Shown here piece after piece: positions 1 through 63,133 of a stretch of 63,133 nt of DNA; the stretch's first letter is position 1; each line of letters opens with the position of its first letter. The stretch comes from an uncultured bacterium (GTDB taxonomy: Bacteria > Bdellovibrionota_C > UBA2361 > JANWWW01), in contig CALHSA010000002.1 of NCBI GenBank assembly GCA_938038205.1, forward strand, positions 1 through 63,133. Reading direction: 5' to 3'. Below the pieces are notes generated by a model that worked only from the letters and a program-made list of their open reading frames with translations, did not search any database and was not told the origin of the DNA. The position numbers were made by a program, and so were the translations under genes.

Positions 1-75
1 GATTCGTTAAAAGAACTGTTCTCGGATAAAACTGGGACTTATAGAATAGTGGATGGAAAAATTATTGAGGAGTAA
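1..75 (+). CDS. C-terminal tail of a truncated gene
   Basis: Frame 1 is open from the window edge for 24 codons and closes with TAA at 73-75. The residues seen end in TYRIVDGKIIEE. There is too little to name a family. An 80-nt gap separates it from the next gene; a weak hairpin at 86-104 (AAAGTG/CACTTT) lies in that gap but has no clear T-run. Confidence 0.5.
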   Translation, partial: DSLKELFSDKTGTYRIVDGKIIEE

Positions 76-155
76 ATTTAACTAAAAAGTGTTTTAGGCA
101 CTTTACTAAAGATTTTTAATTTTTAAAATATTATTCTGGAAAATAAAATAAGTTT

Positions 156-698
156 ATGCTTGTAAATAGCTTAAATCCTGATAAACATTCACCTGATATC
201 ACAATTAATACTGAGTTTGTTGAGGTAAAAATATTTGAAAGTTTAGATGAATTCTTGATTGGGCTACCATATGCTTTTTTTAACGCAGAGAGACCAATAT
301 TATTAATTTTTAAACATAATAAAGATTTTCAATCAGAGACACTGGAATCAATTTCTCAACAGAGTATAGAAGAATATTTATTTATTGCTTATGAATTTGA
401 GGGAAATATTGTTTTTATTTTAGTAAATCCTAATGTCATTAAATATTATGAGGATATAAATACTCTGGTTTTAGAGACGCTTACGGCATATGGCTTGGGT
501 GAGGATGAAATGCACAACGTAAAAAGCCTTGGAGGAGGGCATGTAACATTAAAGATAGGTGATAAGGGGGCAGAACTATCATTCTTAGAAGAGTATCCTC
601 ATGGAGTAGGCTTAGATTTTCAAACAATTACAGATTATTGGCCCTCATCAATGCAGGTCAATAATTTAAGTAGCTTTAAGTTACTTGCTGACTTTTGA
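156..698 (+). CDS. hypothetical protein, 180 aa
   Basis: I do not recognise this protein. It is a mixed alpha/beta-looking, acidic, soluble sequence without signal peptide or membrane segment. A glycine-rich stretch, SLGGGHVTLKIGDKGAELSF, lies near residues 124-143 and resembles a beta-hairpin. The ATG at 156 is preceded by AT-rich DNA with no good ribosome binding site. About 1 kb of non-coding DNA follows. Codon use is AT-rich like the neighbours, so there is no sign of recent transfer. Function unknown. Confidence 0.6.
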   Translation: MLVNSLNPDKHSPDITINTEFVEVKIFESLDEFLIGLPYAFFNAERPILLIFKHNKDFQSETLESISQQSIEEYLFIAYEFEGNIVFILVNPNVIKYYEDINTLVLETLTAYGLGEDEMHNVKSLGGGHVTLKIGDKGAELSFLEEYPHGVGLDFQTITDYWPSSMQVNNLSSFKLLADF

Positions 699-1714
699 AA
701 AATTTAAATTTTTTCTAACAGTTACATTAGCTGAGACGTTTAATTTATATCTTTGAGAAAACACTAGGCTATTAATCCCGATTAAACATTGAAAATTAGT
801 TTTATAAAAAGTAATTTAATTTTGAGTTTATTGGTGCTTTAAAAATACCTTTTTTGTTGAGTTTGCTTTTTTATTTTACTTACTTGCTGAATCATAAAAT
901 TTTTAAACCTTTACCTCCCACATTCTTAGGTTAGTAGGTATATTTAGGTCGTTTGCTTTTTAGGTTGACAAAAATTTTATCAAGCCTAGGTAAAGAACCT
1001 TTAACTTTTGTTTTCCGGTATAATTTTGTCGGAAGACTGAGCTAGTTGTGTGTAATTTTCTCTCTGTAAGAGGGTTTTTGGGATTTATAAGCATATTAGG
1101 CCACTAAATTCTAAAATTTAAAGAAAAACCTAAACTTTAAACTTAATCATATCATAGCTAAAAACTGTACTAGAATTTAAGTTCTAGTACAGTTTTCTAA
1201 AATGGATTTTTGTTTTAAATTAGGTGCCTAATCCTATTTTTTATGAGAATTTCTAGGAAACGATCATAATTTAAAAAAGCTAAATTAAGTACAATGAAAT
1301 CCTTTTACCTTGTTGAACATAAAGAATAACGCACATTCTTACTCTTTTGCCGTTTTAATAGATCTGCAGAATTTATCCTGCCTTAGTTAGTTTACACTGG
1401 TTTAAAATATTTTACATAAATTTAAACAATCTAAACATAGGCTAGAAAACTTTTAACCTTAAAACAGTTAAAATCAAATCTTTTTTATAATTGTAAAAAT
1501 TTATTTAAAAAATCTTACTATTTACAAGGTAAAACACCGATCTTTTTATTTAAACACTCTTAAATGGCAAATTCTAGATACTATAATTATCTAAGAGCCG
1601 ATATTCGGAGATTTACAGATTACTTATAAATTTAGTAGCAAACTTAAAGATTTATAGAAGTTTGGAATCTATTAAAGTTAACCCAAAGCCTGATAGCTCG
1701 ATTACTAAGTCAGT
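699..1714. other. long AT-rich intergenic region
   Basis: No convincing coding frame was found on either strand over about 1 kb. It holds a perfect 15-bp hairpin at 1161-1196. A TATAAT at 1019-1024 is followed by a small hairpin and T-run near 1062-1078; this could mark a short RNA, but no matching -35 element is visible. The remainder shows nothing recognisable and may be decayed coding sequence. Confidence 0.55.
1161..1196. repeat. perfect 15-bp inverted repeat (hairpin)
   Basis: The arms aaaactgtactagaa (1161-1175) and ttctagtacagtttt (1182-1196) are exact reverse complements around a 6-nt loop. The A-rich and T-rich ends would allow it to act as a bidirectional terminator. The GC content of the stem is low, however, and no gene ends nearby. 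A protein-binding palindrome is an alternative. Confidence 0.75.
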
Positions 1715-2380
1715 ATGAATGAGTTTAAATCTATTCAGAATTGTTGTAATTATTGGTCTACGGGCATACACGAGTTTGATCCTATCTGGGAAAACTCTGC
1801 ACGTAGTCCATTCTCTCAACCGAGGTGGTTTTCGCCACTTCAACCTGATCTTCGATTAAACTTTTATGCAACTAACTTAGGGTTTATACATTCATTATAT
1901 GAGAGGGTAATCACCACTCTAAGTCGAGTTATTGACTCATTGGTTAATTACATTAAGGAGCTTGGATTGGGTAAAAGGTTGGAGATGCCAAGGGTTGAAC
2001 CCAAAGTAATTAACTCACCCTCAATAGATCAAATAGAAAGTGGTGTTAATGAAACTGAGGGTTCTATGCCCGAGCTTGCTCATCAGTGCCCAGCAACACA
2101 ATCTCCAACACCAAGCGTTGAAAAAAAAGTTGAGTCAAAAAGTTTAATCGAAGAGATTCTTCAAGAGTTCTTCTCAGCTATTGAGAAGAAAACAAAAAAA
2201 GGAATAAAAAATAAGCTTAAAAAAATAGCCAAAAACACATTTAAAGGGATAACCAACAATATCTTTAAAACTGCAACAAAATTTCTGTCAAAAATAAAGT
2301 CGTTACTCTCTCCAAGCACTTTTAGCTGGGTAAGAGACGTTTTGTTTGATACCATCTCAAAAAAAGTAGCAAATAAATAA
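1715..2380 (+). CDS. hypothetical Lys-rich protein, 221 aa
   Basis: I do not recognise this protein. The first ~90 residues contain aromatic-rich and helical segments. A Pro/Ser/Glu-rich linker follows near 92-140. The last ~80 residues are a strongly basic amphipathic region with repeated KK(T/I)xK patterns. There is no signal peptide or membrane span. The basic tail could bind nucleic acid or membrane; this is inference only. The ATG at 1715 has no evident ribosome binding site. A bidirectional terminator (2402-2435) follows and separates it from the convergent thyX. Confidence 0.6.
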   Translation: MNEFKSIQNCCNYWSTGIHEFDPIWENSARSPFSQPRWFSPLQPDLRLNFYATNLGFIHSLYERVITTLSRVIDSLVNYIKELGLGKRLEMPRVEPKVINSPSIDQIESGVNETEGSMPELAHQCPATQSPTPSVEKKVESKSLIEEILQEFFSAIEKKTKKGIKNKLKKIAKNTFKGITNNIFKTATKFLSKIKSLLSPSTFSWVRDVLFDTISKKVANK

Positions 2381-2401
2381 TACTTATCTATTTGCTACAC
2401 A

Positions 2402-2435
2402 AAAAGCTGGGCTAATTTTAATTAGCCCAGCTTTT
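2402..2435. terminator. bidirectional rho-independent terminator
   Basis: The arms aaaagctgggctaatt and aattagcccagctttt are perfect reverse complements. The A-run on one side and T-run on the other let it stop transcription from both sides. It lies between the convergent genes ending at 2380 (+) and 2434 (-), and its last bases touch the thyX stop. Confidence 0.85.
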
Positions 2436-3360
2436 ATACTTTTTTAAAATCGGTGGTTAGGGAGTAATGACCATCCTCAAATATTAGGATTCTATAATCT
2501 GAGAAAAAATTTGGTTCTATAGTTTTTAAGCAAGCAAATATTGAGATTGCCAGTCTCCTAATCTCAATATCCGCTGAGGGGTGGGATCTCATCTCTATAA
2601 AGTGTCTCCATGCTCTAAGGTTACCAGTTACAACTATAGGAGCCTCAAGCTCATGAGGCAAACACATTCTAGAGAGCTGATTTATTCTTTTTTTTCTATC
2701 TGTTTTAGCATGAGGCCCCTCCTCCACTTTTAAAAAGCTAAAATCCCCCTCATTGAGGTATTCTTTTAACTCTAAGTAACTCTTATAGGCACGATTTATT
2801 CTCTCAATAAATTTCTGATGCAGAGTATCATCTGTTTGAAATTCATACCTCTCAACAAATCTAAGACTCAGTTCATCAACGTACCTTGTACTTTGCTGAC
2901 TGTAAGCGAATCCAGCCCTATGTCTAATAAATTCATGAGTAGTTGCCCTTGAGATTCCATATAATAGAAAAGAGTAATTTGCATGCTCAAAAACTGAACC
3001 ATGCCCAGATTTTTTTAAGTTTAAAAGGTACTCAGCTACCCTGTTATTGAATGTTCTTTTAGGACCAAAACTGCAATAACAAGTTTGTCCGGCAAACTTA
3101 ACCAAAGCCTCCCCTGAGGTTAAAATTCTTGTATCATCATCTAGGTACCCTAAAAAATCCTCTCCATAACCCTCTAAGTACCCTCTAATATTTTCAATAT
3201 TAGTATTGGGTTTTGAAAGCAAAATTACCCCAGGTGACCTAAGATACCGCACACCTTCATCTGTGAAATAAACAGTCGATTCAATTAATGGCCAACCATT
3301 TAAGTTTGCAACACCTAAATCCTTGCATAGGTTCTCAAACCCTACATCTTTAGTATCCAT
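2434..3360 (-). CDS. thyX: FAD-dependent thymidylate synthase ThyX
   Basis: ThyX makes dTMP from dUMP using methylene-tetrahydrofolate, FAD and NADPH in the cytoplasm. The ThyX signature is recognisable as FIRHRAGFAYSQQSTRYV, near residues 150-167 of the chosen protein. The spacing from RHR to the following STRY is one residue longer than in the usual RHRx7S motif. At 308 aa it is longer than the ~220-aa family core and has an N-terminal extension. I chose the ATG at 3360, which has AAGG just upstream. An in-frame start at 3432 would add 24 residues that look translated from the promoter region. Convergent with the upstream 221-aa gene; divergent from the pilin gene. Confidence 0.93.
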   Translation of the reverse strand: MDTKDVGFENLCKDLGVANLNGWPLIESTVYFTDEGVRYLRSPGVILLSKPNTNIENIRGYLEGYGEDFLGYLDDDTRILTSGEALVKFAGQTCYCSFGPKRTFNNRVAEYLLNLKKSGHGSVFEHANYSFLLYGISRATTHEFIRHRAGFAYSQQSTRYVDELSLRFVERYEFQTDDTLHQKFIERINRAYKSYLELKEYLNEGDFSFLKVEEGPHAKTDRKKRINQLSRMCLPHELEAPIVVTGNLRAWRHFIEMRSHPSADIEIRRLAISIFACLKTIEPNFFSDYRILIFEDGHYSLTTDFKKV

Positions 3361-3383
3361 TGACCTTAAAGTATAAACAAAAT

Positions 3384-3409
3384 TTGTCAAAATTACGTAG
3401 TTTTGACAA
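3384..3409. promoter_or_regulatory. inverted repeat upstream of thyX, possible operator
   Basis: The sequences ttgtcaaaa and ttttgacaa form 9-bp perfect arms around an 8-nt spacer. The repeat lies 24-49 nt upstream of the chosen thyX start and overlaps the likely promoter. A TATACT (minus strand, 3370-3375) sits 9 nt before the ATG. The size and placement fit a dimeric repressor site; no regulator can be named. Confidence 0.45.
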
Positions 3410-3504
3410 TTTTTGTCACTAATTAAAAACAAAAAAACTAAAAAAAGTACTTATATATTAAAAATACGACTAAAAGTACATTATCCAAACACCAATAAGC
3501 TGTA

Positions 3505-3520
3505 TGGCATAATACTTGCT
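3505..3520 (+). promoter_or_regulatory. candidate sigma-54 (RpoN) promoter of the pilin gene
   Basis: TGGCATAATACTTGCT matches the -24/-12 consensus TGGCAC-N5-TTGCT with one mismatch. The GG (3506-3507) and GC (3518-3519) are separated by exactly 10 nt. Sigma-54 control of pilA is well established in Myxococcus, Geobacter and Pseudomonas. The predicted start near 3531 would leave a leader of only ~13 nt, just enough to hold the GGAGG. Confidence 0.6.
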
Positions 3521-3543
3521 ATGAATTTTTGCGGAGGTTAAAA

Positions 3544-3951
3544 ATGCCAGTGAAGAAAAAGAAGAAAAAAAATACAAAAAAAGGGTTTACATTAATTGAG
3601 CTACTAGTAGTAGTTGCCATTGTTGGAATTCTAGCAGCAATTGCTATTCCTCAGTTTCAAAGATATAGAGAAAGGGCTTTCGATGCTCGAGCTCAATCTG
3701 ATTTGCGAAATTTAATGACTGCCCAGGAGGCGTACTTTGTTGATAACGAATCCTACACATCGACTTTGAATGACTTAGCAAACTTTGGCTTTAGACCAAG
3801 CAGTGGCGTTACAGTGACCATAACATCTGCAGACGGATCATCCTGGTCGGCTTATGCTGAGCATCCCTCAGGAACAAGACGATTCTGCTACAATTCTGAG
3901 GGTGCATCCAATGGAATTGTCTCCGTTGCACGTGGCACAGATTGCCCTTAA
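3544..3951 (+). CDS. type IV pilin-like protein
   Basis: This is a prepilin of 135 aa. A short, very basic leader (about ten Lys) precedes the cleavage and methylation motif [20 protein letters not shown]; peptidase cleavage would fall after the Gly and the mature protein would start with Phe, with Glu5 present. The hydrophobic helix continues to QFQRYRERA and is followed by a globular domain. Two C-terminal cysteines (RFCYNSE and TDCP) could form the D-loop disulfide typical of pilins. The ATG at 3544 has GGAGG 6 nt upstream; a TTG at 3529 would lie across the promoter start. It is monocistronic, with a sigma-54-type promoter in front and a strong terminator behind. Major pilin (PilA) is likely, but a minor pseudopilin cannot be excluded. 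Confidence 0.88.
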
Positions 3952-3958
3952 TGTAGAA

Positions 3959-6583
3959 TTAGGTTTGATATAAGGTTAGTGGTCCCGGGTTTTCCCCGCC
4001 CGGGACTTTTTTTATTTTTAAAACCAAACGGTTTTTACTTTCTTCAAACCAAGCTCTACTAGTAAAAGTAGCGATTTTAGCAATTAATAATCTCTTTAAA
4101 AGGTAATTTCCTGATAACTTTATATTCTTTCTTAAGTTGTATTTTTTATCTCTAAGCTTAATCAGAGCGAGTAACTTCAAAATTTTTAGTTTAAGTTTTA
4201 AGATTTTAGTTTTTATATAACCTTCATCGATGTTGAAGTAGTAACGAAGTTTAAATTTACCCTTTGGTTTTAAAAGAAAATGTATAATTAACCAAATCAT
4301 TACAGCGATATTTCTTACTGTTCGCTGAAACACTAAGTTAAATATCGTAGAATCTTTTCTTCGATATTTAAACTTTTTCACTAAATTAAGGGCTATTTTT
4401 TTTAATCCAATCTTGATAACTTGATTCACTGTTGTTTGATTTCGGAACCAAAAGTTTTTTACTGTACTTAGAGTTTTATTTTTAATCTTTAGTGAATATT
4501 TAATTATAATTCTTGATTTTAATAATTCTCTTATATAGCTAGTAGAGTTTTTTACGATTGATTTTAATGATTCCCTTACATTGTAATACTTACAGTCGCG
4601 TTTATGTTTAGTTAGTCCTTCCCTTTTGTTTAAAAGTAATTTAACTCGCAAATAAAATTTCAGTTGATTCAGTCTAATTGACTTTAATATTATCATCAAT
4701 CTCTTGTGGATGAAGGTCTTAATTGAGTGAGTTCCTCTTATTTGGAGATCTCTTATAAGTGAAAGAGTGTTAAATCTTGTTTTAAGTGTTAATAATTTCA
4801 GTAGCGGATTCCTATTATTTTTTAATCTAGCATAAGATTTGGAGAGTGAACCATTAAATGAGGGTGAAAAAATAACTCTGTGTAACTTTCGTAATATATC
4901 ATGGAGCCTATAAAAAATTTTTGTATCAGAGATAAGCTGTTTTACATAAGTTCCTTTAAAAGCTAAGACTTCATTTAAATTAAATTTCACAAGTGGGGGA
5001 GTTCGATTTGGTATCAGTGATTTAATCACCGGATTTCTCTTTTCGCCATAACTTTTTTTGATTGGTAATTTAAAATTAAATGAAACTGCACTATTTTTGT
5101 GTCTGTCTAACGTACCCTCCCCTTTCTCAAGCTTTAAAGTTTTAAGATTTGTATTGGGTTTATTATGTGCACCTTTGTATTTTTTTAATCTAACTATCGA
5201 TCCCTCGGAAAAAAACTTATTTTTGTTGCTCTTTTCTGAATACTTGTCTAAAGTATTCGGCTTTATCTTTCTTGGTTCCTGATATTTGGAATTGGGAGAG
5301 AATATAACATATAGTTTTTTATTTGAGGGGTTTACAGTAGTAAATAAAGGATTTCCGAGAACCAAATTAGTTCTTTCTGTTAGTTCTTTAACCCTTAACT
5401 TATAAGTTTGGTCTTGAGACCTTACGCTTTTATTTGGAGCTGATTTGCTATGTAAGTTAGGAGTTGAGTTATGATTTTTATGTGCATTTTCAAATCCTTT
5501 TAAACTATATTTTGTAATCACTCCCTGGTTGTCGGAGATATTCAGTGTTTCAGGATTAGAATTTAGTATAAAATTGGAACTTTCAATCCGATTCCTTAGA
5601 GGCTGTAATAAGGTATCTAAAGAGCCTTCCCTAGAGAGAGTCAAAAGATTGTGATCTAGTAAAAGAGAAGATTCGAGTGTTTCAATATCGTTGAATATAT
5701 TGTACCTCTGAGGCTTATTTTTTTGAGACTGAAACAACGTGTTTGAAGGCTTTTCCTTTAAAGGTTTAAGATACTTATTTTTATTTCTATTTGCCGTATG
5801 TATTAAGTGCATGGTTAATTTCGGTGGTTTTTGTGCAGGATCTGATTTTGTGCTAGCAATCTCAGTATAATGTTTATTTTCACTTTTATAAAAAAGCGTG
5901 CTTATTTGATCCCTATCAGTAGAGAAAAGAAATCTCTCAGGGAATGATTTAAAATGTTCCCTTATTAACACGTAAAACCTTAACATGTTCATTAAATATG
6001 TGTAAGCCGAGGGTTTCTCTTCAAAGATTGATGACCAAAACCTTTCCTCGGAGCTTATCTTTTTTTGTAGTTGTTCGCCACTCTCACAGCCTATTAATTT
6101 TCTGAAAAAATTCTGTGGAGTTATTCCGCTTAATTTTAGTATACCATCCTCTGAGGCTTTAAAGTATTTTAAAAACTCCTCTAATCTGACTTTGTTCTTG
6201 ATGTTTATTGGAATACACGTAACATCTACACGATCCCCGTTTCTTTGAAATAAATAAGCAACAAGAATTTTACTATTAGGGGTACGATTACCATCAGGTG
6301 TTGAGATTATACAGCAAACTCCTTCTTCTCCAGCTATTAAAAGTTCTTCTAAGCGAAGATACTTTTTCTGAAGGTTTTCTTCACAATGAGCCACTAAATT
6401 CCTAAATTCAAAACCGTTACACATTAAAGTGGATTTACCATTCTCTTCTGGCACTATCTCATAACTAAAAGTAGTAGGTTTGTTAGACACTTCTCGTAGA
6501 AAACCAACAAAGAAAGCTGCGATAGTTTTGGATCCTAGATGTATATCTTTAGTTGGATTAGTACAATGAGTTATGGAGCTCAC
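3959..6583 (-). CDS. unknown large basic protein coupled to sppA
   Basis: I do not recognise this 874-aa protein. Residues 1-~220 look like a folded domain with beta-rich stretches (VCCIISTPDG, VDVTCIPINI). Residues ~230-530 are low-complexity and rich in Asn, Lys, Ser and Pro, and are probably disordered. The last ~340 residues are extremely rich in Lys, Arg, Leu and Ile, in helical runs, with one possible hydrophobic segment (AVMIWLIIHFLL). The GTG at 6583 overlaps the sppA stop as GTGA, so it is probably translationally coupled; a TTG at 6586 is the alternative. Its last codons run through the pilin terminator, so the end of the gene reads KKVPGGENPGPLTLYQT. It is uninterrupted over 2.6 kb, which argues for a real gene. 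Confidence 0.6.
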   Translation of the reverse strand: MSSITHCTNPTKDIHLGSKTIAAFFVGFLREVSNKPTTFSYEIVPEENGKSTLMCNGFEFRNLVAHCEENLQKKYLRLEELLIAGEEGVCCIISTPDGNRTPNSKILVAYLFQRNGDRVDVTCIPINIKNKVRLEEFLKYFKASEDGILKLSGITPQNFFRKLIGCESGEQLQKKISSEERFWSSIFEEKPSAYTYLMNMLRFYVLIREHFKSFPERFLFSTDRDQISTLFYKSENKHYTEIASTKSDPAQKPPKLTMHLIHTANRNKNKYLKPLKEKPSNTLFQSQKNKPQRYNIFNDIETLESSLLLDHNLLTLSREGSLDTLLQPLRNRIESSNFILNSNPETLNISDNQGVITKYSLKGFENAHKNHNSTPNLHSKSAPNKSVRSQDQTYKLRVKELTERTNLVLGNPLFTTVNPSNKKLYVIFSPNSKYQEPRKIKPNTLDKYSEKSNKNKFFSEGSIVRLKKYKGAHNKPNTNLKTLKLEKGEGTLDRHKNSAVSFNFKLPIKKSYGEKRNPVIKSLIPNRTPPLVKFNLNEVLAFKGTYVKQLISDTKIFYRLHDILRKLHRVIFSPSFNGSLSKSYARLKNNRNPLLKLLTLKTRFNTLSLIRDLQIRGTHSIKTFIHKRLMIILKSIRLNQLKFYLRVKLLLNKREGLTKHKRDCKYYNVRESLKSIVKNSTSYIRELLKSRIIIKYSLKIKNKTLSTVKNFWFRNQTTVNQVIKIGLKKIALNLVKKFKYRRKDSTIFNLVFQRTVRNIAVMIWLIIHFLLKPKGKFKLRYYFNIDEGYIKTKILKLKLKILKLLALIKLRDKKYNLRKNIKLSGNYLLKRLLIAKIATFTSRAWFEESKNRLVLKIKKVPGGENPGPLTLYQT
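3982..4013 (+). terminator. rho-independent terminator of the pilin gene
   Basis: The arms gtcccggg (3982-3989) and cccgggac (3999-4006) form a strong 8-bp GC stem with a 9-nt loop, followed by seven T. It lies 31 nt after the pilin stop. The same DNA encodes the C-terminus of the convergent 874-aa gene. Confidence 0.92.
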
Positions 6584-7443
6584 CAAGCATAATATTGTAA
6601 AAGCCTACTAGATAGAAAATCATTAAAACTTATACCTAAAATCTCTTTAATAAATTCAGTGTAATCTTTCGGAATTACCAACAACGGATCTTTGCCAGTA
6701 ATTCCGGCTAATTCTAGGGATGCTTTTGCTGCCTTAAAAATATCACCAAAATCATCTATAAGCCCATACTCAAGGGCTTCTTGACCAGTTAAAAACCTAC
6801 CATCTGCAAACCTTCCTACTTGATCCTCGGATAAACCTCGAGCAAGCGCGATATCTTGAATAAATTGTTTGTGTATTTTTCCTGTGGCCTCTTTCAAAAA
6901 TTCTCTTTCTTTGTCACTTAGTGGTCTGAAAATATTACCTACATCCTTTAAATCGCCACTTTTTACCGTTTCAAATTTTATTCCAACTTTATTAGTTAAG
7001 TCTGACAAATCAGGTATCTGCATAATAACACCTATGGAACCTGTTATCGTTCCAGGTTGTGCAAATACTTTTTTTCCGGCTACTGCAACGTATAATCCTC
7101 CCGATGCTGCAATCGAACCCATACTTGATACAATAGGTTTTTCCTTAATGGATCTTATGAAAGAGAATAATTCCTGGCTAGGGCCTACGGCACCACCTGG
7201 GGAGTCAATCCTGATTACAATAGATTTTATCGATTCATCTCTTAAAAACTGCCTAATTCTACGAATAGAGTCAAGGGAGTCAATAATTGGCCCTACTATT
7301 CTTACTACACCAACTTTTTGGTAATTAGTAAGCAACTGATCTTCTTTGAATTTTATAAATTTCTCAGCAACTAATCCCAATAAAATCACTAAAACTAAGA
7401 TAGTTAAAATTTTTAATACCCACAGAAAAAATGATTTAATCAT
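6580..7443 (-). CDS. sppA: signal peptide peptidase SppA, short form
   Basis: SppA is a membrane serine protease (family S49) that degrades cleaved signal peptides. An N-terminal membrane anchor spans about residues 4-26. The nucleophile Ser114 lies in GSIAASGGLYVA, and the general-base Lys166 in VKSGDLKDVG. The 287-aa length is that of the single-domain bacillus-type enzyme rather than the doubled E. coli one. It sits between a glycosidase-like lipoprotein gene (5-nt gap) and the basic 874-aa gene (4-nt overlap), so all three are probably cotranscribed. Confidence 0.93.
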   Translation of the reverse strand: MIKSFFLWVLKILTILVLVILLGLVAEKFIKFKEDQLLTNYQKVGVVRIVGPIIDSLDSIRRIRQFLRDESIKSIVIRIDSPGGAVGPSQELFSFIRSIKEKPIVSSMGSIAASGGLYVAVAGKKVFAQPGTITGSIGVIMQIPDLSDLTNKVGIKFETVKSGDLKDVGNIFRPLSDKEREFLKEATGKIHKQFIQDIALARGLSEDQVGRFADGRFLTGQEALEYGLIDDFGDIFKAAKASLELAGITGKDPLLVIPKDYTEFIKEILGISFNDFLSSRLLQYYAW

Positions 7444-7448
7444 GGTAA

Positions 7449-8456
7449 TTAGTTTAACAATTTCAAGTATAAATCGCTAAATGGAAATTTTGAAAGGTTT
7501 CTTAAACCATAAGTCCCATCAGGTGGTGCGTCTTCGGTGTAAGTATATATGTATATCACTTCCAAGTTTCTCAAATTTTCCACTAAAAATGGCCATACTC
7601 TCTCACCATACTCTAGCTGCTTGTTAATACCTCTTGCGCCAGATTCAGTCACTAATATGGGCTTTCTAACTCTTGATAGAACATCCTTTATGCCACCTTT
7701 TACAAAAAATTTTTCAAACTGACTCCCGTAAATATGAACTGCCCATTTGTCAACCAATCGATGAGCACCAAGAGATATTAGATCTTTGTTATATTCCAAA
7801 GCGTTATTGCTGTTTTGATTAATAGCTGTAGTTGCCGCATTCACCAAAGCTTTATTCACTCTTTTTGAGTTAAAAAGGTCTCTTGAATACGCAAGCAACT
7901 CATAGTAGTTGGAAGGAGATTTGAAGCCCATTACTGCATTTTCCGTCAGAGACTTATCGTTTGGCTCATTCCAAACTTGGACTGCCTTTATCAAATGAGC
8001 TTTTTTTACATACTCAAGTAGTGGATCTAACCAATACGTAATAAATGATACCCTTGGATTGTCCTGAATCCAATTTTTCCTGTCACTCATCCATGAAGGT
8101 AACCCCGTTGTAACTAAAATTATGTCCACATTTTCTGGTATCTCACTAAGTATCGAATCTAAAAAAGTGAAATTAGGACTAACCTTTGGACTTGGATGTG
8201 ATTTATCATCCCACCTAAGTAAAACTCTGATCTTTTTAAATTTTAAGTTTTTAGTAACATCATCTGCTTGATTTTTTATTGTTCCAAACCTGCTATCATT
8301 AAAAAACGCATTAATACCAAGCTTACTCCGCGGTAACTCCTTTCTTGGAGGATCTTTAAGTACACTCTCAATTTTTTCTTTATCCAAACACGCCCCAAAA
8401 ACAAGCAGGATCAGAGTAAAAACTAGTAAATGAATACTAGAGCTTAATTTTGTCAT
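7449..8456 (-). CDS. lipoprotein with glycoside hydrolase clan A-like fold
   Basis: The protein has a signal peptide ending in a lipobox, LVFGAC, with Cys23, so it should be lipid-anchored outside the cytoplasm. The body resembles a TIM-barrel glycosidase of clan GH-A. The acid/base Glu164 lies in VQVWNEPND, and the likely nucleophile Glu271 in ILVTESGARG. These two motifs on strands 4 and 7 are the clan hallmark. Length is 335 aa. The substrate cannot be told; the GH family is not assigned. The start codon is 8 nt from a run of seven G on the coding strand (8465-8471), which occupies the ribosome binding region. Confidence 0.75.
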   Translation of the reverse strand: MTKLSSSIHLLVFTLILLVFGACLDKEKIESVLKDPPRKELPRSKLGINAFFNDSRFGTIKNQADDVTKNLKFKKIRVLLRWDDKSHPSPKVSPNFTFLDSILSEIPENVDIILVTTGLPSWMSDRKNWIQDNPRVSFITYWLDPLLEYVKKAHLIKAVQVWNEPNDKSLTENAVMGFKSPSNYYELLAYSRDLFNSKRVNKALVNAATTAINQNSNNALEYNKDLISLGAHRLVDKWAVHIYGSQFEKFFVKGGIKDVLSRVRKPILVTESGARGINKQLEYGERVWPFLVENLRNLEVIYIYTYTEDAPPDGTYGLRNLSKFPFSDLYLKLLN

Positions 8457-8503
8457 TATTATTACCCCCCCAGAGATTTAGTAATTTACTTTTAGTCTAA
8501 AAA

Positions 8504-9106
8504 TCACTCAACTTGCGTTGAGGGGCTTTCGCCCTCAGATTCTTCTTCGGTTTCTTTGACTACTGATACTAAGGGATCATCCAGATTCTCCCTATGCTCT
8601 ATACCTTCAGGAAGTTTAACATCTCCAACATGTAAAGAGTCTCCTACATCGAGATCTGAAACATCAACCAGAATTTCATCTGGAATGTTTAATGGTGAAC
8701 ATTTAACAAGTAATTCGTGTTTCACTATGCTTAATACCCCCCCAGAGTTTTTAACGCCTATTGCGTCTCCTACGAATCTAAGCGGAACTTCTACCTCAAT
8801 TTTATCAGATTCCAGTACAATTTGTAGATCAAAATGTAGCGGAGTTCGTGTAACGTAGTCCATTTGCACTTCTTTGACTAAGGCTAATTTTCCGTTTAAC
8901 TCTTCAATATCAGTTTCAATTTGAAATATTTGGGCGGTGGTGGTTTTTTTAAAAAGATTAATAATATAGTCATTTTTTGCTTGTATTAACCAATTTTGAC
9001 CATTACGATACGCAATGCCCGGAATGAAATTAGAGCGCCTTAGTCTTCCACAATCTTTGCTACCTGTTAAATTCCTTGCCTGCAGTTTTAACGGAATAAG
9101 CTTCAT
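8504..9106 (-). CDS. rplY: 50S ribosomal protein L25/TL5/CTC
   Basis: This protein binds 5S rRNA in the large subunit. At 200 aa it is the long CTC form: an L25 domain (about residues 1-95, beginning IPLKLQARN, with the SNFIPGIAYRNG loop) plus the C-terminal TL5 beta domain (VEVPLRFVGDAIGVKNSGGVL, then VDVSDLDVGDSLHVGDV). An acidic tail, EEESEGESPSTQVE, ends it. A TAAAAT lies 7 nt before the ATG on the minus strand. The gene is separated from recN upstream by 32 nt. A second run of seven G (8737-8743) falls inside the coding region. Confidence 0.93.
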   Translation of the reverse strand: MKLIPLKLQARNLTGSKDCGRLRRSNFIPGIAYRNGQNWLIQAKNDYIINLFKKTTTAQIFQIETDIEELNGKLALVKEVQMDYVTRTPLHFDLQIVLESDKIEVEVPLRFVGDAIGVKNSGGVLSIVKHELLVKCSPLNIPDEILVDVSDLDVGDSLHVGDVKLPEGIEHRENLDDPLVSVVKETEEESEGESPSTQVE

Positions 9107-9138
9107 CCTGGGTATTTTAAACTAACCCTGTTACTTTT

Positions 9139-10557
9139 TTAAATAGTATCTGCTACGGTTTCAGTGTACTCATCACTATGAATTTTTCTTAAGTATATTA
9201 TTTGAGCAAAACCTATGAATTTTTCAAAATTATGAGACACAAAAATAACCTGATTACTCTTAGATAACTCAAGCAGCATCGATTTGAGAGCCTCAAAAGC
9301 ATTCCCCGATAAACCTGAGTCTATCTCATCAAAAATTAAAACCTTATCCTTAAAACCTTTCTGACATGCTACAGTTAAAGCTAACAAAAATCTGTTAAAC
9401 TCTCCACCTGATGCTACCTTTGCTAACGGTTTAGGTTTAATTCCTTTGTTGAAGGTCACATAAATCTGAATATTATCTTTACCATAAATATCAATAGGCT
9501 TGGGTATGATATCAAAATACACTATAAAAAATCCAAATCCAAGCTCAGGTAGAATTTTGTTCAACGTTTGAGTTAAATCGTTTGCAAACTTTAATCTTAG
9601 AGATGAGATGTGTTTAGCTTCCTCTACAATTGAATGCTCTGTTTGAGATAATTCTAACTTTAAATCATCTAGTTCGCTCCTTTTTCTTTTTATTTCATTC
9701 TCTAAATCAGCTTTTAAATTTGAGATATCACTTAAACTAATCTCCTGTCCAAGTATTTTGGTTAAATCTTGTAGCAAGAACCTTAAAGATGCCACATCTT
9801 CAGGATTAAGGTTGAACTCTTGCAATGACTTCCTGTTACGAAATAAGTAATTCTCTAATTCATCAGCTGATATTTTAGGAGCTTCGTTATCTAAAATATA
9901 CAACTTTCTCAAGTGAGTCTTCAGTTCAGCAAGAGAGCTTTCAATCTGATCTAGCAATTCTACTGGAATCATTTTTTTACTAAACTCCAATAATGAATCA
10001 AGAGAGGTGTAACCATGTTCAGACAGTAAGGATGCTAAAGCAAGCAAACTTTTATTTTTCTCCAGCATTTCTACAACCATTGCTTTTTTCTTTATGTCTG
10101 AGTCATACTCATTAGCTCTTTCAATTAATTCACGTTTTTTTTCAATAAGTGATTTAAGTTTGCACAAATCTATCGAACCAAATTCATCTAAAATCCTTCT
10201 TTGCTCTTCTGACTTTACGAGCTTTAGGCCTCCGAATTGTCTTTGATAAACAATGTTCTGATTATACTTATCAAGAATTTCGTTTTTAGTTAGTAATTTA
10301 ATTTTATTTGTTGTAACTTCATATCTTATTGACTGAATCCTGGAATCAAGTTGAAATTCAATATCAATCGCTCCTGGTTGATCAAAGGGTCCTAAAACGT
10401 CTTTTGGTGATTTTGTAAAAGAATTAGTTAAAAAATTAAGAAGTAAAGATTTTCCAGATCCACTCTCCCCGCAAATACATACTAAATTATGCTCTAGCGG
10501 TATTCTTACTGATCTAAAAATTAGAATATTCTGTAAAGAAATAGCACGAATTAGCAT
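9139..10557 (-). CDS. recN: DNA repair protein RecN
   Basis: RecN is an SMC-like ATPase acting at double-strand breaks. The Walker A is GESGSGKS (residues 30-37). A central coiled coil occupies about 120-330. The ABC signature is VASGGEFNRF (about 381-390), and the Walker B is VLIFDEIDSGLSG (about 406-418), followed by the switch His in FVSHN. The 472-aa length is short for RecN (about 550), with reduced coiled-coil arms. Its ATG follows the nadK TAG directly, so it is in the lgt-nadK-recN operon. The nadK-recN pairing is common in bacteria. Confidence 0.9.
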   Translation of the reverse strand: MLIRAISLQNILIFRSVRIPLEHNLVCICGESGSGKSLLLNFLTNSFTKSPKDVLGPFDQPGAIDIEFQLDSRIQSIRYEVTTNKIKLLTKNEILDKYNQNIVYQRQFGGLKLVKSEEQRRILDEFGSIDLCKLKSLIEKKRELIERANEYDSDIKKKAMVVEMLEKNKSLLALASLLSEHGYTSLDSLLEFSKKMIPVELLDQIESSLAELKTHLRKLYILDNEAPKISADELENYLFRNRKSLQEFNLNPEDVASLRFLLQDLTKILGQEISLSDISNLKADLENEIKRKRSELDDLKLELSQTEHSIVEEAKHISSLRLKFANDLTQTLNKILPELGFGFFIVYFDIIPKPIDIYGKDNIQIYVTFNKGIKPKPLAKVASGGEFNRFLLALTVACQKGFKDKVLIFDEIDSGLSGNAFEALKSMLLELSKSNQVIFVSHNFEKFIGFAQIIYLRKIHSDEYTETVADTI

Positions 10558-11376
10558 CTATCGCCAATGTAGCTTCCTACTTAGGTTATTAAAGAAAAAG
10601 TTTCTGTCAAGCAAAATTACTGAGTACTTTTTTGAACTCAATTCAACTCTGACACTGTGTTCAGTTTTTAGTGGAATAACAATATGTCCATCAAGGAATA
10701 AGCTTACTCTTGGGCGATCCTCAGCTGGCTTAATCTCCACAAAAGTGCCTTCAGGCATAACAATAGGTTTGTGCCCTAAAGAGTGTGAATTAATATGCGT
10801 TATTACATATGCGTTTAGCTCAGGATAAATAATTGGACCACCTGCTGCGAGTGAGTATGCTGTACTTCCTGTAGCGGTAGAAACTATGATGCCATCCCCT
10901 CTCGAAAAACTGCTTCCTTCATCATTAATATTAATATAAAGCTGAACCATACCCTTGTTCTGAGATCGAAGTAAATATGCATCATTTACCGCAAAAAACT
11001 GTCTGATCTTTTTTCCACCCTGTAAACTCACACTTAATAGGTTTCTTCTTGATGTTATAAATTCCCCTTTTAAAATTTTTTTTATGTAAGATTTTAATGA
11101 AACAGGAGTAATTTCAGTTAAAAAACCAATCATTCCATCATTCACTCCCATAAACATACTGACTTTGTCATGAAAATTTCTAACTAAACTTACAAAAGTG
11201 CCATCTCCGCCTACCGAAATCCCAATGTCAAATTTTTCTTGGGAAGGTAATTTTGTTTTTTTAATATCCTGTAACTTAATAATAGTAACTTTTTGATTTA
11301 CTAGTAGTTTTTTTAATATATTAATTAGCTCCTCCGCTCGCTTTTTATTTGAGTTGTAGTAGATTAAAAAGTGCAT
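10558..11376 (-). CDS. nadK: NAD kinase
   Basis: NAD kinase phosphorylates NAD to NADP. The conserved GGDGT lies at residues 56-60 (GISVGGDGTF). The second motif is IVSTATGSTAYSLAAGGP, and the NE/ND motif appears as AVNDAYLL. Length from the chosen start is 272 aa, normal for the family. I start at the ATG at 11376 (MHFLIYYNS); the open frame extends 42 codons upstream, but that part only overlaps lgt in another frame. The overlap with the lgt end is 13 nt. Confidence 0.94.
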   Translation of the reverse strand: MHFLIYYNSNKKRAEELINILKKLLVNQKVTIIKLQDIKKTKLPSQEKFDIGISVGGDGTFVSLVRNFHDKVSMFMGVNDGMIGFLTEITPVSLKSYIKKILKGEFITSRRNLLSVSLQGGKKIRQFFAVNDAYLLRSQNKGMVQLYININDEGSSFSRGDGIIVSTATGSTAYSLAAGGPIIYPELNAYVITHINSHSLGHKPIVMPEGTFVEIKPAEDRPRVSLFLDGHIVIPLKTEHSVRVELSSKKYSVILLDRNFFFNNLSRKLHWR

Positions 11377-12095
11377 CGAACGTAACCGAAAAGACCAATT
11401 AAGGCTAGGATCAAAGAGAAAATTTGAGCATCTGTTAAACCTAAAGCAAAAACAGGATTTGGCCGAATGAATTCTATCAAAAATCTTGATAATCCCATCC
11501 AAACAAAAACTTTAGAACAAATTTTTCCTGAGCCCAGATTCTCGTTAGCATATCTAAAGATCATTCCAAAACCCAAAAAACTTAAAAGGCTCTCAAAAAC
11601 TGGTGTTGGATAAACAGGTGTATAAGTTGGTACTGTACCAGAGGGATAAATCATGCCCAGAAAACTGTCAGTAGCAACCCCATAATCTCCATCTCCGGAT
11701 AACTGGCATCCTAATCTACCTACCCCATATGCAAAAAGAACAGCTAAAGCTGCTGCGTCTAAAAGATGAGTAACAGGATATTTTTTTATATATATGAGGA
11801 AAAGAAAAGTTAATGATCCAGTTATAAAACCTCCATGAAAAACTAGGCCAGATATTCCCTCAAATACATTAAAATTACTAAAAGGGGATTCAGAATAAAA
11901 AATCTCGTACCAGATTTTGGAGCCTATTATGCCAACGATAACACTTAGAATGGAAATATTTTCAGCATCTTTAGCTTGTACTACATTTCTAAGTAAACTT
12001 TTAAAAATCTCAATTGAACCAAACAATGCAAGAGCTACACAAACTCCAAAAATTGGGATTCCAAAGTCTTTAAATTCCAGTATGTAAATAAACAT
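11364..12095 (-). CDS. lgt: prolipoprotein diacylglyceryl transferase
   Basis: Lgt transfers diacylglycerol from phosphatidylglycerol to the lipobox Cys of prolipoproteins at the inner membrane. The Lgt signature GRLGCQLSGDGDYG is present near residues 126-139, and the His of GLVFHGGFITG near 92. About six or seven membrane segments are visible over 243 aa, a normal to slightly short length. Its likely clients in this window are the lipoproteins at 7449, 25901, 28019 and 56198. It overlaps nadK by 13 nt and follows the 266-aa gene by 3 nt. Confidence 0.95.
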   Translation of the reverse strand: MFIYILEFKDFGIPIFGVCVALALFGSIEIFKSLLRNVVQAKDAENISILSVIVGIIGSKIWYEIFYSESPFSNFNVFEGISGLVFHGGFITGSLTFLFLIYIKKYPVTHLLDAAALAVLFAYGVGRLGCQLSGDGDYGVATDSFLGMIYPSGTVPTYTPVYPTPVFESLLSFLGFGMIFRYANENLGSGKICSKVFVWMGLSRFLIEFIRPNPVFALGLTDAQIFSLILALIGLFGYVRCTF

Positions 12096-12098
12096 TTT

Positions 12099-12899
12099 CT
12101 AGGCTACAGAGTAATAAATATCATTAAGTGATAATCTAACGTCAGATACCTTAATAAGATTGGAGTGCCCTGCTTGATAATCCTCTAATTCACACAGCCT
12201 TAAAAAATATTCCGTAAATTCTTTCTCAATCTGCTTAGTCTCCCAAGCTCTACAGATAAATAATGCTGAATCGGCTTGGATTAAATACATTATTGCTCTC
12301 ATATTGTTGGAAATGTATATAACCGTTTCTATAAACTTATTTTTTAAAGCATCAAAAAGTAATATATCGTCTAAATCATCAAACCCCGGTTTATAGGTTA
12401 TCTCGATTTTCTTGAGGGCCGTTAAGTTTATGCCATTTTGTTGTATGAATAATGCTGCCTTTTGCAAGAAATTTTTCCAGGAAAAATACTCATTTAAATT
12501 AGCTGTAGTAAAATTTGCATTGAGTATTTCAAATAGGGATTCGTATATTAAGTCGAATTTTGATTTTGCAATAGATTCTTTAACCACTACAACAAATAAA
12601 ATTTCTCTTGCAGGATTGGGTTTTAAATTAATCACCCAAGTAACACCATCACCAGGTTGAAAGGGAAACAAGAACCCAGAGTTTGAACTAAAATAATGAG
12701 CACCTTCAGTCAAATTAAACAGAATACACTTAACAAGATATTGAGCATCTTTCCCCTCGATAACCCTAGAGCCATCTAAACTAAATTCCTCAATATAACT
12801 AAAGCTACCATCAGTATTTTTGTGAACCAGAAATACAAAATATGATACGGGTTTGATATCACTTAGTTTAAGTAATCGATCTAAAAGATCTAAATACAT
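12099..12899 (-). CDS. unknown soluble protein, first gene of the lgt operon
   Basis: I do not recognise this 266-aa protein. The N-terminal half has alternating strands and helices (SYFVFLVHKN, GVTWVINLK, REILFVVVVKES) that could form a GAF- or roadblock-like sensor fold; that is only a guess from pattern. The C-terminal half is helical and acidic. There is no signal peptide or membrane span. It starts at an ATG 16 nt after a TATAAT on the minus strand and is divergent from the iron-sulfur protein gene. Just 3 nt separate it from lgt, so it is probably cotranscribed with lgt, nadK and recN. Confidence 0.65.
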   Translation of the reverse strand: MYLDLLDRLLKLSDIKPVSYFVFLVHKNTDGSFSYIEEFSLDGSRVIEGKDAQYLVKCILFNLTEGAHYFSSNSGFLFPFQPGDGVTWVINLKPNPAREILFVVVVKESIAKSKFDLIYESLFEILNANFTTANLNEYFSWKNFLQKAALFIQQNGINLTALKKIEITYKPGFDDLDDILLFDALKNKFIETVIYISNNMRAIMYLIQADSALFICRAWETKQIEKEFTEYFLRLCELEDYQAGHSNLIKVSDVRLSLNDIYYSVA

Positions 12900-12901
12900 G
12901 T

Positions 12902-12930
12902 TTGTAACTGAATGTATTATAAGTTAGAAT
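12902..12930 (+). promoter_or_regulatory. promoter of the iron-sulfur protein gene
   Basis: TTGTAA (12902-12907), a 17-nt spacer and TAGAAT (12925-12930) form a sigma-70-type promoter. The -10 ends 8 nt before the chosen ATG at 12939, so the transcript may be leaderless. Confidence 0.5.
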
Positions 12931-12938
12931 CAAAAAGT

Positions 12939-13280
12939 ATGAACAGAAGAAACTTTGTTTCATTATTAGGTTTTTCAGGTCTGGTATATTCCGGTTTAAA
13001 TCTTCGATCTGAACCTAAAGTTGCTCTTGATGAGAATGATCCAACGGCAAAGGCTCTAGGCTATCATGAGGATCATTTAAAGGTAGATAAAAGCAAGTGG
13101 CCAAAAAAAGCGGAAGATAAAGAGGGAAAACAAATTTGTAAAACCTGTATTCTTTGGGTTAAAGGTAACTTAAAAGCCGAAGGCAAAGATGGTGAGTGGG
13201 GAGTTTGCAGTATTTTTCCTAAGGGCTTGGTAGCTGCAAACGGTTGGTGTAACTCTTGGGCACCAAAACAACCTGCTTAA
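12939..13280 (+). CDS. high-potential iron-sulfur protein (HiPIP)
   Basis: HiPIPs are small periplasmic electron carriers with one [4Fe-4S] cluster. The four ligands are visible as CKTC, WGVC and GWCNSW in the last ~45 residues, in the family's C-x2-C-x(n)-C-x(n)-C order with conserved aromatics around the cluster. The N-terminus MNRRNFVSLLGFSGL looks like a Tat signal, as expected for a cofactor-containing export substrate. I chose the ATG at 12939 rather than 12912, which would put nine residues before the twin Arg. Length is 113 aa including the signal. It is monocistronic with its own promoter. The redox partner is not in the window. Confidence 0.87.
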   Translation: MNRRNFVSLLGFSGLVYSGLNLRSEPKVALDENDPTAKALGYHEDHLKVDKSKWPKKAEDKEGKQICKTCILWVKGNLKAEGKDGEWGVCSIFPKGLVAANGWCNSWAPKQPA

Positions 13281-13445
13281 TAAGACACCGGGCTTGTTTT
13301 AGACAAAAATAGCGTCTTTTAACAGATGAGCTTTGCTCTCAAATTCATTACAGTATTCCATAGATTTAATTAACTAACTCTGAATATGACATATTTAATA
13401 TCCTGGCTTTTCCTAAATAAACATTTTTAAATTTAAGGTATGATT

Positions 13446-13488
13446 AAAAAGTTATCGTCCTATGTAAAAAACTAGGTATAACTTTTTT
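13446..13488. repeat. imperfect hairpin, weak terminator-like
   Basis: The arms aaaaagttat and ataacttttt enclose an inner ccta/tagg pairing, and a T-run ends the right arm. It lies 165 nt downstream of the HiPIP gene and might end its transcript. The stem is AT-rich and unlikely to be a strong terminator. Confidence 0.35.
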
Positions 13489-14216
13489 ATTTAAGTATGA
13501 TCTTGCCAAAATTAGGAGTAAAATATAGGCCTCGAGTATCAGCTTTATAAAAATTCAGAATCTCTAAGGAATAGATTTAATCGAGGAATAGATTATCTAG
13601 GATTACTGGTAAAGGGCTAACAACGAAAGCACAATTAAAAGCCAAATAAAGAACATAGTAAAAGCTTATTATTTTTTAATTTAATCCTTGGTTTAAACGA
13701 ACTTTAAGCAAAAACTCTTTAAACCAAAAGTCTAAATTTGATGGTTTTTTAAAACAAATTAAGTGAATACCAATAGAATCATGATATAAATATTGACCAA
13801 ACAAACTCATAAAAATTACTCACAGTTTTCTTTTATCCAAGGATCGGTTGTACAACTTTAAAAGTGAGTGAATTTAACATCATCTTAAATAATAGTTTTA
13901 CAAATCTCAAAAGTGAAATATAAATTTTAAAACTCCCTAAATGGATGTTAATAAAATTACGGCCTTATTTATAAAATCAAAAGTTTTGCACGGATGCAAA
14001 TATCTTTTTTTTATAACATTAGAGAATTCATTTTATAAAAGATACAGATATCATTTTAATTAAAAGTGTAAAAAAAGAATTATCTAGTAAAAATACAAAT
14101 GTTCAATTTACAGTGATAGGAGGACTCCTGATAAAAAAACCGTAACAAATTTTTAAGCTAGTTTTTAAAGAAAAAATCCGTGCACAACCAACCGTTTGAG
14201 CTTTAATTTTACAAAG

Positions 14217-14289
14217 CTCCCCGGGACGGATTCGAACCGCCGACCAAGTGGTTAACAGCCACCCGCTCTACCTGCTGAGCTACCGGGGA
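14217..14289 (-). tRNA. tRNA-Asn (GTT)
   Basis: The minus strand folds as a cloverleaf with acceptor TCCCCGG/CCGGGGA, a GGTTCGAATCC T-arm and an anticodon loop CTGTTAA giving GTT. It is 73 nt, and CCA is not encoded. It stands alone in a gene-poor stretch with its own promoter. Confidence 0.95.
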
Positions 14290-14310
14290 ATTTAAGTAGC
14301 CTTGGCTTCT

Positions 14311-14339
14311 ATTATATAAATATAAATAAATCACAGCAA
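14311..14339 (-). promoter_or_regulatory. promoter of tRNA-Asn
   Basis: On the minus strand TTGCTG (14334-14339), a 17-nt spacer and TATAAT (14311-14316) lie 21 nt upstream of the mature 5' end. This is the best sigma-70-type promoter seen in this stretch. Confidence 0.7.
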
Positions 14340-14802
14340 CTTACAGATGTAATTGAGGAAGCACAGATTAAGAGTTTATAAAAAAAAGATAACTGAAATT
14401 TTTAGGAGAAATTTTGGTACAAGATCCTGAAATTAACAAGCCTAATGAGAGAAAAAATTATTTTAATGACGAATTATAATTATCCTTTAATTGCAATTTA
14501 GTGAAAATTAAACTCAGGATTGGTTAATTATTTAAACTATAATCTCTGCCTGAAGGCTAACCATAAATTACAAATAAAAATACAAATTAAATTTTGATCT
14601 GAAACTTACGTGTATTTCATGGTAATTCTAAATCTAAAGGAATATCTTTAAAAAGTATCGTTAAAATTTTTTAATGTCTTTTTATGAGAGTACAAAAAGC
14701 TTTTTAAGATAGGCGTATAGCTAAGAAGAAAACTAAAGCTTTGTTAACCATTTAACTAAAATTACTCAATAGTTTAGCAAATCTAAAAGCCAAAAATTAA
14801 AG

Positions 14803-17800
14803 TTAAGCAGACATGTAGTCCTCTAAATCTGAGGTAGGGACAACAGTTTCAATATAATCATCTTTTATAGATATCGATACGTCCCTATACTCCCTTAGAC
14901 CAGTACCTGCTGGTATAGGTCTTCCCAGGATAACATTCTCTTTAAGTCCTTCCAAATAATCTATTTTTCCATTACAAGCTGCATCTGTTAAAACTCTTGG
15001 AGTTTCTTGGAAGCTAGCAGCTGAGATGAATGAGGTATCGAAAGCCAATGCTGCTCGAGTGATACCCATCAATACCTGTTTATAAACTATTGGTTTTTTC
15101 TTCTGTGCTATTAATTTTTGATTTAAGTCCTCTACGGTAGTTAACAGAACAACATCACCAGCGATGAGATTAGAATCACCTGGATCCTCGATTCTAACTC
15201 TCCTTAACATCTGTCGAACGATTATTTCAAAGTGCTTATCATTTATAGAAACTCCTTGTAGTCTATAGACCTCCTTAATTTTTTCAACTAAATATGAGGC
15301 TACAGCTTTAAGTCCTAGAATATCCAAGATATCGTGAGGATTTGGAACACCATCTGTAAGTTGCTCACCTGCAACAACTCTATCGCCTTTTTGAACAATA
15401 ACTTGCTTTCCTTTCTGAACAAGATACTCTCGCTTAGTATTCTCATCCTTGGTAACAACAATAAATCTTCTACCTCTAGCATCTTCATACGTATCAACAA
15501 CTCCGTCAATATCACTAAGAATTGCTGTTTCCTTTGGTTTTCTAGCCTCAAACAATTCAACAACTCTTGGCAAACCTCCAGTAATATCCCCGGACTTCAT
15601 AACCTTCTTTGGTCTTTTAGCAAGCATATCTCCCGCATCTACTCTTGTACCATTCTCCGCAACTAAAATTGAGCCAAATGGTAAATTATAGATTCTAATT
15701 TCTCCCTGATCGCTCCTCACCATAATTCGAGGCCTTAAATCCTGAGCTTTTGATTTAGATGGAACTACTTCTTTCTCAACCAAACCGGTTCTCTCATCAG
15801 TTCTCTCTTGTATAGTTAATTCATTTAGATCGACCCACTCTACGACTCCCTCAAGTTCACATAAAATTGGATTTATAAATGGATCCCATTCAGCCAACAA
15901 GGTTCCCGGCTTGACTCTTTCACCCTCTGAAACTTTTAATATTGCTCCATATACTATCTGAAACTTTTCTCTATCAACACCATCTTTTGGATCATGAATA
16001 ATTAAGCTTCCCTTCCTGCTCATTACAACCATACTCCCATCTTTCTTCTTAACAAATCGAATCCCGTCAAATTTCACTATTCCAGCAAATTTACACACAT
16101 GACTTGATTGCTCAACTTTACCAACCGCAGCACCGCCAATATGAAATGTTCTCATTGTTAGCTGTGTACCAGGCTCGCCTATCGATTGAGCAGCTATTAC
16201 ACCTACAGCTTCACCAATATTAACAAGGTGTCCCCTTGCCAAATCCCTACCATAGCACATTGCACAGACACCTTTCCGACTCTCACAAACCAAAACCGAT
16301 CTAATTCTGACAGAATCGATTCCCGAATCAGATATTTTTTGCGCAATATCTTCCGTTATCTCCTGATTTTTTGATACTAATTTTTCGCCAGTTACTGGAT
16401 CAAAAATGTCCTCAGCTGATACCCTTCCAATAATACGATCGTAAAGAGGCTCTATCTCCTCCCCAGCATCAACTATTGCACTAACGGTAATGTAATCTGA
16501 TGTACCACAGTCATGTTCGGTTACCATCACATCATGCGAAACATCAACCAATCTTCTGGTTAAATATCCTGCGTTAGCAGTTTTTAGTGCTGTGTCAGCT
16601 AATCCTTTTCGAGCACCATGAGTTGATAAGAAATACTCTAAATTGTTTAGTCCTTCTCTAAAATTAGATAATATAGGCTGCTCAATGATACTACCATCAG
16701 GTTTTGCCATCAAGCCTCTCATTCCTGAAAGTTGTTTTAATTGTTGTACACTTCCTCTAGCACCAGAATCCGCCATTATGTAAACTGGATTAAATGAGGA
16801 CCCCATTACCCTCTCACCTGTTTTTTCATTTTGAAATTCCTGAGTAGATACCGCCTGCATTAATACCTCTGCAACTCTCTCACTGACATCAGACCATACA
16901 TCTAAAATTTTGCTGTATCTTTCTCCCGCAGTTATTAAACCCTCCTGATACTGAAGCTCAATGTTCTTAACTTTCTGAGATGCCTCATCTATTAGCTCTT
17001 GTTTATTTTCCGGAATTACAAGATCTTTAACCCCCATAGATATTGCTCCAATCGTGGAGAAATAGAATCCTAAATCCTTTAGCCTATCAGCTAAAATGAC
17101 ACATGCTTTGGCGCCAAAATTTAAAAAGCAATAGTCAAGAAGTTTTGCAAGATCTTTCTTCTTTAAAACTGAATTAAACTTAGAAAAGGGTAGAATTTTT
17201 GGTAAAAATGAGTACAAAACAGCCCTTCCAACCGTGGTGTTGTAAATTTTTCCATCAATGCTACAACTAATTGGAGCTTGAAGGTGTACTTCACCTAACT
17301 CCCATGCAAGTCGAACCTCATCTTCACTCGAAAATAATCTACCATGACCTTTAGCAAAAGGCCTTTCTCGAGTAACATAATATAAACCTAAAACAATATC
17401 CTGAGTTGGAGTGATTATACTTTTTCCATGAGCAGGAGATAGAATATTATTGGTGGACATTATAAGAGTTCTGTTTTCAACTATCGATTCAATTGAGATT
17501 GGAACGTGAACAGCCATTTGATCTCCATCAAAATCCGCATTGTAAGCGAAGCAGACGAGTGGGTGTAATCTGATAGCTTTACTTTCAGTTAACAAAGGTT
17601 CAAAAGCTTGAATACCAAGTCTATGTAATGTCGGAGCTCGATTTAACATAACTGGATGCTCTTTTATTACCTCATCCAAAATATCCCAAACTATTGGCTT
17701 TTCCTTTTCAACTAACCTCTTTGCACTTTTTATAGTTGTTACAAAACCTTTTTGTTCAAGTTTCTGATAAATAAAAGGTTTAAAAAGCTCAAGAGCCATC

Positions 17801-18912
17801 TGTTTCGGTATACCACACTGATGCATTCTTAATTCAGGACCAACAACGATAACCGAACGACCAGAGTAGTCTACTCTTTTTCCTAAAAGATTCTGTCTGA
17901 ATCTACCAGTTTTTCCTTTTAACATATCACTGAGGCTTTTAAGGGGTCTCTTGTTAGTGCCAGTAACCGGCTTAGCTCTCTTGGAGTTATCAAATAACGC
18001 ATCGACCGCTTCCTGCAACATTCTTTTTTCATTACGAAGTATTATCTCTGGAGCATTTAGCTCAATAAGCCTCTTTAATCTGTTGTTTCTATTAAGAATT
18101 CTTCTGTACAAATCATTTAAATCACTTGTAGCAAATCTACCCCCTTCAAGAGGAACTAAAGGACGAAGATCAGGAGGTAAAACTGGTATTCTTGTTAAAA
18201 TCATCCATTCTGGCTTATTACCACTCTCAAGTAACCCTGTTAAAATTTTTAGCCGCTTCGCTAATCTTTTCTTCTTTCCATCAGAAGTGGTTGAGTTGTA
18301 CTCTTTCTTTAGTCTTTTTACTAGAGCTTCAAAATCAATAAGCTTAAGCGCCTCTAATATCCCCTCGGCACCAGTAGCAACCTTAAATTGGTTACCATAT
18401 TCGTTCAAAGCATCCAAATACTCTTTTTCGCCTAAAATTTCACAGAAAGTTAAATCTGTCTTTCCTGGATCAATTACAATGTATGACTCATAATAAATTA
18501 CTTTCTCTAGATCTTTTACCGACATATCAAGAACAGCACCCAAACGACTCGGAAGCACTCGAAACATCCAAATATGTGCAACCGGTGCGGCTAATTCAAT
18601 GTGCCCTAACCTTTCTCTTCTAACTTTTGATTGTGTAACTTCTACACCACATTTTTCACAAACAACTCCTCTATGTCGAAGTCGCTTATATTTTCCACAC
18701 AAGCACTCGTAATCCTTAACTGGTCCAAATATTTTTGCGCAAAACAAACCGTCTTTCTCAGGTTTCAATGTTCTATAGTTTATAGTCTCAGGTTTTAAAA
18801 CCTCCCCATGAGACCACTCTAGTATTTTATCCGGGCTGGCAAGGCCAAGTTTTACAGCCGAAAAACTTGCAAAGCTTTTAGGCTTCTCAAATACACCAAA
18901 AAGTTCTTCCAT
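14803..18912 (-). CDS. rpoC: RNA polymerase subunit beta'
   Basis: This is the 1369-aa catalytic large subunit. The N-terminal zinc site has Cys70, Cys72, Cys85 and Cys88 (ECLCGK and VCEKCG). The catalytic Mg motif NADFDGDQMAVH lies near residue 460. The second zinc-site cysteines are in EHDCGTSDY and CESRKGVCAMCYG. The bridge/trigger region includes QSIGEPGTQLTMRTFHIGG. The opening residues, with SASPDK-like and EWSHGEVLKPETINYRTLKPE sequence, resemble deltaproteobacterial RpoC. It follows rpoB by 9 nt with no fusion or split. Confidence 0.98.
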   Translation of the reverse strand: MEELFGVFEKPKSFASFSAVKLGLASPDKILEWSHGEVLKPETINYRTLKPEKDGLFCAKIFGPVKDYECLCGKYKRLRHRGVVCEKCGVEVTQSKVRRERLGHIELAAPVAHIWMFRVLPSRLGAVLDMSVKDLEKVIYYESYIVIDPGKTDLTFCEILGEKEYLDALNEYGNQFKVATGAEGILEALKLIDFEALVKRLKKEYNSTTSDGKKKRLAKRLKILTGLLESGNKPEWMILTRIPVLPPDLRPLVPLEGGRFATSDLNDLYRRILNRNNRLKRLIELNAPEIILRNEKRMLQEAVDALFDNSKRAKPVTGTNKRPLKSLSDMLKGKTGRFRQNLLGKRVDYSGRSVIVVGPELRMHQCGIPKQMALELFKPFIYQKLEQKGFVTTIKSAKRLVEKEKPIVWDILDEVIKEHPVMLNRAPTLHRLGIQAFEPLLTESKAIRLHPLVCFAYNADFDGDQMAVHVPISIESIVENRTLIMSTNNILSPAHGKSIITPTQDIVLGLYYVTRERPFAKGHGRLFSSEDEVRLAWELGEVHLQAPISCSIDGKIYNTTVGRAVLYSFLPKILPFSKFNSVLKKKDLAKLLDYCFLNFGAKACVILADRLKDLGFYFSTIGAISMGVKDLVIPENKQELIDEASQKVKNIELQYQEGLITAGERYSKILDVWSDVSERVAEVLMQAVSTQEFQNEKTGERVMGSSFNPVYIMADSGARGSVQQLKQLSGMRGLMAKPDGSIIEQPILSNFREGLNNLEYFLSTHGARKGLADTALKTANAGYLTRRLVDVSHDVMVTEHDCGTSDYITVSAIVDAGEEIEPLYDRIIGRVSAEDIFDPVTGEKLVSKNQEITEDIAQKISDSGIDSVRIRSVLVCESRKGVCAMCYGRDLARGHLVNIGEAVGVIAAQSIGEPGTQLTMRTFHIGGAAVGKVEQSSHVCKFAGIVKFDGIRFVKKKDGSMVVMSRKGSLIIHDPKDGVDREKFQIVYGAILKVSEGERVKPGTLLAEWDPFINPILCELEGVVEWVDLNELTIQERTDERTGLVEKEVVPSKSKAQDLRPRIMVRSDQGEIRIYNLPFGSILVAENGTRVDAGDMLAKRPKKVMKSGDITGGLPRVVELFEARKPKETAILSDIDGVVDTYEDARGRRFIVVTKDENTKREYLVQKGKQVIVQKGDRVVAGEQLTDGVPNPHDILDILGLKAVASYLVEKIKEVYRLQGVSINDKHFEIIVRQMLRRVRIEDPGDSNLIAGDVVLLTTVEDLNQKLIAQKKKPIVYKQVLMGITRAALAFDTSFISAASFQETPRVLTDAACNGKIDYLEGLKENVILGRPIPAGTGLREYRDVSISIKDDYIETVVPTSDLEDYMSA

Positions 18913-18921
18913 AACTAAAAT

Positions 18922-21900
18922 TTATTGATCAGCAATAAGCTGAACATCTAAAGCTAAGCTTTGGAGCTCTTTTATTGTAACATTAAAAGATTCTGGTGTA
19001 CCAGGTTCGAGAACATTAACACCTTTTACGATATTTTCATACATCCTGGTTCTACCTGTCACATCGTCACTCTTGACAGTTAAAAACTCTTGAAGTGTAA
19101 ACGCCGCTCCATATGCTTCTAAAGCCCATACTTCCATCTCACCTAACCTTTGTCCTCCCATTTGGCTCTTTCCACCAAGAGGTTGCTGCGTAACCAAACT
19201 ATACGGACCAATACTTCTAGCATGAATCTTATCCTCAACCATATGATGTAGTTTTAATACATACATCACCCCAACAGTCACTTGCTCCTCAAATTTTTGC
19301 CCGGTTCTCCCGTCATATAAATCTACTTTACCACCCGGTTGTAATTTCAACCATTTAAAGATTTTATCAATCTCAGCTTCTTTAGCAGGATCAAAACTGG
19401 CTGTAATGAATTTAGGACCAGAGCTTTCTTTAAGCGCAAGTTTTAACAAATCTGAATTGTTTAATTTTTCAATCAACCGTTTACTTTCTTCGTCGTCATA
19501 AATGAACATTAGAATGTTTCTAAGCTTTGAAATAACCTCATCCTTTGTATTTTGGTTAGTAGGTATTTCTTTACCAGTAGATAGGTCAATAACTTTACTG
19601 AGCTCGCTTTTGATTAATTCGGCTAATTTAAAACTAGCTAGTCCTAAATATGCCTCAAGAAGCTGCCCAATATTCATTCTTGATGGTACTCCAAGCGGAT
19701 TTAATACCATATCAACTGGGGTTCCATCTTCAAGAAAAGGCATATCTTCTTCTGGAACAATCTTAGATACAACACCTTTATTTCCATGCCTGCCAGCGAA
19801 CTTATCACCTGGCTGAATTTTTCTCTTCGAGGCAACATAAACTTTAACCATTTTTACTATTCCTGCAGGTAATTCATCTCCTTCTTTGACCCTTTTTATC
19901 TTCTCATTGTAAACAGCTTTTCTAGCAGAAACTAATTTACTCGCTCCAGTTACTAAATCAAAAACTCTTCTGTTAATATTCTCATCCCCAAAGTTCAAAT
20001 CCGCTATTGATTCAAATGGAATTGATTTTAGTTCTTTTTCACTCAAACACTGACCTTTCTGAAAAACTACCTTACCTTTCGTAAACTGAGAACTAATTGG
20101 CTTGTTTGAAATTAAACTGGCTATTTCTTTGATGGCACCATCCCTTATACTTTCAATCTCCTCTTTGAGGTCATTCTCCAACCTTTCAATCTCCCTTTTC
20201 TCTATTAATTTCGCTCTCTCATCCTTTGCAACACCTCTTCTGGTATAAATTTGAGTATCAATAACAACCCCATGAACACCAGGTGGAACTCTTAATGATG
20301 AATCCTTAAATTCTCCCGCTTTTTCACCAAAAATCGCTCTTAAGAGTTTTTCCTCCGGAGTAAGCTGACTTTCACCTTTTGGGGTTACTTTTCCTACCAA
20401 AATATCCCCAGGTTTTACAAAAGTACCAATCGAGATTATCCCTGTCTCATCAAGGTTAGCTAGAGCTTCTTCCCCAATGTTCGGTATATCCCTAGTTATC
20501 TCCTCTCTACCAAGCTTGGTGTCACGAGCAAGGCACTCAAACTCTTCAATGTGAATTGATGTAAAAATATCATGTTTAAGGAGTCTCTCTGAGACCAAGA
20601 TGGAGTCTTCAAAATTGTAACCATGCCAGGGCATGAATGCTATTAAAATATTCTGACCTAAAGCTAACTCTCCATTATCTGAATTAAAGCTATCAGCTAT
20701 AACCTGCCCAGCTTTTACAACTTCACCCTGACTAACCCTTGGTCTAAAATTTATACAAGTATCCTGATTTGTTCTTTTAAATTTTTTCAAATGATAAATG
20801 TCAATCCCTACATCATCATCTCGACCTGATTTTTTATCAGCTCTAATTGTTATCCTGCTTGAATCAACATAAATTACTTTACCTCCACGTTTGGCAACTA
20901 AACAGCTCCTCGATTGTTTGCCAATCTCTAATTCGATACCAGTGCCTACGATAGGAGCTTGCGGCTTAATACACGGCACACCTTGTCTTTGCATGTTAGA
21001 ACCCATCAGAGCCCTATTAGCATCATCATGCTCAAGAAATGGTATTAATCCTGCCGATATTGAAATAATCTGTTTAGGACTTACATCAATTTTAGTAATC
21101 TCCATAGGTGATACCATTTTATACTCTCCCCCACTTCGAACTTGTATCAATGACCCGATAAAAGAATTTTTGTTAGGATCATAACTGCTCGCCGGCGCTA
21201 TAATCTCTGAGTACTCCTCTAAAGCTGTTAGGTAAACAACTTTGTCAGTTACCTTACCTTTTTCAACAACACGGTATGGGGTTTGAATAAAACCAAGTTC
21301 ATTCACCGTTGCGTACATACTTGGAGACACTATCAACCCAATATTTTGACCTTCTGGAGTTTCAATAGGACAAATTCTTCCATAATGGCTCGGATGAACA
21401 TCTCTGACCTCAAATCCAGCTCTATCTCTTGTCAAACCTCCCGGTCCTAAAGCTGATAATCTCCTTTTGTGTGTAATCTCTGTTAAAGTATTAGTTTGAT
21501 CTAGAAATTGACATAACTGACCAGTCGCAAAGAACTCTTTTAGAACGTTAGATACCGGCTTGAAATTCACCAATTCTTGCGGGACCGCAACCTCTAAGTC
21601 CTGCGATGTCATTTTTTCCCTAATTGCTCTCTCCAATCTTACTACAGCTATCCTGAAATGGTTCTCTACAAGCTCTCCAACAGACCTAACCCTTCTGTTG
21701 CCTAGATGATCAATATCATCTACGGTGTAGGTTACAGTATCAACAGCAGCCTTTAAGTGTAGTAAATAATTAAAAGTTTCAATGATATCTTCAGGCAACA
21801 AACATCCATCCTTTCTAGTAGGAGAAACCAGATTTCTGGATATATACAACTTGTGATTCAATTTAAAAATTCCTATGTCTGATAAATCGTACCTTTCTGG

Positions 21901-23298
21901 CGAGAAAAATAAATTCTTGAAAGTATTAACAGCTGTCTCTAACCTAGCTGGATCGCCAGGCCTGATTTTTTTATATATTTCGATATACGATTCTTCCTGA
22001 GCTTTGTTGGTAACCCAAGCCCAAATATTATCTGGGTCCGGATCCATTCGATCAGTTAGTAGGGTCTTTATTAAACCCTCTCCTAAATATAAATCATCTG
22101 TATAAAGAACCCTAACAGTTTTAACGTTTAAGTTTGCTAGTTTCGAAATTAAGCCCTCCGTTACAATCTCACCTTTTGAATTCGTTTCATCAACAGTTAT
22201 TTGAGTCCCTGCCCAACAAATCACAGTAAGTGAATTGAAAATTTCAGCACACTGAGATTCTGTTAAACCTTTTGCTAGTAAATTCTTCGATATTTCTCTT
22301 AAATTTGATAAACCAACAATTACTTGATTCTTTTCGAATATAACCTCTTTTGTCTTTGGATTTATGATATTCTCTTTAGCATAAAAATAACTATCAGCTA
22401 TGTAACAAGATTTAAGATAAGAGGGATCTAAACTAACCTCCTTGATTTTATACTCAGCTAATCGACGTAAAATTGCCCTTGTAAAACGTTGACCCTTTTT
22501 TACAAACACTTTGTCATCAATCTTAACGTCTGAAAAAGCTCTCTGACCCTCTAGCTGAGATAAATTAAAATCTCTAAAATACTGACCCTTTTCATATCTA
22601 ACAGAGAAAGTAGGGTAAAAACGATTAATGATTTGCTCACGATCTAAACCTAAAGCTCTTAAAATAAGGGTTGCATTAAATTTTCTTTTCTTATCAATTC
22701 TTGCATAAAGTATGTCCTTGTAGTCAAATTCTAAATCTAGCCAACTACCTCTATAAGGTATTATTCTGGCTGAAAATAAAAGTTTACCAGAGCTATGAGT
22801 CTTACCAGAATCATGACCAAAAAACACCCCAGGAGATCTGTGCAACTGACTAACAACAACTTTCTCAGTTCCATTAATAATAAATGTTCCTTCTTCCGTC
22901 ATTAATGGTATTTCACCGAAATAAACCTTATCCTCCTTTAATGCAGTAAGAGTTCTCTTCCCAGTCTCTGGATCAATATCCCACAGGATTAGATTTAATA
23001 TCACCCTTAATGATGCAACATAACTCATTCCCCTTGATTTGCACTCTTGAACATCATATTTAGGAGGCTCAATTTCATAAGACACAAACTCTAAGATAGC
23101 CTGATTATTTGGATCCTTGATTGGAAATACGCTCTTAAGAACTCTTTGAAGGCCAATATCCTGCCGTTCCGAAGGAGGTACATTGGCTTGCAAAAATTCT
23201 TGATAGCTCCTTTTCTGTACCTCCATTAAATCAGGTAGGGATAAATAATCTGTTCCCTTACCGAAAGTCTTTCTCAAAACAAGATTATCTACTCGCAT
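18922..23298 (-). CDS. rpoB: RNA polymerase subunit beta
   Basis: The 1458-aa subunit forms the active-site cleft with RpoC. It carries the rifampicin-region sequence FLDQTNTLTEITHKRRLSAL followed by GPGGLTRDRAGFEVRDVHPS, the ETPEGQNIGLI segment, and the C-terminal GGQRLGEMEVWALEAYGA. In the Rif pocket, the residues QFLDQ, D, H (THKRR) and S (RRLSAL) look like the usual susceptible-type residues. The length is at the upper end for RpoB and suggests lineage insertions. The ATG is 1 nt after the stop of a possible 83-aa ORF; a weak AGAGA lies upstream. Confidence 0.98.
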   Translation of the reverse strand: MRVDNLVLRKTFGKGTDYLSLPDLMEVQKRSYQEFLQANVPPSERQDIGLQRVLKSVFPIKDPNNQAILEFVSYEIEPPKYDVQECKSRGMSYVASLRVILNLILWDIDPETGKRTLTALKEDKVYFGEIPLMTEEGTFIINGTEKVVVSQLHRSPGVFFGHDSGKTHSSGKLLFSARIIPYRGSWLDLEFDYKDILYARIDKKRKFNATLILRALGLDREQIINRFYPTFSVRYEKGQYFRDFNLSQLEGQRAFSDVKIDDKVFVKKGQRFTRAILRRLAEYKIKEVSLDPSYLKSCYIADSYFYAKENIINPKTKEVIFEKNQVIVGLSNLREISKNLLAKGLTESQCAEIFNSLTVICWAGTQITVDETNSKGEIVTEGLISKLANLNVKTVRVLYTDDLYLGEGLIKTLLTDRMDPDPDNIWAWVTNKAQEESYIEIYKKIRPGDPARLETAVNTFKNLFFSPERYDLSDIGIFKLNHKLYISRNLVSPTRKDGCLLPEDIIETFNYLLHLKAAVDTVTYTVDDIDHLGNRRVRSVGELVENHFRIAVVRLERAIREKMTSQDLEVAVPQELVNFKPVSNVLKEFFATGQLCQFLDQTNTLTEITHKRRLSALGPGGLTRDRAGFEVRDVHPSHYGRICPIETPEGQNIGLIVSPSMYATVNELGFIQTPYRVVEKGKVTDKVVYLTALEEYSEIIAPASSYDPNKNSFIGSLIQVRSGGEYKMVSPMEITKIDVSPKQIISISAGLIPFLEHDDANRALMGSNMQRQGVPCIKPQAPIVGTGIELEIGKQSRSCLVAKRGGKVIYVDSSRITIRADKKSGRDDDVGIDIYHLKKFKRTNQDTCINFRPRVSQGEVVKAGQVIADSFNSDNGELALGQNILIAFMPWHGYNFEDSILVSERLLKHDIFTSIHIEEFECLARDTKLGREEITRDIPNIGEEALANLDETGIISIGTFVKPGDILVGKVTPKGESQLTPEEKLLRAIFGEKAGEFKDSSLRVPPGVHGVVIDTQIYTRRGVAKDERAKLIEKREIERLENDLKEEIESIRDGAIKEIASLISNKPISSQFTKGKVVFQKGQCLSEKELKSIPFESIADLNFGDENINRRVFDLVTGASKLVSARKAVYNEKIKRVKEGDELPAGIVKMVKVYVASKRKIQPGDKFAGRHGNKGVVSKIVPEEDMPFLEDGTPVDMVLNPLGVPSRMNIGQLLEAYLGLASFKLAELIKSELSKVIDLSTGKEIPTNQNTKDEVISKLRNILMFIYDDEESKRLIEKLNNSDLLKLALKESSGPKFITASFDPAKEAEIDKIFKWLKLQPGGKVDLYDGRTGQKFEEQVTVGVMYVLKLHHMVEDKIHARSIGPYSLVTQQPLGGKSQMGGQRLGEMEVWALEAYGAAFTLQEFLTVKSDDVTGRTRMYENIVKGVNVLEPGTPESFNVTIKELQSLALDVQLIADQ

Positions 23299-23299
23299 A

Positions 23300-23551
23300 C
23301 TAATTAAAATCTCTAAATATAAAATTAGTATGTTCTGAAACAGATTTGGTTTTTAAAAATCCAACGCCTAAACTACTAGAATGTATATTTTGTTGCAAAC
23401 AACCTTCAAAAATCACCGAAAGTGTAAAAATGAATATAACTAAAATCGCAAACTCAGAAGATACTCCAGAAGTAGCTTTTAAAAAATATGTTGATCTGAT
23501 TGCTGAGTCAATAAACCAGCCTAAATCCAGCGATTCAATTACATGAAACAT
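23300..23551 (-). CDS. possible small membrane protein between rplL and rpoB
   Basis: An 83-codon frame with one hydrophobic segment (FAILVIFIFTLSVIFEG, about residues 34-50) ends in TAG just one base before the rpoB ATG. On the minus strand GGGAGGAG (23562-23569) sits 10 nt before its ATG, one of the better ribosome binding sites in the window. Translation of it could couple to rpoB, which has only a weak site of its own. There is no family match by eye, and the opposite strand is also open (23346-23546), so coding status is uncertain. Confidence 0.4.
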   Translation of the reverse strand: MFHVIESLDLGWFIDSAIRSTYFLKATSGVSSEFAILVIFIFTLSVIFEGCLQQNIHSSSLGVGFLKTKSVSEHTNFIFRDFN

Positions 23552-23773
23552 TTTTTGATAACTCCTCCCAATCTAAATTCACATTCGCTCTTTTTCGAAG
23601 CATAGAAACGAGACAAATTAAATACCGCTAACACATCCAACTTTTTTTTTGTAGAGTAGAAAAAATTATCTCTCAAATATGGTGAGTGCATTTTATAATA
23701 AGTTCAAAATAATTTCAATAACGAAATAGTACGTTTGCTCCAAAAATCTTAAAATTGCATTTAAAAATTTCTG

Positions 23774-24160
23774 CTACTTTATTGATACCTTAGCACCGGC
23801 TTCTTCAAATTTCTTTTTTATTTCTTCTGCTTCCTGTTTCGAAATACCTTCCTTAATCGGCTTTGGTGTGGATTCCACTAAATCTTTAGCTTCTTTCAAA
23901 CCTAAAGTTGTGACCTCTCTCAGGACTTTAATTACCTTGATTTTTTCAGCTCCAGGATCTTCTAAAATAACATCAAATTCAGTTTTCTCTTCTGCTTGCG
24001 AGCTTGCTGGTTGCCCAACTGGCATTGCTGGCATCATACCCATAACAGGTGCAGCTTGAATTCCTAACTCTTCCTCCAGTCTTTTTACTAGAGCTGCCGC
24101 TTGGGCTAAGGTTAAATTCTTGATAGTATTAACTAATTGCTCTTCGTTATAAGATTCCAT
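23774..24160 (-). CDS. rplL: 50S ribosomal protein L7/L12
   Basis: L7/L12 forms the flexible stalk of the large subunit that recruits translation factors. It is 128 aa: an N-terminal dimerisation helix region (about 1-35), a Met/Pro/Ala hinge ([17 protein letters not shown]), and a C-terminal domain with [25 protein letters not shown] and the GAKVSIK end. The neighbour upstream is not rplJ, as it is in most bacteria. It has its own promoter ending 8 nt before the ATG. rpoB lies 475 nt downstream. Confidence 0.97.
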
Positions 24161-24168
24161 ACCTTGGT

Positions 24169-24197
24169 ATTATATAAGTTTGATTTATCCCTGTAAA
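24169..24197 (-). promoter_or_regulatory. promoter of rplL
   Basis: TTTACA (24192-24197), a 17-nt spacer and TATAAT (24169-24174) lie on the minus strand, and the -10 ends 8 nt before the rplL ATG. Transcription should start within or next to the start codon. The intervening ACCAAGGT carries an AAGG, but it would probably lie at or outside the 5' end of the mRNA. Confidence 0.6.
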
Positions 24198-24204
24198 GCA
24201 CAAC

Positions 24205-25311
24205 CTAAGAGATTTTAAGTGAAAAAACAACCTTTGACCCTGAGTATCTCCAAGAGGGTTTTAACCTATTTGTCACAAGTCTATTGATGTCATCTTCTAG
24301 CGCCTGCAAAAATCTATCAATTACATCCGAAATTGCCTTAAAATACGTCGTTTCACTTAATTCCATCTGAAAATCCATTTTTTTGTAACCTGAAAAAATT
24401 AATACTGAGGTGTTATCGTCAACTCTGGAAAAACACTCAATTTCAACCTTACTTATAGCACCTAGAATTGTACAAAGCTTTAATAATGCCAGGAAACATA
24501 TAGCAGGCAAATCCTTACTTTCATAAGTAAGCTCTACATCGTTAAACTCTCCAAAAATTATCTCAGTTTCTCTGGGTAAAAGTTTGTCTAGTTCAAAAAT
24601 GATATGATCCAAGGCAGCTCTAATGCTTTTAAATATTAAAGTGCCAGCTTCAATCCTCGTTTTAATATACGAAATAGCACAGTTTACTACACTCTCAAAA
24701 TGAGATACCTGCTCGGTTGCTGTTCCAAGATTAGATAGGAAGAATAAAAGATAATTATTATTTAAAAAAGATAGTTTCTTAAGCACCCCAAACCCAACAA
24801 AATTTAAAAAATCAATCATATTAACTTTATCAATCTCATATTTGGCGACTAGATTTTGAATAATTAGGGTAAAATTTGGCACATCAATCTTACTGTACTT
24901 TAAAAGGAGCTTATTGATATATAGGGGTTTATAGTCCTCCGAGAGAACTAATGATGCGACCGGTATAATATCGACTAAGGATTTTATCGATTTTAAGATT
25001 ATTTCTTTGGAAACAGTAAGGACGTTAAAATCCGAGTCGTAAAAAATTTGCTGAGCCCCAATTTTTGAAGCTAAATTTGAAATGAAAGGATCATTTGAAG
25101 GTACTACAAAAAAAACACTCATTCCCTCTACTTCAGTTGCTTTCTTAAATTCCTCTAATGAATCAACTCCCGAGGCTAATAGATGGGGTATTAAAGTTAA
25201 GTTCTGACCTAACTGTTCAAAATGAAATCTTCTCTCAACTTTTGCTTCCTTAGGAAACCTTATACTCAGTTGATTCCAAGTTTTATCTGGTTCAAGTAAA
25301 AGTATGAGCAT
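24205..25311 (-). CDS. unknown protein, possibly degenerate signalling protein
   Basis: I do not recognise this 368-aa protein. Residues 1-~110 alternate strands and helices (MLILLLEPDK, SVFFVVPSNDPF) like a receiver-type domain without the phospho-acceptor. Residues ~115-145 (VASLVLSEDYKPLYINKLLL) look PAS-like. The rest is helical and ends in strands resembling a histidine-kinase ATPase domain, but no N, G1 or G2 box is visible. This reading is inference from pattern. It lies directly upstream of rplL (44-nt gap holding the rplL promoter), where rplJ is usually found, and is divergent from gmk. Confidence 0.6.
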   Translation of the reverse strand: MLILLLEPDKTWNQLSIRFPKEAKVERRFHFEQLGQNLTLIPHLLASGVDSLEEFKKATEVEGMSVFFVVPSNDPFISNLASKIGAQQIFYDSDFNVLTVSKEIILKSIKSLVDIIPVASLVLSEDYKPLYINKLLLKYSKIDVPNFTLIIQNLVAKYEIDKVNMIDFLNFVGFGVLKKLSFLNNNYLLFFLSNLGTATEQVSHFESVVNCAISYIKTRIEAGTLIFKSIRAALDHIIFELDKLLPRETEIIFGEFNDVELTYESKDLPAICFLALLKLCTILGAISKVEIECFSRVDDNTSVLIFSGYKKMDFQMELSETTYFKAISDVIDRFLQALEDDINRLVTNRLKPSWRYSGSKVVFSLKIS

Positions 25312-25334
25312 GATATACTTAGTCTAATTTTTAA

Positions 25335-25904
25335 ATGTGTTTCTCGAAACCCTTTTTAGTTTTTGTGTTAACTGGACCCTCCGGAGCTGGTAAAACAACC
25401 ATACTTAATGAAATTTTGTCAAATTATCCCCATGTGTTTAAAAGAATAGTTACATATACAACAAGACCTCCGAGAGATGGAGAAGTAAATGGAAAGGACT
25501 ATCATTTTGTATCATTTGAAGAATTTAAAAATCTTAACGAACAAAACTTTTTTATAGAGGTAGATTTTTACTCTGGTAATTACTACGGTATCCCACGCAT
25601 TAGATTTGAACCTAGTTCATACAACATAATTGCAATCAATTTTAATGGAGTGAAAAATCTTAAAAGATGTTACGGAAAGTCGGTAATATCGATTGCTTTG
25701 CTAGCTGATAAAGGTGAATTAGCCCAAAGACTTATGGCACGGAAAGGAGAAGATGTTGAAAAGAGATTAAAAAACTTAGAAAAAGAATTTGAAAAATTAC
25801 TAAAATTCGGAGATAAGTATATTGATTATTTTGTTAACAATGAAACAATTGAAACTTGCACAAAAAAAATTGAGAAAATATTAGATATTCATTTACGATT
25901 ATGA
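25335..25904 (+). CDS. gmk: guanylate kinase
   Basis: Guanylate kinase converts GMP and ATP to GDP and ADP. The P-loop is GPSGAGKT (residues 14-21). The GMP-binding region YTTRPPRDGEVNGKDYHFVS follows at about 39-58, and the SGNYYGIPR segment is present. Length is 189 aa, normal. The gene is divergent from the 368-aa gene with a 23-nt gap. It overlaps the following lipoprotein gene by 4 nt (ATGA). Confidence 0.95.
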   Translation: MCFSKPFLVFVLTGPSGAGKTTILNEILSNYPHVFKRIVTYTTRPPRDGEVNGKDYHFVSFEEFKNLNEQNFFIEVDFYSGNYYGIPRIRFEPSSYNIIAINFNGVKNLKRCYGKSVISIALLADKGELAQRLMARKGEDVEKRLKNLEKEFEKLLKFGDKYIDYFVNNETIETCTKKIEKILDIHLRL

Positions 25905-26383
25905 ACTTTAACTTAATATTTTTAGTCATACTATCAACGGTAATACTAGGATGCAGCACAAAGGTTGTTGGTTCTAGTAAAACTCAAAAAGAGAAAAAAT
26001 TGGTAACTGTAGCTGAAGTGTTGGGAGGTGAGTCTAAAAATATAATTGTCATTGAAAGAAACTTATCATCAAAAGAGCTACAGAGTATAGTTTCTCATCC
26101 GGAAATCACTAGTATTCGACTAATTCGGTTAACTAGGCCAGCTGGTATTGAGCTTTTACCAGAGTACAGGCTTTTAGATATTACTAAAGACGGACCTTAT
26201 GCCAAACTAGGCTTTGAACCAGGAGACATAATAATAGGGTGTCATGGATTTATCCTTGATTCACCTATTCAGTTTTTTAGGTACGTAAAGAGTCTTCACC
26301 TGCTAGATAACCCTTCTTTTGACCTGATTCGAAGAAATAAACACCTTAAAATTCAAATTGTTAAATTACCTGACGATACCTAA
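25901..26383 (+). CDS. lipoprotein with PDZ-like domain
   Basis: The signal peptide ends in the lipobox VILGC with Cys18, so the 160-aa protein should be lipid-anchored. After a basic linker, the C-terminal ~85 residues (LLPEYRLLDITKDGPYAKLGFEPGDIII) match the carboxylate-binding and following strands of a PDZ fold, similar to the C-terminal half of GspC-type proteins. A single Cys (IIGCHGF) lies in it. It is coupled to gmk by a 4-nt overlap and is convergent with the MerR-like gene, overlapping it by 23 nt. The partner is unknown; no protease domain is attached. Confidence 0.7.
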   Translation: MNFNLIFLVILSTVILGCSTKVVGSSKTQKEKKLVTVAEVLGGESKNIIVIERNLSSKELQSIVSHPEITSIRLIRLTRPAGIELLPEYRLLDITKDGPYAKLGFEPGDIIIGCHGFILDSPIQFFRYVKSLHLLDNPSFDLIRRNKHLKIQIVKLPDDT

Positions 26384-26897
26384 CCTCTTGAAATGGTTTA
26401 TCGTTTAAAACGCTCTCAATCTCTTCAGTCATACTTTTAAAACCAAAAACCCAAATATATTGCCCTTTATTGGATCCTGAGAGAACTTGAGCCACCAGTC
26501 CATCTAAATTGTTAATCTTCCTTAAATAAACACTTTCACCATCGGTGGCTAAAACTAAAGATAATAAATCAGAGTGTTTTTTGATTCTTTTTTGTATCAA
26601 ATCACACGCTTCTTTAAACCTTTTAATCTGTAAACCCTCTTTTTTAAGTTTTATTAACCAATACAATAATACGAGATCTTTGAAGCTAAATTTTTTCCTA
26701 CCTCTATACATGCCGCGACCTGAGGGTGTGATAATTCTGTTTTTTACATAATAATTCAGTAAAGGGAGATTAATTTTCGAACTCGAGCCCAAAAGTTTAG
26801 TTAATAAATTACAAACTTCTACTGCTGTAAATTCTTGAAATATTTTATCTTTATGATCTGCAATCGGCTCACGGCTCACTGTTAAAAAGTGTAGCAC
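26361..26897 (-). CDS. MerR-like DNA-binding regulator
   Basis: The N-terminal region (about residues 25-80) has a MerR-type winged helix: an AVEVCNLL turn, LLNYYVKNRIITPSGRG, then KKFSFKDLVLLYWLIKLKKEGLQIKRFKEA. A helical linker and a ~65-residue C-terminal domain of unknown type follow; no effector-binding Cys cluster is seen. It starts at a GTG that overlaps the upstream NAGPA-like gene by 29 nt; a second GTG at 26879 is an alternative start. The two are probably cotranscribed. The target is unknown. Confidence 0.75.
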   Translation of the reverse strand: MLHFLTVSREPIADHKDKIFQEFTAVEVCNLLTKLLGSSSKINLPLLNYYVKNRIITPSGRGMYRGRKKFSFKDLVLLYWLIKLKKEGLQIKRFKEACDLIQKRIKKHSDLLSLVLATDGESVYLRKINNLDGLVAQVLSGSNKGQYIWVFGFKSMTEEIESVLNDKPFQEVRYRQVI

Positions 26898-27651
26898 TTG
26901 GCTCTATTTTTGGCAACAGACATAAAAGAATAGGTACATAAGCATTAGATCTAACTCCATAAACCGCCTCCTTTCCTTTGTACCACAATGAAACCGAATC
27001 TCCACCATCCAAAAGTGCACTAAACTCGCATGTTTTTTTCTCAAAAATTTTCTCCAAATTCGAACGGGCAAATGATGAAAAAAAACTAATTAAGCTGAAT
27101 TTTTTCTTGGTTTCTGCACAGATAAATGACATGGAATTCACAAACCAGTTGAGTCTAAGCTCTCTTGGTGTTTGAAACACTATACTAGTTTGAATAGCCT
27201 CTAAGACATTTGGAGGGAGTTTGTCTCCAACCTTGAAATTCTCGAACCCATTCTGGGTTACACAAACAATATTGGTTATGCTTCCTCTGGAATAATGAAT
27301 AGGGTTCGAAATTTTTCCTCTCGTAATGATTAGACCAAGAGGTTCACTATCCGATGTATAAAAAGATCCATTAATACAGCCATAAACAGGATAATTTTGT
27401 ACGTATTTTTTGACATTCAGCATCTCTCTTCTTTGATTTCTTGAATCAATAATTCGTACCAACACCTCTTCAAGATCAGATTTAAGCGCAGAATACTTCA
27501 GGAAAGAAACCGGAGCTACAAAAAAGGTGAATGTTTCCCCGATATACTGAGTTGAATAGAACACTTGAAAGGAGCTAAAACTAACAAGCCCAGAAGATAT
27601 TAAACCGATAACAATCCCTAAAATGGCCAGTAGCCCTGATCTAAAAAACAC
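26869..27651 (-). CDS. phosphodiester glycosidase (NAGPA/DUF2233-like) protein
   Basis: The 260-aa protein has an N-terminal membrane or signal segment (SGLLAILGIVIGLISSGLVS) and then a domain with the NAGPA-family landmarks. These are YGCINGSFYTSDSEPLGLIITRGK (split here: CINGSFY, then PLGLIITRGK) and the later CEFSALLDGGDSVSLWYKGK core with the conserved ALDGG-type turn. Members hydrolyse phosphodiester-linked sugars or occur in cell-surface polymer metabolism. The start is GTG at 27651, with no ribosome binding site seen. A terminator 24 nt upstream isolates it from upstream transcription. Confidence 0.75.
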   Translation of the reverse strand: MFFRSGLLAILGIVIGLISSGLVSFSSFQVFYSTQYIGETFTFFVAPVSFLKYSALKSDLEEVLVRIIDSRNQRREMLNVKKYVQNYPVYGCINGSFYTSDSEPLGLIITRGKISNPIHYSRGSITNIVCVTQNGFENFKVGDKLPPNVLEAIQTSIVFQTPRELRLNWFVNSMSFICAETKKKFSLISFFSSFARSNLEKIFEKKTCEFSALLDGGDSVSLWYKGKEAVYGVRSNAYVPILLCLLPKIEPSATLFNSEP

Positions 27652-27674
27652 CAGTAATTTATTGAATATATTTT

Positions 27675-27708
27675 AAAAAAAGCTGACCGTCAAATCAGAC
27701 GGTCAGCT
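27675..27708 (-). terminator. rho-independent terminator (minus strand)
   Basis: The arms agctgaccgtc (27681-27691) and gacggtcagct (27698-27708) form a perfect 11-bp stem with a 6-nt loop. On the minus strand it is followed by a T-run, so it stops leftward transcription, most likely from the TolC-like gene ending at 28019. Confidence 0.9.
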
Positions 27709-27801
27709 ATGGCGCTGTGGTATGTTATTTAGATTTTTTGCTTCAAATTTAGGATGCTAAAAACTGAGACTTTATTGAGTCTGAAGTTATCAAAAGAATA
27801 A

Positions 27802-28029
27802 ATGACTAATTTTTCTTCGATTAAAGAGCTGGTCGATATTGAAAGTAGGATTGAGCATATCGAAAATCTAGCGCTCTGGATTGCAAGAGAAACATCTCAT
27901 TTAGATCAGCCTGTAAGTCAAACAAGTGCACTTATATCTGTCGTTTGTGAGGATTTAAGGGAGAAAATAATCGAACTGGTTAAACGCCTTGAAAATCAGA
28001 TAAAGGAATTCGAAAAAATTATTCAATAA
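27802..28029 (+). CDS. small helical protein, 75 aa
   Basis: I do not recognise it. The sequence is almost entirely helical and acidic, with a coiled-coil pattern at the end (LREKIIELVKRLENQIKEFEKIIQ). It has no signal or membrane span. It overlaps the end of the convergent TolC-like gene by 11 nt. Leftward transcription that reaches the terminator at 27675-27708 would run antisense across the whole gene. Confidence 0.5.
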   Translation: MTNFSSIKELVDIESRIEHIENLALWIARETSHLDQPVSQTSALISVVCEDLREKIIELVKRLENQIKEFEKIIQ

Positions 28030-29302
28030 TGATAGCTGGTGAGGATTTAATAAGATTAACAAGTGAGACTGCTAGTGCTAAATCATTTAAAGTTTTCTGT
28101 GTTTTAAGCCGAGTTAGTCTTTCATGTTGTAAAAGTACTGTTTGAAGGTCAGAAAGTCCCTCCTCATATCTTTTGAGAGAAACTTCAAACATTTCTTCAG
28201 CTAAATTAATCGCATTTTTTAAAAGATCTTTCCTGAGCTTAGCTAATTCAAAAACTTGAAAAGCCCAAATAATCTCCGCAAGAGCCTCCTTGATGTTATG
28301 TTGTAATTGATGTAATTCTGCATTCTTCAACTTATCCAGGCTTCTAGCCTTAAATATGATTGAAGGTAAATCAAGTACTGGCTGGGATAATGCAAAAGAG
28401 ATAACTCCGGGGGCACTTATAGGAAATAATCCAGCGAAAGACCCTCCAATTTTTAAAAAAGATCCACTAATTGAAATTCTCGGCATAAACTCTGCTAAAG
28501 AAGAATCATAAGCTTTTAAAGCAGCTTTAAATCGATTCCACGCTGAGATTATATCTGGCCTACTTTTAATGGCATCAACAAAATTACAACTAATTTTCAC
28601 TTGATCATTTACTATTACCTCATCGTACAAATCAAAATGAACCTGGTTCCCAAAAAATGAATGAATAGTTCTTAAGGAATTTAAGATCTCCAAATTTACT
28701 TTTCCAAGATTATCAAGGCATAAAAGGTAATCTATTCTTGCGCTAAAATTTTGATCTTTTGTCTCTAAGCCAGCTTCAAACCGTTTATTTGCGATTTCTG
28801 CAATTTTCTGTAGTGAATTACAACCTTGGTGGAGAATTTTTACTTGTTCACTCGAATAATAATAACTCAAATAGGATACGGCTAAGATTGATTTAATACT
28901 TCTATTTAAATACTCCAAATCACTTTTCGCCGATTCAAACTTAAAGTATGAACTAGCATAGATATTCCTTATAACTCCAAAAACGTCTAAATTCCAAACA
29001 AACGATTTTGACAAATTAAACGATTTATCAAAATTTTGTACGCTAAAATCAATTTCACTTTTAGGGAATAAATTCAAAACAGTTTGATTAACTTCAGAAA
29101 GTAAGGCTTCTACTTTTAACTTTAATGAATTAAACAGATCTGTATCATTTGATTTCTCAAGTAAAAATCTCAAATTATTTGATTGTATTAAGGCACTTAA
29201 CTTAACCTCAAAATCGTTACTCAAGTTATAAACTGGTTTACTCTGCTTGACGGAACAGGATGAGAGAAAAAAAAGAGATATGATGATACTTATCCAAGTC
29301 AT
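28019..29302 (-). CDS. TolC/NodT-like outer-membrane efflux lipoprotein
   Basis: A lipobox (FFLSSC, Cys16) follows a short signal. The remainder has the two-fold repeat of long helices of outer membrane efflux proteins: first repeat about residues 110-240 with KSDLEYLNRSIKSILAVSYLSYYYS, second repeat about 270-427 with ALAEIIWAFQVFELAKLRKDLL and SLKRYEEGLSDLQTVLLQHERL. Length is 427 aa, a little short for NodT. It should form a trimeric outer-membrane channel. No membrane-fusion protein or pump gene is adjacent, so the transport partner is unknown. tRNA-Val lies 31 nt upstream on the same strand. Confidence 0.85.
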   Translation of the reverse strand: MTWISIIISLFFLSSCSVKQSKPVYNLSNDFEVKLSALIQSNNLRFLLEKSNDTDLFNSLKLKVEALLSEVNQTVLNLFPKSEIDFSVQNFDKSFNLSKSFVWNLDVFGVIRNIYASSYFKFESAKSDLEYLNRSIKSILAVSYLSYYYSSEQVKILHQGCNSLQKIAEIANKRFEAGLETKDQNFSARIDYLLCLDNLGKVNLEILNSLRTIHSFFGNQVHFDLYDEVIVNDQVKISCNFVDAIKSRPDIISAWNRFKAALKAYDSSLAEFMPRISISGSFLKIGGSFAGLFPISAPGVISFALSQPVLDLPSIIFKARSLDKLKNAELHQLQHNIKEALAEIIWAFQVFELAKLRKDLLKNAINLAEEMFEVSLKRYEEGLSDLQTVLLQHERLTRLKTQKTLNDLALAVSLVNLIKSSPAIIIE

Positions 29303-29333
29303 GCTAGATTAAAAGATTCACAAACTAATTCTT

Positions 29334-29407
29334 TGGGTGTTGCAGGATTCGAACCTACGACCTCCAGCTTGTAAGGCTGGCGCTCTAACCAACTGAGCTA
29401 AACACCC
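29334..29407 (-). tRNA. tRNA-Val (TAC)
   Basis: The minus strand forms a cloverleaf with acceptor GGGTGTT/AACACCC, T-arm GGTTCGAATCC and anticodon loop CTTACAA, giving TAC. CCA is not encoded. It lies between the pseudouridine synthase-like and TolC-like genes, all on the minus strand. Confidence 0.95.
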
Positions 29408-29461
29408 TTTTTATTAAAAAATCTAGCTAAAATGATAGCAGAAAAAATAACATCGAAAAAA

Positions 29462-30097
29462 CTATCTTAGCAGTATAGATTTAGATAATCTCAATTTTTC
29501 ACCTGAAATAAAGCTCCATTTTTTTAACACTGAAGCTTTTTGGAAGCAACTGAGAAAGATTCGTTTCCTGGTTCTCGGATGTAATATCGAAATCATGACT
29601 GAGCTTAAAAATACTCCGCTTGAATCCTTTAAAAGTGGATACCCTGCTTTCGATAAATGTCGTTTAATTTGATGAAATCTCCCTGATGAAATTACAATTT
29701 TTATTAAAGACAAATTGTTTAACCTACGAAGGGGCCAAACATAGGTTTCTGCTTTTTTTAAAATTTGCCCAGATTTTAAAGGAGTTGCAATTCTTAGTGG
29801 CTTTACTATCTTTCCGTTAACTACCCCAACATAAAATTTTTCGACCTTTCCTTCTTTAAAATTATTTACAAGTTTATTAGCTGTGTAATTATCTAACGCA
29901 AAGATTACAACTCCATCAACATCCTTATCAAGGCGATGAACAGGAAAAACCCTTTGATTTACTAACTTTGAGACTCCAGACACTAAATTAATATTCTCTG
30001 TATGAAAATCTAAACCTTTAGGCTTGTAAACCGCTAAAATGTAATTATCCTTATAAATTAAGTTAATTTTTTTATATGTATCGTTACTTTCTTGCAT
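29462..30097 (-). CDS. RluA-family pseudouridine synthase
   Basis: The enzyme isomerises uridine to pseudouridine in RNA. The catalytic motif HRLDKDVDGVVIFA carries the essential Asp (residue ~61). An ILAVYKPKGLDFHT segment and the GRFHQIKRHL motif are also typical. It is 211 aa from the chosen ATG at 30097, with no S4 domain, so it is short. The target RNA cannot be told. Its 5' end overlaps that of the divergent thpR gene by 22 nt; no downstream standard start exists before the conserved region. Confidence 0.85.
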   Translation of the reverse strand: MQESNDTYKKINLIYKDNYILAVYKPKGLDFHTENINLVSGVSKLVNQRVFPVHRLDKDVDGVVIFALDNYTANKLVNNFKEGKVEKFYVGVVNGKIVKPLRIATPLKSGQILKKAETYVWPLRRLNNLSLIKIVISSGRFHQIKRHLSKAGYPLLKDSSGVFLSSVMISILHPRTRKRIFLSCFQKASVLKKWSFISGEKLRLSKSILLR

Positions 30098-30588
30098 TAG
30101 AATTTGACAATAATACACAAACAAAGCTAAGTGAAATATCAAATAAGATATTTGAACAATTTCTCCCAGTTACCAACATAAAGCCAGTAAAAAAAAACAA
30201 CTTTCATATTACTGTAAAATATTACGGCTTTTTAAATGCAATTAACCCGGTACTCGAAAGCATTCAACGGTTAATACCCGCTGATATTAACCACTATAAG
30301 TTTATTATCTCGTCTGTTAAATGCTTTTTGAAAAAAAGAGAGAGTGTAATTTGGCTTGATGGAGATTACTCAACACTTAAAACAGATTTTTACGTTATAA
30401 ATCCCGATTTAATCCCTCATATCACTATAGCTCGAGTTAAACAGTTGATACCTTTAAACATATCACTGGATATCCCACTTGAAATCTCACCATCGTCATT
30501 AAGCCTTTTACGAAGTAAACTAACCCCAGCAGGACCTGTTTATGAACAAGTTACCTTACTAAAAACTTTTTTATCTACTCAAAAGTAA
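30076..30588 (+). CDS. thpR: RNA 2',3'-cyclic phosphodiesterase (2'-5' RNA ligase family)
   Basis: The two HxTx motifs of the 2H phosphoesterase family are clear: NFHITVKYYGF (about residues 45-55) and PHITIARVK (about 115-123). The N-terminus MYRYFLALEFDNN is typical of ThpR. Length is 170 aa. The enzyme opens 2',3'-cyclic phosphates on RNA and can seal 2'-5' ends in vitro. It is divergent from the RluA-like gene with overlapping starts and convergent with the OsmC-like gene (14-nt overlap). Confidence 0.9.
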   Translation: MYRYFLALEFDNNTQTKLSEISNKIFEQFLPVTNIKPVKKNNFHITVKYYGFLNAINPVLESIQRLIPADINHYKFIISSVKCFLKKRESVIWLDGDYSTLKTDFYVINPDLIPHITIARVKQLIPLNISLDIPLEISPSSLSLLRSKLTPAGPVYEQVTLLKTFLSTQK

Positions 30589-30973
30589 AATTGGTCTCTA
30601 TCTCAATGTAAGATTTAACAGTCCTTTTCAAAGGACACATCTCAGCAGCTCGTAAAATATCTTCCTTACGAGATTCAAATCTTTTTGGAAGATAAAAATT
30701 AATGTACACTTTTTTTACAGTTTCATCTCCAGCTTTCTCATACCACGTCTCAAATCTTATACCTTCAGCTGAGTCTTCTAATTTACCCTCAATAAACATT
30801 GCTATTACAGAGGCTTTGCAAACACCAATGGAGAACGCGAATAAATCTCTTGGTGAGGGATACTCTTCTAACCCTCCATACGCTTTATCCAAATCACAGT
30901 AACTTAATACTTGCCCATTACATTTATACAAAGATCTTTTATTCTTACCTACTTCTCCTGTTAACTTTTTCAT
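30575..30973 (-). CDS. OsmC/Ohr-family protein
   Basis: OsmC/Ohr proteins reduce organic hydroperoxides with two cysteines. Both appear here: FSIGVCKASVIAMFI (Cys ~52) and EMCPLKRTVKS (Cys ~113). The PSPRDLFAFSIGVC segment is the family core. Length is 132 aa, normal. A TATAAT lies on the minus strand 8 nt before the ATG. Close relatives include proteins of unclear substrate, so Ohr activity is not certain. Confidence 0.85.
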   Translation of the reverse strand: MKKLTGEVGKNKRSLYKCNGQVLSYCDLDKAYGGLEEYPSPRDLFAFSIGVCKASVIAMFIEGKLEDSAEGIRFETWYEKAGDETVKKVYINFYLPKRFESRKEDILRAAEMCPLKRTVKSYIEIETNFTFE

Positions 30974-30981
30974 AAATGTGA

Positions 30982-30987
30982 ATTATA
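30982..30987 (-). promoter_or_regulatory. -10 element of the OsmC-like gene
   Basis: TATAAT on the minus strand ends 8 nt before the ATG at 30973. A TTGTAA 18 nt further upstream, inside the prePreP-like gene end, is a possible -35. The arrangement predicts a leaderless or near-leaderless mRNA. Confidence 0.4.
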
Positions 30988-30988
30988 C

Positions 30989-33751
30989 CTAAGTCACCTC
31001 AAACTTTACAACATAGCCTACTTTACTCAAATCGAGTTTTCCAACTACAACCTTAGCAGTGCTAATAGGTGCAGTCATATTTCTAATTAAATTTAAAATC
31101 TCTTTTGCATTTAAAGAGAATAAAAACTCCTTATGCTTGGTTCTAATTTCTTCGGAGATGCAACTTAGATGATAGTTTATTGCTCTCTTAAGATTAACAT
31201 TAGGGTTTACTGGGGCTTCATATTCACCTAACGTTGTTACACATAACTTTTCACACTCCGAATCGTTGAACCAATCTGTAAAATACTTATCTGATACACC
31301 TAAAAATACCTCTAAAGATCTCTCTGGTGTTGGATCGTCCCAAGATAGGAAGCACGCTACCCTTCCATAATCACTAAAAACTAAATTACTTCCATAGGCA
31401 CCACCTTTTACCCTTATTTCATTCCAAAGATAGGTTTCAGACAAAAGCTTCTCAAGCACTCTGCCTGAGGCATCAAAAGGTTGTTCGTAAAAGTAGGCAC
31501 AAGAGGCTGCAGCAACATTTAAATCAAGTGGCACATGTACTAGGTCGGAAAAGGTTTCTCGAGGTGGTTTATGTAACTTAGCGCTCTTAACTGAACCCTC
31601 TAAAGATTTGAAATTTGCATAACTGTTACCAGAGATAAAAACTAGAGGGGATTGGCAAAGAATAAGTTTTTCCCAAACACTCTGTAGCAAATCAACTAAT
31701 TCTTCTAAACTTGCTTTGTTTAAATACTTTATGTAACGAACGCCTGCTATTTCATCCTCAAAAAAACCAGTATCACTAATGAATGATTTAGATAAACTTC
31801 GAGCATATCTAGCCGGTTGCTCTTTTAAGCTATTTGTTAAATCGGTAATTAGCTCTTTAATGTTTGTTATAACTAAATCCCTCCTGGTTCTAAAGTCAAG
31901 GTCGGAAAGAAAATTCTTTAAGAACTCAACCGCGTTGTAAGATTTGTCATCTAAACACGAAAAATCAAACCTTAGAAAAGCTTTAACTACGTCATCGAGG
32001 TAACCTAAGGAAAAAAAAGGATAAACTGTAAACGAAGCAAAGTTATTTAGTATTTCTAGTGATAGGGAGAGGGGGTCCTTATTTTTGGTACCTGATTTGT
32101 AACATATTCCCCCTAGAAGAGAGACTAAACTTAAATTCACAGTCTCATCTATGGGATAAAGCAATGAAACATATGTTAGTCCATGAGTTTTTTGAGCGTA
32201 AAAATAGATATTTTCACCGACTTGCTCAAGCCTGTATTCTTTTATACCTCTGCTAAAAACAGAACGATTTAAACTTGGTACAACACTGCTATCTTCCGAT
32301 AAAACCTGTTGATAATCTTTGATTCTTTTTTCAATTAACTCTAACTGATCAATTGAAAGTTTGGAAACAATATTTTTTGCTGCTTCCCGCTCTGCCTCGA
32401 TAAAAGTTTGATTAAAAGTTGATAACGGAACTAGGGTGATCTTCGATGTATACCTTGAGTCTAAAACCTTTTCTCTTACTGAATTTAAATTTTGTAAAGT
32501 GTCTAAAAGTCCCTCATCTAGAAAATTAAAAATCTGTTGTAAAACAATACTTGGATTTAAACCAAAAGGTAAAATTGAACAACATTTTAAAAGAATCTGA
32601 ATTCCCCTATCTGGATTATTTCTAAATCTTTCAATGAAGCTTGCTTTAAAGTTTTTTGATATATTCTCAACAATATTCTTATCTAAAGATTTCTCCAAAA
32701 CATCTTCAACCGCGTTTTCAATTTGAGCTTTACACTTAGGTTGAAATTCATAGATATCCTGCAATCCAACAGATAGGATATTACCAAAGGGAATATCCAG
32801 TAATCCTATTCTTAATACCTTATCAGCCATTTTTAGATCTTGCAATTTTGTATAAAGAGGGGCTCCCTGAAACCCAAGGTAGTACATATTAAAAAGATCA
32901 CTAGTGACGAAATTAAACTCCATTGGAACAAATTTATTAATTGCGAACCATTCTCGGTCAGAGATTGAGTTTTTAGAGTAAAACTCCTCCCGATCATTTG
33001 CACTTACCTTTATTTGAAGATCATCAAAATATTTCTGTCCTACACTATGGGTACCAGATATTTTCTGATCCAGCACTGACAAAAAATCGTCTGGTATGTT
33101 TCCATAAACACAGACTCTAAGATTAGGGAGCGAATAAAATTTTTTATGAAAGTTAACCAATTCTTCATAACTTAAATACAGAATCTCTCTTGGATCTCCT
33201 CCCGAATCATAAGACCAATGAGTTTCGGGGAATAATGACTTAAAAAGCGCTCTCCAAAAAATAGTGAAGGGTTCGCTATAATACCCTTTCATCTCATTGT
33301 AAACAACCCCTTGAAAACCAATACTTTCATTCATTCTGGGATGAATACCTTGAATCCAAAAAACTTCTTCAAGAAGTAGCGGATTAAAAACTGCATCCCA
33401 ATAAACATCGAATAGATTGTAAAAGTCTTCTTTTATATAACTTGCAGCTGGATATGCGGTAAAGTTATGAAATGTTATTGCGTTTAAAAAAGTTTGCACA
33501 GAGCTCCTTAAAAGTACAGCAAATGGATCTTTAAGAGGATATTTTTTTGATCCACAAAGGACACTATGCTCAAGGATATGCGGAATGCCTTTGGAATCAC
33601 TTGGAATAGTTACAAAACCAAGTAAAAATGTAATGTTTTCACAATTCGAGTCATTGAAAAGGTGCACCTCAGCAGTAGTTTGTTTGTGAACATATTTTTT
33701 GTACAAGATATCTGCTCCTAAAGCAGATTCAGTTTCTACGTCGAAATTCAT
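30989..33751 (-). CDS. M16C-family zinc metalloprotease (PreP-like)
   Basis: The inverted zinc motif HILEH is at residues 58-62 (SDSKGIPHILEHSVLCGS), and the downstream Glu of YNEMKGYYSEP near 130 is the third ligand. The 920-aa length and the ILEHSVLCGSKKYPLKDPF sequence mark the M16C (presequence protease) branch, which degrades peptides in an internal chamber. No signal peptide is seen, so it is probably cytoplasmic. The C-terminal half holds the inactive M16 repeat domains. It is 19 nt downstream of the NtrY-like kinase gene. Confidence 0.92.
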   Translation of the reverse strand: MNFDVETESALGADILYKKYVHKQTTAEVHLFNDSNCENITFLLGFVTIPSDSKGIPHILEHSVLCGSKKYPLKDPFAVLLRSSVQTFLNAITFHNFTAYPAASYIKEDFYNLFDVYWDAVFNPLLLEEVFWIQGIHPRMNESIGFQGVVYNEMKGYYSEPFTIFWRALFKSLFPETHWSYDSGGDPREILYLSYEELVNFHKKFYSLPNLRVCVYGNIPDDFLSVLDQKISGTHSVGQKYFDDLQIKVSANDREEFYSKNSISDREWFAINKFVPMEFNFVTSDLFNMYYLGFQGAPLYTKLQDLKMADKVLRIGLLDIPFGNILSVGLQDIYEFQPKCKAQIENAVEDVLEKSLDKNIVENISKNFKASFIERFRNNPDRGIQILLKCCSILPFGLNPSIVLQQIFNFLDEGLLDTLQNLNSVREKVLDSRYTSKITLVPLSTFNQTFIEAEREAAKNIVSKLSIDQLELIEKRIKDYQQVLSEDSSVVPSLNRSVFSRGIKEYRLEQVGENIYFYAQKTHGLTYVSLLYPIDETVNLSLVSLLGGICYKSGTKNKDPLSLSLEILNNFASFTVYPFFSLGYLDDVVKAFLRFDFSCLDDKSYNAVEFLKNFLSDLDFRTRRDLVITNIKELITDLTNSLKEQPARYARSLSKSFISDTGFFEDEIAGVRYIKYLNKASLEELVDLLQSVWEKLILCQSPLVFISGNSYANFKSLEGSVKSAKLHKPPRETFSDLVHVPLDLNVAAASCAYFYEQPFDASGRVLEKLLSETYLWNEIRVKGGAYGSNLVFSDYGRVACFLSWDDPTPERSLEVFLGVSDKYFTDWFNDSECEKLCVTTLGEYEAPVNPNVNLKRAINYHLSCISEEIRTKHKEFLFSLNAKEILNLIRNMTAPISTAKVVVGKLDLSKVGYVVKFEVT

Positions 33752-33770
33752 ACTTACAAAGTTATCTTAA

Positions 33771-35564
33771 CTAATCGGACGAGTAAATTGGAAACTTAAT
33801 TTGGAAAGTCGTCAAACCATTCTCTGAGCGTAAAAGTTTAACCTCCCCACCTATCGAGTTTAAAACTGTCCTAGAGAGATACAAACCTAATCCGCTTCCA
33901 GATTTCGAAGTCGTGAAATACGGTTCAAATATCCTCTCAACTATATCAGAAGGGATAGTTGGCCCTTCATTAGTTACGCTTACAGTTATAATGCTATTTT
34001 CTTTTTCAATTGTAACATCAACTGTACTCCCTGGATTCGCAAAATTAAAGGCATTTTCAATTACATTCTTTAATGCCAGCGATAAAATCACTCTATCAGT
34101 GGACACAGTATCAACGCCAGATGGATTCATAACTAAAAAATTTACATCTTTACTGGGCGAGTTAAAGGTCTTGATGATTTCAAAGATTAATTCAGGTAAG
34201 CTAAAGTCTGATATTTTTACATTCTGTAGTTTCAGGGACGATACCAGTTCAAGAAGCAATCTTTTAAAATTAACAAATCTATCATAAACTTCCTCTAAAT
34301 CAGAGGATGGTGATATCTCTAATAATTTTTTTAATTTTGACTCAATTGGCATAAGAGGATTTTTTACTTCATGTGAGATTTTAGAGAGTAAATCTCTGAG
34401 AAGAATTCCCCTCTCAGCCTCCACCAAATCTGTAACATCCCTTACAGACACTACGAATCTTCTGTTTTTAAGGTCTAAGACAGTAAAAAAAACTGAAAAA
34501 ATAGTACTATTACAACTAACAATTCTCGAGATAGTCGTAGGGGCACGATTATCGGCCTCTAATAAATACTGAGTTACTTCGGTTACTAATTTTTCAATTT
34601 TATCAAGAGGTAATTTTGTAAATATAGACTTTAAAAAAATGTTCGCGAAAGTGAAACCATTTTTTTCGTATATTCCTATGCCAATACCACAGTTATTCAC
34701 TATTGCTTCTAACTCTTTTTTATTCTCCTCCAAGATCGCCTGAAATTTTTTTAACTCAGATAACATGTAATTAAATTTCCTACTAATAAAATCAAGTTCT
34801 AACGATTCAACTTTTTGAATTCTAAAGTTTAGATTCCCTTTGCTAACCTCATCTAAGGCACTTATTAAGTTGTTAAGAAAAGCCGTAAAGTTCCTTCCAA
34901 GAAAAGTGGCCAACCACAAAGACCCAAAAACTGAGAGGGTAATCCAAAAAATTAGATTGAGAATATAATTTTTAAGAAAAAAATTCTGGTTTTGAAGTAA
35001 ATTCAAGGATTTGTCTAAAATCTCTCTTAATTCGATAAAATGTTTACCCTCAGACTCAGTTATCGGTAAAAATACTGCGGTGCTTTTGTATTTCCAGGTG
35101 TAAAAAATATCTTTTTTTATAATTATAAAACTCTCATTTCTGTTCTCTAGAAATACAAGTAAATTATTTCTGCAATCTCCAAATGATTTGCCAGTTTTAT
35201 ACTTGATACAAACTGACTTGTATTTTTTTAACAATGAAAGATTAGGTGGTTTTTTTAATTTTCGAACTTTTAAAATCAACTTTCTTTCAAAGTATCTGTA
35301 AATACTATTAAAATTTGTTATATCTCTGGCACGAAGACTCTCCTTAAAAAACTGCTTTAGTACAAAATAGCTAAAAAAAGAGATCGCAGAAACAGGGATG
35401 ATAATAGCAACAAATAGGATTATGAAAAGTTTGAAATTGATTTTTTGAGCAAACCAAAGCCTTTGTTTAAGAACGTACTTAACAAAATTTCTTATTAGAA
35501 GTAAGACAAAGAGTGATGTAAAAATAATCCACAAAAAAATGACAGTAAAAGGATTAATCTCCAT
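33771..35564 (-). CDS. NtrY-like sensor histidine kinase
   Basis: It is a membrane kinase of 597 aa. Membrane segments are at about 7-27, 44-68 and 200-222, with an extracytoplasmic region between the second and third. A HAMP-type linker (ALDEVSKGNLNFRIQ), a PAS-like region (EAIVNNCGIGIGIYEKNG), then the DHp box SKISHEVKNPLMPIESKL with the phospho-acceptor His follow. The ATPase boxes are NVIENAFNFA (N), VTNEGP (G1-like, replacing DxGxG), FEPYFTTS (F) and GSGLGLYLS (G2). HEVKNPLMPI is characteristic of NtrY. No response regulator lies next to it. The gene overlaps the upstream 176-aa gene by 11 nt. Confidence 0.9.
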   Translation of the reverse strand: MEINPFTVIFLWIIFTSLFVLLLIRNFVKYVLKQRLWFAQKINFKLFIILFVAIIIPVSAISFFSYFVLKQFFKESLRARDITNFNSIYRYFERKLILKVRKLKKPPNLSLLKKYKSVCIKYKTGKSFGDCRNNLLVFLENRNESFIIIKKDIFYTWKYKSTAVFLPITESEGKHFIELREILDKSLNLLQNQNFFLKNYILNLIFWITLSVFGSLWLATFLGRNFTAFLNNLISALDEVSKGNLNFRIQKVESLELDFISRKFNYMLSELKKFQAILEENKKELEAIVNNCGIGIGIYEKNGFTFANIFLKSIFTKLPLDKIEKLVTEVTQYLLEADNRAPTTISRIVSCNSTIFSVFFTVLDLKNRRFVVSVRDVTDLVEAERGILLRDLLSKISHEVKNPLMPIESKLKKLLEISPSSDLEEVYDRFVNFKRLLLELVSSLKLQNVKISDFSLPELIFEIIKTFNSPSKDVNFLVMNPSGVDTVSTDRVILSLALKNVIENAFNFANPGSTVDVTIEKENSIITVSVTNEGPTIPSDIVERIFEPYFTTSKSGSGLGLYLSRTVLNSIGGEVKLLRSENGLTTFQIKFPIYSSD

Positions 35565-36084
35565 TTATTAAAAAATTAACCCAGCTGGTCTCAATAAATT
35601 TTGTCTCCATCCTTAGAAGAGGAAGTAACAAAGAACCAAGGGTGAATTTACTATGAGTAGCACATTTCAGAGATAATTTTAAAATTAAAAACTTTCTATC
35701 AGGTTTCAAGCGGACTTCGAAAGGCGAAATAAACTCACTTATACCCGAATTAATATCGGACAAAATCCAAGTGATTCCAGGAAGTTTATCTCCGAGTATG
35801 TCTTGAGAAAAAGCTAGTTTAGTGAATGCTGGATCTATTTTTAATTCGCGCTTTAAAGTTTTCATGGAACATGATTTATGAGGTTTAGCACAAAGCCCGT
35901 AATCAACTTGTAATTTGAGAGTATGTTTTCTTTCCAAACAGTTCAAAAGTGGATAATTTGAAAAATTAAAGGTTACTAAAACAGCCGAGTGGTCTTTTTT
36001 TGTTACCTCTAATGGCTCAGTTAAAGCGAAAATAAAGAGTAAGATTGTCCACTTAATACTCTGCGTCCTCTTTCTGTTATGCAT
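35554..36084 (-). CDS. exported protein of DUF4390-like type
   Basis: The 176-aa protein has an N-terminal hydrophobic segment (WTILLFIFALTEPLE) that looks like a signal peptide. The rest is beta-rich and ends in ETSWVNFLINGD. Proteins of DUF4390 are encoded just upstream of ntrY in many proteobacteria, and the size, export signal and position here agree with that; the sequence match itself is not verified. Its start lies 64 nt inside the end of ruvB, and no later standard start keeps the signal sequence. It overlaps the kinase gene by 11 nt. Confidence 0.6.
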   Translation of the reverse strand: MHNRKRTQSIKWTILLFIFALTEPLEVTKKDHSAVLVTFNFSNYPLLNCLERKHTLKLQVDYGLCAKPHKSCSMKTLKRELKIDPAFTKLAFSQDILGDKLPGITWILSDINSGISEFISPFEVRLKPDRKFLILKLSLKCATHSKFTLGSLLLPLLRMETKFIETSWVNFLINGD

Positions 36085-37016
36085 CTACCCTTCTTTGTCC
36101 TAATTATCAAACCAATTTGCAATAGATAAGGCTCAACAACATCCTCAATTGAATCTTCTGGCTCTCCACTAGTAGCTGCTAAAGATGATAATCCCACTGG
36201 ACCACCTTTAAATGGGCCATTTATTATGCTCAGAATCTTTTTATCCAGGTAATCCAAACCAAACTCTCCTATATCTAACATTCGACATACCTCCTGCGCA
36301 ACATTTAAATCTATTGAGCTTGAGCCGCGTATTAAAGCAAGATCTGAAGCTCTTTTTAAAATCCTATTTGCAACGCGCGGAGTACCCCTGCTTCTCGAGG
36401 CTAAAAATTCAGCTGCTTCATTAGTAAGATTTACCTGAAGTTTTGAAGCAGATTGCATAATAATCTTCGTTAAATCCTCTACAGAGTAAAAATCCAAACG
36501 TAAAATAATTCCAAATCTATCTCTTAATGGAGAGGATAATAAACCCGTACGAGTGGTGGCACCTATTAGGGTAAACGGTTTAAGTTTTATTTCTGACGTT
36601 CTTGCAAAAATGCCTTGCCCGGAAATTAAGTTTAATTTGTAGTCTTCCATGGCCGAGTATAGGATTTCTTCTACGGGTTTGGGTGTTCGATGAATTTCAT
36701 CAATAAACAGGATATCATTCTCCTCCAAACTACTTAAAATAGCTGCAAGATCGAATGGTTTTTCAAGAGCGGGTCCTGTGGTAGTAATTAGTTTTCTGCC
36801 AAGCTCAAGCGCAACAATATTCGCTAATGAGGTTTTACCCAGTCCCGGAGGACCAAATAGTAAAATATGATCAAGTGCTGTCCCTCTAATCGCAGCTGCT
36901 TTCGTAGCTGTTATCAAATTTTCTTTGACCGCCTCTTGCCCGATGAATTCTTCAAAGCCACGTGGTCGAAGAATGTTAGTTGTTTCAGTCTCTAAATCAT
37001 CACAAGTTGTTACCAT
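36021..37016 (-). CDS. ruvB: Holliday junction helicase RuvB
   Basis: RuvB is the AAA+ hexameric motor that drives branch migration with RuvA. The Walker A is FGPPGLGKTS (about residues 54-63), the Walker B is FIDEIHR (about 104-110), and the sensor 1 region reads LIGATTRTGLLSSPLRDRFG. The winged-helix C-terminus with PYLLQIGLIIRTKKGR is complete. Length is 331 aa from the ATG at 37016. The open frame continues into the tRNA-Thr gene, which cannot be coding. Just 9 nt separate it from tRNA-Thr, so the two are probably cotranscribed. ruvA and ruvC are not in the window. Confidence 0.96.
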   Translation of the reverse strand: MVTTCDDLETETTNILRPRGFEEFIGQEAVKENLITATKAAAIRGTALDHILLFGPPGLGKTSLANIVALELGRKLITTTGPALEKPFDLAAILSSLEENDILFIDEIHRTPKPVEEILYSAMEDYKLNLISGQGIFARTSEIKLKPFTLIGATTRTGLLSSPLRDRFGIILRLDFYSVEDLTKIIMQSASKLQVNLTNEAAEFLASRSRGTPRVANRILKRASDLALIRGSSSIDLNVAQEVCRMLDIGEFGLDYLDKKILSIINGPFKGGPVGLSSLAATSGEPEDSIEDVVEPYLLQIGLIIRTKKGRCITERGRRVLSGQSYSLFSL

Positions 37017-37025
37017 ACAGCCAAA

Positions 37026-37098
37026 AGCTGGCAGAGGGACTCGAACCCACAACCTGCTGATTACAAATCAGCTGCTCTGCCAATTGAGCTATGCCAGC
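37026..37098 (-). tRNA. tRNA-Thr (TGT)
   Basis: Minus strand: acceptor GCTGGCA/TGCCAGC, T-arm GGTTCGAGTCC, anticodon loop TTTGTAA giving TGT. CCA is not encoded. It lies directly upstream of ruvB and has its own promoter. Confidence 0.95.
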
Positions 37099-37107
37099 GC
37101 AAAAATA

Positions 37108-37136
37108 ATTCTAACAAACTGCAATAAACATCCCAA
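37108..37136 (-). promoter_or_regulatory. promoter of tRNA-Thr (and probably ruvB)
   Basis: On the minus strand TTGGGA (37131-37136), a 17-nt spacer and TAGAAT (37108-37113) lie 9 nt upstream of the tRNA. It is divergent from the rmlA start. Confidence 0.55.
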
Positions 37137-37144
37137 GATTTTTG

Positions 37145-37150
37145 TATAAT
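37145..37150 (+). promoter_or_regulatory. -10 element of the rml operon
   Basis: TATAAT ends 8 nt before the rmlA ATG at 37159, and the intervening CCAACTAG has no ribosome binding site. No good -35 is visible. The mRNA may be leaderless. Confidence 0.45.
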
Positions 37151-37158
37151 CCAACTAG

Positions 37159-37893
37159 ATGAAAGGAATTATTTTAGCTGGTGGACTTGGTACTAGACTT
37201 TACCCCTGTACTAGAGTGACAAATAAGCATCTTCTGCCAGTTTACAACAAACCGATGATTTATTACCCACTGGAAGCATTAATAAAACTTGGAATCACAG
37301 ACCTGATGATTGTTACAGGTGGCCATTACGCAGGTGACTTTCTTAAACTATTAGGCAATGGAAAGGAGTTTGGATTAAAACACCTAAATTACACTTTCCA
37401 AGAGAGAGAAGGAGGCATAGCTGAAGCACTGAGTCTGTGTGAGCATTTTGTTGGAGAAGATAGCATGGTGGTAATTTTAGGTGACAATATATTTGAAAAA
37501 ACCCTTGTGAGAGCATATCAAAAATTTCTCAACAAAGGAGCAAAAGGTGCCTTAATTTGTTTAAAGGAAGTTGAAGATGCTCAAAGATTTGGTGTAGCAG
37601 AGTTTGACGGCAACAACAAACTATTACGAATAATAGAAAAGCCTACAACTCCTCCAACAAACTTTGCTGTCACTGGTGCTTACATGTATGATAAAACTGT
37701 TTTTCACTATATTAAAAAATGTAAACCCAGTGAAAGGGGAGAGCTAGAAATAACTGACGTTAACAACTTCTATATTCAAGATGGATTAATGGATTACCAT
37801 ATAATAGATGGTTGGTGGAGTGATGCTGGTACATTTGATTCTTTGCTTAGAGCCTCGACCTTAGTTCAACAAACTGGAGCAAATAATGACTAG
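37159..37893 (+). CDS. rmlA: glucose-1-phosphate thymidylyltransferase, short form
   Basis: RmlA makes dTDP-glucose from glucose-1-phosphate and dTTP. The N-terminal signature GIILAGGLGTRLYPCT (residues 3-18) and LPVYNKPMIYYPLE are clear, with GDNIFEK carrying the metal-binding Asp. At 244 aa it lacks the ~45-residue C-terminal helical part of the E. coli/Pseudomonas RmlA, as in shorter bacterial and archaeal relatives. It is first in the rmlA-rmlB-rmlD-manC operon; it overlaps rmlB by 8 nt. Confidence 0.88.
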   Translation: MKGIILAGGLGTRLYPCTRVTNKHLLPVYNKPMIYYPLEALIKLGITDLMIVTGGHYAGDFLKLLGNGKEFGLKHLNYTFQEREGGIAEALSLCEHFVGEDSMVVILGDNIFEKTLVRAYQKFLNKGAKGALICLKEVEDAQRFGVAEFDGNNKLLRIIEKPTTPPTNFAVTGAYMYDKTVFHYIKKCKPSERGELEITDVNNFYIQDGLMDYHIIDGWWSDAGTFDSLLRASTLVQQTGANND

Positions 37894-38896
37894 ATGTATC
37901 GTAACAGGTGGAGCCGGGTTCATAGGATCTAATTTTGTAAGACTGATTGTAAAAAAACAGGTATTTGACAAAGTTGTTGTTATTGACAAATTAGGATTTG
38001 GTGGCTTTTTAGAAAATCTCTCTGATGTTCTCGGAAAAATAACTTTTATCAAGGAAGACCTGTGTAATTTTTCTAGTGTTTTAAGAATTTTTGAAGAATT
38101 TAAACCAACTCACGTTTTTCATTTTGCAGCAGAAACTCATGTCGATAGATCAATTATAGATCCCTCTTCCTTTATAAAAAGTAATATATTGGGAACTTAC
38201 TCTATTCTTGAAGGAGCAAAAAAGAATAGCGCGGAAAGATTAATACATGTTTCTACTGATGAAGTTTATGGTTCAGCTGATTCTGGAGAAATTTTCACGG
38301 AGCAAAGCTCATTAAATCCCAGTAGTCCATACTCAGCCTCAAAAGCATCAAGCGATCTTTTATGTTTAAGCTACTACAAAACTTTTAACCTCCCTGTTAT
38401 CATCACAAGATCCTCAAACAATTTTGGGCCGTATCAACTCCCTGAAAAATTCATACCTGTAGTGATTACAAATTTACTCGAAGATAAAGAAATTCCTATA
38501 TACGGCACTGGTAAGAATATAAGAAACTGGATATATGTAGATGATAACTGTGAAGCAATTCTGCAGTGCGGTCTGTTTGGTAAAATTGGCCAAGTTTATA
38601 ACATAAGCGCTGATAATTCAAATGAAATTGAGAACGTTAATCTAGCAAAAAAAATTTGTAAGATTTTAAAAAAACCAGAGAGTTTAATTAAGTTTGTTCA
38701 AGATCGGCCAGGACACGACTTCTGTTATAGAATAGATAACTCCAAAATTAAAAATGAACTTAACTGGCGCCCGAAAGTAGACCTTGATACTGGTTTACAA
38801 ATGACAATAAATTGGTATCTTGAAAATGAAAATTGGTGGCGTAAAAGGAAAAAGGAGTTAGAAGAATATTACCAGCAGAATTATGGAGGTCGATAA
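37886..38896 (+). CDS. rmlB: dTDP-glucose 4,6-dehydratase
   Basis: RmlB is an extended short-chain dehydrogenase that converts dTDP-glucose to the 4-keto-6-deoxy sugar. The NAD motif GGAGFIGSNF is at residues 8-17. The HFAAETHVDRSI sequence and the STDEVYG segment with the catalytic Asp-Glu are typical, and the YSASKASSD motif carries Tyr and Lys. Length is 336 aa. It overlaps rmlA by 8 nt and rmlD by 14 nt. Confidence 0.95.
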   Translation: MTRCIVTGGAGFIGSNFVRLIVKKQVFDKVVVIDKLGFGGFLENLSDVLGKITFIKEDLCNFSSVLRIFEEFKPTHVFHFAAETHVDRSIIDPSSFIKSNILGTYSILEGAKKNSAERLIHVSTDEVYGSADSGEIFTEQSSLNPSSPYSASKASSDLLCLSYYKTFNLPVIITRSSNNFGPYQLPEKFIPVVITNLLEDKEIPIYGTGKNIRNWIYVDDNCEAILQCGLFGKIGQVYNISADNSNEIENVNLAKKICKILKKPESLIKFVQDRPGHDFCYRIDNSKIKNELNWRPKVDLDTGLQMTINWYLENENWWRKRKKELEEYYQQNYGGR

Positions 38897-39716
38897 AGTA
38901 GTTGTTTTTGGAAGCTCAGGTCAGCTTGGTCAAACTTTAAGAAGAAAATTTAATTGGTCAGGTCCAACATCAAAAGAATTAGATATAACTGATTCCGCTA
39001 AGGTTACTCGATTTCTTAAAGGAACCAGGCCAACAGTAGTTATAAACTGCGCTGCATTTACGAATGTTGATGAAGCTGAAATAAAAACTCAATCATGCTA
39101 CAGTACAAATCTCAAATCAGTAAAAATACTCTCTGAATTAGCTATCGACTTAAACTTTTATTTTATACAAATCTCAACAGATTATGTTTTTGATGGTGTA
39201 AAAGGAGATTATTCTGAAACAGATCATGTTAATCCAATTAATTTTTACGGTTTAACGAAAGCTTGGTCCGAAAAATTTGTTCCTAGAGGCAGCCTTATTA
39301 TAAGAACTGCTCATCTTTTTTCTGATTTCAAGCCTAATATTATATCTTTTTTCTTAAAAAAGATTACTGAGGGATCTCAAATTCAGGTCGTTGTTGATCA
39401 GGTGGTTTCAATAACTTATGCTGAGCATTTAGCTGATTTTATTCATTGGTGTGTAAATAATCGACCAGATGGAATATACCATTTTGTAAACGAGGGATCG
39501 GTAACATGGCTCAATGTTGTACAACTAATTGCAGAGTTAAAAGGTTTAGATATCAAAGTATCTGAGATCTCGTTTCAAGAATTAGGAAGAATTGCAGCTA
39601 GACCTTTAAGGTCAAATCTCCAAGTTTGTAGAGTGAATAAAATTTTTAATGTAAAAAATTGGGAAATTGCGCTAAAAGAATACTTATGTAAAAATATTCC
39701 AGAAAAATGGACGTAG
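38883..39716 (+). CDS. rmlD: dTDP-4-dehydrorhamnose reductase
   Basis: RmlD reduces the 4-keto group to give dTDP-L-rhamnose. It has VVVFGSSGQLGQTL at its N-terminus (about 6-19), NCAAFTNVDEAE, STDYVFDG and the catalytic YGLTKAWSE. Length is 277 aa. The preceding 3,5-epimerase RmlC, which acts between RmlB and RmlD, is not in this cluster. The Rossmann loop GSSGQLG fits NADPH/NADH binding. Overlaps rmlB by 14 nt and manC by 10 nt. Confidence 0.92.
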   Translation: MEVDKVVVFGSSGQLGQTLRRKFNWSGPTSKELDITDSAKVTRFLKGTRPTVVINCAAFTNVDEAEIKTQSCYSTNLKSVKILSELAIDLNFYFIQISTDYVFDGVKGDYSETDHVNPINFYGLTKAWSEKFVPRGSLIIRTAHLFSDFKPNIISFFLKKITEGSQIQVVVDQVVSITYAEHLADFIHWCVNNRPDGIYHFVNEGSVTWLNVVQLIAELKGLDIKVSEISFQELGRIAARPLRSNLQVCRVNKIFNVKNWEIALKEYLCKNIPEKWT

Positions 39717-40768
39717 GGGTTCTACTCGCGGGAGGAGTTGGATCAAGGTTTTGGCCTTTAAGTAAAAAACATAAACCAAAGCAGTTTTTAATGAATTTAA
39801 ATGGAAAAAGTTTTCTAAAGACCGCTTCAGAAAGATTAGATTTAATTTTTGATGGCATTGAATTTAAAAAGATCGTGGTAACTCAGGCATCATATCAGAA
39901 ACTTGTAGAAGCTGATGTTCCTGATGCTTTGATATTATCAGAGCATGAACCAAGAAACACTGCACCAGCGGTAGCTTTTGCAGTCGCGAAAAGTTTATCA
40001 CTTGGTGCTAAACGCATGGTTATAATGCCTGCAGATCATTGGTTCAATAAAGAGAGCGAGATTGTTAGATCAATAAAACTTGCTTTAGATTTTGTAAACG
40101 AATCTCCTCTTTTAGTGTTGTTTGGAACCCAGCCTTTGTTTCCGCACACTGGGTATGGGTATATAAAAATTGGGGAAAGTGTTAATCGTGGCAGATTTGA
40201 ATCAATTAAATATGTAAGAAGATTTTTTGAAAAACCTAATCTTGAAAGAGCAAAACAATACGTTGAAAGTGGGAATTTTCTTTGGAATATGGGAATATTT
40301 GTTTGGACGGTAAACTCAATTTTAAAAGCCTTCGAGGATGAATTACCAGAGTATTATGACGCTATCCTTGAAATGGCTGATATGTTTAAGTTAGGTGAAC
40401 CGATACCTGAAATAGCAAAAAAATTATTAAAGCTTGAGCCGGTCTCCATAGATATCGGTTTAGTTGAAAGAGTTCGTAACATTGCTGTTTGCATCGTTAG
40501 TGATTCAGGATGGAATGATATTGGTAGCCTTAGGGTATGGATTGATTTGATAGAATCTCATGGAGCACAAAGCAATAAGCACATCTCGGTTGATTCCGAA
40601 GATGTTAAAGTGTTCTCAGAGGATGGTTTGATAGTAACAATTGGAATTAAGGATGTGATAATAGTGAAAAAGGATGATATAGTGCTAATCTGTTCTGAGG
40701 ATAAGATTCAAGAAGTTGGGAAAATTCCCAGAATACTGGCCGAAAAGGGATTAGACGAATATATCTAA
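39707..40768 (+). CDS. manC: mannose-1-phosphate guanylyltransferase
   Basis: It makes GDP-mannose from mannose-1-phosphate and GTP. The nucleotidyl-transferase signature GVLLAGGVGSRFWPLSKKHKPKQFL is at residues 4-28 (split: AGGVGSRFWPLS, then KPKQFL). Other landmarks are EPRNTAPAVAFA, MPADHWF and FFEKPN. At 353 aa it lacks the C-terminal isomerase domain of bifunctional ManC/AlgA enzymes. It is last in the operon and suggests that mannose- or fucose-type sugars join rhamnose in a surface polymer. Confidence 0.93.
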   Translation: MDVGVLLAGGVGSRFWPLSKKHKPKQFLMNLNGKSFLKTASERLDLIFDGIEFKKIVVTQASYQKLVEADVPDALILSEHEPRNTAPAVAFAVAKSLSLGAKRMVIMPADHWFNKESEIVRSIKLALDFVNESPLLVLFGTQPLFPHTGYGYIKIGESVNRGRFESIKYVRRFFEKPNLERAKQYVESGNFLWNMGIFVWTVNSILKAFEDELPEYYDAILEMADMFKLGEPIPEIAKKLLKLEPVSIDIGLVERVRNIAVCIVSDSGWNDIGSLRVWIDLIESHGAQSNKHISVDSEDVKVFSEDGLIVTIGIKDVIIVKKDDIVLICSEDKIQEVGKIPRILAEKGLDEYI

Positions 40769-40777
40769 AGGAGGTGA
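40766..40777 (+). other. perfect Shine-Dalgarno-like sequence with no gene behind it
   Basis: TAAAGGAGGTGA starts at the manC stop codon and is complementary over its length to the usual 16S rRNA 3' end. No start codon with an open frame follows; a GTG inside it is stopped after three codons. Read on the other strand it equals the 16S 3'-terminal sequence. It may be part of a weak two-part hairpin between the convergent genes. Confidence 0.4.
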
Positions 40778-40781
40778 GCTT

Positions 40782-43505
40782 TTAACCCAAGCCTTTTAGG
40801 AAAACATCTTTAGAAGTTGATCTCTCGGTGTTTGAGTCGTTTACTCTATCTGCCTCTACTAAATTTGCTCTAACTCCAGGATTAACTCCAAAAGGAGCTA
40901 TTTGAGATAAAATTTGTATTGTCTTCTTGATGTCCTTAGTTTGTGAAAAAACCTCAAAAAATAACTGATTATCATCACCATTGTTAGTTGAAATCCAGTA
41001 CAGTGTTGGTTCTAATGGTATGGCGAAAGCAGAGCTACCTAGATCAGAAGTAATGAAAAACTGAGATTCAACTCCCTTAATCGTTCTTAACTGATTTATA
41101 ACCTCAACTTGTTGGGGTAATAAGTTATATAGCTTTGCAGTTTGATGAAACTTAGCTGGATCTTGACGCAAGAAAATTTTGTAAGCACTATTTTGAATTA
41201 AAGCTTGCCCTCCTGAGCCCTCATAAAAATCATCTCCGCTTTGACTAGCAGCAATAACTATACCTTTTCTCTTTCTGTACAATCTAAATGCTGTTTCAAC
41301 AGTTTGAGAGCTAGTTTTTCCTATTAAATCATGAGCTTCATCAAAAACAAGGATCTTTCTAGTATCTAACTCTTTTGGATCATTCATGACTGTATCGGCC
41401 CATAACATGGCCACTTTCAAAAAAACCTTCTGAAGATTTTGATTCCTACTTAATGCTTTTAAATCAAAAACAATAAACCTCTCCTTTAACTCAAGTTTTC
41501 CAGGCCTATCAAAAAAACGAGAGTAAGTACCTTCGCCGTAATAATCATACAATAGGTTGGCTACTCTCTGGCGAATTGCAGCCATTTCCGGCGTTTCTTC
41601 AATTTTTCTAGGAGCTCTTAAAACATTTACAACGTCAGATAAAATAAACTCCCTTCTCCTGGGCCCTTCAAAATATATCCTATGCGCTTCTATCAGAGAT
41701 TCCAAAACAGCTACTCTCTCAAGTCTATCAGCATTCTCCAAACCAGCCATGTCAAGAATAATATCTGCACACAAATCCAGTAAATCCTTATAATCCTCAT
41801 GATTAGGATCTGGTGGTGTATTTCCAAGCCGTGCTAAAAAGTTCATGGAGGGAGCTTTTGCAGGTGAAGCTTCATAGACTCTTCCTCCAAAGATTTCAGC
41901 TACTTTTACAAAACCACAAGGTTGTCCTTGCATTCCCTTATCAAATATGAAAGTTATAGCAGGTTTCTCAATTATGCCGGAGATAGTTTTAGAAAAATGT
42001 CCTCGGTTTAAATGAATAATCAAAAAATTTAGAAGATAGCTTTTCCCAGCACCCGATACACCGGAAATTAACACATTTGGCGCCACTTGAGAGTCATACA
42101 AATCAAATCCAACTAATTCTCTACACCATAAGCTAGGAAGTATTAAGAGTTTATTTTCAGAACCTTTCCAGTTACCAAATGCTGGAACTAAATTTGGAGC
42201 TAAAGAACTCCGAATATAATTAGTCCACCCCGGACCATCAGTTATTGGATCATAAGCACCAGGAAGGCAGTGTATCATAGCTCCTAGATCTGAAATATCA
42301 TGCACCATACCCCTTGCTCCATTCATCTGGCTTATGTTAGAAATAGCAGCTTCCGCAGCTTTTTGTACCTCCTCTTTAGTTTTGCCAATCAAAAGTTGAT
42401 GAACTCCTATTTTTACTAGCTGACATTTCTTTTCATACATATCCTGAAGGATTTCTTTTATCCCTTTATACTGAGTCCCAAGTTTTTGGTTGTACCCAAA
42501 AGGAGTGTACAATCGCAAAGCTAGCAGATTATTTAGTGTTTCAAGCCTTTTTACTTGATCCTCAAAAGGCTCTTTGGAAAAGGTTACTGTTAAGATATTC
42601 TCGCAGGGTATAAAAAGAAGTTGCATAATTTGAAAAGGGGTCAACTCTCTTGGAATCTTGGTCATTGAAACAACCTTATAGTAAAACCCATCTTTTTTAA
42701 TTAATCCGTTCTCTGGGTGCTCTAGTGGTGTTTCAGAAATTTGATTTGATAACCAATCTAAAGGGTCCCAATTTGGTGTAGGATTAGAAACTGTTCTCCC
42801 CTTTTTTATTGAGTTTCTTTTGACACTTCTTTTATTTAAGATTGGATAAAGAATATCAATTAAATTCTGTGCATTAATACGTTTTAGATAAAGTTTCATG
42901 CTGTTTAACTGATGAACCTTGCCGGCAATTATGTTATTAAATTTTTCAGAGTAAATTTTATACTGAGCCTCTATTCCTAATGATTCTTTTTCGGATGAGA
43001 AAAGTTTAAGAGACTGCTTTATATTTTCTATGAATGTTGAAAAAAAACCTTTTACTCGCCAAGGGGGATCATATCTAAAGGCTATAATATATCTCATCTT
43101 ACGTGGACGAAGCGCATACTCACCTTGCTCTGCAGTTCTTAACAACATATGCGCCCATTTTTTACTTATCCAACCTGCTGTATTATTTAATGGATACTGA
43201 ATTAAATTTTTATAAATTAAATCATGAACATCAAATGTTGTTATAACCGAGATTTGAACCGAAATATCATCAGGAAGTGAGTCTAAAAACCCATGAAAAG
43301 ATTTATTAAATTCTAGTGCATCAGAATCAGAGACATTAACTATTGAAATCGGCTCAAATTCAAAAATTGACCATAAGCTAGCATCATGATGAATAAAGAG
43401 CCCATTCTTTTCATCATAACTGGCATATGGGAGTAAACTTGCAAAACTCTCTTCGTGTTCATATATCCTTTTTTTTTGAATATAACTAAGCGATACCATT
43501 CCCAA
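40782..43505 (-). CDS. TraC/VirB4-type conjugation ATPase
   Basis: VirB4-family ATPases power type IV secretion and conjugative pilus assembly. The 907-aa protein begins with the TraC-type N-terminal domain (LLPYASYDEKNGLFIHHDAS). The Walker A SGVSGAGKSYLLNF lies near residue 485, and the Walker B ILVFDEAHDLIGKTSS near 720. The SQSGDDF motif and the C-terminal FLRQDPAKF stretch are also typical. There is no signal or clear membrane span. The sole neighbour in the unit is a 403-aa unknown protein 45 nt upstream. No other tra/vir gene, relaxase or transposase is visible here, so this is an orphan or part of a split system. Confidence 0.88.
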   Translation of the reverse strand: MGMVSLSYIQKKRIYEHEESFASLLPYASYDEKNGLFIHHDASLWSIFEFEPISIVNVSDSDALEFNKSFHGFLDSLPDDISVQISVITTFDVHDLIYKNLIQYPLNNTAGWISKKWAHMLLRTAEQGEYALRPRKMRYIIAFRYDPPWRVKGFFSTFIENIKQSLKLFSSEKESLGIEAQYKIYSEKFNNIIAGKVHQLNSMKLYLKRINAQNLIDILYPILNKRSVKRNSIKKGRTVSNPTPNWDPLDWLSNQISETPLEHPENGLIKKDGFYYKVVSMTKIPRELTPFQIMQLLFIPCENILTVTFSKEPFEDQVKRLETLNNLLALRLYTPFGYNQKLGTQYKGIKEILQDMYEKKCQLVKIGVHQLLIGKTKEEVQKAAEAAISNISQMNGARGMVHDISDLGAMIHCLPGAYDPITDGPGWTNYIRSSLAPNLVPAFGNWKGSENKLLILPSLWCRELVGFDLYDSQVAPNVLISGVSGAGKSYLLNFLIIHLNRGHFSKTISGIIEKPAITFIFDKGMQGQPCGFVKVAEIFGGRVYEASPAKAPSMNFLARLGNTPPDPNHEDYKDLLDLCADIILDMAGLENADRLERVAVLESLIEAHRIYFEGPRRREFILSDVVNVLRAPRKIEETPEMAAIRQRVANLLYDYYGEGTYSRFFDRPGKLELKERFIVFDLKALSRNQNLQKVFLKVAMLWADTVMNDPKELDTRKILVFDEAHDLIGKTSSQTVETAFRLYRKRKGIVIAASQSGDDFYEGSGGQALIQNSAYKIFLRQDPAKFHQTAKLYNLLPQQVEVINQLRTIKGVESQFFITSDLGSSAFAIPLEPTLYWISTNNGDDNQLFFEVFSQTKDIKKTIQILSQIAPFGVNPGVRANLVEADRVNDSNTERSTSKDVFLKGLG

Positions 43506-43550
43506 CTATAAAATCAAAAAATTTCTTACTTTGATTCATGCTTTCAGAGG

Positions 43551-44762
43551 TTACTTTTTTTTTATGATTGGGTCAATTATAGGCACTAAACAGGCTAATT
43601 TTGAGAGTTTATTGATTAACTCATCGTTTAGAACTGTTTGCTCTTCAACAAGTTTGCGCCCGTAGAAATCTACTATCGCTCTTGAAACCACTTGACCTGA
43701 CTCAAGTTGATTTAAGCCCACTACAACCTCATCTTGAGATATTGAGCTATCAATAGAGTTCAAAATCTTCATCATCTGATCTCTACTAATTTTTCTTGGC
43801 ATCGTTAAAATTTTAGCAGTTGGCAACGTCATTAAATCCCGAACAAAAGTACTTAAACTATTTTTAATTTTTTCATCAGCTGGTAGATTATTAATTCCCG
43901 AAATAAAAATATATGCTCCATTTGGCCTAAATATACCTCGAGGAAAAGAAATTGCTTGGAATTCTTTTGCAACCAAAAATACCTGCTCTATTAAGCTTAG
44001 TTCAACACTATGACCCTCATAATAGTTTGCTAGCCTATGAAAAATCTCTGTTATTTCTTTATCTTTAAGCTTGATCGAGGTCATTATTGCTAAATCTTTA
44101 AGACGCGATGAAATAGAGTGGTATGGTAGTCTATCAAAGATAAAATCCTGAATTTGCTGTTTAAAGGCTACTCCTGCTAAGGTTGCAACTAATCCGGCTC
44201 TTAAAGTATAGGAATCATCCATATTAGACATGATGCCTGCACTCAATAATGAAAATTTTTTCAGATTATTCAAGGGTTTCCCGGTTAAATCTTTGAGGTG
44301 TTCCTCATAAAAAGTTAACTCCTCTTTAGTAGTTACAAAAGCTTTAAGATCGAACTGAGAAAACGAACTGTTTTTGAGAATTATTTTTGCAAAGTTTTTC
44401 TTGTCTGGCTTGTTAACTGATTTAAACCAGTAAAAGTAATCTATTATTTTATCTACGAACGCCTGAATGGACGTCTCTTCAGGAACATATTTTAACTTTA
44501 TTCCCTCTGAGTTTGCGAGCTTAACTAGATCCTGACTTGTTGTTACGATTGGAAGATTTGATTTGCTTAAAAGATTTAATTCAGAAAGATCTAGGTCAGA
44601 GGATTCAAGTATTACAACACCAGAATTAGGATCATTAACAACTTCTCCCAAATTATTACCATTAATGCACTCAGTTTTTAATCCTCGATTGTAAAATCTC
44701 TCCAGTAATCCTTCAAGATTCGTGCCCCCTCCAAGGATATAAACGGAGAATTTTTCTATCAC
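43551..44762 (-). CDS. unknown protein paired with TraC-like ATPase
   Basis: I do not recognise the 403-aa protein. Residues 1-~110 show the beta-alpha rhythm of a receiver domain: FSVYILGGGTNLEGLLERF, GVVILESSDL, LPIVTTS, KLKYVPEETS. The phospho-acceptor Asp is absent (VVILESSD), so it would be a pseudo-receiver. Residues ~170-300 are helical, and EIFHRLANYYEGHSVELSLIE with FLVAKEFQAISF resembles an HD-GYP-like helical bundle lacking its metal ligands. Both readings are inference. It starts at GTG 44762 and is followed 45 nt later by the TraC-like gene. It is divergent from pepA. Confidence 0.6.
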   Translation of the reverse strand: MIEKFSVYILGGGTNLEGLLERFYNRGLKTECINGNNLGEVVNDPNSGVVILESSDLDLSELNLLSKSNLPIVTTSQDLVKLANSEGIKLKYVPEETSIQAFVDKIIDYFYWFKSVNKPDKKNFAKIILKNSSFSQFDLKAFVTTKEELTFYEEHLKDLTGKPLNNLKKFSLLSAGIMSNMDDSYTLRAGLVATLAGVAFKQQIQDFIFDRLPYHSISSRLKDLAIMTSIKLKDKEITEIFHRLANYYEGHSVELSLIEQVFLVAKEFQAISFPRGIFRPNGAYIFISGINNLPADEKIKNSLSTFVRDLMTLPTAKILTMPRKISRDQMMKILNSIDSSISQDEVVVGLNQLESGQVVSRAIVDFYGRKLVEEQTVLNDELINKLSKLACLVPIIDPIIKKK

Positions 44763-44812
44763 GATAGAGATTTATCGTCAAAAACTGTAAAATATTGAGA
44801 CCTTTATACGGA

Positions 44813-46195
44813 ATGATAAACATCTCTATTAAATCGGTAAAAGAAAAAAAGGATTTGAACGGTAACATTTTTGTAATTGAAGAATCAGAGGCCGGAATTT
44901 TTGAAACTATTAAAAAGTATTTACCCTCCTATAAAATTTTTAAAGAAAACGATCAGACCCCTAGAATAGCATACTTAGACTCTGAACGTCTAATAATCAC
45001 AGCTATTTTGCCTAAAAATGTCAGGGACCAGCTTGAGCTTGGAGCTAAGTTATATAATGTTACCCAAAAATTTAAGTTTAAAAATTTTGTGTTCCTTAGT
45101 ACATATAAGCAGCTTGACAATATAATACACGGTTTCTGTTATGGAGCTTACACCTTTCATTTATCATTCAATCAAACCCTAAAAAACCTAAATGGAATTA
45201 CGATTTTTTCTGATAATTTAGATTTATCATCATTAAATGATTTTGTTTATTGGAATTATTACTACAGATGGTTGGTTGATTTACCCTCAAATATTTGTAC
45301 TCCGAGGTTTTTAGTAAATGAATTTTTAAAGCAAGCAAAAAAGTTTGGCTTAAAAGCGAGTCTTCTTGATAAGAATAAAATAAAAAAAATGAATTTAAAT
45401 GGACACATAGCTGTGTCTGGGGATCAGGATGCGTACATTCTGAAGGTGTCAAACTCTGATTCTCGAATCTCAGATTTTGCTTTACTTGGAAAAGGAATAA
45501 CTTTTGATACCGGTGGGATTTGCTTAAAACAACCACCAGGGATGTATGCCATGAAAGCAGATATGGCAGGTGCCGCTTTGGCTTTCAGTTTGTTAGGTTT
45601 AATCAAGGCTTTAAATATTCCTACTAAGTTATCTGCGTTTATTGGTATTACAAAAAACAGTATCTCAGAAAATTCGTACAATCCAGGAGATATAATAAAA
45701 ATGTCGAATGGTACCCTCGTTCAAGTTGAGAACACTGATGCGGAGGGGAGGTTACTTTTGGCTGACTTAGTTAATCTTGCTACCTCTCAAGGGTATAAAA
45801 ATATAATCACCCTTGCTACATTAACTGGCGGTGTTAGAGTTGGGCTTGGTTTATATCATGCAGGATTTTTTTGTACCGACTCTGATTTAGCAAAAAAAAT
45901 TCATCTGGCATCAGAAAAGGCGGGCGAACCAACCTGTGAATTACCTCTTGAGGAAAAATACGCCGATGAGTTAAAGATATCTGATGGACTAATCAATAAT
46001 ATTGGGACAAGTGGTTCAGGCCAACCTATTATAGGTGCAATGTTTATTAAACATTTTATCCCAAAAGACTGTTCTTTTACCCATTTTGATCTTGCTGGAG
46101 TATGTTTTCATCCTTCAAAATATTTAGAACACTGGGGTAAAGGTGCCACAGGATATGGTTTAAGGCTTTTTTATGAGTTATTTAAATTAAGATGA
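44813..46195 (+). CDS. pepA: leucyl aminopeptidase (M17)
   Basis: PepA is a hexameric, two-metal aminopeptidase. The core is intact: [18 protein letters not shown] supplies a metal Asp, [12 protein letters not shown] supplies the Lys and Asp, and the [14 protein letters not shown] signature supplies the remaining Asp and Glu plus the catalytic Arg. The N-terminal non-catalytic domain covers about residues 1-160. Length is 460 aa from the ATG at 44813; a TTG at 44795 would add six residues. It overlaps gyrA by 4 nt (ATGA) and begins the gyrA operon. Confidence 0.93.
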
Positions 46196-48606
46196 GTGAA
46201 ACCAAAGTAGTTGAAATATCAGAAGAAATGAAAAGAGCCTACCTTGATTACGCCATGAGCGTAATTGTAGGAAGGGCATTACCAGATGTTAGAGATGGAT
46301 TAAAGCCTGTTCAAAGAAGAATTCTATATGCTATGTATGAGGAAGGGCTTCTGCACAACAAGAAGCACTCAAAATGCGCAGGCGTAGTAGGCACTGTCTT
46401 AAAGTTTTACCATCCGCACGGTGATTCTTCGGTGTATGACGCGTTGGTTAGATTAGCCCAAGATTGGAATATGAGATATCCACTCGTAGATGGTCAAGGT
46501 AATTTTGGATCAATTGACGGTGATCCACCTGCTGCCTATCGATACACTGAAGCAAGATTATCAAGGATTGGTGAGGAATTACTAAGAGATATTGATAAAG
46601 ATACTGTAGATTTTAATCCAAACTTTGATGAGTCGAAAAAAGAGCCGAGCGTTTTGCCCTCAAGGATACCAAATCTTCTCGTCAATGGTGCTGACGGTAT
46701 AGCAGTAGGGATGGCGACTCATTTTCCCCCTCATAATCTCTCGGAGGTTATTGATGCAGTTATTTATGTATTAGATAATCCTGAAGCCACTTTAGAGGAA
46801 ATCATGAAAATTATAAAAGGGCCCGATTTTCCAACTGGTGGAATAATATTAGGTAAGAAAGGGTTATATGATTGTTATGCGAGCGGAAAAGGGGTAATTA
46901 AAATTCGTGCCAAAGCTGAGATCGTTGAGAACAAAAACCAAACGCTAATAATAATTAAAGAAATTCCCTATCAGGAAAATAAAGCAAGAATACTTGAGAA
47001 AATTGCTGACCTAGTCAATGAAAAGGTAATTGAAGGTATATCAAAAATAAAGGATGAGAGTAACAGACATGGTATAAGGGTAGTTATTGAATTAAAAAAG
47101 GATGCAACTCCTCAAGTTGTTCTAAATCAATTGTATAAACACACCCCTTTACAAACCAGTTATGGCACTATAATGCTTGCCCTTCTAAATAATAAACCAA
47201 CTACGTTTACCCTTATGCAGTATTTACAAACGTTTATTGATTTTAGATTAGAAACTCTTACAAGAAAAACCCTATATGAACTGAGTGTAGCTAAGAACCG
47301 ATTACATATACTGGAAGGGTTACTGATTCTTACCTTAAATTTAGATAAGGCAATAAACATAATTAAAAATAGCGCTGATCCAGAAGAAGCAAGAAATAAG
47401 TTATGTGCTGATTTCAATATAGATGATATTCAAGCTCGAGCTATACTTGAGCTCAGATTACAAAAATTAACTAAACTTGAGAGAGACTCAATTTTAGCCG
47501 AAAAGAATAAATTTGAAGAGAGAGTTCGAGAGCTTACGTCAATACTCTCGGATAGAACTAAATTGAAATCAATATTGAAAGAAGATCTCTTAGAGCTAAA
47601 AGCTAAGTTCGGAGACGAAAGAAGAACCGAGATTCAAGAGTTTGATGAAACAATTGATTCAGTTGGGCTGATTGAGGACGAAGAAGTTGTGATAGTTCTG
47701 ACTAATCAAGGGTACGTTAAGAGGATAGCTTTGAATGAGTTTAAATTGCAAAAGCGTGGTGGAAAAGGAGTTTTTGGTGGAAGTGTGATTGAGGAAGATT
47801 TTGTCTCCACTTTGATTTATGCAACGAATCTTACAACAATACTAGCAATTTCATCTTTTGGTAGGGTTTTCTCTTTCCCTGCTTATCAAGTTCCAATAGT
47901 CTCGAGAACAGCCAGAGGTAGAGCTATTCAAAATTTTCTGGATCTTAAACCAGATGAGACTGTTTCAGTTCTTCTGCCAATTAAAACGATAAGTGAAGAT
48001 ATCTCTTTAGTTCTTGCAACTAAATCAGGCTTGGTTAAAAGAATGTTAACTACGGAATTTAAAAAAATTAGAAAAACTGGTATCACAGGTATAACCCTTA
48101 GAGATAATGATAAAGTGATTGGGGGAGTTCTGACTTCAAATAAAAGTCAGATAATACTGACTACTCGCCAAGGTATGAGTATTAGGTTTCCCGTAGAGCA
48201 GATACGATTAACAGGCAGATCGTCGATAGGAATTAAAGGAATTGATTTAAGGGAATCAGATCATGTTGTAGGACTTGTATCTTGCGATAATCCTGAGAAA
48301 GTAAGTCTTCTCACAATTTGCGAGAATGGATTTGGAAAGAGGACACCTTTATCAGAATATAGGTTACAAAATCGTGGAGGATCCGGTGTTATCGATATTA
48401 AAACTTCAGGTAGAAATGGGTATGCAATAGCCTCCTTTCCAGTAGAAGACGACTCAGAACTGATTTTGATTACATCTTCTGGAAAAGCAACGAGAATAGA
48501 AGTTAAAGGTATTAGGCTATCTGGAAGAAACACTCAAGGCGTTAAACTTATAGATTTACTTGAAGGGGAGAAAGTGGTTGCAGCTAGCCTTGTTTATACT
48601 TTTTAA
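46192..48606 (+). CDS. gyrA: DNA gyrase subunit A
   Basis: GyrA cuts and rejoins DNA in the gyrase tetramer. The catalytic Tyr is residue 118 ([11 protein letters not shown]). The quinolone-resistance region reads [10 protein letters not shown], with Ser79 and Asp83 at the positions of E. coli Ser83 and Asp87, so the susceptible residues are present. The GyrA box LQKRGGKG lies near residues 518-525, which marks gyrase rather than topoisomerase IV. The six-bladed C-terminal domain is complete. Length 804 aa. It overlaps pepA by 4 nt and gpsA by 1 nt (TAATG). Confidence 0.97.
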
Positions 48607-49568
48607 TGAAAGTTGGAATCATTGGTGCTGGTTCATTTGGAACAGCTTTACTTCAAATTTACAGTAAAGTATTTACCTGCATCATTTGGGATAGGGATCC
48701 AAATATTATTGAAAACCTTAATTCGGTCACTAGGAATCCAAGATATTTCCCAGAGATTCAACTAGAAGGTAATTTTTCTGCAACCAACAGCTTGGATGAT
48801 TTAAACGAAACAGACTATTTGTTCGTTGCAATTCCTTCTTCAGTTATTACTGAAATAGGTCTTGAAAAAATTTTAAAAGATAAAATTGTTTTATCTACAT
48901 GTAAAGGATTAACTAAAGAGGGTAACTTAGTTTCAGATTATTTAAAAAAATTTTCCAAAGAAGTGTACGTATTATCTGGACCAACTTTTGCCATTGATCT
49001 AATAAAACTTTCACCGGTAGCAGCAGTTTTGGCCTCTGAGGATTTACTCAAAGCTTACAAAGTGGCAGAAATTTTCTCTAATAAATTTATCAAACTCTAT
49101 CCATCAAAAGATTTAATTGGTACACAACTAGCAGGTATTTTAAAGAACATCTATGCCATAGCTAGCGGTTACGCATATGGGGCTGGTTTTGGAGTTTCAT
49201 CGATATTTTCATTATTAACTCGGGCTGTTGCAGAACTTTCATCTTTGATTGAACTTTTTGGTGGTGATAGATTAACTGCATTTGGTTTGGCCGGAGCAGG
49301 TGATCTATTTATGACTGGTTCCTCTGAAAAAAGTCGTAATTTTAGATTTGGTGTTTTACTAGGAAAAGGTATGAAAGCATCAATTGCGGTCAATAGCATA
49401 AATCAAACAATTGAGGGTTATACATCGTTACAAACTATTGAAAGCTTTTTAAAAGATTTATCAAAAGCTCCAATTTTAATTGCAATAAAAGATTTAATTA
49501 ATGATTCATTCTCTGGAGAGAAAATTTCTGGACTAATCCAACGCCCCATTAAAGAGGAGTTTAAATGA
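48606..49568 (+). CDS. gpsA: glycerol-3-phosphate dehydrogenase [NAD(P)+]
   Basis: GpsA reduces dihydroxyacetone phosphate to sn-glycerol-3-phosphate, the backbone for phospholipids. The dinucleotide site GIIGAGSFGTALLQIY is at about residues 3-18. LSTCKGLTKEG and LSGPTFAIDL lie in the middle, and the catalytic Lys is in QLAGILKNIYAIASGYAYGAGFG. AFGLAGAGDLFMTGSSEKSRNFRFG follows. Length 320 aa. Start shared with the gyrA stop (TAATG); overlaps fmt by 4 nt. PlsY, which uses the product, is encoded in the same operon. Confidence 0.95.
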   Translation: MKVGIIGAGSFGTALLQIYSKVFTCIIWDRDPNIIENLNSVTRNPRYFPEIQLEGNFSATNSLDDLNETDYLFVAIPSSVITEIGLEKILKDKIVLSTCKGLTKEGNLVSDYLKKFSKEVYVLSGPTFAIDLIKLSPVAAVLASEDLLKAYKVAEIFSNKFIKLYPSKDLIGTQLAGILKNIYAIASGYAYGAGFGVSSIFSLLTRAVAELSSLIELFGGDRLTAFGLAGAGDLFMTGSSEKSRNFRFGVLLGKGMKASIAVNSINQTIEGYTSLQTIESFLKDLSKAPILIAIKDLINDSFSGEKISGLIQRPIKEEFK

Positions 49569-50449
49569 TCTCAATACTTTTTTTTGGAAATACTGACTTT
49601 TCATTTGAAGTATTAAAAACATTAACTAATGAATTTAATGTTTTTGTGTTAACAAAAAAAAATTCAAAACTTCAATCATTTCTCCAAAATTTATCCATCC
49701 CATATAGAACTTTTGATAAATCATTAAAAAAAGAGTTAGATTGTATACCTGAACTTAATCAAAGGAAGTTTGATTTTATATGCTCCTGTGATTTTGGCTC
49801 ATATATTCCATCAGAAGTGGTAGGTTTGGCAAAATTTAGTGTAAATGTCCATCCGAGCATACTACCAAAATACAGAGGTGCAGCTCCAATTCAAAGAGCA
49901 ATTATGAATTTAGAAACAGAAACTGGCGTATCATTCATTGAAATCTCTGATAAAGTTGATGCGGGTGGAGTTTACTACTGTGAAAAAATTGAAATATCTG
50001 ACTCTCAAGTATACTCTGAATTAAGAGAAAAGCTTGCAAAGCTGTCCGCTGATCTGCTCCCTGGAGTAATTAAAGATATTTTTAATGGTTTTTTAACTCC
50101 AAAACCTCAGGATGAATCTCAGGTAAGTTTCGCACCAAAAATTCAACCCGAAGAGGAAAAAATCAAAATATCCGATTGTTTCCGTACGTTAAGGTACATC
50201 CATGCTTTAAGTTTTACACCAGGGGGGTATATACTAACGAACATAGGACGTATTAAAATCCTAAGAGTAAAAATTTCAGATGAAAAAGTAGATTATGGAT
50301 TTTTATCATCGGTTCAAAGTAAGCTTTTAATCGGCTGTTCTGATGGCAGCTTAGAGGTGCTAGAGTGTCAAATAGAGGGAAAAAGAAAGGTGTCGGCAAA
50401 GGAATTCTTAAACGGGTATTTTAGATATCTACCTCTTATGTTGTTATGA
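49565..50449 (+). CDS. fmt: methionyl-tRNA formyltransferase
   Basis: Fmt formylates initiator Met-tRNA with 10-formyl-tetrahydrofolate. The catalytic Asn and His lie in VNVHPSILPKYRGAAPIQRAI (about residues 98-118), and the catalytic Asp in EISDKVDAGGVYY (about 130-142). The C-terminal OB-fold is present. At 294 aa it is a little short (usually 310-315). ATGA overlaps link it to gpsA and rpe. def is not in this window. Confidence 0.94.
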   Translation: MISILFFGNTDFSFEVLKTLTNEFNVFVLTKKNSKLQSFLQNLSIPYRTFDKSLKKELDCIPELNQRKFDFICSCDFGSYIPSEVVGLAKFSVNVHPSILPKYRGAAPIQRAIMNLETETGVSFIEISDKVDAGGVYYCEKIEISDSQVYSELREKLAKLSADLLPGVIKDIFNGFLTPKPQDESQVSFAPKIQPEEEKIKISDCFRTLRYIHALSFTPGGYILTNIGRIKILRVKISDEKVDYGFLSSVQSKLLIGCSDGSLEVLECQIEGKRKVSAKEFLNGYFRYLPLMLL

Positions 50450-51048
50450 AAATTATACCAAGTATACTAGCTGCAAAACTCTCAAACTTGGCAAATCAAA
50501 TTAAACAAAGAAAAATAACTTACGTACATTTTGATGTTATGGATGGACACTTTGTGCCAGAGATATCTTTTGGTTCATTTCTTGCAAGAGAGTTTGAGAT
50601 AGAACTACCAGAGGTAAAACTAGATGTTCATCTAATGGTTACTAACACTCAGGATCAGATTCCATTCTTTCTTGGTTTAAAAAACGTATCTAGAATCCTT
50701 ATACATTTTGAGGGGAATTTTCATCACCTTAGATTACTAAGACAAATACGGAATGGAGGAAAACAAGCTGGAATAGCTATCAATCCAGAAACAAATCCTG
50801 AGAGTATACAGAGTATTTTAGATTACGTTGATGCAGTTTGTGTTATGTCCGTTACACCAGGTTACTCAGGCCAAAGTTTTATTCCTGGCACTAAAAGTAA
50901 GATCAAAAAATTAGCAGAGTACCGGACAACTTTTGGTTTTAAATACTCAATAATAGTTGACGGAGGGATTACTAATCAGCTTATAGGGGATTTAAGCAAA
51001 ATCGGAGCAGATGAATTCATTATGGGATCCCAGTTTTTTAATGATTAA
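50446..51048 (+). CDS. rpe: ribulose-phosphate 3-epimerase
   Basis: Rpe interconverts ribulose-5-phosphate and xylulose-5-phosphate in the pentose phosphate pathway. Landmarks are IPSILAAKLSNL, the metal site VHFDVMDGHFVPEISFG, DVHLMVTN, the loop VMSVTPGYSGQSFIP, and the second Asp in IIVDGGIT. The phosphate-binding end reads EFIMGSQFF. Length is 200 aa, slightly short (usually 215-225). It overlaps fmt by 4 nt and plsY by 8 nt. Confidence 0.95.
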   Translation: MKIIPSILAAKLSNLANQIKQRKITYVHFDVMDGHFVPEISFGSFLAREFEIELPEVKLDVHLMVTNTQDQIPFFLGLKNVSRILIHFEGNFHHLRLLRQIRNGGKQAGIAINPETNPESIQSILDYVDAVCVMSVTPGYSGQSFIPGTKSKIKKLAEYRTTFGFKYSIIVDGGITNQLIGDLSKIGADEFIMGSQFFND

Positions 51049-51595
51049 CTTTGGATACATTGTACCATACCTACTTGGCGTTTTTCCAACAGGCATACTA
51101 ATTTCAAAAATTAGAAATCAAGATATTACTAAACTTGGAAGCGGAAATGTTGGGGCCACAAACGTTGCAAGGAATTTTGGTGTTGTATACGGATTGATTA
51201 CGTTATTTATTGATGTTCTAAAAGGTGCTCTTGCAGTGATCATAGGAACAAAGACTTTAAACCTAGATCCGTACACAACTGGTGTTTTTGTTACATTAGG
51301 CCACATTGTTTCCCTTCCTTTTATTCTAAAGGGTGGAAAGGGGGTAGCAACATTCATTGGGACTTTAATAGTGCTCAATCATTATGCTTTAGTAATATTT
51401 TTAATAAGTTTTATTCTCGTTTTTATTTTCTCTCGGTATGTATCACTTAGCTCTTTGGTAGCTGTTTGGTTGAGTGTTTCATTCATTGGTAACCTGCATT
51501 ATATTTTGTTGGCTATGATAATAACTTTAGCTCACCAAAAAAACATTATTCGTTTAATAAAAAAGGAAGAAAGTAAGTTTTATTTTAAACGTTAA
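51041..51595 (+). CDS. plsY: acyl-phosphate:glycerol-3-phosphate acyltransferase
   Basis: PlsY adds the first acyl chain to glycerol-3-phosphate at the inner membrane. All three motifs are visible: GSGNVGATNVAR, FIDVLKGALAV and the GHIVSLPFILKGGKGVAT region. It has about five membrane segments over 184 aa. I chose the ATG at 51041 (MINFGYIVPYLLG); a frame open from 51011 only adds residues from the rpe overlap. It overlaps rpe by 8 nt and ends the operon that starts with pepA; its substrate is supplied by GpsA in the same operon. Confidence 0.94.
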   Translation: MINFGYIVPYLLGVFPTGILISKIRNQDITKLGSGNVGATNVARNFGVVYGLITLFIDVLKGALAVIIGTKTLNLDPYTTGVFVTLGHIVSLPFILKGGKGVATFIGTLIVLNHYALVIFLISFILVFIFSRYVSLSSLVAVWLSVSFIGNLHYILLAMIITLAHQKNIIRLIKKEESKFYFKR

Positions 51596-51615
51596 ATAGT
51601 GTATCTTTTTTCTAG

Positions 51616-51689
51616 GTCCCCGTAGCTCAGTAGGATAGAGCGCAAGTTTCCTAAACTTGAGGTCGCACGTTCGAATCGTGCCGGGGACG
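51616..51689 (+). tRNA. tRNA-Arg (CCT)
   Basis: Acceptor GTCCCCG/CGGGGAC, D-arm GCTCAGTAGGATAGAGC, anticodon loop TTCCTAA giving CCT, T-arm CACGTTCGAATCGTG. CCA is not encoded. It starts 20 nt after plsY and may be read from the same transcript; it is convergent with tRNA-Leu. Confidence 0.95.
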
Positions 51690-51709
51690 AATTTCTATAT
51701 CATTTGATC

Positions 51710-51791
51710 TGCCCTAGGGGAGATTCGAACTCCCACGCCTTTCGGCACATGAACCTGAATCATGCCTGTCTACCAATTCCAGCACTAGGGC
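51710..51791 (-). tRNA. tRNA-Leu (CAG)
   Basis: This class II tRNA on the minus strand has acceptor GCCCTAG/CTAGGGC, anticodon loop TTCAGGT giving CAG, and a variable arm TGCCGAAAGGCG. The T-arm is GGGAGTTCGAATCTCCC. CCA is not encoded. It is convergent with tRNA-Arg, 20 nt away. Confidence 0.94.
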
Positions 51792-51865
51792 TTTGCAGCT
51801 ATTATTCTAATAAAATACAGTTTTTATCATCCATATAATTTAGTGTATCATCTAAAGTAGTAAAG

Positions 51866-52102
51866 ATGAGCAAACAATCAAGAAAAAAGGATAGAGATTC
51901 TACCCAAACTAATGAGATTGTAAATATGATTAACCATCCTGATCTGCCTTTAATACATAAGCTTGTACTGTTTAATCTTCTATTTAAAAACAAAGAATTA
52001 AACTCTTTCTATTATGAGAACACCCAAGCACTCGAGGAAATTCGCAAGAACTGTGAATTATTAGGCTATAAAGGATGGGTTGGTAAAGAATCTAATAATT
52101 GA
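51866..52102 (+). CDS. small protein upstream of sctV-like gene
   Basis: I do not recognise this 78-aa protein. It has a charged N-terminus (SKQSRKKDRDST) and an alpha-helical remainder, and ends YKGWVGKESNN. No signal or membrane segment is present. It is 26 nt upstream of the sctV-like gene on the same strand and probably cotranscribed. A TATAAT at 51834-51839 lies about 27 nt before its start, so this is probably the first gene of the unit. A chaperone or regulator of export is possible but unsupported. Confidence 0.55.
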   Translation: MSKQSRKKDRDSTQTNEIVNMINHPDLPLIHKLVLFNLLFKNKELNSFYYENTQALEEIRKNCELLGYKGWVGKESNN

Positions 52103-52128
52103 TTTGAGTAAATTATAAGAATTAGAGG

Positions 52129-53997
52129 GTGAGGTATTATGAAGTTTTAGCAGTTATATTAATATTAGGTTTAGGATTTCTTTTAGTCTTACCAATCCCC
52201 CCAATTATATTAGACTTTGTCATTACCCTAAATATCGCCTTATCAATTCTAATGCTTGCCTCCTGTTTATTTACAATTAGAATTAGTAATCTTTTGATTT
52301 TTCCAACTATCCTTTTAATACTAACTCTTCTTCGAATTGCAACTAACGTGGCAACAACTAGGATGATTTTAACTCAAGCTTACGCTGGAGAAATCATAAA
52401 TACATTTGGCAAGGTTTTAATTCAAGGAGAGGTATTAGTTGGATTGATTATTTTCTCATTAATCTCATTAGTGTCGTTAATTATTATATCAAGAGGAGCG
52501 TTAAGAATATCAGAGGTAGCCGCAAGATTCACCTTAGATGCTATGCCAACGAGGCAAATCGCTATAGAACAAGAATTTAAAGAGGGGGAGATAAGTTTTC
52601 GAGAAGCACAGAGGAAACGAGATGAATTAAGAAAGGAGAGCATGCTTTATGGATCCATGGAAGGAGCAATGAAATTTATCCAGGGAGACGCAATTATTAG
52701 TGTTATTACAGTTTTAATAAACTTGGGTGGAGGAATCTTTATAGGTATGAAAAATAAATTAACCTTTCAACAAGCTCTTGAAAAATATAGTGTTCTTACC
52801 GTAGGAGATGGTTTAGTAGCACAAATCCCTGCTCTATTCTTAGCGATCTCTGCAGGTATTATTGTTTCCCGTGTAAGCTCTCTCGCCAATGAGAGTATTC
52901 TAAAGGAAACATTACAGAATATTTTTTCACGAAAAGATACCCTACTTATTACCGGTTTGGTTTTACTCGGAATCAGCCTAATACCTGGAGTTCCCTCAAT
53001 ATCGTTTTTTGTAATTGGATTTGGATTTATAGTTGCTGGATTTTTAATTCCATCTAAACAAACGTTTTATGAAAAACTTGATCCCTCACAGATTTTTCTT
53101 CTTGAAATTCCTGAAGTAAAGTTACAACATTTTTCACTGGATACATTACAAGAATTTTCAGACAGAATATGTAACATCCTCTCAGAGGTACTAAACCTCC
53201 CTATTCCCAAAATCATTTTATCATCTAGTAAAAGCACTGAAATTTATCTAAAAATTAAAAATCGCAAGTATACGATCTCTGATTTAGGTTCAGATAAAAT
53301 GCTTATTAATGCTCCTATTTTTTACGCGCAACTCTTTAAAGATAAAGATATTTCAGAGATACGGATTCCACTTAGTGACATGATTGGACTTGTTGCATCT
53401 GCTTCAACCAAAACTAAGACCTTTGTATCAACTCTTAAAATAAGCTTTTTCTCCAACTTGGAATACGTATTATTAAAGGCTTATGAAACAATTTTAACCT
53501 CCCCAGAGACTTTTATAGATGTAACGGCAGTTTTAAATTTATTAAGAGATTTATCAAAAAGCTTCCCAGATCTTGAGAATATTATTAACTCCGATAAGTT
53601 TTTACCAGTTACAAAAATCTCAAGTCTTATTAGATGCTTGCTAAAGAATAATCTTTCTATTAACAGCTATCCGCTTTTTGTTGAATTAATAAATAATCTT
53701 TGTTTGAGGTATAATCAAACAAGATATGATGATACCCTTACAGTAGAAGATGTTTATACTTTGTTGATTGAAGAAGATTCGGGGGTTTTGGATCTTAGGG
53801 AAGAGGTGCTTTTTGATTTAGTTAGGTTTGGATGCGCTAAGCAGGAGTCAGGTATTGCAAGTGTGCTTGATAGGAATAGAAAATATGGAACGGTTCCTTT
53901 GGTGATTATAGAAGAAAATTCTGATTCTCTTAATAACTTAAGAGTTATTAATCAGTCGAAAAGCTTAAGAATAGATCCTTTTATGTTTAATTTTTGA
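52129..53997 (+). CDS. type III export gate protein, SctV-type (FlhA/SctV family)
   Basis: This family forms the nonameric export gate of injectisomes and flagella. Residues 1-~310 hold about eight membrane segments with LLRIATNVATTRMIL, the conserved RFTLDAMPTRQIAIEQEF loop and GDGLVAQIPALFLAISAGIIVSR (split: GDGLVAQIPAL, SAGIIVSR). The segment RKESMLYGSMEGAMKFIQGD matches the LYGxMxGAMKF form of SctV rather than the FYGAMDGASKF form of FlhA. The C-terminal cytoplasmic domain is ~290 residues. The total of 622 aa is shorter than usual (about 690). The start is GTG at 52129, because an in-frame stop lies just upstream and the nearby ATG (52139) is out of frame. No other secretion-ring gene is in the window. 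Confidence 0.88.
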   Translation: MRYYEVLAVILILGLGFLLVLPIPPIILDFVITLNIALSILMLASCLFTIRISNLLIFPTILLILTLLRIATNVATTRMILTQAYAGEIINTFGKVLIQGEVLVGLIIFSLISLVSLIIISRGALRISEVAARFTLDAMPTRQIAIEQEFKEGEISFREAQRKRDELRKESMLYGSMEGAMKFIQGDAIISVITVLINLGGGIFIGMKNKLTFQQALEKYSVLTVGDGLVAQIPALFLAISAGIIVSRVSSLANESILKETLQNIFSRKDTLLITGLVLLGISLIPGVPSISFFVIGFGFIVAGFLIPSKQTFYEKLDPSQIFLLEIPEVKLQHFSLDTLQEFSDRICNILSEVLNLPIPKIILSSSKSTEIYLKIKNRKYTISDLGSDKMLINAPIFYAQLFKDKDISEIRIPLSDMIGLVASASTKTKTFVSTLKISFFSNLEYVLLKAYETILTSPETFIDVTAVLNLLRDLSKSFPDLENIINSDKFLPVTKISSLIRCLLKNNLSINSYPLFVELINNLCLRYNQTRYDDTLTVEDVYTLLIEEDSGVLDLREEVLFDLVRFGCAKQESGIASVLDRNRKYGTVPLVIIEENSDSLNNLRVINQSKSLRIDPFMFNF

Positions 53998-54003
53998 TTT
54001 AAC

Positions 54004-56247
54004 ATGGTAAAGTTTGAAAAAAAAATTTTTGGTAAACAATTTGAGATTGATAGTCATGCAATTGATTTAGTATTTCATAGTGTTTTTAGGGCTACAGATG
54101 TAACTACTGGTAAATCAGTAGCCATAGTTGTTTCTTTATCTCCACTAAAAAATGATCCTTCTGTTCAAGATTCATACATAGAAAGAATGAATCTTGTAGC
54201 GACACTAAATCATCAATTGTACCCAGTTATCAAATTTGGAATCGATTCAAATCTGCATTGTTTCTCTGTTATTAAGGCCCTAGATGGCATAAATATTTTT
54301 ACCAAGGTTCGTGATTTTGCAGAAGCTGAGAGAAGATTTGTTTTAATCCTTAAGGCACTTCTATTTTTTTATAGAAATGGGGTAGCCTTTGGGGACTTAT
54401 CAGACGGATCTTTTATGTTAGAAAGGAGTGGTAACATTAGGTTTATTTGCGGAGTTGGTGATATAAGTAACTTACTTCAAGACTCCTCCACTTACAACAA
54501 AAAGATTGCTAGCATTTACATTCATCCCAATCAAGATCCCTTTAAACGAGATGTATATAGCCTTGGAGTAATTGCAAGTAAACTTTTCACTGGCGAATAC
54601 CCACAGCCTGAATTAAAACTCGAACACTTAAGATTTCCGCCACCTAGTTGGTTTTTAGGACTTGTACCTAAAATGTTGGAGCTCCAACTAACTTCTGTTG
54701 AACAGGTTGCTGAAGAGTATGAAAAATTAAAAACATCAGTAACTGCACTTCAAAAAGTAAACGATATTAAAGCCCCCAAAATTCAAGCTGCTCAGCAAAC
54801 GGTAGTTACGATTGGCCCTCAACTCGCTACTTCAAGTGGAACTATTACTAAAAAAATTAGACATCCTAGCATTAGTAAACCAATAGTTTTCATCGGTGTT
54901 GGAATTGGTGTATTTTTAATTTCACTTATTGTTCTTTACATTCTAAGTTCACTAAAAGGTCCTGTTATCCAAGTTGCATCTCAAAGTCATAAAGATCAAG
55001 GCATTGATTTGCAAACGCTAAAATCACTCTCAAATTCAGATGACCCTGTTTCGCTTAAAACTTTAGTCTCATTATTGGAGGATGCTTCTAATCTTCAAGA
55101 GTATCAACAAATTCATCAAGCAATACTACTTAGGGCAATAAGACAAGGAATGAGTATTTCAGCAGAGTTAGTAAGAAGGTGGGCGCTGAAATTCTTTGAT
55201 CAAGGGCAAAAGTTACCAATCTCACAAATTTACGCTGTTTTTGATGTAATTTTACCAGTTGAGTCTTTTTTGGAAATTTTAAACAATCTCAAATCATTAG
55301 ATGAAACTGCCGCGAAGCTCCTTGCAGTTGGCTATTGTCTTGATCGAAAAGATGACAATTTTACCAAAATAGTTATTTCTGAGTTTTTTAAAAAAGATTT
55401 AAGTATTCAGGAGTTAGTAATATCAGATTCGGATCTTTTAATGGAATTTGGTGATCTTGCTATTAAATATACAGATATTCCTACTGAGAAACTTTTCCTA
55501 ATCCACCATAATCTTATCTCATGGGGCTTTGATCAAAAAGCGCAGCAGGTCAAAGAAGAGCTTGAAGAAAGAGAGTTAAATTATAAGCAAAAAATAATTT
55601 TGAAACTTTTAGATAATCCACTTCCGACTCAGGCAAAACTATTTCTGAGCAGAGTATTAATCAATCAACAGTCATTAGATCTTTTAACTGGCTGGAGAGA
55701 CCCATTACTAGTTGATTTTGCTTTAGCCTCTTCACTCTTTTTTAATGATTCAGCCTCTCTTGAAATAATTTGGAGCTTAATTAATCAAGCTCCAATTCAG
55801 GATCCACTTTTAATGGAAGCTATACAGTTAGTTAAATCAAAATACTCTAATCAAAAACATGAATTTATAGAATTGCTCTCTCTTATACGATTTAATGAAC
55901 ATATTCCACCAATTGAAGGTATTGCTGTGTTGAAAAAATTTCTTCCACAGATAAAAAAAGATAAAAACTTCATTAATCTTATTTTTAATCTGAAAAATCC
56001 AGAACTAATCACTCTGGCTTTTAATCATTTCAAGGATTATTTATCCATAGATATGTTACTCATGTTTCTTACACATCCAGTTCCCGATATAAAAGCAATG
56101 GCAATTGTTTCACTTAAAAATGTAAAAGATATTGGAGCGTTGAAATTAATAATTAACAATTACGAAAAAGAGAAAGACCCTAAAATACGACAACTGTATG
56201 AGGCTAATTTTTGGGTTATTCAAGAGAGAATTAATAAACAAAATTAA
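54004..56247 (+). CDS. membrane pseudokinase with helical-repeat C-terminus
   Basis: The first ~245 residues have a Ser/Thr-kinase fold but lack key residues. The beta-3 Lys position is VAIV (39-42). The catalytic loop is FGDLSDGSF (129-137), keeping Asp but losing the His, Lys and Asn. The DFG motif is replaced by CGVGD (149-153). The structural segment RDVYSLGVIASKLFTGEYP (182-200) is well preserved. A single membrane span lies at about 293-315. The last ~420 residues are all-helical with a HEAT-like repeat look (DIKAMAIVSLKNVKDIGALK). It is 6 nt after the sctV-like gene. Chlamydial type III operons also carry a kinase-like protein (Pkn5), which is a possible parallel. Confidence 0.75.
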   Translation: MVKFEKKIFGKQFEIDSHAIDLVFHSVFRATDVTTGKSVAIVVSLSPLKNDPSVQDSYIERMNLVATLNHQLYPVIKFGIDSNLHCFSVIKALDGINIFTKVRDFAEAERRFVLILKALLFFYRNGVAFGDLSDGSFMLERSGNIRFICGVGDISNLLQDSSTYNKKIASIYIHPNQDPFKRDVYSLGVIASKLFTGEYPQPELKLEHLRFPPPSWFLGLVPKMLELQLTSVEQVAEEYEKLKTSVTALQKVNDIKAPKIQAAQQTVVTIGPQLATSSGTITKKIRHPSISKPIVFIGVGIGVFLISLIVLYILSSLKGPVIQVASQSHKDQGIDLQTLKSLSNSDDPVSLKTLVSLLEDASNLQEYQQIHQAILLRAIRQGMSISAELVRRWALKFFDQGQKLPISQIYAVFDVILPVESFLEILNNLKSLDETAAKLLAVGYCLDRKDDNFTKIVISEFFKKDLSIQELVISDSDLLMEFGDLAIKYTDIPTEKLFLIHHNLISWGFDQKAQQVKEELEERELNYKQKIILKLLDNPLPTQAKLFLSRVLINQQSLDLLTGWRDPLLVDFALASSLFFNDSASLEIIWSLINQAPIQDPLLMEAIQLVKSKYSNQKHEFIELLSLIRFNEHIPPIEGIAVLKKFLPQIKKDKNFINLIFNLKNPELITLAFNHFKDYLSIDMLLMFLTHPVPDIKAMAIVSLKNVKDIGALKLIINNYEKEKDPKIRQLYEANFWVIQERINKQN

Positions 56248-56662
56248 CTCACTATTTTTACTAGGTAGCCTGGTAGTGTTATCTTGCTCAAAGGTAGGTA
56301 TACCTCCAAGAAGTAAGTTAGAGCTAATTCCACTGTATCACCTTGAGAATGGCAAGGTAGATTTACTTGAAGATTACCCAGGGTATAAACAGATCATCTT
56401 TTGGAAGACCTCTTGTTTTTACTCCGTCAGAAAATTAAGAGAGTTCTCTAGAGAGAGTAGAAATGGAATTAAACTTGCTGTTTCATTAGATGAATTGGAA
56501 AAAAAGAACAAGGTTATTGAAATAACTAAACCAATACAAAATGTTAAACATTTTTTTTCGGGGAATGGTACTCTTGATGCTGCATGGATTAAAGTAGATG
56601 GTTACGCTGTACCCGTTATTCTTCACATTTCTCCAGAAAATATTCTAATAAAAGTAGAGTGA
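56198..56662 (+). CDS. lipoprotein, possibly thioredoxin-like
   Basis: The signal region KINSLFLLGSLVVLSC ends in a lipobox with Cys about residue 30. The rest has QIIFWKTSCFYSVRKLREFS, which resembles the FWxxWCxxCxxE strand-helix of TlpA-type thioredoxins, but the second Cys is Ser; a redox role is therefore doubtful. Residues near the end (WIKVDGYAVPVILHIS) fit the cis-Pro strand region. Length 154 aa. It begins 50 nt inside the pseudokinase gene and overlaps the following gene by 4 nt, so all are probably one operon. Lipoprotein status is firm; the fold is inference. Confidence 0.65.
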   Translation: MRLIFGLFKRELINKINSLFLLGSLVVLSCSKVGIPPRSKLELIPLYHLENGKVDLLEDYPGYKQIIFWKTSCFYSVRKLREFSRESRNGIKLAVSLDELEKKNKVIEITKPIQNVKHFFSGNGTLDAAWIKVDGYAVPVILHISPENILIKVE

Positions 56663-57315
56663 ATTTTCTGGTTCTTCCAAAAGAGAGTTTAAAAGACAAT
56701 GTAGTAATTTTCAAAAACTGCAATATAGACTCGCAAGAGATTAGAGTGGTTGTAGAGAATTGCGGTAGTTTTTTAGTTAAAAATAACAATGGCGTTTGGG
56801 AAATAAATAAAAAGATATTGGTTGTCCCGGTTCAGATCTCATTTGGGATAGGATTTTGTCGACCCCAAACAACGAAAAAAATTCTTTATACAGCTGGATT
56901 TTTTGGGATAAAAATGATTAGTTTTCTAAAAACGCTTAAGTCAAACCACGATTATTCATTGAGTTCGGTTTATAAAAATCCAAAGAAATTTATTACTCCC
57001 GGTATGGAGCAATCCGGTAACTTTTTAGTCACAGATATTGGATTTGATAATTTTTTCAATTACATTCAAATAATAGAACCATCTAAAGCAATTATCTTTG
57101 ATTCTATGGGTAGTTACCCTAACGAGTTTTTCAACCTTATACGTGAAAAAGAGATTTTTATCATTGGGCCAGAACAAGGTTTCTCCTCTTCAGAGCTTGA
57201 TTTCGCAAAAAAAAGGGGAATTCAAGTTGTATCGCTTGGGACTTTCATTTTTCGACCTTTTCAGATAGTTGAATCAGTTTGCTTTTTGAAATATTTAAGT
57301 TGTGTTAACTTTTGA
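56659..57315 (+). CDS. RsmE-like SPOUT methyltransferase, divergent
   Basis: RsmE methylates U1498 of 16S rRNA at N3. The C-terminal SPOUT knot is recognisable in IFIIGPEQGFSSSELDFAKKRG and VVSLGTFIFRPFQIVES. The typical GPEGGFS is GPEQGFS and the usual LGxRILRTETA is changed. The N-terminal half is a PUA-like domain with weak similarity. Length is 218 aa (usually 240-250). The GTG start overlaps the lipoprotein gene stop by 4 nt. It could be a functional but divergent RsmE, or a related methyltransferase with another substrate. Confidence 0.7.
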   Translation: MNFLVLPKESLKDNVVIFKNCNIDSQEIRVVVENCGSFLVKNNNGVWEINKKILVVPVQISFGIGFCRPQTTKKILYTAGFFGIKMISFLKTLKSNHDYSLSSVYKNPKKFITPGMEQSGNFLVTDIGFDNFFNYIQIIEPSKAIIFDSMGSYPNEFFNLIREKEIFIIGPEQGFSSSELDFAKKRGIQVVSLGTFIFRPFQIVESVCFLKYLSCVNF

Positions 57316-57344
57316 GTAAAAAATTGCTATTATACTAACTACAA

Positions 57345-57421
57345 GGACCGGTAGTTCAGTCGGTTAGAACGCTGGCCTGTCACGCCAGAGGCCGCGGGTT
57401 CGAGTCCCGTCCGGTCCGCCA
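57345..57421 (+). tRNA. tRNA-Asp (GTC)
   Basis: Acceptor GGACCGG/CCGGTCC, anticodon loop CTGTCAC giving GTC, T-arm GCGGGTTCGAGTCCCGT. The discriminator G is followed by an encoded CCA (57419-57421), unlike the other five tRNAs in the window. It follows the RsmE-like gene by 29 nt; a TATACT at 57331-57336 is a possible -10. dnaE2 ends 4 nt away on the other strand. Confidence 0.96.
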
Positions 57422-57425
57422 AAAT

Positions 57426-60338
57426 TTAAATCTCCTCCAATTTTTCAACTTTCACGTACGGTAAAAAATCTCCAAGGTAATTCTGTATTATCCCCTCCGC
57501 AACTAAATATTCTCCATTTAAAATAACTTTAGAGTATTTTGCAAAACAGCTTGGAGGAATAACCAAATTAATAAAACCAAAATCGTCCTCTAAACAAATA
57601 AATGCAAAACCCTTTGCAGTTACCGGCTTCTGTTTAATTGACGCAAGGCCAGCAACACAAACTTTACTACCAACTTTCGGTTTAACTTTCATTAAACTTG
57701 AGTAACTTAATGCTTTAACTCCACTTTTTTCTAAGTACAAAGATATGTAATTACCATCACTCGAGAACTCTCTTATAATGCTATCATAAAAATATCTATC
57801 CATCTTGGAGAAAGATAAATGGTCCTTCTCATACAATCCTGTAAGCGCTTGAAAAATTAATGCCCTTCTATTAGTACAGAGCGAATCAAAACAACCCCCT
57901 TTAATTAAATTTATAGTAGTTTGAATATCTGATTCAGAGCGATCAATAAAATCCTTAAAATTCTCATACTTTTTATACTTTCGATTCTCAATAATTTTTT
58001 CGAGACTATTGTATTTAACGTTTTTTATTAAATTAAACCCAAGAATTATGGCCCCATCTTTAACTATTGTATCTATATAAGACAGGTTAATATCCTGGCT
58101 TATTACTTTTACACCATTTTTTCTAGCATCAGTTATTAATTGACGAGGATTATAGAATCCCATTGGTTGACTGTTTAGTAATCCTGCATAAAAGTAAGGA
58201 GCAAAATACGTTTTTAAGAAAGCAGAAAAGTAAACCAATTTTGCAAAAGCAGCAGCGTGACTCTCAGGAAAACCATATAAACTGAATCCTTTTATGTGAT
58301 TCATGCATTTTTCTGCGAAATCTAAAGAATAACCTGCCTCTATGAGGCGTTTTTTAATCAAGCCTGTATAATATTCAAAGGATCTTGAATCAGGTTTATA
58401 ATTCTTTAAAGCTCGTCTAAAATCCTCTAATTCATAATCATTAAGCTTAGCTAGATCCTTAGCTAGCCGTAAAGCCTGCTCTTGAAATAAAGGGACTCCG
58501 AGAGTTTTACCCAAGATTTTTTTTACAGTTTCATCTGGGAAATTAACTTCTTCTATCCCCATTCTTCGTCTCAAATAAGGATGAACCATATCTCCATGAA
58601 TCGGGCCTGGTCTCACTATTGCCACTTCAATCACTAAATCATAGAAATTGTTTGGTTTAAGCTTAGTTACCATAGCTTGTTGTGCTCTACTCTCTACCTG
58701 AAAAATACCAATAGTGTTACCTGAGGAGATTAAGTTATAAACCTTCGTATCATCCGCTTTTAGGCTTGATGGAGAGAGGTTAAGGCCACTCTCCTTAAGT
58801 AAATTTAAGGTTTGTTTTATTGCCGTAAGCATTCCAAGACCTAAAATATCAACCTTAACAAATTTAAGTGAGTCAATTTCGTAATTAGTAAGGTAAATCA
58901 TCCTTCTAGTTCCATCCTTACTTAAATAGGTCGGTGCAATATCACTGATATCATTTTCATGAAACATAACACCTCCGACATGCTGAGAAAAGTGTCGAGG
59001 TATTGATAAAAATCTTTGACTTAATTTTAGCCATAAATTACAAATGTTTTTATCTAAACCAGAGAAATCCTTTAAGGCATCAACGCTAGAGATATTATTT
59101 ATCCACTCATGGGTTAGTTTAGTAATCTTATTAATGATAGAAAGAGGAATTCCTAAGGCTCTACCAACATCCCGAAACGCACTCCTTGGTTGGTATGTTA
59201 TTAGTGATGATATTAAAGCTGAGTGACTTTTATAATTCGAGAAAACGTAATCAAAAATACACTGTCTCTTTTCATTCTCAAAATCAATATCTATATCGGG
59301 AGGCTCATTTCTAGCGGTATTAACAAATCTTTCAAAAAGAAAATCAAATTCATCTGGATGAACGGGTGTAATATCTAATAAATAGCAAATAATTGAGTTT
59401 GCTGCTGCACCCCTACCCTGGTACAAAATTCCTTGTTTTTTAGCAAAATTAACTATTTCGTAGCAAATTAAAAAAAAACGCTCATAGCCAAGAGTGGTTA
59501 CAATTTTAAGTTCTTTTTCTAAAAGCCGTATATATTTTGTTTTATTTAGTGATTTCTCTGATAATTTTGATTCACATATAGCTCTTAAATCTGTCGAGTG
59601 GTAAACCTTACTCTCCGGAAATTTTTGATTGATTTTTTTAAACAGTTTTTTGGGTAACAATTCTCCTAAATTATTTGTCTCTTCTATCATTCTTTTTGAG
59701 AAAAAATTCGAGTAATTTTTTGGTTTAACAAAATCTCCAAAATTTTGATTTCTTTCTAAAAAACTTAAATCACTCAACCTCTTTTTTAGCCTAGTAGCAG
59801 CTAAACAATCTGCTACCATCCTAGATTCATCATCCACAAAAGCCGGATCAAGAGTACATATAACTCCCAAATCATACCTTAATGAAATGGATTCAATAAG
59901 ATCGAGGTTCCCATAAAAGGGAAAATAAGCGATTTTTACCAGACAAAAATGTTGAATTATATATTCTAGAAGTTCCTCAGGCGGAGCTTCTCTAATTTTT
60001 AAAACCGCAACAGCATCTAAGCTATCTGGGATATTGAAAATACTAACGTTGTTTGATAGGTAACTGCAAACTCTTTGATATGCCCCTAAGTTCAACGGAA
60101 AAACAACTAGATCAAGCGTATTTTTATACGAGAATCGTAGAGATAAAAATACCTCTAAACCAAGTTTCTCTGCATAAATGCATCCTCTTAAACTACCTAA
60201 GAAAGAATTATAGTCATTAATTCCTAGACCGCGAAAACCATACCTAGAAGCAAGCTCAACAATTTCTTCGGGTGATTCAACCCCAAGTAGCAACGATAAA
60301 TTTGATATACTCAATAACTCAAAATTTATTGATTCCAA
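57426..60338 (-). CDS. dnaE2: error-prone DNA polymerase III alpha, DnaE2/ImuC type
   Basis: DnaE2 carries out mutagenic lesion bypass after DNA damage. The PHP domain is at the N-terminus (ISNLSLLLGVESPEE). The catalytic aspartates are in NEPPDIDIDFE. The context QGRGAAANS and NEPPDIDIDFENEKRQ, YQPRSAFRDVGRALG, HFSQHVGGVMF, and FPESHAAAFAKL with LLNSQPMGFY all match DnaE2 and not DnaE1. The PHP domain has lost most metal ligands (GINDYNSF, not TDHG). Length 970 aa, below the usual ~1030-1080. The start is TTG at 60338. No imuA or imuB homologue lies next to it. Confidence 0.92.
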   Translation of the reverse strand: MESINFELLSISNLSLLLGVESPEEIVELASRYGFRGLGINDYNSFLGSLRGCIYAEKLGLEVFLSLRFSYKNTLDLVVFPLNLGAYQRVCSYLSNNVSIFNIPDSLDAVAVLKIREAPPEELLEYIIQHFCLVKIAYFPFYGNLDLIESISLRYDLGVICTLDPAFVDDESRMVADCLAATRLKKRLSDLSFLERNQNFGDFVKPKNYSNFFSKRMIEETNNLGELLPKKLFKKINQKFPESKVYHSTDLRAICESKLSEKSLNKTKYIRLLEKELKIVTTLGYERFFLICYEIVNFAKKQGILYQGRGAAANSIICYLLDITPVHPDEFDFLFERFVNTARNEPPDIDIDFENEKRQCIFDYVFSNYKSHSALISSLITYQPRSAFRDVGRALGIPLSIINKITKLTHEWINNISSVDALKDFSGLDKNICNLWLKLSQRFLSIPRHFSQHVGGVMFHENDISDIAPTYLSKDGTRRMIYLTNYEIDSLKFVKVDILGLGMLTAIKQTLNLLKESGLNLSPSSLKADDTKVYNLISSGNTIGIFQVESRAQQAMVTKLKPNNFYDLVIEVAIVRPGPIHGDMVHPYLRRRMGIEEVNFPDETVKKILGKTLGVPLFQEQALRLAKDLAKLNDYELEDFRRALKNYKPDSRSFEYYTGLIKKRLIEAGYSLDFAEKCMNHIKGFSLYGFPESHAAAFAKLVYFSAFLKTYFAPYFYAGLLNSQPMGFYNPRQLITDARKNGVKVISQDINLSYIDTIVKDGAIILGFNLIKNVKYNSLEKIIENRKYKKYENFKDFIDRSESDIQTTINLIKGGCFDSLCTNRRALIFQALTGLYEKDHLSFSKMDRYFYDSIIREFSSDGNYISLYLEKSGVKALSYSSLMKVKPKVGSKVCVAGLASIKQKPVTAKGFAFICLEDDFGFINLVIPPSCFAKYSKVILNGEYLVAEGIIQNYLGDFLPYVKVEKLEEI

Positions 60339-60377
60339 AGTCTCTTATTACAAATACAAAAAGAGTCCAAAAATTAG

Positions 60378-60770
60378 CTAGCCAAAAATATAAACGATGA
60401 TAAAAACAAACAGCAATATTAAGATGGATAATACTAACTGAGTTTTTAGGCTAAGCGTTTGAACCTTAATGGGTTTCGCTTCACGCCTTTTAAAAATTGG
60501 TTTAACATCAGTTTTCTCAAATTCCTCCAAGCGATTTTGAGCCAAACCTCCAAGGCTTACTTCAGATTTTAGCTCTGGATTAATAAATACAACTTTGTTA
60601 GAACTTAAGTTACTGTGAACCTCAAGAGCAGATCTTAAAAGGTTGTAAATGGTTTTTGAATCACACCTATTTACAATTATAGGCTCAAACGAATCTAAGT
60701 TTAGCTGCTTAAGCGCAACTCCAAGGTTATAGGATATCCTCGATGATGGGGAAATGTTAATAATAACTAT
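60378..60770 (-). CDS. hidden tail-anchored protein without a standard start codon
   Basis: On the minus strand a frame is open from 60773 to the TAG at 60378. The protein reads INISPSSRISYNLGVALKQ, continues as a mixed alpha/beta domain of ~70 residues, has a basic segment (KPIFKRREAKPIKV), and ends in a membrane helix (LVLSILILLFVFIIVYIFG). No ATG, GTG or TTG is found before the conserved-looking start. ATA, ATT or similar codons around 60753-60770, next to the htpX stop, are the only candidates. The frame is uninterrupted and well composed, so a gene is likely; a slip or reinitiation after htpX is an alternative. Function unknown. Confidence 0.55.
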   Translation of the reverse strand: MVIINISPSSRISYNLGVALKQLNLDSFEPIIVNRCDSKTIYNLLRSALEVHSNLSSNKVVFINPELKSEVSLGGLAQNRLEEFEKTDVKPIFKRREAKPIKVQTLSLKTQLVLSILILLFVFIIVYIFG

Positions 60771-61644
60771 TTCTTAGTTTATTTATCCTATCCTCAAGAC
60801 GCGGGTGTGTTGAGAATAATGTTGCAAGCAGTGATCTTCGATTAGCTCCAGATATCTTTAAAGTCTGAAGCGCAGGTTGATCGTCATAAGGTTCATAATA
60901 CTTCCTTAAATGCTCAAGTGCAGCAATCATCTTTTCTTTACCAACTGTGCGTGCTGAGTCTCTATCCGCTCTATACTCCCTAACCCTAGAGAAATAAAAC
61001 ACCACAATCGAGGCTAAAATCATGAAAAATATCTCTAGCACTAGAGCTACTACATTGTAAACTAATGCCCTTTTTCCTTCATCAACCCTGGAAGCTAAAA
61101 CCGAAGCAGCTAATCTACTTAAAACTATTACGAAAGCATTAGCAACACCCTGAAGAAGTGTCATTGTAACCATATCACCATTAGCAATATGGGCAACTTC
61201 ATGTCCAATTACACCTTCTATCTCATCCTGATTCATTGAATTGAGAAGACCTGTTGAAAATGCAACTAAGGAGTTATTTTTTGAAGGTCCTGTAGCAAAA
61301 GCATTTATTTCAGGGCTGTGATATATCCCCACCTCTGGCATTTTTCTCAAACCCTGCTTTTTTGAACATTCATAAACCTTTTGCACCAACCATGCGTAAG
61401 GACCAGGGTTACTTGGGTCTATTATTTTTACATTTAATAAACTCTTTGCAAAATATTTACTAAGTAAAAGGTTTATTATTGCTCCTGTAAAGCCCCATGC
61501 AAATGCAAAAATTAAAAGTGATGTAAACTCTCCGTAGCTTTCTACCCCAAAAATACTGCCCAAAATAGACACAACAAAACTAACACAGACAATAACCGCA
61601 AAATTAACACCTAGTAAAAGTAATAAACGCTTGATAAAATTCAT
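60757..61644 (-). CDS. htpX: membrane zinc metalloprotease HtpX
   Basis: HtpX degrades misfolded inner-membrane proteins. The zinc site HEVAH is at residues 148-152 (VIGHEVAHIANGD), and the third ligand Glu is in the VREYRADRDS segment. Membrane helices are at about 8-30, 36-64, 162-185 and 200-222. Length is 295 aa, normal. A TATAAT on the minus strand lies 11 nt before the ATG. The stop overlaps the hidden downstream frame. Confidence 0.96.
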   Translation of the reverse strand: MNFIKRLLLLLGVNFAVIVCVSFVVSILGSIFGVESYGEFTSLLIFAFAWGFTGAIINLLLSKYFAKSLLNVKIIDPSNPGPYAWLVQKVYECSKKQGLRKMPEVGIYHSPEINAFATGPSKNNSLVAFSTGLLNSMNQDEIEGVIGHEVAHIANGDMVTMTLLQGVANAFVIVLSRLAASVLASRVDEGKRALVYNVVALVLEIFFMILASIVVFYFSRVREYRADRDSARTVGKEKMIAALEHLRKYYEPYDDQPALQTLKISGANRRSLLATLFSTHPRLEDRINKLRNSYY

Positions 61645-61699
61645 GCTAAAGTAAAATTATAGTAATTGGTTTTTAACATTTCAATTACAATCATCTTCG

Positions 61700-62461
61700 A
61701 TGCAGCTTAACCTCACAAGAAGAGAGTTCATCACCTCAACAGTATTCATAGGGCTTAAAAACGATAACTTTGTTGAGATAGTTAAATTGCAAAACGATGC
61801 TCTCCGTGGCTTAAAAATACTTTTTATAACAGATATTCATATTTCTTGGTACTTTATGCCCGATTGGAGTCAATATGACTTCAATCTTGGACAAGACATT
61901 ACACTGCTTGGTGGAGATTATTTTTACATTCAAGATGGGCAGCAAAAGAAAAAGAATTTGGTGGATAAACTAATTATTAATTTTGAACTGTTTCTAACAG
62001 CAATTCCTCGTCCAGCAGCAGCTGTTCTGGGAAATCATGACAGAAAACACCACTATATATCTTTTGAGGAGCTTTTTTCTAAACACAGTGTAAGCCTTTT
62101 GGTTAATAAAAACATGCACATTAAAGGTATCAATCTGTTTGGCTCAGATGATTTTTTAACAGGCTTTCCCCAACCTCCAACAAAAGAAACTGATTTAGTT
62201 GTTTCACACAGCCCAGACTATTTTGAGTATTTTCTCAAAAATTTTCCTAGAAAAATACTCACACTCTCAGGCCATACTCATGGAGGCCAGATAATCTTTA
62301 TGGGATGCCCATTTTTTTTGAATATAAAAAATCCCAAATACCTATCTGGTTTTTTTAACGAACCCTGGGGTGAGTTGTATGTTTCCCGAGGTCTTGGAAC
62401 CGTTCTATTACCCATAAGGGTTGGAGCACCTGCAGAGATAACCCTGCTAGAATTTATTTAG
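61700..62461 (+). CDS. YkuE-like metallophosphoesterase
   Basis: It has the five calcineurin-type motifs: FITDIHIS, LLGGDYFYI, LGNHDRKH, VSHSPDYF and LSGHTHGGQIIF, so the dimetal site is complete. The start LTRREFITSTVFIGL looks like a short Tat-type signal, as in YkuE. Length is 253 aa. The family covers diverse phosphatases; the chlamydial LpxG, which hydrolyses UDP-2,3-diacylglucosamine for lipid A, is in the same group, so a role in envelope synthesis is possible. A TACAAT ends 8 nt before the ATG. It is divergent from htpX (55-nt gap). Confidence 0.85.
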   Translation: MQLNLTRREFITSTVFIGLKNDNFVEIVKLQNDALRGLKILFITDIHISWYFMPDWSQYDFNLGQDITLLGGDYFYIQDGQQKKKNLVDKLIINFELFLTAIPRPAAAVLGNHDRKHHYISFEELFSKHSVSLLVNKNMHIKGINLFGSDDFLTGFPQPPTKETDLVVSHSPDYFEYFLKNFPRKILTLSGHTHGGQIIFMGCPFFLNIKNPKYLSGFFNEPWGELYVSRGLGTVLLPIRVGAPAEITLLEFI

Positions 62462-62468
62462 CTAAATT

Positions 62469-62663
62469 TTATTCGTTTGAGCAAGTTATAGAATTCTGTT
62501 GAGTAATACACGGCTGGGCAGTGCCAAATATCCAACTGTCAAAATCAAAATGGCGTGCAGCAAACTCACCAACCCCAAAAATCAACCCGAACGATAGCAA
62601 AATAAGTAAAATCCAATAAATAAAACTCTCAATTAAAGAACCACCAATCATTACAACAACCAA
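62469..62663 (-). CDS. small membrane protein, 64 aa
   Basis: I do not recognise it. One membrane helix (SFIYWILLILLSFGLIFGVG) is followed by a ~35-residue tail with two cysteines (QPCITQQNSITC). It overlaps the upstream exported-protein gene by 13 nt on the same strand, so the two are probably cotranscribed. ATG 62663 or the second ATG at 62648 could be used. It is convergent with the metallophosphoesterase gene, 7 nt away. Confidence 0.5.
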   Translation of the reverse strand: MVVVMIGGSLIESFIYWILLILLSFGLIFGVGEFAARHFDFDSWIFGTAQPCITQQNSITCSNE

Positions 62664-63133
62664 CCAAATGTGATTAACTTCTGTCTATAAAAAGCTAAGG
62701 CATATCTAAAAACTAAGCTTTCATCATCACCCGTCGAGGAAAAAATACTACTAATGCTGGTGTCTTGCATATATCTCGGGGAGTTAAATGCACATGCAAT
62801 CCTACTAGTTTGGTTATTACACAACTCACTACCAACTATAATATTCATCCAAAGCAAGGCATTAAAATAATTATCAGCATGGCTGAAATTTTGTCCTGCA
62901 TTAGGGTTTTGTTGATCTGTTCCTCCCCTACAAAAATACTGTGGACTTCTTGAGTTAATAACCTCTGGAATATCTTTGTTATCTCCCGAAGACCAAATAG
63001 AGCAAGGATCAAAAATAGTTATTGAAAATTCAGGCCCAGGAGAACCAATCCGACCTTTTAAACTGAAGTTTTCTCCTCCCAAACCCGAAATATCGCTCGT
63101 TTCTAGGTTAGAGGTTAATGAATTTAAATGATT
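62651..63133 (-). CDS. C-terminal part of an unrecognised exported-looking protein
   Basis: The frame is open to the right window edge; 160 residues are visible and the start lies outside. The sequence is rich in Ser, Asn and Gly and has four cysteines (FDPCSIWSS, QYFCRGG, SELCNNQ, RIACAF), which suggests an extracytoplasmic disulfide-bonded protein. It ends RYALAFYRQKLITFGWLL. No family is recognised. An internal TTG at 63082 is not the true start because coding composition continues upstream. Confidence 0.6.
   Translation of the reverse strand, partial: NHLNSLTSNLETSDISGLGGENFSLKGRIGSPGPEFSITIFDPCSIWSSGDNKDIPEVINSRSPQYFCRGGTDQQNPNAGQNFSHADNYFNALLWMNIIVGSELCNNQTSRIACAFNSPRYMQDTSISSIFSSTGDDESLVFRYALAFYRQKLITFGWLL

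Follow-up and report, generated by a model that had tools for sequence, protein, structure and literature searches.

An apparently lineage-restricted orphan gene overlapping sppA encodes a very basic protein with a conserved N-terminal region and an unalignable tail

The stretch of DNA analysed here (63,133 nucleotides, hereafter the window) comes from genome G000, a 1.22-Mb assembly of 46 contigs that is 81% complete. Gene X is the last member of a same-strand run of genes, which reads orphan-lgt-nadK-recN-rplY-glycosyl-hydrolase-like gene-sppA-X. A second genome, G001, carries the same run, with a rhomboid protease gene at the variable position between rplY and sppA. In both genomes a convergent type IV pilin-like gene lies 3' of X and is followed by thyX (Table 1). 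The lgt, nadK, recN, rplY and thyX genes of G001 are those that we take to be such from their position and by eye, thyX having been recovered by search as well. The GTG start codon of X overlaps the TGA stop codon of sppA as GTGA, as the initial annotation had described, and the sequence at the junction reads ..gcttGGTGAgctcc...

Table 1 Features of the gene X locus, with coordinates in the window
Feature	Coordinates	Strand	Description
Orphan, 221 aa	1715..2380	+	Lys-rich in its C-terminal half; Pfam gave no credible match
thyX	2437-3357	-	Beyond the convergent pilin-like gene
Convergent type IV pilin-like gene	3529..3951	+	N_methyl 4.9e-10
Gene X, whole coding sequence	3959..6583	-	874 aa; GTG start at 6583; open down to the TAA-type stop at 3961-3959
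X tail, residues 521-874	3962..5023	-	Lys/Arg/Leu-rich, Asp/Glu- and Pro-poor, by composition
Terminator-like hairpin and T-tract of the pilin gene	3981..4017	+	10-pair hairpin; traversed by the last X codons
X middle, residues 221-520	5024..5923	-	Asn-rich, hydrophobic-poor, probably disordered, by composition
X conserved N-terminal region, residues 1-220	5924..6583	-	Alpha/beta core at about residues 35-165
sppA, signal peptide peptidase (S49)	7443..6580	-	Pfam Peptidase_S49 1.1e-42; NCBIfam SppA_dom 1.2e-59
Glycosyl-hydrolase-like, lipoprotein-looking gene	7449..8456	-	Directly before sppA
Orphan, 266 aa	12099..12899	-	Head of the gene run, before lgt; no Pfam match

Two neighbours of X deserve mention in their own right. 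A search at E 1e-20 recovered thyX from 2 of 45 phylum genomes, and these are the two X-bearing ones. The 266-aa orphan at the head of the run is its second fast-evolving orphan, being 27% identical to its G001 orthologue; comparing it with the N-terminal domain of X gave an hhalign probability of 0.16%, and thus no link between them.

We observed that the plus strand across 3959-6583 is full of stop codons and holds no ORF of at least 80 aa within 3959-6580. In 300 simulations from a first-order Markov model with the dinucleotide make-up of gene X itself, the longest chance open run was 132 codons. Because X keeps 874 codons open, and because its G001 orthologue shares its start and neighbours, gene X is shown to be a genuine protein-coding gene and not a chance frame. 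It could instead be argued that X is not a gene but a chance frame, a decayed gene or an assembly artefact, as it matches no family and its codon-position signal is flat in the tail. This idea is opposed by the lack of a sizeable plus-strand ORF and by a long open frame found in two genera with a homologous N-terminal region, the same start and the same neighbours, and we give it practically no weight. No stop codon interrupts the frame in G001, the sole relative with the region. Over 3500-7500, Rfam reported nothing at gathering score, and therefore the open frame is not accounted for by any known RNA family. The encoded protein is very basic, as initially noted, with a net charge of +96 and a pI of 10.2, and has the highest charge per residue among the 36 non-overlapping ORFs of at least 200 aa in the window.

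That X belongs to no known family was likewise borne out by the searches. Pfam returned no family at E <= 1, either for X or for residues 1-220 alone, and none at E <= 10 for the G001 protein. There was no credible match to X in NCBIfam, PHROGs or PADLOC, and none in plasmid records, phage records or viral contigs; a profile search of PDB sequences with X gave a best value of only E 0.41. Going by search listings, nothing on gene X was found in the published literature. Weak matches to frames of 1072-1131 aa (in G003, G004, G033 and G035; E 0.013-0.247) were rejected as one family matched by chance; three of these four look by eye like what we take to be ribonucleotide reductase large subunits.

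Among the 57 genomes searched, the own one included, the best match outside the own genome was in G001 (E 0.006), directly 3' of sppA, and G001 is the only other genome in this set from the same taxonomic family. This orthologue (L012:9464-12280) has 938 aa and a GTG start, and its start shares one base with the sppA stop. No internal paralogue of X was found in its own genome. A profile built from the two sequences matched 2 of the 45 phylum genomes at E <= 0.1, and X was not found in the other 43. A motif script placed sppA in 31 of 39 genomes (it missed 7, G042 was not scored, and G013 has no downstream DNA), and among these 31 an X-like ORF stands 3' of sppA only in G000 and G001. X is also absent after sppA at loci L045 and L046, read from the 80 kept of 581 sppA loci, where sppA is followed by a gene that we recognised by eye as presumably bioD-like. 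The association with sppA put forward in the initial annotation is therefore kept, in the same position, in both X-bearing genomes, and is missing from the other 43 phylum genomes. Because of this absence in the profile search, X is, as far as these sequences indicate, not a general companion of sppA. On the basis of two sequences, X is best described as a lineage-restricted orphan family of narrow distribution. SppA is 63% identical between the two genomes and X far less, so X evolves fast.

The alignable stretch of the two X proteins comprises about residues 1-220 only. Over this region they are 28% identical and score 99, where shuffles average 31 (z 15.0; none of 300 shuffles scored as high). 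A model of this domain from two-sequence input had a mean pLDDT of 56.6 and a pTM of 0.60, with ten-residue pLDDT means of about 57-84 for residues 41-170 and lower values at 31-40 and 171-180. Its elements follow the order alpha-beta-beta-alpha-beta-beta-beta-alpha, and the G001 model shows the same order with less confidence. Both the homology and the modelled alpha/beta structure support the folded N-terminal domain initially proposed.

Foldseek with this model gave no match at E <= 0.001, and its best rows mixed unrelated entries with ones of PAS/LOV, phytochrome, type IV pilus ATPase, roadblock and longin type. In a structural second look, PAS entries ranked first and made up most of the top rows, with Z up to 5.9, under the trustworthy level of Z 8. 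PAS/LOV domains (FixL PAS 8js6_C, LOV-HK 6ph4_B) show the same helix and strand order as X residues ~30-139; in contrast to them, X has no PAS sequence match in Pfam, no sensor output domain, and a basic tail of 354 residues. The order of elements in both X models is also that of the roadblock/longin folds (dynein light chain 7k58_F, Mon1-Ccz1), to which X likewise has no Pfam match and which cannot be separated from PAS at this model confidence. Roadblock/LC7 or longin entries appeared in the Foldseek list at E 0.076-0.33 only, the dynein light chain 7k58_F and Mon1-Ccz1 rows at E 0.14 and worse. With low confidence, we regard the N-terminal domain as PAS/roadblock-like and assign it to neither.

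The N-domain profile produced one extra match only (E 0.159), to a FliK-like protein near sppA in G016 whose Flg_hook match (E 1.5e-6) lies just below the Pfam cut-off. This sole outside match raises the idea of X as a diverged ruler of the FliK type, or as a substrate, belonging to a type III secretion system of the phylum. In agreement with it, a Flg_hook gene lies divergent to sppA, at most 3 kb away, in 16 of 39 genomes, and FHIPEP proteins occur in 45 of 45 phylum genomes. The proteins adjoining sppA in these 16 genomes also share with X a long low-complexity middle. However, hhalign detected no homology with a profile of all 16 (probabilities of 0.7% and 0.3%), in a comparison where the X profile holds two sequences only and is thus weak for remote homology. 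Moreover, neither X nor its orthologue has a Flg_hook domain (PF02120) by Pfam, and G000 and G001 each have a Flg_hook match elsewhere, under the family cut-off. The sppA-adjacent FliK-like proteins are neutral or acidic, opposite in charge character to X, and their genes are divergent to sppA, whereas X is co-directional with it. After the genome-wide Flg_hook search and the profile-profile comparison we dropped the FliK link, which we consider very unlikely.

These searches also yielded observations on secretion genes of the phylum. Examples of the sppA-divergent FliK-like genes are L128:7859-9641, L133:3980-5557 and L137:1173-2735, and in several genomes the gene next to sppA is separate from a stronger, flagellar-type Flg_hook gene elsewhere. 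FHIPEP (FlhA/SctV) mostly gives at least two matches per genome across the 45 phylum genomes. One recurrent FHIPEP type, of ~620-700 aa, is matched by the model as two segments, interrupted around positions 400-455; in the window, a 622-aa frame at 52129..53997 (+) has a FHIPEP match at 52177-53061.

Beyond the N-terminal domain, the two proteins cannot be aligned, either in the middle (z 0.0 against shuffles) or in the tail (z -0.7), and what recurs is composition. Values below are given for G000 and then G001. Net charge is +96 and +78. Compared with an order-2 model, the middle has an excess of Asn (z +3.0, +4.2) and is low in large hydrophobics (z -2.2, -2.7). Compared with base composition, the tail has an excess of Lys+Arg (z +4.6, +4.9) and of Leu (z +3.4, +2.6). 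Against the order-2 model, the excess of tail net charge is modest (+2.7 and +2.1 s.d.), and neither Lys nor Leu alone is significant there (z 1.1-1.9). Large hydrophobics (ILVFMW) account for 38% and 34% of the tail, and one 19-residue stretch of the G001 tail reaches a Kyte-Doolittle value of 2.21. A basic, hydrophobic tail is therefore kept in 2 of 2 sequences, with a modest excess under the order-2 control.

In both proteins, middle and tail differ significantly in hydrophobics, Asp+Glu and Pro (p 3.6e-5 to 0.021). For Lys+Arg, the rise reaches significance in G001 (p 0.00046) and fails to do so in G000 (p 0.063), and the Asn contrast has p 0.00049 in G001 and 0.074 in G000. A free three-segment fit revealed strong heterogeneity along both proteins: it gained 25.2 and 30.7, whereas 20 shuffles reached at most 17.9 and 15.4. 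Its first break coincides with where the basic tail begins (residues 596 and 520) and not with the edge of the N-terminal domain. The three-part build of the initial annotation, a folded N-terminal domain followed by an Asn-rich middle and a basic tail, thus recurs in the G001 orthologue. Its helical tail was not supported: the helical moment is no higher than in shuffles (z +0.4 and -1.8), and past the N-terminal domain the full-length G001 model has a pLDDT of ~20-35. Strand-type periodicity in the tail is raised in G000 (z 3.0) and not in G001 (z 0.2).

At its 3' end, X runs into a neighbour's signal that had been missed earlier. The last ~16 codons of X traverse the terminator of the convergent pilin gene, and in G001 the X stop lies inside the loop of the corresponding terminator hairpin. 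Residues near the X C-terminus are dictated by this terminator. A C-terminal LVLKI common to X and its orthologue was accordingly rejected as a conserved motif, being the terminator T-tract in the same frame.

This arrangement bears on an explanation in which the N-terminal domain is the functional part of X, while its middle and tail would be a coding extension under weak constraint, lying in A-rich, AT-rich DNA; the frame would simply run on to the pilin terminator, and the basic, Asn- and Leu-rich look would mostly be encoded by such DNA. Consistent with this, in both genomes the frame stops within the terminator or shortly beyond it, and the middle and tail share no sequence similarity. 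Codon-position G+C, which is 0.45/0.39/0.21 at the N-terminus, becomes almost flat in the tail, pointing to weak constraint at the protein level there. Furthermore, an order-0 model already predicts a net charge per residue of +0.10 and +0.08, about half of that observed, and the charge excess over the order-2 model is only 2-3 s.d. The basicity of X is thus partly due to AT-rich DNA and partly beyond it. Against a mere extension stand ~650-700 codons kept open in both genomes and the same middle-to-tail contrast in two unalignable sequences. We see it as a realistic possibility, nearly as likely as selection of the tail for charge, and two sequences cannot separate the two.

Our tentative preference is that X consists of a small adaptor domain joined to a tail selected for its charge, which may bind an anionic surface, probably a membrane; for the tail, this is drawn from two sequences only. 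In this model, X would be translated by termination-reinitiation after SppA. The N-terminal domain would act as a PAS/roadblock-type adaptor that binds a partner, and the middle would be a flexible spacer. The Lys/Arg/Leu tail would then hold X on the anionic surface via many weak contacts, most likely at the membrane's inner face, where SppA is located, and the partner would thereby be concentrated at the membrane. The tail sequence would be free to drift, because net charge and hydrophobicity are what such binding needs.

The charge of both proteins would equally suit a tail that binds nucleic acid, making X a nucleoid- or RNA-associated protein with the N-terminal domain as adaptor. However, disordered nucleic-acid-binding tails are usually less hydrophobic than that of X, and no nucleic-acid-binding family was matched; we find this improbable. 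The share of large hydrophobics in both tails and the hydrophobic G001 segment lead us to favour the membrane over nucleic acid. A more specific version of the membrane proposal, in which X founds a new family, restricted to its lineage, with a small conserved adaptor domain and a polymer-conserved tail of 350-430 residues (that is, one in which charge, Leu content and freedom from stops are kept), translationally coupled to SppA and serving as its dedicated membrane scaffold or cofactor, appears doubtful.

Either way, X represents one orphan family of limited distribution and unusual build. If the tail is not kept for its charge, X would serve as a useful caution that drift in AT-rich DNA can mimic a polybasic domain. 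If it is kept for charge alone, X would offer a clean example, from bacteria, of a very long segment in which the polymer and not the sequence is conserved, located after a series of core genes, and SppA, few of whose partners are known, would gain a candidate companion in one lineage.

Follow-up and report, generated by a model that had tools for sequence, protein, structure and literature searches.

A type III export gate paired with a membrane pseudokinase probably belongs to a needleless, Tad-linked export system in Bdellovibrionota_C

To which machine does an SctV-type export gate belong when its neighboring genes encode a membrane pseudokinase and no other recognizable secretion protein? 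The question is raised by contig CALHSA010000002.1 of an uncultured bacterium (lineage Bdellovibrionota_C; assembly GCA_938038205.1), of which a stretch of 63,133 nucleotides, here called the window, was analyzed. A first-pass annotation had described a five-gene unit in the window, and all five open reading frames were confirmed at the coordinates in Table 1, separated in turn by gaps of 26 and 6 bp and overlaps of 50 and 4 bp. The gate and pseudokinase genes are flanked by housekeeping genes on either side. Profile searches returned no FliF/SctJ, FliI/SctN, FlhB/SctU, FliP/SctR, or secretin match on the window's contig, in agreement with the annotation's statement that no ring, ATPase, or flagellar gene lies in the window. 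Its broader wording, that no other secretion genes are nearby, holds for the window and fails for the genome, where flagellar and non-flagellar type III genes occupy other contigs.

Table 1. Genes of the export gate locus, in window coordinates.
Feature	Position	Strand	Basis
First gene of the operon, 78 aa, no assigned function, family-specific, no membrane span	51866..52102	+	ORF list
SctV-type export gate, 622 aa, GTG start, T-type clade of the class	52129..53997	+	Profiles, tree
Membrane pseudokinase with HEAT-like C-terminal half (PKHEAT), 747 aa	54004..56247	+	Pfam, motifs, span
Lipoprotein, 154 aa, diverged TlpA/AhpC-like (thioredoxin-fold)	56198..56662	+	Homology to L065, class motif
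RsmE-family 16S rRNA methyltransferase, 218 aa	56659..57315	+	TIGR00046, Methyltrans_RNA

Judged by its sequence, the gate is an SctV-type, non-flagellar protein that lies outside FlhA. The LYGSMEGAMKF segment pointed out in the first-pass annotation is present, and SctV is the best-scoring of all NCBIfam models (371.8 bits, against 327.7 bits for FlhA), with both scores far under the curated cut-offs of 692 bits for SctV and 772 bits for FlhA. The Pfam FHIPEP match (376 bits) ends at 534/657; the N-terminal membrane half is conserved and keeps the residues that are invariant in a five-sequence alignment of the clade, and the C-terminal cytoplasmic domain has diverged. The best sequence match in the PDB is the injectisome gate 7alw, and SsaV was matched as well. 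In an FlhA/SctV tree, the references for which include named SctVs of many taxa from a generic-motif pattern scan with an SctV alignment, the protein falls into the T clade (support 99) on the non-flagellar side (a 55-row clade, support 100). The SctVs of the class form a clade of their own that is not nested among the myxobacterial SctVs. Forcing the window-family proteins into FlhA gave a tree that is 68 log units worse (AU test, p-AU 0.0005). Differences from the copy in the family's other sampled genome amount to 0.45/0.26/0.66 by codon position, which indicates that the window's sctV is under constraint.

The protein encoded downstream of the gate, PKHEAT, gives weak matches to Pkinase (21.7 bits) and HEAT_2 (23.2 bits), the latter model exceeding its cut-off in the PKHEAT of a relative (locus L152, 32.8 bits). 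It is a pseudokinase, the lysine of VAIK, the HRD/Asn motif, and DFG having all been lost; every true PKHEAT member is likewise a pseudokinase, whereas the kinase encoded in the same operon retains VAIK, HRD, and DFG. A single membrane span covers residues 294–312, around which the predicted topology would place the pseudokinase in the cytoplasm and the helical repeats in the periplasm. An AlphaFold model made from single-sequence input (mean pLDDT of 47) has a helical C-terminal half, and when PDB sequences were searched with the profile of the pseudokinase, kinases were among the best sixty matches. In the lipoprotein that follows, a lipobox, VVLSC, was recognized by eye, and the protein also has a single-cysteine site of the WCxxS type and the class motif FSGN..D.A. 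It is homologous to a protein from a relative (L065 12784–13248, 36.5 bits) that itself matches AhpC-TSA (46 bits), and a TlpA/AhpC-like lipoprotein comes after the pseudokinase in relatives.

The pseudokinase and the lipoprotein are real partners of the gate, conserved across the class, and this part of the proposed five-gene unit stands; its two outer genes do not share in that conservation. The RsmE-family protein exceeds its family cut-off (TIGR00046, 49.2 bits with a cut-off of 41; Methyltrans_RNA, 58.2 bits) and is co-oriented and overlapping in the window, but its gene was not seen behind the SctV-pseudokinase unit in the loci of relatives, and we rejected it as a part of the system. 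The sole homologue found of the 78-residue protein is an 80-residue protein in the same place in the family's other sampled genome (L050 10055–10297, 32.9 bits), and the loci of other class members have no such gene.

Relatives of the class place this unit in a Tad-pilus operon. All 27 relatives with upstream coverage, which represent 18 families of the class, have tadC immediately before the gene of this SctV clade, and PKHEAT lies directly downstream in 27 of the 28 with downstream coverage. The gene order is FHA-kinase-tadZ-flp-cpaB-cpaF-tadB-tadC-SctV-pseudokinase, with Pfam matches to T2SSE/CpaF, two T2SSF, RcpC/CpaB, Flp_Fap, and FHA, and the operon also encodes a phospho-signaling set comprising an active Ser/Thr kinase, a PP2C phosphatase, and FHA proteins. 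In several families, the cluster extends into an SctD-like FHA protein, SctJ, SctO, SctQ, SctR, SctS, SctT, and a shortened SctU (Yop-YscD_cpl, 61.7 bits; YscJ_FliF, 65.2 bits; FliJ, 42.7 bits; FliMN_C, 56.6 bits; Bac_export_2, 81.9 bits), such that SctRSTUV, SctJ, SctD, and SctQ are all recognized in the full-cluster relatives, most of which have a separate SctL-SctN operon. Even the most complete of these relatives encode an SctU without its autocleavage half, and SctR-T is already degenerate in one relative, G003 (40 bits). No needle or translocon gene was recognized among the genes of the relatives' loci examined, and no secretin was found in the Tad/T3SS clusters or, by profile search, in the window's genome. 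Twenty-one relatives hold one or two secretins each; the only two genomes in which these were typed have GspD-type and PilQ-type alone, and an RcpA/CpaC-type Tad secretin was found neither there nor in the loci. This comparison does not support a free-standing new kind of type III system: the unit is embedded in a Tad-pilus operon, in several families together with a full non-flagellar basal-body set, an arrangement on the Kil/T3SS* theme already known from myxobacteria.

The window's genome (G000) is a draft MAG, 80.8% complete, and the other sampled genome of the family (G001) is 85% complete; Tad and SctV are not adjacent in either. Searches of G000 located CpaB-CpaF-TadB-TadC on contig C13 (L164), SctD-like, FHA, p76, and SctQ-like genes on C31 (L186), and an SctN-like ATPase with a Walker A motif on C41 that groups with another SctN type; when bit scores were used to sort SctN classes into T and H, the assignment did not hold in every genome. 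The Flp pilin gene was not located. Contig C24 (L047) carries the SctRSTU/histidine-kinase cluster of a second, H-type non-flagellar system; this SctRSTU was considered as the partner of the window's SctV and dropped, as relatives place that cluster in the H-type system. A cognate, T-type SctR was found in neither family genome at E ≤ 10, the only SctR matches being flagellar and C24-type, and SctJ is missing at its expected locus in both. The assembly is a draft, so SctJ and SctR could lie outside it; against that explanation, G001 also has no cognate SctR, and the SctD-like/FHA/SctQ-like operon at the SctJ site is contiguous in both genomes. The family's machine is scattered over at least three contigs and apparently reduced relative to the class, the latter provisionally so in a draft genome. 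The first-pass annotation's notion of a type III system that is scattered or reduced and has an accessory membrane complex was therefore largely right.

Taken together, gene content, gene order, phylogenetic placement, and the loss of kinase motifs suggest that the window's SctV is probably the gate of a needleless, non-flagellar export system that is assembled jointly with a Tad-type pilus. In such a system, the kinase and FHA proteins would pass on contact or another envelope signal, and the pseudokinase would act as a non-catalytic scaffold that keeps the SctV ring beside the Tad platform and extends across the membrane into the periplasm, toward the lipoprotein. The export gate may deliver substrates to the periplasm, from which the Tad pilus would carry or push them out, conceivably in the service of predation. 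In the window's family, the exporter might borrow the SctRSTU core of the C24 system, or it might serve as a Tad-associated platform and not as a self-sufficient exporter.

A credible, if less probable, alternative is that SctV, pseudokinase, and lipoprotein are no longer part of an exporter in this family and that the SctV ring survives solely to scaffold or regulate the Tad motor. The missing cognate SctR in two genomes, the loss of SctJ from the contiguous FHA2-p76-SctQ operon, the retained Tad motor genes, the diverged C terminus of SctV, and the degenerate SctR-T of G003 all fit with this reading; however, the membrane half of SctV retains the clade-invariant residues, and a pore could come from the second SctRSTU on C24. 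A bolder reading is that one operon encodes a single hybrid nanomachine throughout the class, in which the gate feeds substrates to the Tad motor with the pseudokinase as a physical adaptor, and that in the window's family only a gate lacking pore subunits of its own is left, its SctV re-used in the Tad machine; we consider this reading less likely than not. It is unlikely that the window's protein is instead the gate of the H-type system. The idea arises because G000 encodes H-type SctRSTU and no H-type SctV, its only FHIPEP proteins being FlhA and the window's gate, but that genome is incomplete, its sister G001 encodes both types of SctV alongside that one H-type SctR, and the window's protein falls in the T clade and its partner genes in the T operon. 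An ordinary injectisome split up by draft-genome fragmentation would account for non-flagellar SctV, SctQ-like, and SctD-like proteins in a fragmented MAG, but is very improbable given the housekeeping genes around SctV-PKHEAT, the lack of a recognized needle, translocon, or dedicated secretin gene in the loci examined, the truncated SctU, and the constant Tad linkage across the class. That the protein is a divergent FlhA paralogue serving the flagellum is hardly credible: a flagellar gene set does exist in the genome, but it includes a canonical flhB-flhA on C16 (FlhA, full-length FHIPEP match, 683.9 bits), the window's family is kept out of FlhA by both the tree and the AU test, and its gene partners in relatives are Tad and T3SS genes. 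Of the outcome that the first-pass annotation had named as contradicting its idea, the half concerning flagellar genes elsewhere in the genome is borne out, and the placement inside FlhA is not.

The Tad-linked export system that we favor can be set against several known ones. Compared with injectisome SctV (TIGR01399), the window's gate belongs to the same family and the same side of the tree but reaches about half the curated score, has no injectisome cluster, and has a divergent C-terminal domain; FlhA is a homologous gate protein, with the genome's own copy elsewhere and joint grouping rejected. A Hat-like structure (PMC9380563), which is related to the flagellar T3SS, was considered and found to be other than the window's system. 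Relative to the Tad/Flp pilus, CpaB, CpaF, TadB, TadC, TadZ, and Flp genes directly precede SctV in relatives, but T3SS genes are interleaved and no RcpA/CpaC-type secretin was found in the class loci.

The nearest comparison is with Myxococcus xanthus, in which a needleless T3SS* (MXAN_2434-2464) and the Kil/Tad pilus (MXAN_3102-3108, 4648-4661) have been described (PMC10433427, PMC8460266, PMC12075869) and act together in predation, in a manner left open by Herrou et al. 2025 (PMC12075869). Like these, the class has non-flagellar export and sorting-platform genes, no recognized needle or T3SS secretin gene, a Tad-type pilus, and several FHA-domain proteins (PMC10433427, PMC8460266, PMC12075869), and its SctD-like profile picks up an FHA protein adjoining SctV in Archangium (64 bits). 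The SctRSTUV/SctJ/SctD/SctQ set of T3SS* is present in the full-cluster relatives and, provisionally, not in G000, in which SctJ and T-type SctR were not found. In M. xanthus, Kil and T3SS* are encoded apart, and Kil is equipped with a secretin of its own, KilC (PMC10433427), whereas the class has a shortened SctU, no Tad-type secretin in the two genomes with typed secretins, and a single operon in which SctV comes immediately after tadC and the pseudokinase/HEAT protein is also encoded. The pairing of Tad and type III has so far been known only as two separate, cooperating systems of predatory myxobacteria. Our results suggest that the needleless combination reaches beyond them, with the conserved pseudokinase as a candidate coupling protein, and the tadC-SctV-pseudokinase order across the class provides independent genomic evidence that T3SS-Tad coupling is functional and old.

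The five ORFs described in the first-pass annotation were found where it had placed them, as a tightly packed unit on the plus strand. The second protein is an FHIPEP-family export gate (376 bits) that scores 371.8 with the SctV model versus 327.7 with the FlhA model, both far under the curated cut-offs. The third gives a weak hit to protein kinases and contains HEAT-like repeats, the two arranged around a single membrane span, the fourth has a lipobox, and the first, of 78 aa, is confined to the window's family among the relatives. The fifth, an RsmE-type rRNA methyltransferase, was rejected as a system member, as it lies outside the conserved unit in relatives.

In most of the searched genomes of the class, FHIPEP proteins come in as many as three kinds, and so does FliP. 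The gates are of a flagellar (F) type, a T type that adjoins Tad genes, and an H type, which we pair with an SctRSTU cluster that includes a histidine kinase. The window gate is of the T type, with its closest relative in the same-family genome G001 (L050, 48% identity), followed by L065, L063, and L064. In a 73-sequence tree, the T and H types each form one clade (99* for both) and group with injectisome and myxobacterial SctVs (100*), apart from the FlhAs of the class; because the tree is a quick one with long branches, no claim is made about how exactly T, H, and other SctVs branch relative to one another. The first-pass annotation had set its reading against a placement inside FlhA with a full flagellar gene set elsewhere. 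Flagellar genes are indeed present elsewhere in the window's genome (G000), and the gate falls outside FlhA: with long branches removed first, forcing the two window-family proteins with FlhA was 68 log units worse (p-AU = 0.0005).

In relatives, the T locus recurs in the order FHA protein, Ser/Thr kinase, TadZ-like ATPase, Flp pilin, CpaB, CpaF, TadB, TadC, SctV, and pseudokinase/HEAT protein. SctV lies immediately behind TadC in every one of the 27 loci whose upstream side was covered (18 families; an intervening called ORF of <80 aa in two), and the pseudokinase directly follows SctV in 27 of the 28 loci with downstream coverage, L168 being the exception. This order does not stem from recent common descent of one contig, as SctV identity to the window protein drops to ~30% outside its family. 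In families such as f2, f4, f6, f8, f11, and f14, the operon runs on, by Pfam assignment, into a double-FHA single-span SctD-like protein, a zinc-ribbon/FHA protein, and SctJ, then, contig permitting, SctO, SctQ, SctR, S, T, a short SctU, and a TPR protein. In many other families, a thioredoxin-fold lipoprotein closes the operon, and the genes from SctD to SctU form an operon at another site (L158, L160, L162).

The true kinase encoded in the operon retains the VAIK lysine, HRD/Asn catalytic loop, and DFG; in an alignment with it, the genuine full-length pseudokinases have none of these. Nearly all have one span near residue 290–380; a basic stretch precedes it, which suggests a cytoplasmic kinase half and a periplasmic repeat half. 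The window lipoprotein belongs to the unit because it shares an FSGN...D.A motif and a single-Cys site with the class lipoprotein; none was found behind the pseudokinase in G001.

The earlier statement that no other secretion genes are nearby holds for the window, on whose contig searches for ring, ATPase, SctU/FlhB, SctR/FliP, and secretin gave no match, and fails for the genome (draft, 1.22 Mb, 80.8% complete), where flagellar, non-flagellar type III, and Tad genes occupy other contigs.

Secretion-related and other features in G000 and in further loci
Feature	Location	Coordinates
flhB-flhA and flagellar fliP	G000 contig C16	
fliF and fliI	G000 contig C18	
Second non-flagellar SctR-S-T-U set with histidine kinase	G000 contig C24	
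Split H-type SctU and histidine kinase (likewise L157, L161, L169, L170)	L047 (G000 C24)	9904-10533, 10530-13310, 13314-13556
SctN-like ATPase, Walker A intact	G000 contig C41	
Tad set CpaB-CpaF-TadB-TadC	G000 contig C13	
Further Tad-like set (CpaB, CpaF, TadB, TadC), more divergent than and separate from C13 set	L165 (G000 C33)	1450-5193
fliG-like gene spread over a pair of short ORFs (123 and 134 aa)	L186 (G000 C31)	5413-6411
TraC/VirB4-like conjugation ATPase (TraC_F_IV, 55.3 bits), amid housekeeping genes	window, minus strand	40782-43505
Isolated SctV gene	L138 (Myxococcales MAG)	7115-8227
Isolated SctV gene	L110 (Bradymonadales MAG)	6963-8153

In both sampled members of the window's family (G000, G001), the SctV-pseudokinase pair is not adjacent to Tad genes, and SctD-like, zinc-ribbon/FHA, and SctQ-like genes remain together in one operon close to a fliG-like gene (L186, L187), which in L186 is called as two ORFs, possibly because of a frameshift or a gene split. 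SctJ is missing between the FHA protein and SctQ, the place it occupies in relatives, and in both genomes a search at E up to 10 with a profile of T- and H-type SctR returned flagellar and H-type copies only. The genome G003 still has SctJ with an already degenerate SctR (40 bits); reduction of the T-type system therefore looks graded, with the completeness of the two family genomes (81% and 85%) as a caveat.

The T-type SctU stops before the autocleavage domain, and the H-type SctU is encoded by two genes; neither has an NPTH motif. In the split H type, the N-terminal part lacks the NPTH site, a separate ORF is SctU_C-like (80–120 aa), and a histidine kinase of 900–1080 aa lies between them. 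The picture for the ATPase is mixed: SctL and SctN form an operon of their own in most full-cluster genomes, and the C41 ATPase of G000 falls in a different group. No secretin was seen in the Tad and T3SS loci read. Relatives have one or two each (21 of 21; GspD-type and PilQ-type in the two genomes typed), and none of any kind was found in G000 despite PilC/GspF-like genes, an absence that could reflect incompleteness or loss.

The nearest described system is the Kil (Tad-type) pilus and needleless T3SS* of Myxococcus xanthus, which are encoded in separate loci; Kil recruits T3SS* to the prey contact site, and its loci encode FHA proteins (PMC10433427, PMC8460266, PMC12075869). The isolated SctVs of L138 and L110, each preceded by a protein kinase and followed by a zinc-ribbon/FHA-like protein, recall the association with kinase and FHA proteins at the class locus. 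Homology offers predatory use of the class system as a lead only. The literature searched, which took in neither preprints nor most subscription papers, yielded no description of an operon that combines T3SS genes with Tad genes. The window locus is filed as a reduced form of the class T3SS-Tad system, and, because its closest match is the M. xanthus pair and no one-operon report was found, that system is classed as a variant of the known Kil/T3SS* type that is new in form.
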